The notes below the pieces were generated by a model. It had not been told where the DNA came from and made no database searches. It was given only the letters and a program-made list of their open reading frames with translations. DNA of 64,000 nt from Nannochloropsis salina CCMP1776. Its lineage: Eukaryota; Sar; Eustigmatophyceae; Eustigmatales; Monodopsidaceae. Location of the stretch: positions 19,340 through 83,339 of the forward strand of contig SDOX01000005.1 of NCBI GenBank assembly GCA_004565275.1, given 5' to 3'. Below are positions 1 to 64,000 of the stretch, piece by piece. The stretch's first letter is position 1. Each line of letters opens with the position of its first letter. The translations under genes and the position numbers were made by a program.

Positions 1-1205
1 TTGTGTGGAAACAAATCACACGAGCAGGTATGATTCCTCAATTGTGTTTCCCTCCAGGTAGGACGGAGCTCGGAGAAAGAGGAGGTAAGCGGCGCACAAC
101 TCATCTTCCCAATTTCGTATTCTCCCGAAGCCACATGTGAATGGACGCTAGGTATTGACAAAGAACTAATCCAACAAATCGTGGCGCGACATCAGTTGTG
201 AATGGTTGATGTAACTTGTGAGTATACTGAAATTAGCCTTATAAAGATACTTTCCTTTGCTGTTCTGGAGACGTCGGACCTAAGCATTATGTTCTGAATA
301 GACAAGGTCGAAACCTTACGACTCCAGAGGATCATAGTATCTCCAGGAAATGTGACAATAGTATTTTTATCATTCATGTCATCGCGCCAGGTGCTGACTT
401 ATATAATGATAGCGTTTTTCGGCGCCTTGGACATGCATATACCCGAGCGCCTCGGCTGAGATCAGCCGCTGGGCGACGGAGATAAGAGGGACACTTCAAC
501 ACTCAAAGAAAGCGCGTGCAAAGTCGCTCACGACAAGGAAATCTACGAGAGGTAAGGTTGATGGCGCGTAAGGATGCTTTGGCAAAAAGGCTGATATTTG
601 TGCTGTGAGTGTCTTAATTACTCGAACATTTTAACATTCATGCCTGGGAAAATCCCATCTCCCTTGTAAACGGCACAAGTCAATGAACTGTTGATACAAA
701 TTGCTGTCGCAGTTATGTCAATGCGCTCTTTTCCAAAAACCCTGAAAGCCAGTCGATACCAATCTTGACATTAAATGTGCAAAATTATTATATTTGATTT
801 GTTTCTATAGCTTTTTCCAGGTCTTTACTGATAATCAGATCTACAAAAAGAGATTCAGGGAAAGAACAACCCCTGGAAAAGAACAGTAAAACCTTCACTT
901 ATATTGATGTATACAATTCTATTCCCCATTCGAAAACACTAGTTTTAAGCAAGGACTGGTATATTCATAACGTAATCTCATGTTTGCATGTCGTGAGCGC
1001 CAAGAACGTACACGTTTCCCAAAAGGGGCTGAACGCTGAACCAATCGATCGAAGATGTCGAACCTTGGCAATCCTTCCCACCATTCTGCCACCTTTGTTG
1101 TGATGCGGGGTAAAGACCCGCTTTTCTTCCTTAGCTACTACGCCAGATCGTTCGTAGACCCAAGCATCTCTTTACAAATTCCCTATGCCGTCTATACTAA
1201 AGCAA
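1..1205. other. Left-edge intergenic stretch
   Basis: I see no convincing gene here. The open frames are short, have no recognisable motifs and do not join through splice signals. The stretch is more AT-rich than the flanking genes. It probably holds the 3' flank of the dehydratase gene to its right and regulatory DNA of a gene beyond the left edge. Confidence 0.5.
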
Positions 1206-2633
1206 TCAATCTGCTTTTCGGCTTTTTTTGCTGCTCGAAACCATCCCAGCCGGCAATTTGGCTGCTCCTGACATCCCTGTTATAGCATCTTTCTTTCCTG
1301 TGACATTGAGTCGTTTCCTACGCTGTCGAAGCATGTAAGTGTACATGTAAGGAATGGCAAAGGGGTAGAGCACCAACAGCCCGAATAGAAGCTATTGACC
1401 CGAGAGTATGAGGTGAGGGATTTGATGGAATAACGGCATAAATTGGGTTAATAAGCGATAAGAATGCATTGCAAGGACATAAACCTGACAGGATTCAAAG
1501 CGTGATCGTCCGCAACCGACGTCCTTTTTTTCCTTCGCCCTCCGCAGCTCTCCTCCACTTACGAAGTAATAAAAATTCAGTATCCGCCAACTTGCGCCTT
1601 TGCCTGGCATTCGGAGGCAGAATTTATCTTCCCTCGCGACAGCATCTCGCGCCTCCGTGAGGGTGAGGAAGAGCAGCGCCACCTCTGAGGCCATGCCGAC
1701 CGGGTACAGGAGGAGGAATGCCGAGTAACGGAGCCAGACGAGGGCAGGCGGGGCATTACTGCCCATGAGGTAGAAGGGGTAGCTAGGGGGGGAAGAAGAG
1801 CGGCGCACACAGGGAAAGACATAATCCAGCAATGTGAGGCATGCATTAGAGGCCGTAGAGGAGGCTCGATCGCGACTGAGAGCTCCTTCAACTCACTGGC
1901 CCTCTTCCCGTTCATCCTCCTTCTCACCGGACCAGCTCGCCGCATGACCAAGCAACCAGCAGGGCTGGGAGCCAAGCCACTGTCCGCGGGGTCTGGAAAG
2001 AGTCCACGATCGCGAACAGGACGAAGGTCCGCCCGAAGTTCTGCCAGAACGCGGAGGAGACGCTGCCTCCGGCCAAGCCAAGGGCCACGTGCACCAGCTC
2101 CAACCAAGCCCCAGCTAGTCCCGGTAGAAGTGGGGCATAGGTGATCGTAAAAGCGACATGAGTTGTGGTTAAGACGCCTCAAAGGAGCCTCGGTACCGAC
2201 TCGCGTCGGGGCACCAGCAACGCTTGCGGCGCATATTGACGCGACAAGACCACGGTAGTGTGACCGTCATCGAAGCATTCAGACAGGCAAATGAGCAAAA
2301 AAATTGCCAAATTCTTATAATCTGCCCGCTTTCTCACTCAATCAACCAGCGACAAAAAACTTCATCTGGGGCAAGCGAGTCAACTTGCTCCCCCCACGAC
2401 GGGTCCACCGACCAAGGTGCCCCACACTCACCAACAGCCAATTTTGCCGCAGGACCCGCAGCAGCCCAGACACCGCCATAGTAGTGCACGTTTGAAAGCA
2501 AGGCCGATAGGGTCAAAGCCAACACAGTAGCCCACAGCCCAGTTTGCGCGAGATTGTACGAGGAGAGGTAAGCGCGCTTGAATTCACGGGCCAAGTTTCG
2601 TGTCGTTCCATCGCCCCTTGTCTCAGCTGACAT
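1206..2633 (-). CDS. (3R)-3-hydroxyacyl-CoA dehydratase (HACD/PTPLA/PHS1 family), 4 exons
   Basis: This enzyme removes water from 3-hydroxyacyl-CoA, the third step of the ER very-long-chain fatty-acid elongation cycle. The spliced frame uses exons 2432-2633, 1928-2114, 1563-1782 and 1206-1391. Their sum is exactly 265 codons (264 residues plus stop), and all junctions have GT/AG signals and matching phase. Family landmarks appear in order: YLSSYNLAQTGLW near the N terminus, LELVHVALGL, ELVRYPFY created across the exon 2/3 junction, LRYSAFLLLYPVGMASE, and the basic C-terminal MYTYMLRQRRKRL. The catalytic pair known for the family (Tyr and Glu seven residues apart) is present as Tyr156 and Glu163. 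Several hydrophobic segments fit a multi-pass ER membrane protein. The C-terminal tail is lysine-rich (KKSRKAD), which may serve ER retrieval. Length matches the family. The family call is firm; substrate chain length cannot be read from the sequence. Confidence 0.93.
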
Positions 2634-3868
2634 GATAGTCAGGATCGAAGAGGGGACGCGCGACTTGCTGGTGTTTTAGCGCTCTGGAGATGATTATGAT
2701 GGGGTTTGAAAATTAGGAACAAATATTGGCGTGCGCTAAATATGAAGCAAGTGCGTTTCTCCAGGTAGTTAAGATTTATGAAGAGTTACCAGTCCTTATC
2801 TTGCAATGATCCGACAATTTGCTGCATGGTTGAGTGAGCGGGTTGATCACATAAATGGTAGTGCGATTTTATTCAAATGTGTCCTTGCATCACGCAATGC
2901 CTGACATTTAGCCTTGCCCGACATTCTCTGCAACTAATCGCACGTTCCAGGTATGTAAAGATGAGTATTCCGATACTGAGCCAATGACAGTTTGTAAGCA
3001 TGCCTACCAAGCTACATGCTCTGCTTGCTTCGGGACCCTGTTATTACTCTCTTCAACCCCTCTTGACGGGTTGCTTTGACATCGCCTCGCTTGAAGGGTC
3101 AAGGCAATAATGCAAACACACATCTCTTTCTTTATCGTGGTGTGAACAAGCCTTCATCCCTCAAGCGTCTAATCGTATAAAACCTAACTTATACATTACC
3201 TTTCGATAGAGCGTTACTAAAGATAAGGAACTGCTTCCATGATGCGTTTCTGGAGCCATAGCTCAGCGAGTTTCGGTCCTCTCCAAGGCCCCGCCCGCGC
3301 AGGGATGACGGAGAGCGTTAGAGAGTGGTAGATTCCAGTTCAGGTTCGATTCCCGACAGGGATCAGAACCCCGAAGGGACATCCTATTGGTCAAGGGTTC
3401 ACAGGAGCAGTACGTCGCACTCGATGGTGCGGTATAGGTTCCTGGCCCTGAAACCCCTTTGGCTTCAGTTTCCTTTTTATACTTTTTCGTTCCATGTGAT
3501 CACAGCCCTCCACTGTCTCGTGTCGCGCGCATTACCGCACAACTTGGTTTCACGGAGAGGGTAGCATAGGTCATGTAGCCCATGCTTGTGAACGCTCATA
3601 CAATATTACACTAATTGCCTGCGGTACTACGTCGACAAAATCGAAAACCAACAGATGTGAGGAGAGATTTTTCACCCTGCCCGCTAATTTCTCTCCACAC
3701 AAACCCTACCTGAAAACAGGCCGATATGTTTCTCGGGAACTGTCTTTGATATGTCAAACATGTTGATAGGACAGACAGTCAGCCGCGTAAAAGCCCTTCA
3801 GAGGAGTAAAGCAAATTCATCTTCGTTTATTTTACGGCTGTAAAGACTTTTGAAACACATCCGCCAAC
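2634..3868. other. Intergenic region between the dehydratase and acetyltransferase genes
   Basis: This is a divergent-promoter stretch with no supported coding region. It contains a tRNA-promoter-like pair: an A-box-like TAGCTCAGCGAG near 3258 and a perfect B-box GGTTCGATTCC near 3343. I could not fold a tRNA around them because no acceptor stem forms. The rest shows nothing recognisable. Confidence 0.4.
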
Positions 3869-4939
3869 ATGTCAGCCCCGCTGCCACCCTCGTTGCTCCC
3901 CCCTCGAGGCCTGGTGTCTGAAGAGGAGGTCCAGGCATGGGCAACGTTCGTGGCAGGCAGCTTTGCCTTTAAGAAACCCGTTCCACCCACTCGAGACCAC
4001 TTCCTGCGACACTTTCGTAATGACCCGTATTCGCATGACAAGGCATATATTCGAGTTATCATGGAGGATGGCGCGCAGAATGAAATTGTGGGCTCAGCAC
4101 GCCTAGTGTTGCGGCCCCTTTCTACTGGAGGATGGGCGGCAGGGGTTGCTGAAGTCTGCGTCGCACCACGGCAGCGAGGGAGAGGCTTAGCCCAGCGTCT
4201 TGTTCAAAATGTGCTGGCCACAGCGGCATCTTTGATATCTCGTAAACCCAGTCTGAGCATGTTGCATTGTTCTCCATCGTTAGTTTCGATGTACGCCGGG
4301 ATGGGATATGTACCGGTGTCCACACGATGGGTGCATGTCTGGTTGAAAAGCACGCTGATGGAGCAGGCCGAGGGCGTTAGCGTGCAGTGCTTGGATTTTG
4401 ATGCGAGCAGCAGCGCGGAAGTGCTCCAAGAAATGGCTGTCCTCCCATCTGCAGTCGTTGAAGTCATTGCACGGGACGTTCCTTACTTCCATGCGTGGAC
4501 TAGAAACGAGGTCCTGGCGGCACCTCACACAGACGTTTGGGGCGTACGGGCGAAAAGCGGAAAGCTGCTGGCATACTGCTCTTTGCGGCGTCGAGTCGAC
4601 GGCTCCATGATGCTGGTGGATATGCGCGTCTCTGTCGGCGAGGATATCGTAGCCATCATCCGCGACGTGGTCAACGCAGTCGCAAAATCTTCCGCTACAT
4701 CGACTCTTGATGGTGCGTCTTCTACCGACGAAATAGAGCTGTGCATACCTGCTGTTCTCTTCGAGAAGGATGCTATGACAGGCTTGTGCGTCGAGGAAGG
4801 AGAGACGGATCCAGGATGGATGTACAAGCCCCTTACAGACAAGCTAACTTCTGAGGAATGGCAAACGTTCATAGCGCGGTACAGAGCTCAGGAGAGAGCT
4901 AACGTGGCACACTTGGTCTGGCCAATAGACCATTTTTAA
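3869..4939 (+). CDS. GNAT-family N-acetyltransferase domain protein, single exon
   Basis: The 356-residue intronless reading frame starts at an ATG after an A-rich leader. Residues about 60-160 form a GNAT fold: a beta strand ending AEVCVAP, then the acetyl-CoA pyrophosphate-binding motif Q-R-G-R-G-L-A at residues 102-108 (family pattern Q/R-x-x-G-x-G/A), then a helix and the SPSLVSMYAGMGY strand-helix typical of the GNAT C-terminal half. The C-terminal 190 residues are less conserved and could be a second, degenerate GNAT-like lobe, as in two-domain lysine acetyltransferases of the Eis or LYC1 kind. The substrate is unknown. No targeting peptide is evident, so a cytosolic or nuclear location is inferred. 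The stop lies 186 bp from the convergent LRR gene. The fold call is firm; the substrate call is open. Confidence 0.85.
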   Translation: MSAPLPPSLLPPRGLVSEEEVQAWATFVAGSFAFKKPVPPTRDHFLRHFRNDPYSHDKAYIRVIMEDGAQNEIVGSARLVLRPLSTGGWAAGVAEVCVAPRQRGRGLAQRLVQNVLATAASLISRKPSLSMLHCSPSLVSMYAGMGYVPVSTRWVHVWLKSTLMEQAEGVSVQCLDFDASSSAEVLQEMAVLPSAVVEVIARDVPYFHAWTRNEVLAAPHTDVWGVRAKSGKLLAYCSLRRRVDGSMMLVDMRVSVGEDIVAIIRDVVNAVAKSSATSTLDGASSTDEIELCIPAVLFEKDAMTGLCVEEGETDPGWMYKPLTDKLTSEEWQTFIARYRAQERANVAHLVWPIDHF

Positions 4940-5124
4940 ACGTGATGACATGTGACGTCGACTGTAAAAATAAAACAAATTGCGTGACTTTGCCCCACGT
5001 TCGATGTCGTAATTTTGAAGGGCGACGCGGTTCCGTATATAGCAGCTCATACGGCTTATTTCGCTGAAAATGTGAGTGCATATGGCCTCTGTCCCCCTGC
5101 TGCCGCTGAACAACCTGCCACATC

Positions 5125-6396
5125 TCACCAATCTGCCCCCTCCATGCATCGTATGCCTCTTGTTGTGTGGAGGACTTGCAAAGCGTTGCGACCTCGTGCA
5201 CGGATGGCTCGGTTCTGATCGAGGAAGATGTTGAGGAGCTTGGGGCAGTACAATCCAATCTTTTCCTCCTCCGTTCGCCCGCCCCCCATGCCAGACTCAT
5301 GCTCTCCAGCGCAGGCTAAAAAGTCCCTGAATGCACAAGCTCCATCATCACCGATCCTATTCTCCTTCAAATCTAAAGTTTCTAGGAGCAATCTTGGACG
5401 GACATGACTCATCCTCTCTTCGTCACGGCCTTCATCTGACAGATGCATGGCGAAGGCGAGGGCCCCTTCGTTTCCTATGGCGTTGGACGCTAAGTCTAGC
5501 TCCCGCAGAACCACCATGCCCTCCAAACAGCCAGCTACGGCTCTTGCTCCTGCGTCTCCAATCTTATTATAGCCTAGGTACAATTCGTCCAGACATGGCA
5601 TCCCTCCGCCGGCAGATATCCCTTCCGCCAATGAGGCCACGCCCCGATCACCTAATCGATTCAAGTGCAAATCTAGTTTTCGCAGCCGTTTAAGAGCTGG
5701 GGCTGCGAGGGCATCGCCGATGTACATAGCCGACAAGTGCCCCAGATTGTTTTGTGCGAGGCTCAGGGACGTCAAGAGAGCGCTAGGCACACCTGTTTTC
5801 AACACCTGGCAAAGAACACCTACAGAATCTCGAGTGCCCCCGACAGCGAGCCTGCCCATCGCTTCGTCTATTGCCATGCCAACCTCGTCGTCACTATCAC
5901 ACGCAATTTGATTGGCCCGAATGTAGATACCTCGTAGGTGAGAACGAAAGCCTCCTTGTCCGAGTGCCTCGGCCAAAGCAAGACAGCCCTCACTTCCGAG
6001 ATTGTTATCCCACAAACTCAGAGACGATACGCACTGAAATACATTATTTACTGCAGCAAGCCTTCCTAAAGTAAGCAGGATACTAGGAGTGAGTTCTGCT
6101 GAAGAGAGATCCAGAATTTGGAGTGCTCGACAGGGCGGTAGATGACGGGCAATTAGGTTCTCTACTACAGCTGCAGGAAGAGGCTTGGTGGGCCGAAAAA
6201 ATGACAGTCCATTGCCCACAAGATTGCTTCTGCCATTTTCGTCCTTGAAAGCTAGATTACGGGCCGTGCTGACCAAGCATGAAATGTCTCTTGGCCAAAG
6301 ATAGGCACAAAGTTCATAAAGAACAGCAGCGGGCAGATTTGGCAATGTCGTTGCAGTTGTTTGCCCACTCTCTCGGCCAATGTCACGTTTTTTCAT
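5125..6396 (-). CDS. F-box-like leucine-rich-repeat protein (ribonuclease-inhibitor type LRRs), single exon
   Basis: The 423-residue intronless frame has an N-terminal F-box-like helix set (residues about 18-50, LPAAVLYELCAYLWPRDISC). At least seven ribonuclease-inhibitor/RanGAP-type repeats of the form L-x-x-L-x-L-x-x-N-x-(I/L)-G-x-x-G follow, for example LDLHLNRLGDRGVASLAEG, LYLGYNKIGDAGARAVAG, LDLASNAIGNEGALAFA and LDLKENRIGDDGACAF. An acidic insert (DSDDEVG) interrupts the array around residue 165. Such proteins usually act as substrate adaptors of SCF ubiquitin ligases or as general protein-binding scaffolds. The F-box assignment rests on pattern only, so ubiquitin-ligase function is an inference. 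The gene is head-to-head with the 2-oxoglutarate oxygenase gene, 556 bp away. Confidence 0.85.
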   Translation of the reverse strand: MKKRDIGRESGQTTATTLPNLPAAVLYELCAYLWPRDISCLVSTARNLAFKDENGRSNLVGNGLSFFRPTKPLPAAVVENLIARHLPPCRALQILDLSSAELTPSILLTLGRLAAVNNVFQCVSSLSLWDNNLGSEGCLALAEALGQGGFRSHLRGIYIRANQIACDSDDEVGMAIDEAMGRLAVGGTRDSVGVLCQVLKTGVPSALLTSLSLAQNNLGHLSAMYIGDALAAPALKRLRKLDLHLNRLGDRGVASLAEGISAGGGMPCLDELYLGYNKIGDAGARAVAGCLEGMVVLRELDLASNAIGNEGALAFAMHLSDEGRDEERMSHVRPRLLLETLDLKENRIGDDGACAFRDFLACAGEHESGMGGGRTEEEKIGLYCPKLLNIFLDQNRAIRARGRNALQVLHTTRGIRCMEGADW

Positions 6397-6952
6397 TGGT
6401 GGAAAATGAAAAGCTAATTTTCAATAAGTACCCTGCAGATTCGCGCAAATGACTGCGCGAAATGTGGGAACAGGAAGAAACAACAAGTGGATTAATGATG
6501 TTCCTTTGGCAATTCATTGCACGTCAAAACCCGCCACGTACCATGCTTTCGCCGTCGTCGTTCTTGCTCGCCGACTCACGTCGGAACGCTAATAACCGCA
6601 CGAATGTTCAATAACCACTTGACACTGCTCGAAATTCGTGAACTTAAAAGTACAAAAACATCATAAATCGTAGATGCTTCTTGCTTCCGTCCGCCGCGCC
6701 ACCTCAAACCATGTACGTTCCCCTCATAAGATGCTGAGCATCCTACCGTGACGCCTAATTTGCCAACACGAAAAACTCATTTCACCCCACATTCAAAGAC
6801 CAAAGAATAAGTAGATACATTTCAAAGACTTTTTTTCTATGATCTATATGTACATATTTATTTGGACACTTATCCAACACTTTCTTTTGTTATTTATCTG
6901 CACGACTCTCCTCTCGTTATTTTGTTTTTTGCAGGGAGTCGAGGCTGCCGCC
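6397..6952. promoter_or_regulatory. Shared upstream region of the LRR and oxygenase genes, with a possible 5'UTR intron
   Basis: This spacer separates two divergent genes and so carries both promoters. Its right end (about 6830-6932) is AT-rich, has a long pyrimidine run and ends TTTTTTGCAG, a strong 3' splice site 17 bp before the ATG at 6953. A donor-like GTACGTTC lies near 6712. A 5'UTR intron in the oxygenase transcript is therefore likely. No protein-coding exon is evident. Confidence 0.45.
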
Positions 6953-7975
6953 ATGCTAGCAGTTGCCGGTGCGACCATGGGGACGCTCGTGATGTCCGCT
7001 CAGAGCGAAGCAGTGTGCTCCAATCCAGCATGTGAGGCAGCTTACGAGCATGTGCGCCATGGACGGCCCTTTCCCATCGCGTTTCCTGCCATAGCACGCG
7101 CCCTTCGGAGGGGGCACGTAGTAGTTATAGATCCGGTAATGAGCGATCAGGAGCTTCTCGCCGCCCAAAATGATGTCAAGGCCTTACTACGACAAGGTGA
7201 TGGTGCGTTTGCAGTGAACGCAAATGACGACAGTAGCGTGCGGCTCGACTCCGTTGCATGGGTGACAGGGGAAGAGGCGGGGACTGGTCCGGGCCTGAAG
7301 CATGCAGTGGCATTGTTGAAAGGTCTGGCGCATGAATTCTCAAGGACCCCCGAGTACAGTAAGAGTGTCTTATTTGTGCAGTCTGCGGCGCAACTAGCGT
7401 GCTATGCTGGGGACGGCCAAGCCTTTTACGCCCCGCACCTGGATGCTTCTACAGAGAGTATATGGACAATGGGGCTTAATGCTTGGCTCCGTGCGCGCGC
7501 CTACCGTGAGAGAACGATCACGGCTATTCTTTACTTGAATGACAAAGATTGGGATGCAGATCTGTCTGGTGGATGTTTGCGATGCTATCTGCCTTCCGCT
7601 CTTGCCCAGGGAGGGATGCATGACAAGCCTAACGGTCTTGGCGAGGTTCCTGCGACAACTACCTCTGGCTCAAGAAGGATAAGTCAAGACAGACGTAAAC
7701 CCAAAGCCCAGGTCTACGAATTATGTGGAGACCATGGCATTACTGCACTACCGGTCTCTATAGAATCAGATCGGGTTAAGAGCGACGACAAGGTGGGCGG
7801 GTCTCTCGGCGTTATGTCGCGAGACGTGGCGCCACGGGGGGGGCGCCTGGTCCTCTTCGACAGCGGAGCTGTCCTCCACGAGGTCCTACCCTCTTATAAA
7901 AAGGGTGGACAGCGCATAGCTTTGACTGTGTGGGTGAGCGACCGACAAAGCCGAAAATTCGTTCAAAATAAATAA
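6953..7975 (+). CDS. 2-oxoglutarate/Fe(II)-dependent oxygenase, prolyl-hydroxylase (Egl-9/P4H)-like
   Basis: I start the 340-residue protein at the ATG at 6953 (context GCCGCCATG). The frame is open further upstream to 6839, but that stretch looks like a pyrimidine-rich intron ending TTTTGCAG; if translated it would add a hydrophobic N terminus. The double-stranded beta-helix active site is complete: iron ligands His162 and Asp164 (APHLDAS), distal His309 (GAVLHEVLP), and the 2-oxoglutarate salt-bridge Arg321 (GQRIALTVWVSD). The central strand ITAILYLNDKDWD followed by GGCLRCY is characteristic of prolyl hydroxylases of the PHD/Egl-9 and P4H groups. An unusually long insert (about residues 213-290) sits between the two halves of the active site and is predicted disordered. 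The substrate is unknown. The stop lies about 105 bp from the convergent Zn2Cys6 gene. Confidence 0.88.
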   Translation: MLAVAGATMGTLVMSAQSEAVCSNPACEAAYEHVRHGRPFPIAFPAIARALRRGHVVVIDPVMSDQELLAAQNDVKALLRQGDGAFAVNANDDSSVRLDSVAWVTGEEAGTGPGLKHAVALLKGLAHEFSRTPEYSKSVLFVQSAAQLACYAGDGQAFYAPHLDASTESIWTMGLNAWLRARAYRERTITAILYLNDKDWDADLSGGCLRCYLPSALAQGGMHDKPNGLGEVPATTTSGSRRISQDRRKPKAQVYELCGDHGITALPVSIESDRVKSDDKVGGSLGVMSRDVAPRGGRLVLFDSGAVLHEVLPSYKKGGQRIALTVWVSDRQSRKFVQNK

Positions 7976-8080
7976 AATCCGGACTTGCCTCAAAAGAGTT
8001 CAGTCTACATACAGTTCAATTGTTTCATTGAGAATCATTACACATGAAAACTGACTAGCTCATGCTCCATCCTGTGGCAT

Positions 8081-10235
8081 TTACGTTCCTTCCGCACCGT
8101 CCTCGAAAACGACATCTAGCAAGTTTGCATCGAAGACCGGGGGCTCGCTGTCCCAGTCGGCCGCACACTCAGGCACCAGACCCGAGTTCGCGTTTTCAAG
8201 CGCCTCGTATTGCTGCCCGCATTGCGTGCTGGTGGACAAGGTGGAGGTGGTAGATATGGTTCCGGGGGAACATGAATCCATGCTGTGCCCAATCGACGAG
8301 GAGGGACCCCCAGCCAAATCCGACAACGCCAAACCGTCCGAGAACGGCGCTCTGAGTAGTTTGTGTGCCACCTGCTTCTTCTCAGCTTGGCTCATAGTCA
8401 ACTCCACAGCTTGTATCCAACGCGCTGCTCCATCGTCTCCACTGCCAAAAGAAGGAACGACAGCAGAGGAAGGACTGTCCTTCCGCCCAAAGACAGCCTC
8501 TACGTCTGCCTGACGTTCATACATGCCAGGGGTCGCACCAACAGGTATCGTGGCCACCCCCGGTAATAAAAAGGCATCATCTCTCATTGACTGCCTTACT
8601 TTCTGTTGCGCGTCTTGTGAAGACGATCCGCTGCTTTTTCCAGTTACCCCTTCCTGAATTTGCGCCGCCTCAGACATTATATGCACGCTGGGCGAAACGC
8701 TTTTCCTAATTATTTCTGTCGTCAGGCATTTACCTTCGTCTTTCCGGCCATCCTTTAAGGTGGAGCCGGCGATTTTCGTCACGTGGTTCGACCTGGGACA
8801 AGGCTCGAGTATGATGGCTACAGATCCCGTTCCCACTGACGGTAAGAATCTTGCCTTCACCAAAAAAAGTTGAATACTGCCTTCTGTGCACACGAGTTTG
8901 AAAATTTGGGTTTTTCGCCATTCTCCATTTGCATTTAAAGGCCCTTTGGAAACGGCCTCGATCATGAAACGGGTCCACTCACGTCTGTCCTCGGGAGAGA
9001 CCAGACCAAGGTAGAGGATGCACGGCATTGTCTTGCGCAATACTATATCGTTGTACATGCGGTCAGCACCTCGGAAATAAGTGTCAAACGCGTCATTGGT
9101 CACTTCCAACATCAAGCCATTGGGAGTGTTGCAAGTTAAGTGAATTGCAGTGCTAGGAGGGACTTCCGCCAAGAGGGCCTTGAAAGCAGGATGCTGCTGA
9201 ATTTGTAGCATGCCGTTCGCAACGAAATCTCGGAACTTCTCACTCTGCATCCTCATGACTGAAAGAGGGTAGTCTAAGTGTAGTCTCTCCGTGTCCTCGA
9301 AATCGATGGGAGAGAAATTCAGCAAAAGCGCCACCTCTCTCGCCATTCCCCAAGACGTGTCCGCACCCACCACAGTCGAATGAAGCCACCAGGTCCGAAT
9401 TAGATTCGCAAACCACGATGTTCTTAGAGTCGATAGCCCTGCTTTCGACTTCTCATCCCAATTTTTTATTTCCATGATGCTGTCGAGGTAGATGCCAGCC
9501 AGAGGTCTGGGGTCCATGCGGTCGAAGATGAGTTCTAGCAAGATAGTTCGATCAGTCTCAGCACGCATGGCTATCGCCAGTGCGTCTTCGACGTCTTTTT
9601 TGTTCCGTTGATCCCCTCCACGTTTTCTAACCCCCGTGCAGCTGCTGTGCTTTGAGCCGCGGGCCCTCTTCACCTTCTCACTTGGACATCTGCAGTCCTC
9701 GGCGCTATCGTTTCCTTTGTACGGCCTGGGCACCTGGGGCCGGCAAACAAGAGAAAGATGGAAGCAGCGTAGACTACAAGGGTGTAAGAAATGGAAATCT
9801 ATCAGTCGATTGTCGTGTCAACATCTCTCTCATAACAATCTACGAGACATCAGCTGTACTCTGTCTTCTTTGGTAGTCAAAGATTCTCCGATTCCCAACT
9901 TACCAAGGAAGCGAGCCCGTGCAATGCACTTTGAGCTTACGACAGCGCATGCATGCGGTGCCGCGAGTTTTCGTGTTGCCAGTAACCGTATTCTCCTCCG
10001 TTTGATGCATGAGGGACCGCGGATTGAGAAGCATTAGCTGCGGCGGTGAATCATTACGCGGAATCTTTCGATCGTCTAGATGACTCGCTGCCATCTTGTG
10101 CGCTTGTTCTTTATTTCTGTTTACATTCAAAACTTCCATGTGTGGCTGGGAAACCGGGCGTGAAGAAAGTTTTGAGTTTGAGGCGCGGGTTATGTTTAAA
10201 GCATCGCCTGATTTTCCAGGACCCACGCCTGACAC
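8081..10235 (-). CDS. Zn(II)2Cys6 (fungal-type binuclear zinc cluster) transcription factor with PAS-like region, 2 exons
   Basis: Exons 9904-10235 and 8081-9773 join in frame to 675 codons (674 residues plus stop). The first exon ends inside the zinc cluster after CMRCRKLKVHC. The intron (9774-9903, GTAAGT to TTGTAG) splits a Cys codon, and the second exon supplies C-x2-C-x6-C. The spliced cluster is Cys95-x2-Cys98-x6-Cys105-x5-Cys111-x2-Cys114-x6-Cys121, exactly the Zn2Cys6 consensus. A basic stretch (KVKRARG) follows. Residues about 320-430 resemble a PAS domain (TCNTPNGLMLEVTNDAF, then SPEDRREWTRF), and the C terminus is acidic and Ser-rich, fitting an activation region. It is probably a sequence-specific DNA-binding nuclear regulator. 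PAS-Zn2Cys6 proteins are known in stramenopiles, including regulators of lipid accumulation in Nannochloropsis; whether this is such an orthologue is unknown. Predicting the second exon alone would miss the domain. Confidence 0.88.
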
Positions 10236-10321
10236 CTCAGATATACGGGGTTCTTATAAACATCCGATAGCCATACAAACAGAGAACCACAAAGGTGTTG
10301 AGATTTATGAAGAGCACATGT

Positions 10322-10861
10322 AAGACTACTGTCCTATCAATACATATCCATCCTTCTGACGACCGGGTTCTACGAAGGGGGCCGAAAACAGTTCGTGGAA
10401 TGTTAGGTGGTTCCTGCCGACCACGAACATGCCCGGACCAATGGTCACGGAGAGTTTCTTGCAAGAACATGGCAACCCCTTTGCCAACGAAGCATGCACT
10501 GTGAACCCGCGGCGCGCGGCCCGGCAATAAATGGTGGAAAGGGTGCCGTCCGACATCGAGATTTTATGGCGGACGGGGCGCGAATGGCGGTAGCCGGCCC
10601 TCTCGGATGTTCACCCCGGAGCGTTCCCCGAGAATTCCCGGGAACAACGTCGTACAGGTGGATTTTAAGGGGAAAGACGGTCACGTTGAGCTCACCGAGT
10701 CGTACAGCCTTGCGCTTCGGGATGAAGTCGGGTTCTTGACCGTGGCCGTCTCCATTTTATGGGTGCATTGCTGGAGGGTCCGTTGTTCACTGTCACCGCG
10801 CTTCTGTCGGCTTGTGCCGTCTTTCAACTTCTATCCAGGAATAGACAGCGACGCAAACTAA
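10322..10861 (+). pseudogene. Decayed coding stretch of unknown family
   Basis: Protein-like segments lie in different plus-strand frames, interrupted by stops and apparent frameshifts. They read YISILLTTGFYEGGRKQFVE, then after a one-base shift VRWFLPTTNMPGPMVTES through NPFANEACTVNPRRAARQ and a stop, then RVPSDIEILWRTGREWR and a stop, then in another frame NVVQVDFKGKDGHVELTE continuing SYSLALRDEVGFL. The local GC is higher than in the AT-rich flanks. No splice pattern I could find restores one frame. I do not recognise the family. A degenerated gene copy is the simplest explanation; a spliced functional gene with unusual exons is less likely. Confidence 0.35.
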
Positions 10862-11512
10862 TTTAAATAAATGCAAATAAGAGATGGAGGTCACGCGGCT
10901 ATGACAAAAGTACGTTAATTTGCGAAATTTCTACATTACCATACAATTTTTGGAATAAATTGATATTTTAAATTTGGAAAAACTTGTCTGCTGGCTGGCA
11001 CGCATGAAGTAGTAGGATTTTCCGAGCGCCGCCCCCCCAAAAAGCCCTGATGATTTTCGGGCATGGAATTGATTGTTACAGACTGTTCTCATACCCTCAT
11101 TCTATGCTTGTCTCTAGTCTTGATGCATGTTGGGAGAGGTAGGGCGATAACCTTGCATATCGAAGAGTGTCACTCCGTTGCCTTCAAGATGAAGTTTCAG
11201 GACAGCCTAGTTTTCAATGACCTTGTGTAATTTGAATCAAAGTAAGGCATATTTTGGAAAGACATGTTTTGCTCCCAAATTGCTTTTCCCCTGCCAATAT
11301 TGATGGAACATTACTATATAATTTGAACAGGAAATTAGAAAAAATGAAGTTTTGTAGGAAAAAAAGAAAATCATGACCAGACGTAGTTGAGTCTTTGAAC
11401 TTAGCATCAGCAAAAGTTGAATGTCTTGAGTAGTGGCTCAATCTCGTGGTCTTTCTTGACCTTCTGTGCGTGTGCTATCCTACCGACCGTCACATTCTAC
11501 TTCTACTCCCGC
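10862..11512. other. AT-rich intergenic stretch
   Basis: This stretch is AT-rich with several A/T runs and no supported gene. It contains the 3' flank of the helical secretory protein gene on the right. Confidence 0.5.
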
Positions 11513-13445
11513 CTAAAGTTCATCATTCTTTTCGTCCGCCGATCCGTACATTAATCGCGCGTTCTCCCGCATGATGTCCTTCCACTTATCAGGATCGGAG
11601 GCAGCAGCACGAAGGTCTGGATCCTCGAAGGTATTGAGCCATTCCTAAGCGTTCACGTGAAGATAGGGTAGGTTCGAGAGAATCTTAACTACCTGTCACC
11701 CTCGTTCCACGTTGTTCCATATCATTCTTCGCACGAACCTCGTTTTCCAAAAAGTTTTTCCGCGCGTTCTCCATCTTTTCCGGGTCATCCAGCGACCTCT
11801 TGAGCTGCATGAGGGTAAGCATTCGGGCATGAATGGCACCATCCATCACATGGACCCCCGTGTACGCGGATTTCTGACCGTCTCTTACCCTGCTCGCTAC
11901 AATCGAGAAAACGCCAACTCTCTATATGTCGACTCTTTTGTAATCCTCACCTCATTTCCCATCCCAGCAAATATCTCCGCCAAGTTTGCGGCCGCCTCCT
12001 CGATAGCATCGTCCTCTCCGGCCAGAAGTGCCTTCACTTTCTGTGCCGGCCACACAAGGTAATTCAATAAATCAACACGACAACTTCTCTCTCATTGTCA
12101 CGAGCATGTCGATTTCTTCCCTGCCATGGCGGGTTGAATTCCCTCTAGTCCTCCCTATGTGCTCACCCTCTGCTCAGAAGGGTCCAGGTTCTTCAACAGC
12201 TCCGCCATGACTTCCTCCCGCTTACCCTCGTCGTCAACCATGTCAAGGATAGTATCGGAGACCTATGTAATCGAGCAGGGGGCAAAAATGATGAGAAAAG
12301 GGTGACAGCGCAGGCACGGGAGGGAAGCAGCCGAGGCGTAGGGCAGAAATTCGAGGCACGCCTACCTCTTTAAACTCATCCATGCCTTTCTGAAACAGCT
12401 CCTTGAGTTTCTCAGGGTCGTCGAACTCGGGCTTTTCCAATATCCTAAGGGGAGGAAATAAAGTGATGCAGACGAATTCTCACAAACTTTACCTTCTGAG
12501 ATCATTCCTTCTCCCCTCTTGCCCCCATTCAGACCCTCCCAGCGCCAACGTGGCCACTCGAAACATGAGCACCCTGTGCTTCCTTCCCACACACTCTCCT
12601 TACTTTTCTAAACCCGGCAGATTTTCGAAAAGAGGCGACTCCCGCAGCGCTTTCTTGAGAAGAACAGGGTCGTCCATCATGGCCTGTATCTCTGGAGACT
12701 GTGCCGTGGAAGAGGGGGGGTCAAGGGAGGCACGAATAGACAGGGTGAGACGCATGTCGGGAGGGGGGGAATGAGGAGGAAAAAACGTGTCACTTGCATT
12801 CATGGCCTCTTCGACGACGCTCTTCATGTCCAGGTCGCCAATATCCAGGTCCATCGCTTTCAGCATGTCGAATGGGTTCAGCTCCTCCTTCCTGATGTTA
12901 AGCGACAAACCCATGTGGTAGAAGTGGCATGTGCCCCGAGAGAAAAAATTAGAAGGAGGTGCGAAAGGAAATATATCATAATATACGGCTGATATCCCCG
13001 CCAGGCACATTGCAGCAACGGCAGGCCTCCACGTACCCTCCTGAGTGTTTGGCAATTTTCTGCATGTCATCAAATGAAAGACCTGTTCGAATTCGATAGA
13101 GACACAATGAGAAGATGCGGACTTCCACCTACGTCAAAATTTCTCATTCGATTTTTTTTCCTCCCTTCGTCCGCACCTCTCGTTTGCTGCCTGGGACAAG
13201 TGGACTTACCGCCTTGAACGTCCTCAGGCCTCACCGCACCATCTTCCTTCTTCACTTTTTTCATGCCCCACTAGAAAAAAGGGAGAGGGGGGGATTTAGC
13301 CGAAGATGCTTCAAAGGAAAATATCGCGGTACAAAGCAGAGGACGATGGACCCCGCCTTCTACATACCTGAGCCTGAACTACGAGCAGCAGACATGAAAG
13401 CAGCAGCAGAAGAAGACGACCCGAATATAATAGGCGCGTACACAT
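11513..13445 (-). CDS. Signal-peptide-bearing, alpha-helical acidic protein, about 10 exons, function unknown
   Basis: Ten short exons chain in phase from ATG 13445 to TAG 11513, giving roughly 300 residues. Exon 1 is a classic signal peptide: MCTRLLYSG, a leucine-rich core, then VQAQ, with a likely cleavage after VQA. The mature part is charged and helical, with recurring Asp-Pro cap motifs: MMDDPVLLKKALRESP, KPEFDDPEKLKELFQKG, NLDPSEQR, KRSLDDPEKMENAR and FEDPDLRAAASDPDKW. The DP-rich helical pattern resembles STI1/Hop DP modules, as found in co-chaperones such as Tic40, but this is only a pattern resemblance. In a secondary-plastid alga a signal peptide could mean either ER/secretory or plastid delivery. 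The first mature residues lack the Phe expected of many bipartite plastid leaders (they are Q-W-G). Exons of 60-130 bp and introns of 70-200 bp make automatic prediction error-prone. Confidence 0.72.
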
Positions 13446-13872
13446 GACGAAATTCTCTCCTACAACCTGTGTCTGGCATGAATGGGAAGAAACATGAAGA
13501 GGAACAAGGGCAAAGAGATGCAAAGAGAGGTTTCCCTGCCCCTCCCTTCGCTAGGCTGCATTTGGGCGAAAGGGATATGGAGATGACATACACAAATCAT
13601 TGACGTCCGTAGTAGGTGACAAAGAGCACTCCATCAAACTCTATGCGGAAGGTGCACTTGACAGATACGAGAGGAATAGTACGCAATACATTTTTTTCCT
13701 CCTCGCAGCTCATACCTAGCCTCCTCCACCACTTTTATCGCCCCTCTTTCGACGCTCGCCTCCTCGCTCGATCCAGCTCAACTCAACCATGTAGCTTGCG
13801 CAATATACACACCACACAACCCGCTACAGATCTTCTGGGTCCAGGTCACGCTCATGCCTTCAAATAGCCGAC
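13446..13872. promoter_or_regulatory. Divergent promoter region
   Basis: This 427 bp spacer lies between the head-to-head helical secretory gene and the M1 peptidase gene and must hold both promoters. I found no clear core element. Confidence 0.4.
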
Positions 13873-16800
13873 ATGCCGAGAGAGGAGGTGAACGAGGCTG
13901 CAGGTGGGTGTTTTCTTCCTTCATATTTTTGTTTATATTTACTTAGACATACTTTTTCCCACACGCTTCTGGACAGGCATAAAGCTGTCTCGAGGCTTGG
14001 CAACCATTCGGTCAATAGAGTAAAAAAGAGAATGAGGAGAAAGGGAGGGAAGCGAGACAGTACGATGGATGGGTTTTTGTTGCCAGGGGCTAAAAGCCAT
14101 TACGTTCCAGACTTGATGATATTCCCGGTGCACCAAGGTACGGCTATTGAGGAGAGGGAAAAGGAGCACTTCTTATTTAGGATCTCTGTCTATATGTTTA
14201 TCTTAATATTTTTTGGGTCTGAACACATCCAAACATAACCTGGCAAAGCAATTGAATCATTGTCACGGTCTGAGCCTGTGTTCCCATTGTGCCCGCCTCC
14301 TCGTCTCACACCCCGACTCTCTCCCCAGACATCCACTTAGATCTGACACAGATCCCACAAAAGACGCTCAAAGGCGTGGTGCACATCACTTTCGCCTGTC
14401 GATCGCCCACAGAGGGAAGGAAGGTCGTGCTTGACGCAGTGGCCTTTGCGGAATTGGCGGTGAGTTCTGCAAGCGCGCAGCGGGATGTGAGAGGGCAGGA
14501 AGGTGTCTTCCACGTGGACGGGGCGGATTGTGCAAGGGATCATGTGCACGCCTTTTATCCTGAAACCGCTTCTGAACATTTCCAGATGATGCCCTCCTAC
14601 CCTCCTCCTCCGTCCTCGCCTGCAGGTAGACAGCTTGGACGCGAGCTTCTCCCTGTCGTACCGCTACGACGGGAAGAGGGTGCAAGTCGTGTGGGACAAT
14701 CCGTGGCGCGTGGGGGAGCAGCGACGGATTCGAGTGCTTTACACTGTCGTCGCCCCCGTGGCCGGTGCGAAGGAGGAGTGGGGAAGAAAGAGAGGAAGGG
14801 AGGTGGCAGGAGGGGAGGACAGAGAGTCAAGCAGACATGGCGGAAGGGAAAGACGCGCTCCGTTGGCCATTCATGATTCAACCCCCCCACTCCAGGCATG
14901 CACTTCTGTGGGGACGCCGGCGATGGCAAGGGCCCTACGTACATCCTTTCTGACCACGAGACGGAGAAGTACGGCATGCCCCATCCCCCTGTCATCTCCT
15001 CTTCCTCGCCCCCTCCCTTCGAATCCATTCTTCCTTCCGAATTATTTCTCATTCTCTACGTCACTCGAATCCATTTCTCCTGCCGAGTGGTCCCCCATTC
15101 CCTGCGTCACCTCTTGCCTCTTCTCCCTTTCTTTCCTTCCTCCCAGAGCTCGCTACTGGCTCCCTTGCATGGACGTACCCGCCGTCCGCACCACGGCCTC
15201 ATTCTTCCTGACCACGCGACCGGAGCACTTGAGCTTTGCGAATGGGGAGCGGGTCGATAGCGGGGAAGGGGCGCCGGGCGCTCGGCCGGCGTGGGGACAG
15301 GGTCAGTGAGGAAGTGTCGCGTCGCAGACAGGTCATGGGATGCGCCATGCTGATGTTTTCACTCCCCCTTTTTTGCAGATACGAGGACCACCTGCTGGCG
15401 CCTGGACATCCCTTGTCCTTCCTACCTCCTGTGTGTGGCCGCGGGGGCCCTTGCACTCTTCAAGGAGGCCTCCGAGGAGAGCAAGGCCCTCCTGCCCGGG
15501 TGCCCCATCGCCTACATCGCCCCTGTGGGCGTGGAGGAGCGAAACGTTCGCCTCGCCTTCGAGGTCGGGTCTCTCTCCTCACCTCCCGCACCAGTGTCAA
15601 CGCCTTCCGTGATGGTCCTCTCTGTCCCCTTAAATCCATTTATCTTGCCCTGTCATCTGTCTTCTTCTGGTTGTCGGCTTCGATCGGACTTTACGCATCC
15701 TTTCGTCCCTTTTCTTCCGCTTTTTTGGGGGACGACTGAACCGTGACTTTCTTCCCTATCCGCAGCCCACAGCTCGAATGCTGCACTGGATCGCAAACAA
15801 GGTCGGGAATGGGACATTTCCCTTCCCCAAGTACTACCAGGTCGGGAGGGAGGGAGGGAGGGAGGGAGGCGGCAGAGGGGGAGCGGTGTGGGGAAGAGAC
15901 AAGAGAACCCTGAGGCTGTCGATTGCTCCGTCCTGATTCACAGACTCCTCCTCTGTCATGCAGGTGATGGGAGACGCGCATGAGTCGGCGATGGAGAATA
16001 TCAGTTTGGTGTCATGGGGCCTCAACTGGCTGATGGATGAGACACTCTGTGCGTGGGAAAGGGCGGGAAGGGTGGGAGTGAGAGCTCGAGGGAGGAGAAC
16101 TGAGAAAAGGGGGGCGGAGGCAGGAAAAGAGCACACGAAAATCGATGCGCTGGGGTACGCTGTCTGTATTTGAATCCAGCACGCCACCGCTCGTGGTACT
16201 TATTTTACTATGCCTTCCGCCTATTTTTGGTTCAGTGAAGGAAGACAGGCTGGTCATGAACTCGATCAACATTCACGAGATCGGACACAGCTACTTCGGG
16301 GACTGCCTGGTGGTAAGGCGGGAACGACGAGACATGGGGAGCAGTGTGCAGAATCCGGGCGGCAGTGTTAAAGGAGAAAGCTTGCTGAGAATCCCTCTTG
16401 TGGCAGCGCACGCGACATCCTTAGAGGATTTTCAACAAGTCCCGTTCGGCCCCCATATCATTCCCTACCCCACACTGCAGATACAGCATTTTGAGCACGC
16501 CTTCTTGAAGGAGAGTTGGGCTACCTACATCGAGTGCTGCTGGTTGGAAGATACCGAGGGCCAAGATACCTTTCTCTTCCAGGTCAGGAAAAGCGGGAGG
16601 GGCGGGGCAGTGGGCCGGTTAAGATGCAGGAGATGGGCGAAAGCCCTTGCTTTCTGGTTTATTAAATTATTTTAAAATCTCCTATGTTTCATTTTGGACG
16701 TCGCTTCTCTCTTTTCTTCAATTTTTCCCCAGCTTTATACAGACCTACGCGCTTACATTACTGAGGTGGAGGACGACTATGCGCGACCGATTGTCACGCG

Positions 16801-19800
16801 CACATACAATTCCTCGTGGAGCATGTACGATGATCACCTGGTAAGAGGGTTAAACTTTGAATAATATAATACTGAGTTATTATGGGTTATGCAAGGCACG
16901 AGAGTCGTAGATTTTGATGCCTTCACAAGTATATAGCTAATTCGCGACGGCCGCCTGAGTACAGGGCACATTTCTTGAGGAGCCCTCAAGGATTAGTCTT
17001 CTAAACCTATAAATCTTATCCAATTCTTGCCTTCTTCCCGTCTCCTGCTTTCCATTGACAGTACCCCGGTGGATCCTGCCGTCTGCACATGCTCCGGAAG
17101 CTCCTGGGCGATCAAGTCTTCTGGCAGGCAGTGCGGGCATACGTGGACCGGTATGTAGAACCTCGGAGGATGGAGAGGGCAGTGACAATCTTAATGGCTT
17201 GACTTCTTGGATGTCTCGTGTCTTTGGTAGATTTGCTTTATGACACATGATTGCTGTCTTTTCAGGAATATGCATAAAGTCGTGGAGACGAGTGACTTCC
17301 GCAAGTGCTTGGAGGAGGTCTCCGGCCGCTCTCTGGTGCGTTTTTTTGAGCAATGGTTCTACACGCCATCCTTTCCGCAGGTATGAATATCTTTTCTTGT
17401 CGGCTTGTCTCAGTCGTCTCGCCATTTTCGTGTGCGGGGGCGAGTTTGGATCCTCTTTTTTTTTTTTTGACGTTTCTCGCTTCCTTCTGAACCTACTCCC
17501 TGCAGCTAAGGGGCGAGTGGGAATATGACGAGGAGACCAAGGTCATCACGCTGAGCATCAAACAGGGGGAGTTGGAGGACAGCGATCGCGAGGAAGACGA
17601 TGATGAGGAAATAAGCTTGTTTGATATTGCTTTCACGATAGAGGTCTACAACAGGGAGGGGGTATTGGAAACAACCTTGAGGCCTGCCTTGACTCGCACA
17701 ACCCGCAAAGTAGTCGTTCAAGCCAAAGTCTCTCGCTCGCCATGCTACGTGCATGTGAACCCGCAGCTGGCTGCGGTCATGACCCTTGGTGAGTCAGTTT
17801 GGAAAGGGAGGGATAACGCGGGACGGATAGTCGCGTGGCATATGTAAACGAAGCCGCGAGAGTGTCTGTGTGTTGGGGCTTATCGAGCAGCGGATCGCGA
17901 TAATGGCGCGAGAGTATCTGTGTGCTGGGGCTTATCGAGCAGCGGATCGCAATAATGGGTCGGAATGTGGCGCCTGATAGTCATTCATTGTTCTCGCGCA
18001 ACCAAACATTGGGATCTAAATGACAGACATGGAATGTGAGGAAGAAATCCTGGCAGCGACAGCGCGACGTGCCACCGACCTTCCCTCTCGCATTTGGGCG
18101 TACGAGCAGCTCATCGAGGAGGTGGCTACTCCCAGTGCGATGGCTCACGTCCGGTAAGGCGACAAAAGAACTTGTGTAGATGCTTCTTGAGACAAAATCC
18201 AGCCTAGACTTCGTATGCCAATTATTCCCCCGCTGAAAATACACATGCGCCGAGACAGTGAGCACGTTCCTGCAGAGCCCTTTTGGGGCGTACGCGTGGC
18301 CGTCGCGGACATTCTCGGCGACAACCCGTCTCGGACCAGCGCGCAAATTCTAGGGGAGTTGTTGAGAGCCGAAAAAGATCCACGTGCCCTCCATCACATC
18401 GCTGAAGCATGCGGCGCGTTTCGACATCCGCTTCTCAGAGATGCCTTGCTAGACGTGTGGACCCGACAGTGGGACTTGTATCGGTAATGAGGGCCGGGTA
18501 TGAAGTTACAGGAGATCAAGACGAGAATCGTAGGTTTCTTGCTTTTGGGTGATTGTCGCATTCGCTTGATGTTTTCTTTCTACTCTATCCATTGGACGCA
18601 GGGCGAAGGCGGAGATATTGACATCCCTTGGGAGTCAGAATGATGTTCAGGACCTGGAGCTCCTTCTGGATATTTGTCGGGAGCACGAGTCGTCGGAAGG
18701 CGCGAGGAACGACCCCAACTTGCTGGAGACAAACATCGTGGGCAGCGGTCTGTATGGGAGAAGGAATCACGGCAGTTATTGTCTATGGCGTGAATGTTAA
18801 CGACAGCATGTGAAGTCATATGATTGGTCGCTGTTTCGTTTTGTTCCTCATAGTCTGCCTTTTTACACACCCAGGTGCCCTACGTGGCCTCTCTTATCTG
18901 CGTGCAGCACACCCTGTCGGCAAGCACAATACAATTAATGCATATAAATATCTGAAAACCCGCCTCACGGATGGCGGGAAAAGGGAGGCCCAGCTTTCCA
19001 TTCGGATAGTGGTGGTCGAGGCCTTTGCCCGCGCGGCGTCTTACGTTCAAGACAAGAGCACGAGAGAAGAGGCGGCCGAAATATTAGCAGGGTTGTTGAT
19101 GGATGAGGAGCAGCGAACGGCGGAAATAGCAGCGTGGGCGCTATCGGAATTCCTGCCTCTGGAAGCTGAATATTATCGAAGGTAAGCGGAAGTTTGGCAA
19201 CGAGGAAAAGAGAGGTTTCGAAGTGTAGTGAAGAGAGAAGATAGACAAAACGAATATTGTTCTTGTGATATTGTTGATAAGGATGTTAACATATAGATCT
19301 ATTTTTTATTCCCTTCTCCAGTGAGCTTTTCTCTCTTCGACATCGACTCCCGGTGCAGGAGCATTTCTCGCTCGACAGGCTCTTGCGAGACCTGGATGAT
19401 GAGAAAGAGGAGGCCACGCCGCTGCAGAAGTTGAAGAAAAAAATGGAACGGTGGGAAGATCGGGTTGGAGCGTGGGAAGAGGCGCTCGAGGAGCACGTGG
19501 CTGATGTTGACAAACATCTGCTCAAGAATGAGGGAAAGGGAAAGGGAAAAGTTCCGAGCGGAAGGAGCAGGACACCAAGAGGGGACGAAAGTGGGAGCTC
19601 TGAGGATAGTGGGAGTGAAAGTGAGAGTCAAAATGAGAGTGAGAGCGAGAGTGGGGGGAGTGGGGGTGGGAAAAGTGAAAAGGGTGGTGAGGGAGGTAGC
19701 GGCGGAGTCAAGACGAAATCTGTGCACCACCATGGACACACCCGTCGCCGTCATCGGGGAGGGAAGGGAAGGGGTTGGAGAAAAGATGGGGGGCACAAGC

Positions 19801-19880
19801 ATGGACACCACATGCGAGGCGGGGGGCGAGGAGGCTCTGGGGGGGGACGAGGGGAGCGAGGTGCGCAGCAGGCGTTTTGA
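13873..19880 (+). CDS. M1-family zinc aminopeptidase with C-terminal helical-repeat region and charged His-rich tail, about 20 exons
   Basis: Twenty exons join in phase from ATG 13873. The N-terminal beta domain includes IHLDLTQIPQKTLKGVVHIT and ARYWLPCMDVPAVRTT. The catalytic domain has the exopeptidase motif as SAMEN (family G-x-M-E-N), the zinc site HEIGH and, after splicing, the third ligand Glu exactly 19 residues on (HEIGH-x18-E, in LKESWATY). The helix around YPGGSCRLHMLRKLLGD carries the family's transition-state Tyr. It continues with FFEQWFYTPSFPQ and a beta-sandwich, then helical segments (DLPSRIWAYEQLIE; AKAEILTSLGSQNDVQ). With all zinc ligands retained it should be an active peptidase. 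TAF2, a related fold, usually lacks them. The last exon adds a coiled coil, a Ser/Glu-rich stretch, a Gly-rich stretch and a His/Arg-rich tail. The intron near 17.86-17.96 kb contains a tandem repeat. Confidence 0.9.
17855..17957. repeat. Two-copy tandem repeat, about 52 bp unit, within an intron
   Basis: Two near-identical copies of a unit beginning CGCGAGAGTGTCTGTGTG and ending GGATCGCGATAATGG lie side by side in the intron after the exon ending at about 17790. They differ at about three positions. It looks like a recent local duplication. Confidence 0.85.
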
Positions 19881-20230
19881 GGAGGAAGAGGATAGAAAAA
19901 GATAATGGCGTTTGAGATCTCTTTCCATGTCGAGCATTTGTCTTTTCTCGAAACGTACTTGGAGGGACCTGAAGAAGGAGGCAGTAGCGGCTCCGCCGCC
20001 ATACCTAACGGTACACGTTCATCCTCGTTTCATGATCTCCTGCCCCCTCTGACGCGATCATCTCACTTCTCGCTTTTCCATTTTTCGAAGGATATTGGCA
20101 CAATTAAAAAATGCATGCATCGCTTCATTCGTTGGGATAAGATGCCTTCACACCATTTGAGCCTCGCCTCATAGGTCCACGACAAGACGAAAAATAGCCA
20201 TGAAGGCTATTGCCCCATCGTCCATCTCCC

Positions 20231-23142
<2,912 letters not shown>

Positions 23143-23804
23143 TAGTTATTAGAAAAGGCCTGATGCGTACGATTCCATGGACCAAATAGACAGTAAGGTT
23201 TTGAGGTTTGAGGGGGGGATTCGGGAGGGTACGTGGGAGGGAAAGCGCTCAAGATTCTTAAACCAGAATTAGCGACACGTGCGATAAGCTTTACGTGCCC
23301 TGGACAGGTTTTCGACACGCGCGGAGCAAAATTTTGCGCAGAGTCAACAGACCAAGATTGATAATCATCTCAAGAAACAATTCTATTGCATTTTGTTAAA
23401 GCACGCTGGAGGGAGTCAGCCAATGGCCCGACCGGCTACTAGGTTGGCTGCGCATAAAGTAACCATCAAGTTGCTTCTTTCTTTGATGTGAATATCGCTA
23501 TCTCGATTATTGATTGAAGGTGCCACCTTCCATTTGGTTAGTTTTACTCTTCATACAACTTAATATGCGAACGTGTAGTTTCACGAAAAAAGGGTCACAG
23601 CCATACCTAGCATCTGTGTCCATTATTCTTATGCGCGAACAGCAGCCCACTTATTTCTTAGACTGCTTAGTTTTGTTTACCTGATGTCATAGTCTTTACA
23701 TAATCGCACTAGCACATTTGATTTGTCGTCAGGGCTAACATGGAAACATCTTCGCCCCGGCTCGCCTATGGCATTCGCCCTCTATGATCTTGCTTCTCCC
23801 CCAC

Positions 23805-26800
23805 TCAACCCTCCTCCTCTTCCTCTTCTTCCTCCTCCAAAACCTCCTCCATCTCCTCCACTCCAATATCCTCTTCTTCCTCTTCCGCCCCTTCCCCGTT
23901 GCCCTCCTCACCTTTTTTCCAGCCCAATCCTCTTTTGAAGTCGTGCAATTGCCTCTTCAACCGTTCCGATAGCCCTTCCTCTTTTTCCCCTTCACAGCTT
24001 CCCTCCTCTCCCCCCCCCTCATTCCACCCTCGCATCACTTGGATGGACATGCACATTCTCTTGATATCCACTAAGTGGAAGGCATCACTCCATTCCAACA
24101 CATCCGCGCAAGGTGCTCGATCCGTCAAGGCCCTTCGAACATAAGCGCTGCACATCTGCATGAGAGGGTGCAAGCCGTACCGGTGGGCGAGAAGCAGGAG
24201 TGGAAGGAGCACGGTCTGGATTTCAGCAGTGACCTGCAAGGTGTCTGTATACAAATATAGCAAAAGCGCGCGAAGGACCGGGGGCGCTACGTCTCCCAGG
24301 GAGATGATGGGCTCAGAGGCTTCGCGCATCCCACTGCTTAGCATGGCCTGGAAGTAGGGGCAGCGACGGCGCAAGAAAGACTTATGCGCCCACACAACCT
24401 CGCCCGTCGTCAGCCCGGCCTCTCTCCCTCCCTCGCCCTCCCTCCCTCCCTCGCCCACAGAGCCCGCCTCCTCCCCGGTCACGCCAATCGTGCGTCGATA
24501 CACGTCACATTCACGCCCTCCATCCCTGCCCCGTTGCCTCCCCTCTCCGAATCCCAGCAGCTGGAGGAGGTCCAGCGCGAGGGTGGAAGGGAGGAGAAAG
24601 ACGGGCGGCTCCTTGGGGAGGGCGACAATGGAGGCCCTTGGGCGGGAAGCAATGACAACCTGATACTTCTGCAAAGCTCTTCCTTCAGTCAATCCCCCTA
24701 CAGGAGAGAAGACGAGGGGGAAATCACGAATGTGCATTGTCTCCGAGCCCGCCTGTCCCTCGCGGCCAAAAAAACGCGCCTCCCTGCTACTTCTCTCCAA
24801 TGACCATCCTCCTCGGTCTCGCTGATCCGCTTCCGCAGCCCACAGGGCCGCGTGGCCACAGAGAAATTCAAGCTCGTAGACATCACTATCTTTCCCTGCG
24901 GCAGGGTCATCATGTCTGTTGGTTAAATTGGAGGAAATAAATGAGGAGGAGGCAGGACGAGGCAAGAAAGGGGAAGACGCGAGGGAGTGGGCGAGCGATG
25001 CAATTTTAGGACAAGAAAAGAGAGAAAGATCGACAACGAGAGGGACATAGGAGATGGGAATCTCCTAAACAAAGCCCCTTGTAAGCGCTTACGTGTCTCG
25101 CACGCCTCCAAACACCAGCAGCCGCCCTTGTGGACCGATATGTCCTCGCCCTCCCGCCTTCGGTCCCTCAGGCGGACACCAGACGACGCTGTGCTGGGAA
25201 CGGGGAGGAGGGATGGCGAGACGACGCAGGGCAGGGGCGTTCAGAGTGGAAGGAGGGGCGTCGGCAGCGGTGGAGGGCAAAGGGCGGTAGATTGTAGGGT
25301 AGGTTTTCCAGTGACAGACTAGACCTTCTGTCAGTGAGAGGGAGTCGATCTGATAGGGATAAGGGCCAAAAGGGGAGGCAAGGCGAGGGACAAATGAAGG
25401 AGGGAACGGGGTGAGGGGAAACAAAGACATTTGAGGCATGAAATAATGACCTTTAAAAAAGGTCAAGAGGGCGAGGGGGATCCACAGACGTTGGCAAACA
25501 GATGGAGGCCTGACTAGGTAGGAAAGAAGGACTCCTCCATTCTCTTCTCCCCCTTTCTTCCTCCCTCGATTTCTCACCACCAAAATCTTCAACATGTCCG
25601 AAGTTGGAACGTTAACTCCGATTTCGGAGACGCCGCCTAGGACAGCAATGTGACGCCTGTCCAGAAGGGTCATCGTATGCCCGTACCTGCGAAAAGAGGG
25701 GGGAGCGGGGATAGGAGGAGGAAGAGCAAAGGTGGTGCGGAGATTGAGTCGATGATTATATTTTCAAGGAAGGCCTCGAAAAGAAGGATGTCTTCTCAGA
25801 TCCAGCCATCCTGTCTCACTTTTCCCTATATATCAGTCATCTCCTCCTCCCATCCTCCATGACGGCATCCATCCCGTCACCCCCTGTGCTCTCACCGGGC
25901 TCCCTGCTCGCTCCCGTTCACGACGTCCACCTTCTCCCAAACGATTTTCCGGCGTAGGCGGGAGCAGCTCAAGGGGGAGGAAGAGGATGGAGCGGAGGAC
26001 GGGAAGAAGGCAGGAGAAATGGTCTCGAGCCGAGCACAGTGCAAATCATTGAAGATCACTTCCGTGCTCACCCCCCCGAATACAAGCATGCTGTCGAGTG
26101 AATGTAAACGAGGAAATGAATAAGATCAAGTAGTAGAAAACGACAGGCGCCGCGAAAGCACATCAATCGGGGTACCACTCACGCCCCCTGCTTCACCTTC
26201 CCACCTTCCCTACCGGTCTCCTCCCTCCTCTTCTTTCCCCGGCAGGAGCACGGCTTCATGCGACCATCTGGGCTGCGGAGGAGTCCCTTCCACCTCCGGA
26301 AGCGACCATTCGAAGCGCCCTTCCTGCCCTGAGCACCCCTTTCCTTCCTCGAAGTAGGAGAGTAGGAGAGTGTCCTGGAGGGCGGCCCGGTGGGAGATTG
26401 AAAGCCCTCCGAAGACCCACATTTCCGTCTTCAGTTGCTCACGCTACAGGGCCATGGATTGATAAGCACAGACACAGAGAAAGTTAAAAATAGGAGATAG
26501 GAGGAGTGAGCATAGTGAGCAGCCAGTCATAAACTTGCCTTCTTCCCTCCTGCCCCTCCCTGCCCTCCCTCCCCCCCTCCCGCCCGTCTCACCTGGTCAT
26601 CTTTCCTTGGAAGATGCCGTGCCACCATCGTGTGTCGATTCCTGGCCGCAACGAAAAGCCCTCTGTGGAAGGCAACGCGGCGGAGGCTGGGATCCACAAC
26701 CACTTTCCCCCCCTCGTCGTGCGGATGGTAGCGAGCCCATGACAGGCTGGGGATGGAGAGGAGGTAGAATGGTTCCATCAGTCCCAGTGCGTCTTCTTCG

Positions 26801-29800
26801 GACCTAGCACGTGCATGGAGAATGAAACTGTGAGCCTTCTGTACGTCTCACTATTTTCTAGCCCCCCTTCCCTTCCTCTTTCTTCTTCTTGGACTCCCCC
26901 CTCATGCCTTGTGTAATGCGCCCCCCCGAACACAAGCAATCGCCGACGAGGATCCTGGCGCGAAAAAGGATCGTCCAAAGGGACGGTCGTGTGGCCGACT
27001 AGAGAGGGAGGAATGCTTTTCAAGGGTCCTGACGCCTGACGAAAGGGGGGTGGAAAGGAGGGAAGGGGACGGGAAGGGAGGGGGAAATAGTTTAATAATG
27101 CCAGGAAATGAGAGATGAAGCATGCGTTTCTCCGCGCTAAATAAGCACATAGACCCCCAAAAATGCACCAGTAGTACAGGCCCTCTATATCACCCTAAGA
27201 CGGTCCAGATCGAAGGAAAGGTGGGGAGACCCTGACCTATTCATAGTGACGACCATCCTACACGGCGCCACTCCCCCCCTTTCTCACCTGCACGCGGTTC
27301 CATCGCTTTTTCCGAGTGTTGTACAGGAGGAGAGAGCAGAACGAGAGGCAGCTTCGGCGACTTCCTACCCCCAACACGACCATGAGGGGAAGGGGCGAGT
27401 CCGGGGGGCATGCAGGGAGGGAGGAGGGCGACATGAAAGGGGCTGTGCCGATGCTGTCCTTCCACGGGCTGCTAGCCGCGAATGCATCGGAGAGATAGAG
27501 GTGGAGGAAGGTGGCGGTGTGGCCCATATGAGTGGGAATCGACGCTCCGACAGGAGGAGAGCGAGGGTGTGCCTGACCCGGGCCCTTTCCGTACTCGACT
27601 TCGTTCCCACTCTGCTCCATCTCCTGCTTCTCCACCCCCTCCTCCTCCTCCTCCGCCTCGTGAACATGACCGCCCTCCTGATTCGTCCTTCTCTCGCCAT
27701 CAAGCCCTTCCACGTGCAAGTCCAATCTCGCTTCCTCCGCCGCCTCCCGGCCTTCCTGCCCGTCAGAATCCCCGCTTAGGAAAAAGAGACATGGATAAAG
27801 CAATCAGCGCATTAATTCTTTCCTCCGCGTGCCTGAACCTCCCTTCCGTCTTTTCCATTCTGCACCCCGCACCGCCCGTCCCACACTTTTCTTCCAATGC
27901 TCCACCGTCCCACCACCCGTTGGCCACGGATACAAAAACCTCTGAGCCCCCTTCTCCCACTGCGGTCCTCCTCTTCCTACCTCTCGGTCGCCGGCTCCGA
28001 TGAGTCAGTTGAAGCCACAAACTGGTACCCATCCTCTTTCTCCATCATAATTTCCACAGATTTGAGCAAAGATGGTAGCAATGGCGAAGAGCAGAAGTGT
28101 ACAGCGAGGAGCTCCTGCGAAAGCCGGGAAAGCGCATGGATTTCTTGAGTTTTCATCCATGGTCCCATGTTCACTTCCCTTGCGCCCTCTATTACATCAT
28201 CATCACTTTCCCTCCTTTCCTTCCTGCTTCCGCACCTGGTGACAGGCAGCAAAATATGCGAGGAAGGTCTCCAGCTGTCGGGCATACACTCGGCGCGCCA
28301 GTGCATAGAGAGGGAGGCAGGTGGGCACGGCCACCATCTAAGGCCGCCGGAAACAAGGAAGGAGCGGAAGGAGCGGAAAGTTGCAGGAATAGTTAGGAGT
28401 CCTGGAAAGGATGGCCCACGCTTACACCCCCACCGGATCCCTTTCCCCCGAGGCCTCCACATCGCGTTCTTATCCGCGGTCCCTTTCCTTCCTTCACCAT
28501 CTCCCTCATTGCTCTCTCGGTCCTCCCCCGGTCGATTACCTCTTTCAATCTTGCCTCCACCAGCGTGAAGAGACGCGAAATTTCCATTTCTTGCGCTATT
28601 ATCAACAGAGCCTCCAGGAATGGGAGCATGTCGAGCATAGCGTCACTGATGGAGCCAAGGTATAGAGAAAATGTGGGAAGGGGCGAGGGAGGGAAGAACA
28701 AACCCGAAAGAGGGGCGTGGGAAAGGAGCAGCGACCAGCAAAAAAGAGAGGGGATGTATAAAGACAAGATGCTTGGAACGGCAATCCGACAACAGGGGAG
28801 AAAGAGACGAGGAATAACAAATGAATCAAGGACCAAAAGAGGGAAAGAAGAAGAGAGAACGGGAACGGGACTTTCATACCTGTCCTTTGCCTCAATGTGA
28901 AGGGAGGGAAGCTCATCTGTGTACAGATAGTAAAGCACGGTTTCAAACACAACATGCAGAGGAGGGAGATGACTGGACACACTCTCTGACGTCGCGATCT
29001 CCTGATCTTCTGAGCCGCGCGCGGAGTACCGAAGGGGCAGAGGAATGATTACTCTGGAAGCAGGAGAGAAAGGCGAAGACGAGGCGGAAGGGCGAGGGGA
29101 GAAGGAGGGAGCGGCTAGAACTCTGGCGGCCTCTTCTTTGATAAACTGTGAGCGTGCGCACACAATGGGCAGGTGTACTCGAAAGTACATCATTTCCCCA
29201 CGCTTTCCTTCGTCTCCTCCGTCCCTCTCGTCCTTCACAATGCCGAGCCAGGCAAGCTCCTGCTCCTCCATCGGCGGCCCATCGCCCTGCCCCTTAACAT
29301 CTTCCCTGTACAAGTCATGCAGGAAATCCCGAAGTCGTGCCGACGGGAACAAAGAAGAGATGTCCATTGTCTCCTTCCCCTCTTCCTCCTTTCCCATCGC
29401 ATCCTCTTCCTCTACGTCCATCGTCCCTTTTTGCCCTTCTCTCCCTCGGGATAGTGACTCGCATGAGGAAAGCTCAGCGTGCCCGCCGCTCCCATCTGGT
29501 CCACGAAAGGCCAGAGAAGAGGACATTGGGACGATATCTAGCTTTCGCTCTGGTATGGGGGGAAGTGGGCGCGGGGAGGGGAAAGGAAAGAGGGCCGACG
29601 TGGCAGCTTGCAGGGTGTGGCTGTGGCTGTCGCCCAACATATCGATGCTAATGATTTCCAGAGGAAAGGAGGCGTCACTATGGGTAGACAGGGTAGGAGG
29701 GAGGAGAAGACATCGTGCTGCTCAGCTAAAATGTCACACACGAGAACGAGAAGACGCTATTAAAGAAGCGAAATGTGATGAAAAGAGAGAGGAATAAGGA

Positions 29801-32322
29801 GAAGAGGGAGGGCGGGAATGTACCGGTAGTTGACTAAAACGGAAAAACGGTGGTCACATAGCGGGTCCCCGCGTAGGGACTGCACGTAGAGAGAGTGGTG
29901 TCGACGTCCGGGGTAGGCTTCGAATGAGGCGACTGAGGGAGGAAGAAGGGGGAAAGGAAAAAAGGAAGGAAGTGACGACGAATGAAGGGAATGATCGCAC
30001 GCTACCGCGGGAAAGGAAGGCGAAAATGAAATTTTAAAATAAAAAAAACGTACGCGCATCTCCCGTCTGTGCGCAGTGGACCCGCACGTCCTGCTCCTCT
30101 GACGACCCTGTAAAATGTGGCATCGGGCGTTAAGTACAAAGCTTTCAACTCCTCCCCTCCTCCTCCTCTTCAGTTTTGCCCATCCCCCTCTCCTCATCTC
30201 ACCGCTTAAGATTGCTTGCCCGCTGGCAGTGTAGTAAGCACGGGTATAGTTGTCGGCTAGGCCCGTCTTGGGCAATCCCTTCAGATGTAAGGCGATACGG
30301 CCGTCCACCGCCTCGAGCTAGGATTTGAGGAAGTTCAAGAGAAAGGGTGAGGGAAGAGGGAAGGCTTAAGCAAAAGCACAGGTTCCCGCAAATTGACGGA
30401 GATTCAGCTGGCTACTGCCACGCGTGAGCAGACAGCAGAGGGGTTGGGATAACGAGGGAGGAAAATCCTGTTTTTTTAAATAAAATTTCACAGCACTCAC
30501 TTGAACGATGTCGTTGTCAACTCGAGAAGCCAACAGATGGACGTCTTCGGGACTAAAAAAACACAAGAGGAAGTAAGTCAGGGCGCAAGGCGACATCGAG
30601 GCGTCACTGCATGGGTGCAGGGCACGTTATGAAGGAGGGAAGCAAGAAGCGAGGGGGTGACTGACCTAAAGCAGACCATCACGTGGCCCTGTTCGCTCCG
30701 AGCCGTGTACAAAGGCCGTGTGCCCTAAGATCCATAGAAAGCAGCACGCTCAGCCGATTGTTAAACATACAGATCGCACGCTAATCTCCATGACACAAAC
30801 TCAGCCATTTCATGCTCGCATTTCCCCCCCTGTGCAGCAGGTTTTTCTGTTCTCAAGCTATTCTAAAGCGCTTGACAAGATGGAGCCGTCTCTCTTTGTC
30901 CGACGTAATTTCACCCTACCGCGCATCGTAGGTCCCACAGCTTGATGCTTTTGTCGAAGGAGGAGGAAGCAAAGAGATGAGGCGAGTGGTTCGCAAACCT
31001 GGCAAAGAGGAGAGGAAGCAAAAGCGATGAGAGCATTTCTTTCCGGTCATCATCACGTTCAACTTCAAGCGTCAGTCTCGATTCTCTTCCTCTCCCTATG
31101 CTAATTCTCCTTTTCTGTTCCTCAAACTTTTTAATCACCTTGATATGTTGATGTGGTCGCTGTGTATGCTCTCGAATCTACGGACAATGGCCCCGGTCTG
31201 GGTATCGTAAAGTTGGACGGTGTGGCTGTATCCACTGCAAAGCGCAAGGAATAGAGCGTTTAGACAGAAACGAAACGGATAAGTGGAAAGTACGTCGCAA
31301 GCCCACGTTCGATTTACTACACGGTAAAACGCTTTCTAGAACACGAGGAGAGAAACATGAAGGAGGAAGGGATGGAGGATGAGAGGGGTAAAAGAGATTG
31401 AAGACCATCTCCCACCTGACGAGAACGCGGGAGTCGTCGCAGTTTCCATGAAGAGAAGTCAGCCGATCGAACTGTGACGACAATCAAGCATCATCGAGAT
31501 AATTATAATTAGTTCCATGTGAAAGCAGATGCGATCCTATAATATTCCTTTCTCACACCCCCTCGCTCTGTCCCGACGCTGGGATTTTTTCTCATGGGAT
31601 CCCTCACTGGAAAAACGATCCGTCTGTTTACCCCTCTTCAATTGCTGACTCCAACTGTACCTCTTCGTAGGTCAATACAATGGCATTTTCTGTCTCCCAG
31701 GCTTCCCTCTCTATGTCGCAGAGCTGAATGACGCCAGCAGAAGAGCCCACGAGGAGTTTAGAAGGATGCTTCTTCAACCATGACAGACTGCCCGGAACGA
31801 TATGAAGAAAAGGTACGGAGAGAAATCCTGAATCGGTCAAATATTCGAACAGGTCGGTCACAAAAAAGGTGACAGGATAGATAGAATGGACAGGCTAGGA
31901 GTCAAAAGGACACCTCTCTCTCCATGTATCGAAAAGAGCGCCCAGGAACAAGACGTGTAATGCAAAAAGGACAACACATCACACAATGAAAGTGTGGAGA
32001 AACCCTTTTTAACTCACCCCAGGATGGAGTCATAATCATGCTTGGCGAAGTGTGTCTCGGTCGAGTTACCCAGTTGCCTCACGATTCTCCTAGCCCTTCT
32101 CCTGTCTCCTCCCCTTACTTGCATGCCTCTTCCCGCTGGTGTCTCCACATCTTTTCGTCGCCAAGCTTCAGCACTCCGCGAGTTCGGGCTGCCCTCGCAA
32201 ATTACAACCTCCCCTCGGATCGTCCCGAACACTAGGCGGTCGGGAACGTGCGGGCTGTACTCAAACTGACGGGGATGAAACCCCTTCCCCTCACACAACA
32301 CATCAGTCCTCCAATCATTCAT
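23805..32322 (-). CDS. Giant multidomain protein: WD40 propeller - BTB(-BACK) - kelch propeller - BTB, about 22 exons
   Basis: Phase-consistent exons run from ATG 32322 to a stop at 23805, giving about 1,700 residues. Exons 1-10 form a WD40 propeller: CEGKGFHPRQFEYSPHVPD, LLVGSSAGVIQLCDIE, SGYSHTVQLYDTQTG, HLFASSSFDKSIKLWDLR, then LYVQSLRGDPLCDHRFSV. Exon 10 ends at 29824 and joins exon 11 at 29677. The joined frame completes the last WD blade (VNYRDASFPLEIISIDMLG) and runs into BTB-1 (FRVHLPIVCARSQF, FETVLYYLYTDELP) and BACK-like helices (LYALARRVYARQLE). Exons 15-21 hold kelch repeats (MVVLGVG, RLLVFGGAHYT, EMWVFGGLSISHRA, MLVFGGVSTE, HIAVLGGVSEIG, GRLLVFGGVRDT). Exon 22 carries BTB-2 (VWAHKSFLRRRCPYFQAMLS, LRALLLYLYTDTLQV) and an acidic tail. 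BTB proteins commonly recruit cullin-3, so a ubiquitin-ligase adaptor or scaffold is likely. LZTR1 (kelch-BTB-BTB) is the nearest known arrangement I recall. One intron (26804-26907) is GC-AG. Confidence 0.8.
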
Positions 32323-33097
32323 TCTGCCTGTACTGATAGGAGTGATATTCGTTTCCTCGACCCTCGTAGAATAATTCGTGGCGTGCCAATTTTTCAGGCC
32401 TGTGTCCTCCGCTCGTGGTGCCAGACCCTTCTTCCTCCCGTCAACCTGCCTTGATCGCGAATAAAATTGCAATAGAGACCAATTTGAGAATTCTTAGCCT
32501 ACCCCTTCCGACATGTGCCCGTGAGTACAGACAAGAAAACACGCGTGACATGGTTGGCGCACTGTGGAAGCACTACGTCGGAAAAGCCCTTGCCGTCGGA
32601 GAAGAGGGGCCCGCGCCGTTGAAGGCCGGGCAGCGATAAGACTAAACCCCATGGCTGCTATTTGGGTCAAATGATGATAATATTAAAGAATTAAAACATG
32701 AAACATGTAATCGTATCCGCAGCCGCTGCAGTTCGATGTGAAGAACACTCAGTACTTTCTTTGGTGCCCTCCTCTGGTGTAGGGCAAAGGTCAATTAGAC
32801 CCGAGGGCTCGTTCTCCCCCGAAACGCACCCAGAAAGCATAAATTTACAATGCAACAAACTTAGCACATTTTAGCGAGAACCGTGATTTTTTTCATCTAT
32901 TTTCAATCTTATTTATTTGTCATCCCTCATCCCTCAAAGTCACGTCGTCTCGACGAGTGTATGTCTAGTCTCCCATCCACTTTCCTTTCCTTCACACCGT
33001 GTACAAATATATATTTGTCATCTTACGCATCTTGCTTTTTTTCCTCTTTTTGCTCCTCAACGATGAGAGCTGCGAATTTCTATAGATGAATGTGGTT
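32323..33097. other. Intergenic stretch with one possible tiny ORF
   Basis: This holds the upstream region of the giant WD40-BTB gene and the 3' flank of the lipase gene. A 29-codon plus-strand frame at about 32550-32639 (MVGALWKHYVGKALAV, ending KAGQR) is amphipathic and could be a very small protein or a terminal exon. I cannot support it further. A poly-T/TATA-like AT-rich run lies around 32880-33020. Confidence 0.35.
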
Positions 33098-36000
33098 TCA
33101 TGTCTATGAGATAACATTTGAAGAAGAAGATGGAAGTTCTGGAGGTAGAGCGATGAATCGTAAACAAGCTCGAGGGCAAACACATGAAGGCTGACTCGAC
33201 TTAAATGCATGAAAGAAATGTGTGTAATTACAACAAAAGTAATTACAACAATTACACTACCTGGATGGCTTCGAAATATGAGATCTCTGAATGGTCGCGA
33301 ACGTCGGCTTCCAAAAGCGATTCCCCCATGGCTACTTCCGGGGCCACGTTCAGCGGAACAGGAATGGTTCCCCGACGCACCTGATAGAGTCCGTTCATCC
33401 ATACGTGATCAATAAATCATTTATAAACACAAAGAGAGAAATGAGATGGAAGAAGTGAAAGCCCTCAACGATGCAGAGGACTTTGAAATCCACGTGTTCC
33501 TACTGGACCTCATTCATTATACACTCTTCCCCGCAACTCATGGGATACCTACCGGAACAGCTGGCATTCCCTTATCCATTCGCTCATAAGGCCCCACAGG
33601 TTCCCCCTGCAAGAATCCTCCCAATGTCTTGATATTTGTAGACGCCACATTGAGCATATCGCTGATAGTGGTCTTTTTGCTGAGGGAGGGATGGAAGCAC
33701 GGAGGGAAGGAATGAGAGGATAAAAAAAGCGGATCGTTTGAGTCTCAATTGGAAGAGGATACGCACGATTCTTCCTTCGAATTGTCCACAGCTGCTGTGG
33801 CCGCTGAGACTGGCACACCTTCGCCTACCAGGCTCGAAAGCGTTTCATCTGAGGGAGAGAGGGTAGCAGTGTCGGAAGGAGGGTTGGAAGATGGGGCGCT
33901 AGCAGCCTCATCTTGATTGCGCTGCCCGTCCAGGTAAATGGAGACAGACTTGAGGGCTTCGTCAGTAATGAGGACGCAAAATCCGAAGTGATCGTACTCA
34001 ATAGAGCCTGGTAGAATAAGAAGACAAGCAGAAAGAAGGGAGGCTGTCAAGGTCGAACGTGTGGACGGTTCAGGAGGAGAGGGGACGGGAGTAAAAAGCA
34101 CCTAGATTGTTGCGTCCCGGCATGCGAGGTACCACGTCGGCCTTGTTCACGATGCGGAATAGTGCGCGGCCCTAAGGCAGCAAGCGGGAAACGGAGGAGA
34201 GGTGAAGATCCGATGATTCCCGACGCAAAAACAGAAACATGAGGGAGGAACACATATCCATCTTTCTCATCCTCAGTATCCCCCGCACTAAGGTCTTAAA
34301 ACTATAAACACGTGCCAGACTCCCAAAAAATCTTTCCCTCTCTCTCCCCTCCCGCCGGACCAAGAGCATGTTGAACTCCTCGCAGAACGCGGGGTTGCCC
34401 ACTCTTGGTGCCCCTGGTGAATGTGCAGGCAGACGAGTGGATCAGAAGTGTACGTGGCAGCGGTTACCACGCGACAAGTTTTGATACTCCTTTTTGAGGA
34501 CACTAAACATAGTGAATAGAAACATAATGTGCGGAGCGGCAATATTACGAGGAAAGATGAACAACATATTTAAAAAAGTGACAGCATTAAGTACAATATA
34601 ATCTTTTCATGGACAATTTGCAGACTGAGACGTAGAAACGAAGAGAAATGACTATGGGAATGATCCAATCTTTACGCACCAAAAGAGTACATATGCAGTC
34701 GATTATTTCTGCAGAGCTAAGGCCATGCCACGAGATGATGAAGGGAGAGAGAAGAGGAAAGGGGGAGTGAGGTCTTAGAAGCTGTACCCACCACCTCGAT
34801 CGCATTGTTTGTGTTTAATTTGTCACGCACTTTCACTTTTCCTTTCGTTTCCTTTGACTCCTCTGGAGGAAATCCATCCGTGATGACTGTCAGCAGAATC
34901 CAAGCCGAATTCTTAAACCTCTTTTTGCGCAACTTTGCCACCTACCTCTGGATAGTTATGTGCAATATTGTGCGCCATGAGCGAGGCCAGTGCTCCACCG
35001 AGGGAGTGGCCTGAGCAGTCGATTGTCCACCCGTCTTTCGCCCAGTCTGAAGACAGGAAGGTTGAAAATAAGTGTAGAAGATATACAGGATAAACATTAT
35101 GCGGCATGAAAAGGTTACTCGAAGTATTGCACAAGATGAAAGATAACATGGATTCCAACAATATTCCGACGGAAAATTCAGAGCATTTAACTACTAATTA
35201 ACGATCAAAACATAAAAACTCTGAGTCAGATACGCGTAATGTAGCGAGCAACGTACCTTCCCCTTTTCCGACGGCCATTTCCAATGAGTGGTAGGCACCG
35301 TCCACGATGGACTTAAATGCGGTCCAAAACCCGGTGTGGACCAGGCGCTTGTCGCCATCGCCTTTGCCAAGGGATGGAGGCGAATGAGGATTCGCGACGT
35401 ATTAGGTACGCTTATCCGATCGACATTCAATGTAACGGATTGTTCGACATCTTTCGTCACTATAATCCTGATCTTCCTCCTCGTCGTCCTCCTCCTCATT
35501 ATTATCATAATTATCACAAGCAAGACATGATCGCCCTTCTCCGCTTTCTGCTCCTCCGGTGCGTATTTTCCAGAAACTCACCTAGAGGTGTCTGGACGAT
35601 GTTTAAATCCGTCATCACATCCTGCAATGAATTGATCTCAGTCCCTCTGAATACCAGAATAACCTTATTTAGGATGGCAACGATGTGGGTCATGAGACGA
35701 AACCCGAAAGCGAAAAAGTTAAACACACGAAAGGCACAATCCAAGGCGACCAAAAAACGATTACACGTTATGGCTGATTTCGTGACACTTTAATTCTCTT
35801 CAGCCTATGAACATACAAAAATCATAGGGACTTCCTACAACCTCGCTCCCTTCCTCCCAGCCCTCCTCCCTCGCTTCCTCACCTCCTTCGTCGACTTGCG
35901 CCACCAGATACCTCCTTGCGTGTCAGTCGACTCGTTCGTGAAGAAGACCGCCATACGGTACTTCCGCAATGAAAGCGAGGCGTTCGTAAGCTAGACAAAA

Positions 36001-37424
36001 GAGAAAGGGAAACAGTTGATGAAGAAGAAAGAGAAAGGGAAACACTTGACACATGAGGAAGACCAAGTCATGCTATGAGTCGTACACGTGCTCTTTCACA
36101 GTACTTGACAAGAAAATCAATGTCAGAGAGGCTGATTTTATCCTCTCAGATAGAGTACTATGGCTATTGTTCCCTCCACATGATAGCTATTCCCACGCAC
36201 AAAGAGGACGGCAGAAAAAGAAGGGAGCAAGAGGATGGCGATATCTCTACCCGGGCGTTACCTTTGCGGCCATTGCATTCCAGTCAAGATCAGCCTCTGT
36301 GGACCTGGGAGCCTTTCCAACAATGGTTGACGATTTGGCGATATAGCGCGAATGTGATAGTCTGAGGTTTAAAGTTTATCGCATGCCAAAGCCCGTTATC
36401 CTTTCTTCCCCCTGATACGTGAGCCTTCATGAAAGCGGAGAAATCGTTCTCGCCGTCTACCTCTCCCATTTCCATACCTCTGCATCCTCCTCGTCGCTGT
36501 CCAGCCCATTGTCATTTGTCGAAGGGATCGACGTTCCAAGATTTGCGCTGCTTTCACTCAATTCAATACCCTCCCCCGCACCCACCGCCGGTAGGGTCTC
36601 TACCCTCAGTTCGACCTTCCCCTTCTCTAACTTATCTTCTGCCTGCTTCAAAGGCAACCATCCAGTCCAGCTACTATGCATAGCGGGAATCTCAGGGGGT
36701 GGAATAGACGCCTGCCCAAGTACAGAGTCCTTTCCCAATCGATTCTCGTCGCGGAGGGAGACCTCCAGGGTAGCGGTTGACAGGTCTTCAACGAGGAGCT
36801 CTGAAGTAGCTGTGGCCGGGTCTGATGAGAAAATCGGGAAGAGGTGGCCTTCAGAGACCTCCAAACTTTGGTAATCGACGAACTGCTTATTTATTCTTGA
36901 GTGCATTGACACGTAAGACCTTACCAGTCCACTCGGGCGCATTACTGTCCGGGATCGTGATCGTTCTTCCTTGGTCATAACCCCATTTGCTTTTTACCTC
37001 CAGTAATGCGTAAGCATCCGGCATGGATCCTGAGAGAATGTAATCAGCCAACTTTGACTCTTTCGGCAGATCCTTGGCACGAAGCACTGTCACCCGCAAT
37101 CGGGCCTCGAAATTCCGACGAACAGTCTCCTGACAAATTCACACCATGAGGAACCAAAGGGAAACGTCAAAAACCGCACATGTCAGGAGTTGCACCAATC
37201 AATTATACTTGGGCCTTCTAATCTTTATCTCCATTGTGACGCACCTGTGGTAGTCCCAGACGTGTTCCACCTTGCACATTGTACCAAGTATTGATTTTTG
37301 GAGCTCCATAAACTGAGAAGGCAAAACTGGCAGTTTTAACTGCTTTCTCTACGTCGAAGACTGCATCCTTAAGCAGATCTGACAACTTAGATGGAGGTTT
37401 TTCCTGCGTGGGAGACATAGTCAT
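33098..37424 (-). CDS. C2-domain class-3 lipase (alpha/beta hydrolase), about 14 exons
   Basis: The start is ATG 37424 (MTMSPTQEKPP). A linker precedes a C2 domain: RVTVLRAKDLPKESKL, MPDAYALLEVKSKWG, then SLEVSEGHLFPIF and ATLEVSLRDENRLGKDS. C2 domains usually bind membranes, often with calcium; here several Asp ligands are replaced or hard to align. The class-3 lipase domain follows: oxyanion-hole strand VILVFRGTEINS, LVHTGFWTAF, nucleophile elbow SGHSLGGALASLM (catalytic Ser), then across several short exons YSFGAPRVGNPAFCEEF and FRIVNKADVVPRMPGR (catalytic Asp in the DxVP position). The C-terminal region is Ser/Glu-rich, ending EAIQT. This arrangement suits a membrane-recruited triacylglycerol, diacylglycerol or galactolipid lipase; the substrate is inferred only. 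One intron inside the C2 region would be only about 37-42 bp, and I may have misplaced that junction. Confidence 0.83.
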
Positions 37425-38441
37425 CGTGCTTGATCCGTAGGAGATCGAAATAAGCTTATAAAAGGAAAGATATACTATACTGCCGTCCCTGACCTCCTCT
37501 ACATGCAAATCCGATGTTTAAAATTTAACGCCCTAAAAATATCTCACCATGATTTAGGGTAAGAAAAAAAAACTTTGGTAATTTTATCTTCCAAGGTCGC
37601 CTGTAGGTGCCTAATGACCCCAGAAATGCGACCCTTTCGTGGCTAATCAAGAAAGAACTACTTGCGGCAGTTCAAAAATTTCGAAGTCCCGAACCGGTCT
37701 CCACGCCTTCTCGTTTTTTCCGTACGTGGCTGATTTCCAGAATCCGAAAATCACGTCCATGTATCCTGACTTCGTACTTGTGTGCTTTATGACAAGTTGA
37801 ATCTCAATAGTGCAGCGAGATTTGATTTTTTTTTCTTCCCGCATGTGCGATCCGCTCGGCCTATATGTCTTAAAACATTATTGCTTAGACTGTCGTTCCG
37901 GCCTTACGCCATCAAGTCTGCAGTAGAGGTGACAAAAACATTGCGAAATGTCATCTAGTAATTTTTCTACAAGAATATAGCACAACGATCGCGTTTGAGT
38001 CGACAAAGTCACCGAGGACCTCAAAAGGAACGCACAGGGTACCGGTGGTCACCCCCATATTGTGCCTCTTAATTATTTGATACAATCTTTTGCTTTGCAA
38101 TTCTATCGTATACCATACCGGGTTTAGAAATTTAAAGTATATTACAGCGATATTAGTAACGAGATTTTAAGAATAATTGGTTCTGGCTATAACGTAAGGA
38201 CATCGATTCAAAGATAGGAACGTTCCCTGCACTCGTGTAGAGGAGGGAGCGAACTTAAAAAAGACAGTGCGCCTCTTATAGTTAACTTCTTTCCACTGAG
38301 CGTCATATGTATACATATATAGGAACTTTGTAAAAATGGTGTACAATTGATTTGCATTTTCAGAAACTTACTTACTCACAGCTGGACTCTCTTCATTAGA
38401 TACACTTACTGTCGTGCAGAGCACGTTGAGCGAGAACTTCC
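37425..38441. other. Divergent intergenic region, AT-rich
   Basis: This spacer lies between the lipase and the LEA-like gene, which are transcribed away from each other. It is AT-rich, with a TATACATATATA-like run near 38308-38322 about 120 bp upstream of the LEA-like ATG that could act as a core promoter. No coding region is supported. Confidence 0.4.
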
Positions 38442-38885
38442 ATGTCTTCCCCCTCATCACCTTCAGCACATCGTTTAACTGTACCTGATACGCCCGGAAG
38501 TGATCCGATGGAGACGTACACCACCAAAAATATGTTAAGCCAAGATACTGCGCACTATCATCCGGAACAGGAGAAGGAGGACAACCTTCTCGATGTGAAC
38601 GTCAATGTTGACGATGCAGCAGTGCTTACAGAGGCAGAATCAGCGATGCTTGAACCGATGGGAAAATTGGAAGGCGATAAAGGAAACAATAAGGGTGGCA
38701 GCTTGGCGGCACGTGTGCATGCAGCGGCTACAGCTGAGCCAGATCACGAAGCTGTGCTGAGGGTGACACCGGAGGAAGCTGAGCGTATTCAGGAGGCTGA
38801 GTCTCGCGTTGTAGATGTCAAGGAAAGTGCAGGAGTGCGCGAAAGGGATGCGAAAATACCTGCTGAACTTCAGATTTTTCCTTAG
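38442..38885 (+). CDS. Small LEA / seed-maturation-protein-like hydrophilic protein, single exon
   Basis: This 147-residue, intronless, strongly hydrophilic protein contains no Cys or Trp. Two segments resemble seed maturation protein (SMP) modules: VLTEAESAMLEPMGKLEGDK, continuing GGSLAARVHAAA, and VTPEEAERIQEAESRVVDVK. The latter has the typical x-x-E-D/E-A-x-x-I-Q-x-A-E-x-R pattern. SMP/LEA proteins are intrinsically disordered protectants against desiccation or osmotic stress. A stress role here is inferred from composition and pattern only. The N-terminal 60 residues are low-complexity, Ser/Thr/Asp-rich. No signal peptide is seen, so it is probably cytosolic or nuclear. It could instead be an unrelated disordered protein that shares only composition. 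Confidence 0.6.
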   Translation: MSSPSSPSAHRLTVPDTPGSDPMETYTTKNMLSQDTAHYHPEQEKEDNLLDVNVNVDDAAVLTEAESAMLEPMGKLEGDKGNNKGGSLAARVHAAATAEPDHEAVLRVTPEEAERIQEAESRVVDVKESAGVRERDAKIPAELQIFP

Positions 38886-40964
38886 AAGGGGGTTGAGTTG
38901 TGGAGCGCGAGAGGTAATCGATGAAAGAGCCTTTATTTGTCGATTAAACCCCACAAAGACAAGCAATTAATGAGGAAACATTTAAACAAGATATAAAAGA
39001 CCATCATAACCCTAACTACAGCAAGTGATAACATCCAGACGATTTTCTTTATATGTTTGCCTACCACATTTGAGATGTATGTTGGTAAACACTGAATAGA
39101 TATATTTATTGACAAGCGAACAGCTAAACGCAAAGAACCTCTCTCACTTTTCGTACTGCAGCTTGACAGTTACTTATTCTCCCATATGCTCTGAAATGAA
39201 AGCATGAATGTAAAGTGCAGGGAGGGCGATCGATCAAGTCACGTTCAATTTCATCCATAACCGATGCGCGCATCGAGAGGACAAAAGGACATTATTTTCC
39301 CAACCGTACCGGAACCCAATCGGATATAACATCTGATTTATAATAGCAGACGTCTTACGAATATTATAAATTTACTTTTCAACATGTGAGCGCGAACGCT
39401 TTCACATCTCTTTATCTTTCGCTACACACAATGTCTCGTGTTCGGTAGTAGATATATCCATTTTCCTCGACATCTTTTCACCGGGGAGGAAAGACATCAG
39501 ACGCTTGATGCCTCAGTACTTGTGGAAGGGCAACCGCAACATGTGCGGCAGGGGCAACAAAAGATAACCACCACGAAATCGAGTATCGCTCTACAGATTT
39601 TGAATGGGAAGCAAAGAACATCACCAATAACTCCCATGTTTGTGTGACGAATGCCTCGTGTAGTGAGGTAGCTGCTTGGATTCTGTAAGATGTTTTCCAC
39701 GAAAAAGTGTGCGAGGATGTGTGGTGAAGTTCTTGAAGCACTTACTTATGCGAAAAGCGATTAGGCAGGTATTTAAGTGTTTGAGCTTCCCTGAACGAAT
39801 GTTCAACATGCCTACAAACAACTCCTTACATTTCACTGGTACAAGATAGAGTAACATCGGTCAATCACCCATCATGAAAAAGTTGATGCCACATGGGACA
39901 TTCCCAGAAGGCTTTTTCCCACGGGACATAGCCATGACGCTGAACTTTCCCCTGCAAGCCGACTACAAGAGGGTTCTAATTCAAACTTCACCCTTTCTAT
40001 TACATACATTGCCCCTGTTACCATTGCATACTTACTTACACTGCACGCAGATATGATTAGGACGCACAAAAGACATAACCTCCTGGCTGCTTGCTTGCGA
40101 TCGCCGGACGCTGTTGCTGGTTTCCCTCGGGGAAAAATCCTAAAGCATGTGTTACGTCGAACGACCACAATTTGTTTTTGATAAAGGATCAAAACGATAC
40201 AGATGTTATGCACCCTAGGAATAATGGTGTGGAGATGTTTTATGGCATGAAATGCCGTTTTGTTGTTTTTATGAGCCTTTGCAAGGTGCCTGCTGACGAA
40301 ACGAGGAGGTCGCTTCTGCACCCTTGATAACTGTGACGCATGCAGTTTGTTCAACTCGCGGGACCCGTGCAGAAGAATTTCCCAGAGTCTAAAGTCGCGC
40401 TTTCAGTGCCTACCAATTATTCAGCGGGATTTTCATCGATAAACTCCCGTCGTGGACATAAAATTTCTCAACAAAATTATTGTGTTGTCTTAGTGAGCTG
40501 AATTCTTTGGTCTCCCATGAACCACGGTGGGGTGAAGACGTTGCGTACCAGAGTGATGGCTGGGCATTGACTACAAAAGCAAACTGCAGCCACGAGTTCG
40601 GGAGAAAAGAAGCAAAAAGAAGTAGTCTTCCTCCTTGCGCTGACTCTTGCATTCATTTCATCTTTCAGTAAATGATTGATCACGAGTTATAACTAAGCAT
40701 CGGAAAGTGTTTGAACACTTCCATTTTTGAACTTGATTCATATTTCCAACGCGCGTAGCTCACGTCGTACGGTCAAGACCGTGACTTCCTCGGCATTCAA
40801 CACAAAAAGTTGGCCAATATCTCCTCCATTATAGCTTTGATATCAGGCATACGGAGAGCTTAGCGCTGTCGTAACCTGTTATGCCAGCGAAGCAGCCTCT
40901 TGCATTTATGGTGACCTCTTAACTCTGTTTGTCGACTCATCACCCTCACCAGTTCTTCCTCCTC
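38886..40964. other. Long gene-poor stretch with one possible micro-gene
   Basis: About 2 kb without a supported multi-exon gene. It is AT-rich, with many stops in all frames except the Cys-rich micro-ORF listed separately. No transposon ends, long repeats or RNA gene were recognised. Confidence 0.45.
39497..39637 (-). CDS. Possible Cys-rich mini-protein (46 residues)
   Basis: This minus-strand frame begins MGVIGDVLCFPFKICRA, continues through a hydrophobic core and ends with a cysteine cluster (FCCPCRTCCGC) and a short polar tail (PSTSTEASSV). A CAG acceptor-like signal lies about 50 bp upstream, so it may be the last exon of a short spliced gene. The Gly2 plus Cys cluster would suit lipid-anchored (acylated) membrane attachment. 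No family is recognised, and the frame may be chance. Confidence 0.3.
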   Translation of the reverse strand: MGVIGDVLCFPFKICRAILDFVVVIFCCPCRTCCGCPSTSTEASSV

Positions 40965-43900
40965 CTACTTCTTTTCTTTGCCCTGCAGCGTCTCCACATT
41001 TTCTTCGCCGTCCGACTCAGGATCGAAGGCACGCCTTCCCTCATACACTTTTTGCCTCTTTGATTCACACTCCACCGCGAATTTTCCTGCGCTATTCCTC
41101 CTCGCTTCCTCCACATTATTTCCTTCACGTCCATCTTCCATTATGACAGCACTTTCTTCCTCCTCCCCCTCCATCTCACCCTCTTCGTTTATCAGATCCA
41201 ATCCCCTCCCCCCCCTCCTTCGCTTCTGCACCCCCTCCCTCTCCCGTCCGCCTTCCCCTGCTTCCCCTTCTGCCTCGCATGGGGAACCCGCCGCTGAGAG
41301 CTGGGTCGGCGCTTGTGGGTGTTGTTGTACTTGGGTCATTGGGCTGGAGGGAGACGGGCGAAAGCATTGAAGTGGTACCTGTAGGTGCGATTCCACAGAA
41401 GAAAGGAGGGTGGCAGAGGCGACTTGCCACTCTTTGAAAGATTCGAGCGCTGCCCGTTGCCCCGTCTGGGGTAGGACGATCAAAGAGAGGAGGGAGGATG
41501 AATGTGAGTGTGTGGCGGACAGACGTGGACCGAGAGCTCTCCCCTTGCTAGACTTCTCTCTTTCTCACTTTCCGTTATCTCTTGGGTCGTCTCCTCGATA
41601 TTGCTTTTTCCTTCTCCACGCTATCAACCCACCTCCAGCTGCGAGACTCGGTCTCGCAGAACACGCGCTTCCTCCTCTACCCCCTCCTTTCTCTTGTCCG
41701 CTGCTGCGAGATCTGCGAGCAGCTGAGCCTCTTTCCCTTGAAGCGATGCATGGGATGATTGCAGTAGGCCCACCTCCTCCACAGAGGCATCTACAGCGGC
41801 TTGAAGGACGGAGGCGCGGGAGGTGAGGGAGTTTAGGTCCCTGCACGAGGAGGGAGGACGTGGAAGGACAGCAAAGGAGGGGATTTAAAGGTGTTTTTCG
41901 CTGACGATGCGCACGCTTTCACGCCGGATATCTTCATCTGTCTAAACTCGGCGTCATGTCGTAAAGTTTATCGTGCTTGTAACGGCACCGACTCATGTGG
42001 CATGGCATGAGTTTCTGGATCCTTCCCTGCTACCCCCTCTCGACCCCTCTTACTTGATCTTGGCCTCCAACTCCTCCCTTGTCTCCTTCGCAAGTTGCTG
42101 TGCCGCGAGCTTTTCTTCAAGGAGGCGCTCGTGCTTGACCGCATGCTAAGCAGGTGTAAAGAGAGACCCAAAGCCGACAAGGTTAAATTAAATAAATTAA
42201 ATTAAACAGCTTAAATTTGGAAAGAAAGGATTTAATGTAAGCGGATAAGTAACCAGATCGAAGCTACGGGGAGGGGCAGGGAGGGAAGCGAAGGTGAAGG
42301 AAAGGGAGGCAGCGAGGAAGAGGAATGGAGGGAGAGGACGAGGGAGAGGGAGAAAGCGAAGGACGCACCCCTTGCAGGCGATCGAGCTCCTTACGCTTGC
42401 GTTCTATCTCCTCTCTCTGGTTTTCTACGATTGTCCTCAGCTCCATCACCTCCCCTTTGACGGCCTCGTGACCTGCGAGGACTGTCAGGAGGGAAGAAGG
42501 GGAATGCCGATCGATGATGAGAGGTATGGGAGAGTGGGCTGCAGACATGTGGCAAAAGGGATCTTAAGTTGACCATCGCCAAGTCAATTATATGTTTGAG
42601 AGCCCTTACCAACCGCAGCGACACTCAGGACGCACCTTACATCCCACAACACCGCCTTTCACACCCGAAAGCCTCAGCCTTTGCTGATGCTTCAACTTCC
42701 CACCCTTTCCTAAAAAACGTACCGTTGTTGTTCTCATCCACAAGCCGTTGGGCTTCCTCTTTTTCTTCCCGCGCCTGCCGAAGGTCCAGGCTGACCCGAT
42801 GCGCCTCCTCTTCCAGCGCCATGCATGACTTTTTCAGGTCGTTCAGCTGGCCGTGGGAGAGAAAACAAAAATCAGGAGATGAATACGGTCCGGGGGGGGG
42901 GGGGGATTGGTTGAAAGATGATGAAACTTTGCTTGGATCGACCCAAAGTGAGCCGGGAATATATTGCAGAAAAATGCCTACTCCTGACCTTTCCCTCCAA
43001 GCTCTTTGCCCGGCCACTTTCTTTCTCGAGCGCTGTATTCATCCGTTCCCGCTCCCGACGCTCAGCGGCCAGAGACCCGCCCAGCTCTGCCACCTGGGAA
43101 TGGAGGCAGGGGACAAAGGTAAGAAATGATGGGAATGGACATGAAGGAAGGACAGGCTGACTCGATACATCGTTGCGCGACCCGCTAAGGCCAATCCTAT
43201 GCGTCCCACCATAAGCAGGAGCATAAGACATTCATTGGAAGAAGAGTCCCTGCGTACCTTTCCCTCTAGCTCCACTTTGTCCTGTTGGAGTTCGGCGACC
43301 GAACATTCCCTCTCCTGAAGCCGGAGACGCAGCCCCTCCAAAGAGCTTTCCAGAGCCGTCACTTCCTTCCGTGCGGCAACAAGGGCCGTTTCCTCCTCTT
43401 TTCCACGCTCCTCTTTCCCTATTTGGTCCGTCTCGGCGGTCTCAAGTGCGGCTAAGACGGAAGTAAATGTTCCGTAGTACGTGGATGAACAGACACGCTT
43501 CCTTGAAGGTCACAATGGCTCACTTCCCTTCTCAGCCCCTCTCCCGCCCCGTCATAAGGCGACAGGAACTGACCAAACAACCACCAACCCTCACCGCTTA
43601 GTACTCGCACACGCGCCCATACCCACCTCGAACAACAGCCAGCTCCTCCTCCAATTTCGAGAGTGCTGTCGTGTGACTCGCCTCCTGCTCCCGACGCGCA
43701 GCTTCCAGCGACTGCCCACAGACGGAACGGTTTTGACATTTCAATTGCGCACAGAGCGAACATGTGAGTCTTTATAATCACGCATATATTGGCACGTCCT
43801 CTTCTCGACCCGCCTCCCGCCTCAGCACTACACCCACCGCCCGCCACATTAGTAAGCCGGTCTCCCTCGGCAATTTCCGGCGTTATCTCCTTGTGGCCTC

Positions 43901-45912
43901 CGCCCTACCATCTCCCCCCCCCGTGTTCCCTCCCTACCTGTACTTTGGCCTTGGCCTCTTGCCCTTCCGCCTCCAGGGCCTTGACTTGCTCCTCAAGCTC
44001 CACATTCCTCCTCCTCGTCTCCTCCAGCACGCCGCCGCCCTCCCCCGGCCCACGCGTGGGCGGGACGGAGGGGCCGAGAGAGGGCTTGGCGGAGGGAGCG
44101 GTGTTCAGAGCTCGTGCATAGCTAGCTTCCTGCGAGGCGACGGAGATAAGTCGGGTAAGTACAACCCACCCTTTTCCCTCCCTTCCCCCCTCCCTCCCGT
44201 GGCTCCTCTAACCTGACTTTCTACTCCAGACTTTCAATCCCTTCCCTCAATTGCTTCTCCCTTATTTCTTGGCCCCAGAAGCGGTCAGACACAGCTTTTC
44301 CTTCCAATTCATGTACGTCCTCCCTCCTCCCTCCTCCCTCTTCCCCCCTTTATTCCCATCTTTCCCTCCCTCCTTCCTTCCCTCCCTCCCTCCCTCCCTC
44401 CTCACATCGTGCCTCCGGGCCCTATAAGCCATGTCTGTGTATCCCTCCTTCTCCACTTTATACAGATAAGAGAGTGCCGGCTTATGGGTGTCCCGCGGCC
44501 GATACAGCGTGACGAGGTCGCCGTCCTAAGGGGAGGGCGGGAGGGAGGGCGGGAAGGAGGAAAGCAGCCCGGAGGCGAGGAGGAGACGTGAGTGTGCAAG
44601 ATACACAGGGACGGTCTCGTGAGGCTTCGGAGAAGAAGAATAGATCGCAAGACGCAACACATGAGAGAAAAAACAGAACAACCTGAGGGGAGATGAGGGG
44701 GAAGCAACCTTCCCACAGGCACTCGTCCTCTTCCCTCCCTCCCCTCCTCCCTCCCTCCCTCCGTCCACCCGCCCCTCCTGCCCCCCCCCCCCCACCCCCT
44801 CCTTCGACCTACCATGAGGAGAACACTCTTCCCCTTCCCCACCGGGGTCCCGTTCACGTACGTGCCGTTGGTGGAGGTGTCGGTCAGGCGAAGGGAGAGG
44901 CTGCGCGCATGCTCCCCTGAGGACAAGGAGGGAGACGAGGGGAAGGAGGGGGGGGTCAAAGCCACCGTTTGAGAAAACGGATACGTGAGAGGCATGGACA
45001 TTAATAGCACCGGGAAGGGCGAGCGCGTCTGCAACAAGGCTCGCTAGAAGATGAGAATGCGTGCCACTCACCTGGTTCCCACCGCCCGGAGGCCCGCGAA
45101 TTCTCCTTCTCCTCCGCCCCCTCCGCGTCTTCCAGCACCTCGAAGCGGCAGTGCATGGAGGAGATGTAGGCCTTGTTCAGGACGTAGTGCCTGGGAATCT
45201 GGACAAAAAAAGGTCAGTCAGGTCGGGGGGCCGCAAGGGTTGTGCCCGCCCGTGCTCCGCCGACACTTAGGCTGGGCGCCACGCAACATTGATCGCTTCT
45301 ACCGCACAGACGCGGCTCCCGAGGAGGGGAGAGTGGGGCAGCCGGGCGTCCGATTCACAGCATGGAGCGGACCTTCCCTCTCTCCTCCCGCTCGGATCAC
45401 CTCCTCCTGGCCCCTGCGGGCGAACACCCGTGCGTCACCGTCCCAAATCCCTTCGTCGCACATTGTAAAGAGCCTCCATCGTTCTCCTACGCACCTTGAT
45501 GGGCGCGGAACCTTTCCAGAGCCCCTCTACCCCCTCTCCTCCTGAGATTGGTACTCGACCGACTGTATGCTTGCTTAAAGCCAGCAAGATTTCCTTTGGC
45601 ACGCCCTGCAGTTCCGCAGGAAACGCTTCGCTGCTGTTTGGCACCAGACAAAATGGATGAACTAGTCAATTTTGTGTACAGGTCCGGATTAACGTGTCTC
45701 AACTGTCTTGTCCTACCGATGCTGCGGAACACCACACCAGAAAAGCTTCCGCAACGAACTGGACAAAAATGGTTTGTCCTCCCTCCCCTTCCGCCCGGCT
45801 ATTTTTTTACTCACGTGCACTCAAGCGTCAATTTCCCGTACGCCAAAGGCAAAGGCGGGGTTGCATCTCCAACAGACGTGATGACCAGCGAATCAGGGTT
45901 TGTAGGCGGCAT
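40965..45912 (-). CDS. FHA-domain coiled-coil protein, about 13 exons
   Basis: I begin at ATG 45912 (MPPTNPDSLVITSVG). The FHA domain spans four exons: LLALSKHTVGRVPISGG, YVLNKAYISSMHCRFEV, the hallmark LTDTSTNGTYVNGTPVGKG, then DGDLVTLYRPRD. FHA modules bind phosphothreonine peptides. The GR, the S-x-x-H equivalent (SSMHCRF) and the T-NGT-x-VNG residues are all present. Later exons form a long coiled coil: RRRNVELEEQVKALEAEGQ, GLRLRLQERECSVAELQQDK, KKSCMALEEEAHRVSLDL, LRTIVENQREEIERKRKEL. The last exon adds an SLxQV-type helix, a Pro/Gln-rich part and an acidic, basic-patch C terminus (KRRRGGRG). FHA plus coiled coil suggests a phospho-dependent scaffold in DNA damage, the cell cycle or cilia; the exact role is unknown. 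A GGG...G homopolymer tract sits in an intron near 42893. The first two exon joins are less certain. Confidence 0.75.
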
Positions 45913-47090
45913 AGTACCAATTCGAAGCCAACGAGACTCTTGCGGGGCTGACGGTCAATCTGGTAAGAACCTGAAAAAAAGCGGAATAAAGGATGAGAAG
46001 GCGAAAAGCCATACGCCCACCGGGCAAAATTGCAAGGTGGGCCACGCGACAATGTCTTGAGTGTGGTCACAAGGCCATTTATTGGATTGAAATGAAGTCC
46101 GAGGGGCGTCGCCGACAGGATCGTGTGCGGGTTGGCGGCAAAAGCCAAGCGAGGCCGCCCTAAACAGACCTGGCGCACCATTTTCAGGACGACGAGGAAT
46201 CCCAGCGGTAGAAATATGTCAGGCGGTTGAACGTGGCGAAAATTATGTATGGTGCATGAGTTCATCGGTGCCACTTTGTCTTAGCACCGCGAATAATTTC
46301 ACACGGATGGCTGGAAAGGCATGCAAGCTCAGGAAAGTTCTCAAGACTCGTGAAGAGGTTGGGTTGCTTGTCCGTCTTTCACCCATCCATGCGATTTGGA
46401 AGGTGACTATCGCACAGAGTGTGGTCCAATTGGCTTTTCGTGGTGAGTAGCCAGCACAATTGTGTTCTCATTCGGCTGCCGGCTGCGTGTATACTTCACC
46501 TTGTACCTCCCCTCCTTTTGCTTACATGGAGCTGATATGTCCTCAACGACAGGAGGGCACACGATGCCGGTCTGATGCCCTTTCAGGTATGAGAGTGCGC
46601 CGATTTGGACGTCGCAGGGCGCAGGGCGAAAGAAAATACAGCGGTCTTGATGCTCTGGCTCTGGCGTTCTCAGACCTAGAAATGTCGCAGTCTTGGCATG
46701 GCCGGTAGCGGCCATTTTCCTCTCTGTTCTGAAGACTTTTATTTCTCGGTATCATACAGTTTATTCCCACCATGGCACAGGTACTGGGGAGATCGAATTC
46801 ATTGTAGAAAGCTGTCTCACACAAAATCGTTGCGGACCCCTTTGTTGTCGGAAGGCCCGTTTTTCAAGCCTCAAGGGGCACAATAAGGGATAGAGCCATG
46901 GTGAATCGATCTTTGAAACGGGGCGTGCGGGTGCGTGAGGACAAGGCAAGAAGGGAAAAGGGGTCAAAAAGAGGGGGAAGGGTGCTGAGAGGGGGCAGGA
47001 TGGAATGGAAGGATTGTTGACGTTGGGAGGACTGTTGTGCCACGGTATCAAAGTGTGTCTTCTCACATAGCTTGCGCTGCAGACGCAGGA
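45913..47090. other. Intergenic or unresolved 5' region of the KIX-protein gene
   Basis: This holds the upstream regions of the divergent FHA and KIX genes. A plus-strand frame beginning MAGKACKLRKVLKTREEVG at about 46302 ends at a good donor (CGTG|GTGAGT, about 46440) and could be the first exon of the KIX gene, but I could not prove the link. Confidence 0.35.
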
Positions 47091-49313
47091 TGCTTCCTGT
47101 GCCCTGGCAGCCCTCTCCAGCGCCGCCGCGATTCACAAGCATCATCACAGCAAGGTACGCGTGGAGGGACGGGTGGAGGGCAGAAAGAGCGTCTGAGGCG
47201 TGGTTGCTACGACAGCTTGGACGCCTGACTTTGGGAGGATGAAAACGTCAGGCAAGGCCCCCACCGTCCGCACAGGCGTCGAATCCATCCCTGCTTATGT
47301 TGGCTGGAGCGCCACCGTGACGTCTCACAGAATCCTGTTCACTCCCCTCAACCCCAGCGGTCGCCGGTCCACACGCCCGGGGCCTTGACCCCTTCCTCCT
47401 CCTCTTCGGCATCCAGGGAAGGGAAAGGACCCGCTCCCTCTTCCCAGCCCGCGAGGCCCTCGCCTCGACAGCAAGAAGGAGGGCAAGCGAAGAAGGAAGG
47501 GACGCCTTCGAGCGGGAGCTCGCCAGGGTGAGGCTGGGCCGCCGGAGTGGATTTCCACGGTTCTATTTTTTTAATTAATTTTTTAATTGCCCTTCCTGTT
47601 TCCTTGGCGACGCATGGCTTTTTTTGGGTCCGAAGAGAGAGGGAATTTGAGTCAAAGATCCCATCCTTGACGTTCCCTCGCACATGCCCTCCGTTCTTTC
47701 TAGGGCCTCCGGCACGATCCTTCCCATTTCTCAGCCGCCTCCTCCGTCCCCGACCTATCCTTGCGACGACCAAGGTCCTCAACTCTCCCCTGCCCCTGTC
47801 GTCGTTCTCTCCTCCTGTTCTTTCGTTTCTTTCATTTCTCTCTCTGTGGTTCCGAGCTTTTTGGCCCACGTCATGCGCGGCCGCTATCCTCCTCCCCTTG
47901 CTGACCCTCCACTCCTCCTCAGGAGACTCTCTTACCGCCTGAGTCCTCTCGGCTCATTATCCACCGCCTTTCGCATGCGTTGACCTCTTTCACTTCCCCC
48001 CTCCCTTCTCTCCCCAGCCTCCTCTCTCCCCACCCGGCTGCCCCTTCTCCCGGCGTTGACGCGGGAGGGGTCGTCCGACAGCGTTAGGAGCGACAGTGGA
48101 CCTCGGTGAGGCAGTTGTGTGGGAGGAACTAGTTTATGCCATATATAAACGGGCGCCTCACCCTGACTCCAATACTCATGTCAATCCCTGATCCTCGTTT
48201 GCGGCTTTTTCCCCTTTCCATCCTGCAGCTTGCCCCCAACTCTCGCCCTGCAAAACAGCAGTAGCGCCTACCCCCTTCCTCCCTCCCTCCTTCCCTCCCT
48301 CTCCAAGGCGTCAGGGGCGGCGGACGAATGGCGCCGGCGCCTGACGATTGAGGAGCGAATGGAGGTCAGGGGGCGTTTGAAAACAGCATACTTGCATCAC
48401 GTCCGAGAAGGAGATGTAGAGGGCCTGCTCGAGGTAGGAAGAAGAGCAGGCGGAGGGGGGAGGAGGGTTAGTAGGGAGAGGGGGAGAGCGGGAAGCAGGG
48501 AGAGGAGGGGAGGAAGGGAAGGAAAGGAGGGGAGTGGGGACCATGTCATGCGTGGTCTGGCTCCCTCAGTGTCTCCCTTCCTGTGAGTCTTTTCCCTCTT
48601 TGCCGCCTGCTCATCGGTAAGCTCCCATAAACTTGCTCAACAGCTGGTCTCGGCCATGGAAGAAGATTTCTTGCACCAAGGCGCACCTTCCCGTCTTGAC
48701 TATTTGAAAACTTCCCTGAAGGTTGAAAGGGAGGGAGGTCCAAGGGGTGGGAGGGAGGAAGGGAGGGAGGAAGGGAAGAGGGGAGGGGTGCAGGGGGGGG
48801 CGGGGAAAGTTGAGGTGGCCACTGGCAAGAAGTGAGAAGGAGAGTATGGCTCTTTGTCTCTTTGGAAAACTATGAGAATCGTGTCATGTCAAATAAGCGC
48901 CTTCTCGATCCCTCCTTTTCCCCTCTTGTCTCTTCCACCTCCCTCCCTTTCCCTGCCGGCAGTACGACAAGAAGCTGATCGAGAAAATCCGTCAGCTCCG
49001 GGGCGAGGTGGAGATACTCTCTTCGGGATCCTCCTCATCATCGCCCCCGCCCTCGGTCCCTCCCTCTTCGCTCCTGGAAGACCATGAAAATGGAGGGCAT
49101 GCGGGAGGACAGGGAGGGGGGGGGAAAGGGCGGGGAGAGGAGAAAGATGGAGACTGGGAAAGGCGAGGGGAAGCGGAGGGACTGGCAGTTAAGACGGTGT
49201 TAAGGAGAGGAGCGTGTGCAGGCGGGAAAGACAAGGAGGAGGAAGGAGGGGAGGATGAGGGAGGGAGGGAAGGGAGTGGTGGAAGGACCAATAAGAAGCG
49301 GTTGAGGAAATGA
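47091..49313 (+). CDS. KIX-domain transcription coactivator-like protein (5' end unresolved)
   Basis: The well-supported part is three adjoining exons (about 48229-48430, 48645-48700, 48961-49313). They encode ADEWRRRLTIEERMEVRGRL, TAYLHHVREGDVEGLLE, LVSAMEEDFLHQGAPSRLDY, LKTSLK and YDKKLIEKIRQLRGEVE. The spacing W-x3-L-x4-R, two further helices, the E-x4-F/A-x4-Y signature and a C-terminal helix match the three-helix KIX fold of CBP/p300 and Mediator MED15. KIX binds transactivation domains, so a nuclear coactivator role is inferred. Upstream exons are Ser/Pro/Arg-rich (for example SREGKGPAPSSQPARPS) and downstream is a Gly/Glu/Lys-rich disordered tail ending NKKRLRK. Exon phases between about 47.35 and 48.05 kb did not all reconcile, so the N-terminal half and the start are provisional. 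Confidence 0.6.
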
Positions 49314-50378
49314 AGCAGAGAGAGAGGAAGGGGGAAATGGAGGGGGGGGAAGGGAGGATAAGCGCGACGGACTGGATTGTAGAAATGAGCGGAGTTGAGC
49401 GAGAAGAAGCAGGAGGAAAATCGAGGGGGGTCGAAGGAAGACACCTGATGAGGAAATGTATAGGGAGTGGCGAACGTTGGAAAAGATAAAGGACAGGTAG
49501 AGTCTGGGGGGGAGATCGATGAGGCAGGGAGCACGAAGGTGGGGAGGGCGAGGGGTGAGACAGGAGAGGAATGAAAGCTGAAATGCGTGTAGGTAAGGAG
49601 GGATGGAGAGGACGGAGGAGGGAGAAGGTGGCAAAGACTATCTGATGGGGGCGTGGGAGAGAGAGAAGCCGAGGGCAGTGAACAAGGGAAAAGTGGAGGG
49701 AAAAGAAGAAAATATGCATCTACTTGTGGAAACAGGAAGCGAAAGGGTAAGGGTTAAGGGGCGGTGCGAGGAAAGAGCTTGCTGTCGAGACGATCGAGTG
49801 CTAGACTGAGAGGAGGGAGTTTCATTCAGGATGTGTGAATCGAGGCGGAAGCGACACGGAGCCAAGGCTGTCCTGAAGTCATGTTAAAAATGCGAGAAGC
49901 AACAAAAGGAGGGTAGGGCCAGGCATCCGACAAAGGAGGCCTCAAATATAATGTCGATCATTTTTCCTTTTCACACTGGAGCTCGGATTCGACCCTCTGT
50001 GCCTTCCAATCAATCGAGCCCCAGTGCTTGTAAGGTGTAGGGATCTTGCTCTGTAACCCATCTTCGTTTCTTGCTACCTGAACCCCCCTTTTTTCCTTTA
50101 AAGCGTTGCCGCAACCCAGAAAATCTCGACTCATGACATCAAAACCCTCATCGGTACGGCTTCAAATTGCGTCGATCAGCCCAGCTTTTGTGTCTCCCAT
50201 GTCCCTTTTCCCATCGACAGCTTCGGGCGTCTCCTCTTATGTTCCTTTCCTCCACCTCAGGGCATTTTGAGCAATGTCGCGTCGACCCCTCCACCATTTG
50301 TCTTGGTAGTCGTCAAAACATTATCAAGTACTTCTATTTTTTCCTCTGATTTAATTCATTCCCTTCTCGCGGCATCGA
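49314..50378. other. Purine-skewed intergenic stretch
   Basis: About 49320-49700 is strongly purine-rich on the plus strand (long GGAG/GAGG runs). Frames that appear open on the opposite strand are pyrimidine-composition artefacts (Ser/Pro/Leu/Phe-only). Beyond 49.8 kb it becomes mixed. No gene is supported. Confidence 0.5.
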
Positions 50379-53289
50379 TTATTTTTCATTGATTTTCGCC
50401 CCTCCCCGATCAATTGCAGGAGTTCGAGCTTTGTTCTTCTCCAAGACCCCGGAGGACGACGAAGTCGGAGCGGTGACAGAAGAGGAGGATTTTGTTTCCA
50501 CAGCAGGGAGTTGCGTTTTGGTAGCCAAAGGGGAGCTGATTGACATTTCTTTCATCCTCTTCCTCTTCTTTTTCCTCTCTGTAGCGTGCGAGGATGAAGC
50601 AGAAAGGGTTTTACTGCTCTTGACTATGCCTCCATGCCCAACTTTCAGGTGACGAGGAATCATGGGGGTGTTGAATAGATAGGAAGAAGAGGAAGAAGGG
50701 CCGCCCATGATCGAAGTCATTCTATTCAAAGAGGGTGCACGGCTGGCACGACGGGCTTCGGCGTTCTGTGTGCACGAGAATGAGCGGCCGACCAGCTCTC
50801 TTTTCCTACCCCGCTTCGCTCCCTCGTGTTTAGCTCTTCTCTTCCGCCCTCCCTCTTTCTCATCCTCGTCCCCCGTAGCATCGTCGTCAGAGTCATCCTC
50901 CCCGTTTTTCTCCAGCACAAAGTCCTCGTCTTCCTTGTCCTTTGTCCTCCTCCCCCTCTTCGTCACTTTCTTCGCGGGAGTGGATGTCGACAGGGTGAGC
51001 ATCTCGCTTGTTCCACGCTTTGACATCGTGCCTTCGGTCCACTTTCCTTCCTGTCCTTGCTCTTCATCTTGGCTGCTGGAGCTTGAAGAACTTTCCTCTT
51101 CGTCTAGCACCAGGCCAGGAACAAGTTGACTGTCATTCCAGAGAGAGCCTGGACGGGAGGAACAGACACAGACTCAGAACGAAAAGGTACCACGAAAGCA
51201 CATGTCCCCAAAATAGGTAGAATAGCTTTTCCTGTAGCCTCCACAGGGAAAGGGATACCTGGTGGGGGGCGAGAAGCACGGATAGGGAGTCGTCGACGAC
51301 CGCCGCTCCAGCCTCCTGCGCTTTTTCTTTCTTCCTCTTTCGCACGCCGGAAAGCTGCCGCACGCTCTGCCTCCTCTTCTTCCTTCCTACTCTCCTAGTA
51401 TTATAATGGGATAAATACGATTCAATCTCTGACAGGTGTCGAAATGCAAGTCCCTTTCCTCAAAGTCTTCCTCCCTTTATTCGCAATTATTTTATACTTA
51501 CTGGTGGCGGATAGCGCAGCATCAGTTGCTTTAATGAGAGACCTGGGATAATGGGGGGGCGACGGAGGGCTTTTTGGATGGGCGCTGGTCTGCGATGACA
51601 GCGGCTCTGCTCTCGTTGACGTGGCGTACTAAGCTGCTCAAGGCACGGTGGACGTGAGTCTTCTCTTTCGTGGGTCTGCTTTATATTATTACTTTCCGCT
51701 GGAACCTGCCCCTCCGCCTCTCGAGACATGGGCTGATAGTGCAAAAGCCTTTCTTTTTGTTCTTCTGGCTCGAAGTCAGTCTGTGTTGGCTTGCCATGAA
51801 CATTGTTATCTATTCTTGCATTTTGGGTTTCTTCTTTAGGGACTTTCTCTTGTTCCTCTTTTTTGGGTTCTTGATTTTGCTGCTGGTGTATTTGCTTCGT
51901 GTCCTGAGTCCAATCCGTCTTTGGATGTGCTGCTATGCTGGTGTCACCGTTGTTTGAGCCACTGCGGCTGTCAGGAATTTGAGCTCTGCTACAGGTGCTG
52001 ACATTGTGACTGCTTACATCAGCGCAACGAAGCGTAAGGTTACTGTCGCTGCTGCTAATCGGATCTACATCCTTCCTGGCGGTCACATCCTCCGCTTTTT
52101 CTTTTTTACTGCCGGGTCGAAACAATTGCTTTCGCAGCGGCAAAAATTGCCGGCGACGGAGAGATACGGCTTTTTGGAGGTAGCGGGCAAGAGGAGGTGG
52201 AATGCCTGCGCCGGTTATCTCATTCTGGGCGTAGGCGCACGCCACGACGTTAAAAAGTAGCGAAATAGAAGAAAATGGCGGTTGTGATTGTCGGGGAGCA
52301 TGCAAAGGAGTGACGGGGAAGATGGATGGGCCATGGTCGTGGAGTGGGGTGCTCAGAGGGGGCTTATTAGTGAGAGACGTATTCTCTTGGTCTTCCTGTG
52401 TGACGACCTGTGTGTTCTCATAGGAACCCTTCCCCATTGGCTTTCTCGCCTGTCCCTCCGTTCCTCGATCTTTACATTCCGTAGCATCCTCCCCTTTCTC
52501 TCTCTCAGGTACGTGAAAGCTAAACGTGGCCTGTTTTTCTCCTTTTAACCTCCTTTCTTCCTGCTCACTCATCGTCGTTGCTTCGTAGGTCTGCTCCATG
52601 CTCATTTTCTGCAATGTAACCTCCTCAACATCACCCTTGACCTCAGCCCGCACTTCGTCGTCAAGCTCCACCATTGACGCCGCCGATGTAACCAATGACG
52701 TGTTCAGCATGGTCTTATCCACTGTCTTGACTGCCTCTCTTGTTGTCTTTGGTCTTTTATCTTGTAGCTCACTTCCAATTTTTGTCTCTCTCAGTTTCCC
52801 ATTTTCCTTCGAGAGCTCAAGCGCTGTTGGAGTCAGTGCTCCTCCAGCGTCGAATGAATCAGCGAGGTTCTGCGCAGGACATTGAGCAGACGACGATAAA
52901 AGACGACATGTGGGAGAAAAGGCAAAATGAAGACGGAAAGTATCTTCCATTTTGCTGATGAAACGTGTCACGTGCAATGCACCTCTCCCTAAGCGACACC
53001 GCACAAAAGGAGGAAAGGAGAGAGGAGACTGAACACATGATTGCGTACACTCAGTTGAAACACCCGGCGAAACAGCAAGCCCAGCACCCTCAAGCGCGGC
53101 ATGGGTGATATATTTGCCGAAGAGATCTCGATCACTTTCAAGCGACTTTCTCATTTCCTCCTCTTGCTCTCGAGCTGCCTGCTCCATTTTCATACGCGCC
53201 TCCCGATCGGGAGGAAGTCGGGATGCGTCATCCAGAAGAGTAGGAAGGTCCAATAAAACTTTGTCTTTCAGAGCTTGGTTTGCATCCAT
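50379..53289 (-). CDS. Large disordered, charged, probably nuclear protein of unknown function, 3 exons
   Basis: Exon 1 runs from ATG 53289 to a donor CCA|GTAAGT near 51500 (about 597 codons). Exon 2 (about 51260-51395) encodes a Glu/Arg-rich helix (RKEEEEAERAAAFRRAKEEE). Exon 3 follows a pyrimidine-rich acceptor near 51150 and ends at 50379. Total is about 890 residues. The N terminus is helical (MDANQALKDKVLLDLPTLLD; RMKMEQAAREQEEEMRKSLE). The middle is Gln/Lys/Ser-rich without structure. It contains a basic Pro-rich patch (KALRRPPIIPGLSLKQLM) near the exon end. The C terminus has Ser runs, acidic blocks and many basic clusters (KKVTKRGRRTK; RKRRAKHEGAKRGRKRE; ERKKKRKRMKEM) that look like nuclear localisation signals. 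I recognise no domain. Composition would fit a chromatin or mitotic scaffold, but that is a guess. Confidence 0.68.
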
Positions 53290-54025
53290 CCTATTACTTG
53301 AGCGTATTTCTCCAAAACTAGCATTGTATGAGTTGAGACCGGAAGTGAGTGATGTGGAGGGAGGGATCAGGAGGTTATCCTATCATTGAGGTATCAAGAC
53401 ATCATTTCCCATGCAATCAAAAACCGAAATTAGATTGAGGGATTTTCTGCGTGCCTCGTGGCAGAGTTACATGGTGGAAATACTATTGGCGTGTTCTGGT
53501 AAATGGGGCGTTTGAAAAATAGGGTGGAGGAACGTGGGGGAGAGGTCGACGAAGCCCGCATTTAAACAACGTACGGATACAGCCGTTCTACAGCATCTTA
53601 TTCTTCCGAATTGATATAGCACATATCCGAGGGCTATTCGCAATTATGTGCCATGTCGACCCCATAGCCTTCAAACGTGGTGCTGCCTTTTTTTCCTCCT
53701 CAACGGATGGATCGACCAAAGCGTGACGCCACGTGACAGCTGTAGCCGAGCGAGAAACCATCGCCTACCCCCCTTCCCCTTGAAATGTTCATGCGGCAAG
53801 ATTCTTGAGGTCGCGAAAGCACCACACAAGCTTGAAGAGGGCTTGAAATGGTGAAAAATGTTTGAAATGTCCTAGACTGTGTTATGTTGCGCATCGAAGA
53901 GGAATGGGCATTATTTTTTGAGCATGTTTTGAGGCATGATCAGGCAGCACGTTCATTTTCATCCTGTAAGTACCCATTTTCAACACTTACTTTTCGCACG
54001 GCTCTGCTCAGAGGTTGTACGAAGA
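53290..54025. other. Intergenic divergent promoter region
   Basis: No gene is supported. This spacer separates the divergent disordered-protein gene and the small membrane-protein gene. Confidence 0.45.
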
Positions 54026-54936
54026 ATGATACCTTCAAGGTGTACATCATCCGCCTTGCCTTGTCTATTGCTTATGGTGCGGGCTCTGCTTCTATCTCCT
54101 CCATCTGTCCACGCGCAAAGCAGCCCGCCTCCGACGAATGAGGACTCCAGTTATGTACGTACAGCACCAGGTTCTTTCCAACAAATTTATTTTCAAATTT
54201 GGTTTAGCGCACCGCTATGTGGTATGCTTGCTTTATTGTACTTCGTAAAATTTATTTGGGTGGTTGTCTTGAATGTCTGTCCACTTACTGCGACTTGTTG
54301 CCTGTGCGTGTAAGTGCTGTTTATACGCTGTGCTCCATGGACAATTCGCCCTCGTCATTGTACGGTTCTCCACAATGTAGAAATCGAATGCTTTTTGCTG
54401 TATTTCCCTCTATGCTTTGCCTGTGAACATCTTCTTCAGACACTCATTTCCTCAAAATTTCCCATCAGGCCATACCCACTCGTATCGTCGTCATCGGACT
54501 CGCCATCGTAATGCTCACCGGGATCCTCGTTTGCCTGGGTACAGTTCGCATTCGTCGCAGTTCCTCCCTACCGCCATCTCCCGCTCCTTCGCTCTTTTCG
54601 TCCTCCTCTTCCACCGTCTATAGACTGTCTTCCCAAGGGGGACTGTCTTCCCAAGGGGCTCCGTCCTCCTCCAACCGCTCATACACGTCGATAAGCTCTA
54701 TATCTTCCTACCCCTTCATGCCTTCAGCTACTACGTCTACAAGCAGCATGGCGACTTGGACGAAGAGCTCGAAAGGTTCCATGACTGAAGAAGAGGAGGG
54801 AGACGGATGTCAGGTGGAGGGCAGGGACGATGTCTTGGACAGATGCAAGTTGAAGAAGAGAAAAGAAAAAGCACATGCCACACATGCGGTCATAAACTTG
54901 AGTGTAGAAGCCAAAGATGCCGCCGCGCTTATTTGA
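54026..54936 (+). CDS. Small single-pass membrane protein with signal peptide, 2 exons
   Basis: Exons 54026-54154 and 54469-54936 join in phase to 198 residues. Exon 1 encodes a signal peptide (MIPSRCTSSALPCLLLMVRA, then a hydrophobic core and VHAQSS) and a short lumenal Pro/Ser stretch. Exon 2 opens with one transmembrane helix (RIVVIGLAIVMLTGILVCLG) followed by a stop-transfer basic patch (TVRIRRSS). The cytosolic tail is Ser-rich with a small internal duplication (LSSQGGLSSQGAPSS), an acidic block (TEEEEGDG) and a basic block (KLKKRKEKAH). This type I topology resembles a small receptor-like or trafficking protein. No family is recognised. The intron (GTACGT to CATCAG, 314 bp) is longer than most in the window. 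Confidence 0.6.
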
Positions 54937-55972
54937 TAGGTCGGGTCGAAAATGTGTACACAAAGCGTAAGTAGGAGATGGTAACCTATAAATGAAGACA
55001 AATTGAGCACGACACCCTGCGTTGTTGAGTTGGTCGACGTCCTTTCTCGCCATTACTTTATGTAAAATCCGTGTAAGGATCTCTCAAATACTACACAGCT
55101 GTGACTCACATCGTTGAGCATAATTAATACTACACAGCTGTGACTCACATCGTTGAGCATAATTTAACATTGGAATTGAATCCCGGTGAGCCTACATAAG
55201 TCCAAGAGTACGCGACGGAGCGGCAAGCTTGAAGAGTGTCATGACCGCTTTTGATATTTGAAGCACAGAAGTAAGTTTTATAATTTTCGGAAGGAACGTT
55301 TGATTCCTCAACTGTTCTATAAACGCAATTGTAAGAAGCCACCACATTTGTCCATCTACTAGCAATTCAATCGACCAAAATTGATTTGAAGCAGAGGCCC
55401 TCTTGATGGAGTCGTCTTTTTCATCTCACAAAACCTTCCCTAAAATACGAGTTGTCTGCTTCCTACTTGACAAATTCTTTGATCAGCAGCAGAATTGATA
55501 TAGCGAAAGGGTACGCCGTGAAACAATAAAACGTAAGGCTGTTCACCGTAATTTCGTAGCTCGTAGCATGGGCCAGAACGACTGAAAGGGGAGGCTAAAG
55601 TATTAGAAACATGTCGAGGAATTCTGAGAAATGATAATATTGACACCCATCCCCGCAATGAAAATAAAATTCCTTTGCTGACAGCTACATTTTGCATGCG
55701 CATCATGCTGTTTTTATTTTGGGAAGGTTTTAGGTTATACTGGGGGTGAACCTCCCCCGCATGCTGCGGTCCAAGAACCTCCCGCCTCCCTGTACCGCAA
55801 GCTATTCTTTGGCACTTTATTCCGCACAGACTTGTACTATTCTGTAGAGACCCAGTGAATTTTCATCTTGGCTGACAACATTTTATGTCGGTTGCTTTTC
55901 CAATAGGCGGCAGGTGGGACAACAACGCGGAGGAGAGACGATACCTTTCCCTCAGCTTTACGCCCCCTTAGC
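54937..55972. other. Intergenic region with tandem repeat
   Basis: No convincing gene. A perfect 39-bp tandem duplication lies at 55087-55164. Minus-strand frames around 55440-55710 are hydrophobic in one frame and end in a Lys-rich tail, but I found no start or splice context that supports them. Confidence 0.45.
55087..55164. repeat. Perfect two-copy tandem repeat, 39 bp unit
   Basis: The unit begins AATACTACACAGCTGTGACT and ends GAGCATAATT; the two copies are identical and abut directly at 55125/55126. Each unit contains ACACAGCTGTG, a near-palindrome with an E-box-like CAGCTG core. It could be a duplicated binding site or simply a recent slip. Confidence 0.9.
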
Positions 55973-58921
55973 ATGCTCCGTCCTCCTGCAGATCAAGTAA
56001 CGAGCAAAACAAAGGCTCCCGGTGTGAAAAGGCACCGAAAAGATAGAATTTTGACCACATGTGTGAAAAGATCGGGCACAGTGGACGGCGAGCTTACTAA
56101 AAAGAAGAGAAAGATATCGGTTGCCTCTCCGGTCGTTGTACGCGGTCGTGGGACTGGGACACATAACGGTGAAGAAGACTTGATGCGTGACTTGCTGGAA
56201 GAAATGGGAGCAAGTATGACGCAAAGCACCAACCATTTTGATGCTGAGAGGAGGACGAATGGTCTCTTGTCCGCTCCTTCTAGCGTTTGCAAGGAAAAGG
56301 AGCAAGGGGGAAACGAGGAGGACAAGGAGGAGGAAAAACAAGAAGCAGACGTGGGAAAGAATGAGGAGAAGCAAGGTAAAAAAACAAACAAACATCATGA
56401 TGCAAAGCAAATCAACGCGACAAGGGGGTCAGAAGGCGCGAATCGATGTGGAAAAGGAGACGGCATCCCAAAAAGGCAGAGATGGGAAGGAGAAGCGAAA
56501 GCAAGAGGGACCAAGGGCGGACCTGGCATCGCGACGCAAGAAGTCTCAAAGCAGGACCAGGATAAGCAGGCGCCACAAGTGCTGCCAAATGCGTGCGCAC
56601 ACCTCAGCAGCACCGCACGCGTGTCTCCGCTAGAGTTGTGGAACCCGAGTCTCTTGATTGACCAAGCCACTCTCAACCTCCCCTGGCGCGATGCCACCGA
56701 TACCAGGCACAGGGACACTTTCCCGCGTCCGGGGACAGCATTTTTACTGCACGGTCCAGACCCACACGTGGAAGTGGCGCGAGCCCGGGGGCTTGTGGAG
56801 CTGGCCCGCTGGTTCGTGAGTACTGCTCTGAAACACGCCACTGAGCACCCCCGCACGGAGGCAGAAGGGTCGCCGCCACAGGCAGCAATCCTCCACCGCG
56901 CGTTGCAGGCGTGGCGATGGAACAACAAGGTGGTGGAGGAGAGGGGGAGGGGGGACAGCAAAGGGGTGAAAGGCTGGAATGGAAAGGGGCCACGGCCTTT
57001 ACCTGACCCCGTCTTGCCGGGCTCCTCCGCCTGCGAGCGGGACTTTCGACTGGCCAAGTGCCTGACGAGCCGCGAGGTAGGTAAGCCTACCTTTTCCATA
57101 CGTGTAGCTGCCGCTTTCCTCTTTAAACTGTTCCTCCTCCCCCCACTCCTTTCCCCTACTCTCTAGATCCAACTTCCGCCCGAGGTGGCCGTCGAACTCT
57201 GCGAAGCCCTCGGTCGAAAGGCCCTGACCCTCCTCTCCTCCCTCCCGTCTTCGTCCTCCCTCCCTTCCTCCGCCCCTTCCCGTCGCCGAGCAAGTCGGCT
57301 AGATCACCCCCCAGTCCTCAGGAGCCGCCGTCATGCCCCCTGTCTGTACCTTCCTCTCTCCTCCCTCTCGCCTGCCCGTCTGGCCCTCTTGGAAGCGAAC
57401 GAAGCGCTCGAGCTCTCTCTGCTAAAAGGCCATGCGTTGCGGATCAATACGAAACATTACCAAAAGCTCAAGGTGAGCAGTCACGGAGAGCAGGAAAAAC
57501 CGGGGGCGAAGGGAGGGGAGGGGCTTCGATAACGTTTCCCTCCCTGTGTCTTCACGCTCACCCTCCTGACGATGCTCTTCCTTTCCCTGCTCCTCCGCTT
57601 CCGATGCCAAGGCTCTGTACACTCAGCGACCGTTCCACCCGGCGTCCTCCCCGCCCTCGTCCTCCACCCCGTCCTTCTCTCCTTCCTCGCCCCCCTTCCT
57701 CTCCGCAGCCCAAGAAGACGACTTCCACGAACGCCTCGGCTGCCTCCTTTTCAGGTACGAGGCCTTGGCGGCCACCGCTCGAGACTCCCTGGCCTCGTCC
57801 ACCCTCCCTCCCTCCCTCCCTTCCTCCCTCCCTTCCTGCCCCGTCGCTGACGACGCGGATGAACGCGCGTTGCCCCCGCGGGTCTACGATGTGCTCGCTT
57901 CCCTCTTCCAAGTGCGCATGGAATGCTTCGCATCCCCCTTCAATTGCCGCTACCGCACGTATTGCTCCAGTCAGAGGGAGACGGACTGCTGGTTCGGGTC
58001 GATTGGTTCCTTCTTTGAATTCCAACCCTTGACGGGGATGTTTCTCGCACACCCGCCCCGCGCCACCGAGGTGGTACAAGCCATGATCAAGGTAAATCGC
58101 CGCCGGATTAGATGGGGCATTGTCTCAGAAATGACGAGTCCATGGAAACATGCTTGGCAGGAGGTGTTATTCTCCACGGGAATTACCCGGGAGCTTGCGT
58201 CGAAGTGGCCACGCCTGCATTTGGCGCGGGAGGCATTTTTCCACTACAGGGGTGTCCGCTAAAGTCGTCTTTAACGGTTTCAAGGCCCCTTTTCATCAAT
58301 GAGGCACAAAGTCTTTCAGGACATGGATGATTTAAATCCCTTTTCGGGCTCAGAGGACATAGTGTATTTCCATCCCCGTCAACTCCTTTCCTCATCAAAA
58401 CCTTAGCATGCGACCGTTTTCTCCCATCCATGTGCTCATTCTCGTTTCCCCTGCCACAGCATATGAACTACCTTCTTTCGCGCTGTAGTTCCTCGCGCCT
58501 TCTAGGCTTCTTCGTCGTGTTGTCCTCCGGCTTGGTCTCCGTCGGCTCTTCCACGGCAAAAACTACCCGGAGCCCCCCCCCTTTTTCACCATTCCAAGCC
58601 TGGTCGATACGCGTAGCCGCCACCGATTACGCCTTCATTGCAGGCAGCGACTACTATCAGCCGCGTCGTTACATCCATTCGGGGTCGGATGACAGTGATG
58701 GACTCGATGATCTCCTGCTTGTCGCCCTGCTCTCTCCTGCGGCAGCGGCAGACCCTGCCTACCAGCTGAATAGTACGCGGGAAGAAGAGGTACGGGAGGC
58801 TTTCGGGAGTTACAAAAATGAATTGGCAAAAGACCGACTGGAGCCACCCCCTAAAGATTTGACGAATCCTGCATCAGTGCGGGACGCTAAGGGGGGAGGA
58901 ACGGCGGAATGGTGGTGGTAG
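55973..58921 (+). CDS. PCIF1/CAPAM-like mRNA cap-adenosine methyltransferase homologue, 4 exons, altered catalytic motif
   Basis: Exons 55973-57076, 57167-57472, 57612-58091 and 58460-58921 sum to 784 codons (783 residues plus stop) with intact phase. The N-terminal 200 residues are disordered and basic/acidic with nuclear-localisation-like clusters (KKKRKI; KRQRWEGEAK). The C-terminal half matches the PCIF1 methyltransferase fold: HALRINTKHYQKL, LLFRYEALAA, ALPPRVYDVLASLF, MECFASPFNCRYRTYCSS, DCWFGSIGSFFEFQPLTG, then MNYLLSR with FFVVLSSG, and a C-terminal RYIHSG. PCIF1 binds the phosphorylated RNA polymerase II tail and methylates cap-adjacent adenosine (m6Am). In active members the catalytic motif is N-P-P-F. 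Here the corresponding position reads H-P-P-R (FLAHPPRATE), so the N and aromatic residues are both missing. I see no WW domain at the N terminus. The family call is strong; catalytic activity is doubtful. Confidence 0.85.
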
Positions 58922-59536
58922 ACTAGGTGAAGGTTGTTGTAGATAAGCCGAGATAGTAACTAAGACAAGAAGTTGACAGCATCAAGGTGACGTTTCGTCG
59001 CCAGATGTAAGAATAGAATAAAAAGCATTTTTTTATTGTTCATGTTGACAGTACTTTTTTCGGTTGTCTCGCTTCACCCTTTTTACCTTTTTTTTGCTCA
59101 AGCTGTCTTGACTCTTTTTCTCCTCCTGAAACATTTGATTTACGAAGGGAGCTTAAGAAAAAAACTGAAAAACGATAAGCGTAGCACAGAAAAGTGATCG
59201 TTGAGCTTCAATTAACAACTCCGCGTATATGTGCTTCCTTTTACGTTACACGCAGCCCGAAACCCGCCCATAAGTGAATGCATGCACTTCGCCATATTTT
59301 GATCGTTTTTTGTGTCAAATTTGAGTGCAAAGTCGTTTGGTATAGTGCTTCATTTCGTCTTGTTTAATTCGTATGCGACTCTTCAACAATACAATTCAGG
59401 AAATGACTCGAAAATGCTGATCTGATCGCACGGCCGCACAACGCTTTTTTAACCTCCCCACCCTCTGGACGATCGTTCATGATACCTAGCAACTTTGGTC
59501 ATTTACGCGGTCTCTTCCGCTTTAACGAAAACAGGG
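58922..59536. other. Intergenic region between two plus-strand genes
   Basis: An AT-rich spacer with T-runs near 59030-59090 that may be the 3' end and terminator zone of the PCIF1-like gene, followed by the promoter of the KLHDC4-like gene. No coding region is seen. Confidence 0.45.
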
Positions 59537-62500
59537 ATGGGCAAGAGAGATAAAAGGAAAAAGGCAGCAGCTAAAGTCGGGGGGGCTGGTGCGGGGAAGA
59601 AGGAGGAAAAAAGAAAGAAGCAAGAGGCGAAATCAAAAAAGGCAAGTGAAGTTGTGCATTGAGCTACTGTTGGAGGTGGGCTGAGATTGAAATGAGATAG
59701 AATCGATCTGAATACCAGCTCATATGCAACATGTATCAATCAATTGATTACAGAAAGCGACCAAGGGAGGAGGTGGTGCCGGAGAAAAAGACAAAGAGCT
59801 GCAAGAAGAGGACATTGAGGCGATATTGGCTGAGGTAGGAGAGCGGGCGTGCTAGAGAAGTCTCCATCATCCCTCACATTGATCACGTGGCAACATGTAC
59901 CAACAAATATCCTTAGATTCGTGCCAAAGATGCGGCCAAGACAGCTGTGACTATTTCGGAGGCACCTCAACCCTCCCCGCGCACGAATTTTTCTCTGACC
60001 ACTCTACCTTCCGGGGAGCTCCTGCTTTTCGGGGGTGAATATTACGACGGTGAAGATACAATTGTTTACAATGGGGTCTACAGGTAAAGGATGATGCGTA
60101 TGGGGACCATAGGAAATTGGAAATGGCGTGGAGGGGCCCTCACGTTGAGTTTTTGCACGCACACAGGTGGCACCTGGAACGAGGGGAGTGGCGTGTGATC
60201 GAGAGCCTGAATGCCCCGCCACCGCGCTGTTCTCACCAGGTACGACGTGTATTACGTCACAACTTGCATCTGTCCAACTTTTTGCTGAAATCAATGCCGG
60301 TCTCTCGATCCTTGGTTTTGCCGACGATCGACACGTTCCCTAGCCCCCCTCTCCCCTCCCTCCCTATCTCCCCATTCCCTCCTTCCCTCCCTCGTTCTGG
60401 ACTCTTTCGTCGTCGCCGTCCTCCCTTTTCTCTCAGTATGTATCGCCAGACCCCCCTCTGCGAGCATCGCGAGTACTTCATTCCTCACCACCCGGGGTCC
60501 TTCCCCTCCTCCAGCTTCTCGCATGCCACGCCCGGCCTCATCGTGACAAAATGTCATTCCTCCTTCCGTTCTTCCCCCCTCCCTCTCCAGGCTGTTTGCT
60601 ACCGGGAGCACCTCTACGTGTTCGGCGGGGAATTCGGGACAAGCGACCAATTCTACCACTATCGAGACCTTTGGCGGTGAGTCTTCCCGCCATTTTTCAA
60701 CCTGCCTTCTGTTCTAGTCGTAGGCCTGGTTTCAGGAAAAGGCCGAGCCACCTTTTCTCAGCCCCCTTTCTCTTCTTTGGCGGCAAAGCAAAGCACGCCT
60801 GAAATGCTTCATTCCCGCTCTGAGCCTTAAAGCTTTGTTCGCACCTCTTTCTGTCCTTTTGACTCACCGTAATCCGTTCCCGACAGGCTCGATTTGAAAA
60901 GCAACAAATGGGAGGAGCTTCCCCTTCAGAAAGACACGCCCTCTGCCCGCTCGGGGCATCGCATGTGCCTTTGGCGCCATTATTTGGTCCTTTTTGGAGG
61001 ATTCTATGAGGTACCGGCCTGGGATCGAACGCGTAAATGGGTGAAATTGTGCGGGTGGAGCGCTCAGGAATACATTGTAAATTCTCATCGTGCGAGGCTC
61101 ACACGGCACTCCCTCCCTTCCTCCCTCTTTCTCTCCCTCTTCTTCTCCCTTATTCCCTCCCTCCGCCCCTCGCTTCGGACTCCAGGCCTTCCGGGAGACG
61201 CGCTGGTACAACGACCTTTTCCTCTTCAACCTGCAGGACTTGAAGTGGAAAAAAATCGTTTATTCTGCAACCGCACCGGTAAGGCTCCCTCCCTCGGTCC
61301 AACCCTTCCTCTCCTTCTTCCTCCCCTCCCCCATCCCTCTTTTCCTCGCTTTCTTCTTCCCTCCGTCACGCTCTCCCCCTTTCCACCCTCGGCTTGCCTC
61401 CTGCAATAACCTCCTTTATTTACATTTATTTTTATATTTCTTCATTGCCAAATGATTCACCTCCCTCCTCCCGTCTTTTCCTCCTCTTTCCCTTCCTCCT
61501 ATTTCCCTCCAAGGTCCCGACGCCTCGCTCGGGCTGCCAAATGGCAGTCGGGACCGACGCCGTGTATATCCACGGTGGCTACTCCAAGGTTGTCCGCCCC
61601 CCTTTTCCCCTCCCCCTCTGCCACCCTTTCCTCTCCCACTTAATTGCCTCCTGGTCCTTCTTTCCTCCTCAATTCCTCCTCCTACGACAAAGTCCTCTCC
61701 TCCCTATCTTCTCAGCTCAAAGTACTCCTCCCCTTCCTCCCTCTTCCCCTTTCCTACCCAGATGAAAGCTACCGTCACGACCGTATTCGGGCATTCCCAG
61801 AGTAGCAAGGCAGAGGGATACGTCCACGACGACACATGGGCCCTCCAAATGAAAACCGTACCCGCGGGGGGGCAGCCGTATTGGGAACGGGTAAGCCTTC
61901 CCCTCCCTCTCAATCCCTCCTCCCCTCCCTCTCTCCCTTCCTCCCCTCCCTCGACTCCCCCTCCCGACCCTCTTCCTCCTATCATCTCCGCTGCAGGTCT
62001 CACGCAAGGGGTCTCCCCCCTCCTCTCGTTCTGGGGCCTCCATGATCAGCTACAAAACCATTGCCCTCTCCTTCGGCGGGGTCCATGTAATGCTCTCCTT
62101 CCCTCCTTCCCTCCCTCCCTTCCCCCCTCCCTCCATCCTACCTCTTCCCCTTCCTCAAACCATTCTCTCTCTTCCATACCCGAACCTCGCCTCGTTCATT
62201 ATCGAGCCCATGCGTCTCCCCCCCTCCCGGGGTTGCCCCCTCCTCCTCCTCTCCCCCCCCCCACCTTACGGGGTTGCCCCCTCCTCCTCCTCTCCCCCCC
62301 CCCACCCAGGACGTGGAAGGCAAACAGCACGCCATGACCTCGGTCTTTTACGACGACCTCTATCAGTTCGACATGCTCCGCAGACGCTGGTGCGTCACTC
62401 TTTGTCCCGTGCTTTAAGTTTACCTCTTTTTCTCTCTGGCTAATGGAGATCTATTTTCCTTCCCCTTCTCTCACTAGCCTCCTTCCCTTATTTGTTCACG

Positions 62501-64000
62501 TTGTTGCTTTGCGTCGACCTATTTCTCTCCCTCCGATAGGCATGTTCTCTCACTACCCTCCCCCCCTCCCCTCCCTCCCTCCCCTGCCTCCCTCCCTGCC
62601 TCCCCCAGGTATGCGGTCGCTCTCCGCCAAGGTGTCGGGGAGGGGAGAGAGGGGTCTGGACGGAAGCGAAGGAAGAAAAAATCCGAAGAAAGTCAAGAAA
62701 GAAGCGGTGATGGAGAGAATGGAGGGAGGGAGAGGGAGGAGGAGGAAAAGGAAGAGGAGGAGGAGGACGGAGGATTTGCCTACATTGATCTGGAGGGAAA
62801 CATTGTGTATGTCAGCGACGAGGGGGAGGAGGAAGGAGAGGAGGGAGGGACGGAGGACGAGGTCGGCCCAAGAAAGGCGCCCTTGGCTGCGGAGGAGGGC
62901 AATGGGCATGTGGACGAGGAGAAGAAAGAGGGAAGGGAAGAGGAGAAGAAGGAGACGATAGAGGGAGAGCCGTCTGCAGCGGGAGCGAGCACGGAGGTAT
63001 GCCTCGTCTCTTTCCTCTCTCCCCCTCCTCCTTCCTTCCTCCGCATTCACCCTCCTTCCCTCCCTCCCTCCCTCCCTCCTTTCCTCCCTACCTGTCGTCA
63101 TTGCAGTCGCTTACGTGCCCGACACGCCCCCCTCCTCCTCGCAAGAGGGAGATTCGGGTGGTGGAGGGCTTCGGGCTCGCCGTCGTCGAGTCGGCTCCAG
63201 CCTCTACGTCGCATCAGGAACGGATCGGACCGCTCCCTCGCATCAATGCCGCCCTGACCATGCGGGGTCACTTGGTAAGATACCCGGATGTTTGCTCTCA
63301 GGACTCTCCCCCGCACCTCCCTCTTGCTTCGCGCCTTTTTCATGCCGTTTCCTTTCTCGGCCCCTCCCTCCCTCGTTCCCTTCCTTTCGGCAGCTCTACC
63401 TCTACGGCGGCCTCTTTGAAGAGGGCGACAGGGAATACACCTTGGACGACGCCTGGTGCCTCGACTTGAACAAGAGAGAGGAATGGCGGTGTATCCTCCC
63501 GGGCACCATGCACTTGCAGGTGAGTCCCGCCCTCCCTCCCTCCCTCCCTCCCTCCCTCCCATCCTCCCTCCCTCCCTTCCTCCCTCTCTCCCTTCTTCCC
63601 TCCCGCTCGTCCTCCCTCGCTCCGTCCCCCCCATGCATCCTTCCATTCATTTCAAGCGGCATTTGATCCTTCGCACGCTCAAACCCTCATCTCCCCTGCT
63701 GCAGACGTGGAGGGGGGAGGACGACGAAACCACCCTGGGAGAGGAGGAGGATGAGGAAGAGGACGAGGACGAAGAGGAGGATGACAGCGACAACAGTGAG
63801 AGCACGAGTGGGTCGTCCTCCGCGACCGAGGACGGGGAGGAAGAAGGGGAGGAAGGGGTGGAAGGAGGGAGGGCAGGGTGGTCGAAGGCGGGAGGGGAAG
63901 GGAGGAGGCAGGATTCCAGGCAGGGAGAGAGGCCGAGAAAGGGGGAGGGAGGAAGGGAGGGCGGGGGAGCGCGACAGGCGCGGACGGTCCGGGAGGAAAT
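59537..64000 (+). CDS. KLHDC4-type kelch-repeat protein, 3' end beyond window
   Basis: The start ATG is 59537 and exon 1 is 59537-59641. The lysine-rich leader (MGKRDKRKKAAAKVGG) and the acidic helix (LQEEDIEAILAE) match the KLHDC4 layout. Kelch blades follow across many exons: TLPSGELLLFGGEYYDGEDT, HLYVFGGEFGTSDQFYHYRD, RHYLVLFGGFYE, WYNDLFLFNLQDLKWKKIVY, PRSGCQMAVGTDAVYIHGGY, SFGGVHDVEG, LYLYGGLFEEGDREY with LDDAWCLDLNKREEW. The GEYYDGE and GEF-x-QFYHY-x-DLW elements are the family's most diagnostic ones. Between blades 5 and 6 a long basic then acidic low-complexity insert occurs (62.6-63.0 kb). The final exon is extremely Glu/Asp-rich and still open at 64000. Intron 1 (59642-59753) uses a GC donor (AAG|GCAAGT). 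Introns are full of CCCT repeats. Function of KLHDC4 proteins is poorly defined; a scaffold role is inferred. Confidence 0.88.
62228..62309. repeat. Two-copy direct repeat, about 41 bp unit, in a kelch-gene intron
   Basis: Two copies of a unit starting CGGGGTTGCCCCCTCCTC and ending in a C-run plus ACC lie next to each other inside a pyrimidine-rich intron just upstream of the acceptor for the DVEGKQHAM exon. Both have CTCCTCCTCCTC tracts usable as polypyrimidine tracts. Confidence 0.8.
63528..63606. repeat. (CCCT)n microsatellite in intron
   Basis: An imperfect CCCT repeat of about 75 bp in the intron after the exon ending GTMHLQ. Similar shorter CCCT or GGGA tracts occur near 15841-15868, 44360-44400, 44740-44765 and 61905-61960. 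They are a recurrent feature of introns in this window. Confidence 0.85.

Follow-up and report, generated by a model that had tools for sequence, protein, structure and literature searches.

A 22-exon gene of Nannochloropsis salina predicted to encode a WD40-BTB-kelch-BTB protein, a candidate cullin-3 adaptor

The minus strand of a 64,000-nucleotide stretch of contig SDOX01000005.1 of Nannochloropsis salina CCMP1776 (positions 19,340 to 83,339; the window) carries a gene model which, after splicing in silico, reads as one open frame of 4983 nt from the ATG at 32322 to the stop at 23805 without in-frame stops, and all of its 21 introns are of the GT-AG type (Table 1). Start, stop, 22 exons, introns and coding length are those proposed in a first-pass annotation of this DNA, and the join which it had singled out as decisive, in frame from 29824 to 29677 across a 146-bp intron, as well as the join of kelch to the second BTB domain at AC/A (DTHDDPAAGK), were equally reproduced by splicing. 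With a leave-one-out coding model, all 22 exons score higher as coding sequence, read in the frame of the gene model, than as intron, a test that is partly circular as its training exons are drawn from the same gene model. A coding model trained independently, on 1171 codons from other genes of the window only, places 15 of the 22 exons top of the six frames, where about 3.7 would be expected if all frames were equal; those not ranked top are exons 3, 4, 5, 15, 16, 18 and 21. RNA features were not found in the stretch. Of the gene models considered, a single chain of WD40, BTB, kelch and BTB has the best support.

Table 1. Position and basis of the features of the gene model in the window
Feature	Residues or exons	Coordinates	Strand	Basis
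Whole gene model	22 exons, 1660 aa	23805..32322	(-)	in silico splicing; coding tests
WD40 propeller, seven blades by eye	aa 1-365 (exons 1-10 and first 14 codons of exon 11)	29635..32322	(-)	Pfam, PDB
DDB1-binding (DWD) box-like 16-mer FASSSFDKSIKLWDLR	aa 204-219	30926..30973	(-)	pattern comparison
Intron 10, link of WD40 to BTB-1	146 bp	29678..29823	(-)	donor 5.4 bits, acceptor 6.8 bits, leave-one-out
BTB-1, divergent, with long insert	aa 488-652 (part of exon 11, exon 12)	28540..29268	(-)	PF00651, sub-threshold
BACK-like helical segment	exons 13-14	27981..28337	(-)	by eye and position
Intron 14, join carrying the one-gene model		27775..27980	(-)	donor 9.1 bits, acceptor 3.8 bits
Acidic linker	start of exon 15	27540..27774	(-)	coding score; composition
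Kelch propeller, six blades by eye	aa 810-1320, exons 15-22	24828..27539	(-)	Pfam, PDB
Intron 16	41 bp (or 98 bp, 26844-26747)	26804..26844	(-)	splice-pair scoring
BTB-2	aa 1462-1551	24135..24404	(-)	PF00651 E 1.4e-16; SPOP 2.3e-07
phi-x-E cullin-3 contact motif MRE	aa 1487-1489	24321..24329	(-)	alignment with SPOP MEE
3-box-like helices after BTB-2	aa 1560-1590	24018..24110	(-)	position; low-confidence model

The N-terminal part holds WD40 repeats that make up a propeller. Among the Pfam WD40-propeller models THOC3 matches best (E 2.8e-14), with the best stretches between residues 91 and 323 and with each propeller-family match under that family's own cut-off, while the single-repeat model PF00400 reaches 27.3 bits (cut-off 27) on the WD40 part alone and 22.9 bits in the whole chain; a PDB search with the WD40 part retrieves WDR5 at E 1.4e-14, and blades 1 and 7 are assigned by eye. 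The kelch propeller is recognized by PF24681 (E 1.1e-20) and, under the cut-off of 50 bits, by the LZTR1-type propeller model PF24981 (ATRN/LZTR1; E 7.2e-10, 39 bits), with the dynein heavy chain alpha (5.4e-5) as the best and the LZTR1 chain 9mey (1.1e-4) as the second match in the PDB. The C-terminal BTB-2, encoded by exon 22 together with the last kelch strand DVYELEF, has PDB matches that include SPOP, KLHL3 and KEAP1. Of the four domains that had been read from the sequence at first, three, WD40, kelch and BTB-2 (Pfam 2.8e-14, 1.1e-20 and 1.4e-16), are thereby firm assignments; the fourth, BTB-1, stays sub-threshold, as it aligns to positions 23-90 of the 110 of PF00651 with 13.2 bits (E=0.1, insert removed). 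No Pfam family at E<=10 matches the BTB-1/BACK piece, no BTB structure in the PDB matches BTB-1 and neither a Pfam profile nor a PDB entry matches the BACK-like segment. By eye, the order of elements in BTB-1 is BTB-like (H..I..ARS, a strand, YLYTDEL, two helices) and a phi-x-E motif was not seen; the mean pLDDT of its core in a single-sequence AlphaFold model is poor (38.9). BTB-1 is probably degenerate.

Two of the three joins between domains sit within exons (11 and 22); the join of the BACK-like segment to kelch depends on intron 14 alone. Upstream, exon 10 ends at 29824 and exon 11 starts at 29677, the junction reading VNYR/DASFPLEIISIDML, and exon 11 runs from the last WD40 strand (by eye) into BTB-1 with no stop between. 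If intron 10 were instead the boundary between two genes, read-through would end a WD40 protein at 29760, after 20 codons, and a BTB-kelch-BTB gene would follow from the ATG at 29640, which is in frame and close to the start of exon 11. Such a division would deprive blade 7 of its strand EIISIDML (by eye) and is very unlikely, given splice sites of a strength usual in this gene (5.4 and 6.8 bits) and a score of +11.6 bits for intron over intergenic sequence, slightly above the top of seven intergenic control stretches of 200 bp (-19.9 to +9.8 bits).

At intron 14, the donor (9.1 bits) is equalled or bettered by 0.3% of decoys and the acceptor (3.8 bits) by 6.4%; the latter is the only one above zero among 39 AGs 60-400 nt away, matches in phase and opens 171 codons, the longest frame among these candidates. 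The weakness of this acceptor, a score of only +5.1 bits for intron versus intergenic sequence, which lies within the spread of the controls, a TAG met immediately upon read-through of exon 14 and an in-frame ATG at 27620 ahead of the kelch domain would all fit two neighbours on the same strand, a WD40-BTB-BACK-like gene of exons 1-14, stopped by the TAG that overlaps the donor of intron 14, and a kelch-BTB gene from ATG 27620. However, the TAG is uninformative, as a phase-2 donor starting with GTAA, GTAG or GTGA always yields a stop, and the coding signal of exon 15 extends upstream of ATG 27620, the first in frame, up to the acceptor, its first 153 nt scoring +38.0 bits for coding versus intergenic sequence in the model frame (leave-one-out coding model). 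A search for an initial exon inside intron 14 found one candidate with a donor of 2.7 bits against 9.1 bits for the proposed donor, and the intergenic gap would amount to about 360 bp; two neighbouring genes are unlikely on this evidence. With independent training, the start of exon 15, which encodes a linker rich in acidic residues (32% D/E in aa 722-800), scores 11 and 22 bits above the two other sense frames and ties with one antisense frame (-0.3). The GC content of intron 14 (0.55 versus 0.45 in the flanks) says little, since the introns of the gene span 0.44-0.59. Stop codons that overlap the donors of introns 14 and 21 were dropped as candidate gene ends, as any such phase-2 donor makes one.

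Intron 16, abnormally short or misplaced, is, next to BTB-1, a weak point of the single-gene model. Its donor is weak (3.5 bits, with 10.6% of decoys equal or better), and together with its length of 41 bp, where the other 20 introns measure 95-252 bp, this might indicate a decaying gene in which a frameshift is hidden in the apparent intron. Against such decay, which is most improbable, the other exons are open and coding-like (self-trained model), and an alternative in-frame intron of 98 bp with an acceptor of 8.0 bits exists, which places the first exon base at 26746 and keeps the frame at the loss of 19 aa. No in-frame pair other than the 41-bp and 98-bp forms passes the score cut-offs applied, and Pfam scores do not tell these two apart. 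The shortness of this intron is absent from the first-pass annotation.

The single gene would encode a 1660-aa protein with seven WD40 blades, BTB, BACK-like helices, six kelch blades and BTB, most likely a substrate adaptor of a cullin-3 ubiquitin ligase, a reading to which we give about an even chance. Contacts with cullin-3 are described as phi-x-E plus 3-box (excerpts of PMC3616122, which also defines phi-x-E, and PMC3935762). Stramenopiles, according to part of PMC2785787, have three main cullin groups as plants do, suggested to be the same three. In the chain described here, the BTB domain and the phi-x-E motif of a cullin-3 adaptor are both found in BTB-2, where MRE lies opposite MEE of SPOP. 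The helices that follow come from a low-confidence AlphaFold model (block pLDDT below 60; mean for BTB-2 in the single-sequence model 40.3, poor), and a BACK profile was not matched by Pfam after BTB-2. The idea of a cullin-3 adaptor is supported for BTB-2, with its phi-x-E and 3-box-like tail, and not for two docking sites, as BTB-1 is sub-threshold, matches no BTB in the PDB and shows no phi-x-E by eye; the binding itself is predicted from motifs.

WD40, kelch and BTB domains are found, and serve, in non-ligase complexes as well. One gene encoding a scaffold protein rather than a ligase adaptor, in which BTB-1 may not be a BTB domain at all, is a less probable reading, though one to be taken seriously. 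It agrees with the lack of a significant match of BTB-1 in Pfam and the PDB, but BTB-2 retains phi-x-E and the 3-box-like tail (the latter from the low-confidence model), and BTB-1 the BTB order of elements (by eye; 13.2 bits).

As an adaptor, the protein would dock to cullin-3 with BTB-2 by phi-x-E and the following 3-box-like helices, while the adjoining kelch propeller would bind the substrate. The degenerate BTB-1 with the BACK-like helices might pair two chains instead of docking cullin-3, and the WD40 propeller might serve as a second platform that recruits a substrate, a scaffold or a regulator. Transcription as one unit, dimerisation and the existence of substrates are presumed in this scheme. 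For LZTR1, both BTB-BACK units are called possible cullin-3 contacts in part of PMC8154269, which argues against a role of BTB-1 in pairing only.

The comparison with LZTR1 made at the outset is fair; both chains combine a six-bladed kelch propeller with two BTB domains and the kelch part matches the ATRN/LZTR1 model below cut-off and LZTR1 9mey second-best in the PDB, but the order differs. The LZTR1 succession of kelch-BTB-BACK-BTB-BACK (as given in part of PMC8154269) is not found here, where the one BTB-like segment other than BTB-2 precedes kelch, which sits between BTB-1, below detection, and BTB-2, and where a WD40 propeller stands in front. The middle of the protein follows the BTB, BACK-like, kelch order of KLHL proteins, with BTB-1 and BACK under profile detection, and differs from them by the degenerate N-side BTB, the well-formed BTB after kelch and the additional WD40 propeller. 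BTB and WD40 also occur within one protein in KCTD3 and SHKBP1, which we take to make up the BTB/POZ-like plus WD40 class of human WD40 proteins; there, in contrast, a KCTD-type BTB lies ahead of WD40 and kelch is missing. Each of the two proteins is named once in PMC5172248, an excerpt of which calls the BTB/POZ-like plus WD40 class potentially animal-specific.

Pattern matches to the spliced WD40, exon-22 and exon-11 parts in viral contigs (2, 1 and 5) and to the exon-22 part in genome contigs (18) yielded no confirmed homologue, in a search whose single-protein queries reach close relatives only. Literature searches at the level of titles and abstract openings, on the architecture, on LZTR1 and its evolution, on kelch and BTB proteins of Nannochloropsis, on LZTR1 in relation to Dictyostelium and on cullin-3 of diatoms or stramenopiles, brought up no report of the gene or its architecture. 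On the best reading, the gene encodes a BTB-kelch adaptor of cullin-3 whose domains are arranged in a new way, an unusual recombination of well-known domains. For BTB adaptors the partner domains described are ankyrin, kelch, BACK and NPH3, for F-box proteins kelch, LRR and WD40 (part of PMC4327156); one chain with both types of propeller and two BTB domains would cross this BTB/F-box partner divide, would broaden the known designs of cullin-3 adaptors and would test whether the LZTR1-like two-BTB plan survives rearrangement as a working protein. With the gene model right and the function wrong, it would remain a curiosity of domain shuffling.

The WD40 propeller carries, in blade 4, a 16-mer that resembles the DWD box of the DCAF receptors of CUL4-DDB1. 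All four most conserved DWD residues are present, and of the 12 positions that the published pattern constrains 11 agree, but position 2 is Ala, so that the strict 16-residue pattern fails. That the box-like segment docks DDB1-CUL4 while BTB-2 docks cullin-3 is a far-fetched reading; if true, one chain would bridge two classes of ubiquitin ligases or switch a shared substrate between them.

Splicing of the exons, reassembled from splice motifs on the minus strand of 33500-23000, reproduced the 22-exon gene with 21 GT-AG introns proposed in the first-pass annotation, together with both joins quoted there (WD40 to BTB-1, the divergent BTB-like segment of exons 11-12, and kelch to BTB-2, the C-terminal BTB of exon 22). 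The open frame amounts to 1660 amino acids, and exons 1-22 likely constitute one gene. In this spliced model all introns are 95-252 bp long except intron 16 (41 bp), which may instead measure 98 bp, a choice that adds or removes 19 amino acids within kelch blade 2 and that ties in Pfam (18.6 versus 18.7 bits). Upon leave-one-out scoring, with the gene's remaining GT and AG dinucleotides as decoys, 17 of the 21 donors were equalled by at most 5.6% of decoys, donors 4, 6, 9 and 16 being the exceptions (10.6-19.5%), and 18 of the 21 acceptors by at most 6.4%, with acceptors 7, 17 and 21 as exceptions (8.0-11.1%).

In a self-trained leave-one-out test all 22 whole exons, read in the model frame, scored higher as coding than as intron; this result is partly circular because the training exons belong to the same gene model. 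In the same test the start stretches (up to 153 nt) of exons 4 and 19 scored 1.2 bits below the intergenic and 4.0 bits below the intron model respectively. With independent training, on 1171 codons only, from stretches of five other window genes hand-picked around Pfam matches, the model frame ranked first among six frames in 15/22 exons, not in exons 3, 4, 5, 15, 16, 18 and 21. Summed over the exons, the model frame leads the remaining two sense frames by 407 and 544 bits, and the antisense frames, whose numbering restarts per exon, by 243-366 bits.

Exon 11 starts with DASFPLEIISIDML, read by eye as the strand closing the seventh WD40 blade, and stays open without a stop onward through BTB-1; intron 10 is therefore the last splice that the WD40-BTB-1 link requires. 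Similarly, DVYELEF, by eye the final kelch strand, and BTB-2 are both contained in exon 22, so that the kelch-BTB-2 link lies within a single exon. Between the BACK-like segment and kelch, intron 14 is the only link. At its donor the score is 9.1 bits, a level equalled by 0.3% of decoys, and at its acceptor only 3.8 bits (6.4%). Among 39 AGs at 60-400 nt downstream this acceptor alone exceeds zero, and the frame beyond it stays open for 171 codons in the phase required by kelch. In exon 15 the opening 153 nt, which precede the first in-frame ATG (27620), score +38.0 bits as coding versus intergenic and 31.7-35.0 bits above the other two sense frames in the self-trained model; with independent training they score +11 and +22 bits against those frames and tie with one antisense frame. 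The intron 14 sequence favours intron over intergenic by just +5.1 bits, where seven intergenic controls span -19.9 to +9.8, and its GC content is 0.55 versus 0.45 in the flanks (0.44-0.59 among introns of the same gene).

The WD40 part matches its best Pfam propeller model at E 2.8e-14 and WDR5 in PDB at 1.4e-14; the best-matching stretches finish by residue 323, with blades 1 and 7 assigned by eye. One 16-mer retains all four of the best-conserved DDB1-binding box residues (box as defined in PMC5460815; PMC5749748) and 11/12 constrained positions. This near-match is weak evidence, because one third to half of plant WD40 proteins match: 161/471 in soybean (PMC5460815), and about one third, or 53-57% in the paper's own survey, as given in PMC5749748. 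The kelch part, six blades by eye, matches PF24681 at E 1.1e-20 and the LZTR1-type propeller model at 39 bits, under the cut-off of 50; in PDB the top match is dynein heavy chain alpha (5.4e-5) followed by LZTR1 (9mey, 1.1e-4), and individual stretches each fail to pass alone.

BTB-2 is matched in Pfam at E 1.4e-16 and in PDB by SPOP, KLHL3, KLHL26 and KEAP1 among others. BTB-1 has zero Pfam matches at E<=10, and in PDB no BTB at E<=10, the six matches (E 0.75-1.5) all being fluorescent-protein fusion constructs. Minus its long insert, it reaches 13.2 bits against PF00651 (E 0.1, cut-off 20.5, profile positions 23-90 of 110) with no match in PDB; BTB-1 is therefore probably a degenerate BTB. 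The BACK-like helices are without profile support.

BTB domains contact cullin-3 through both the hydrophobic residue and the glutamate in their phi-x-E motif, between helix 3 and strand 4, and a 3-box after the BTB raises the affinity (PMC3616122; PMC3935762). The phi-x-E of BTB-2 is MRE, in the corresponding position and aligned with MEE of SPOP, and the next segment resembles a 3-box; through these two elements BTB-2 would be predicted to dock cullin-3. For LZTR1, the first BTB-BACK unit is reported necessary for dimerisation (PMC8154269), which suggests by analogy that BTB-1 might pair chains; as either LZTR1 unit could mediate cullin-3 contacts (PMC8154269), a pairing-only role for BTB-1 is not favoured. 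Binding of WD40 and LRR proteins to cullin-3 has been reported (PMC4107866), hence a precedent for WD40 proteins in such complexes, and three main cullin groups are described for stramenopiles (PMC2785787).

Among human WD40 proteins a BTB/POZ-like plus WD40 class exists, and by word count 'kelch' is absent from the main text of that source (PMC5172248). No report of the four-domain order was found in the literature titles and abstract openings covered; since this coverage is partial and eukaryotic proteomes lay outside the search, the novelty claim is confined to 'not found'. Single-protein queries with the spliced WD40, exon-11 and exon-22 parts against viral contigs, and with exon 22 only against genome contigs, gave zero confirmed relatives.

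Window coordinates of intron 16 and of neighbouring matches
Feature	Position	Strand	Detail
Intron 16	26747-26844	-	two in-frame splicings, 41 or 98 bp
GNAT acetyltransferase, LRR protein, 2OG-Fe(II) oxygenase (consecutive)	3854-7972	+, -, +	
Peptidase M1	14590-16672	+	weak matches, 5.1e-4 and 5.8e-5, under Pfam cut-offs
Class-III aminotransferase	21174-22019	-	1.9e-8
PCIF1 WW-domain family	57570-58259	+	E 1.4e-29
Second kelch gene	60054-61406	+	kelch models match in two ORF stretches, PF24681 best at 1.4e-7 (under its cut-off) and Kelch_3 at 1.6e-5

Elsewhere in the window, the PCIF1 WW-domain family is the mRNA cap-adenosine methyltransferase family, and the weak peptidase M1 matches may belong to a TAF2-like protein. 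The class-III aminotransferase match apparently lies in the next gene downstream of the WD40-kelch-BTB gene on the same strand.
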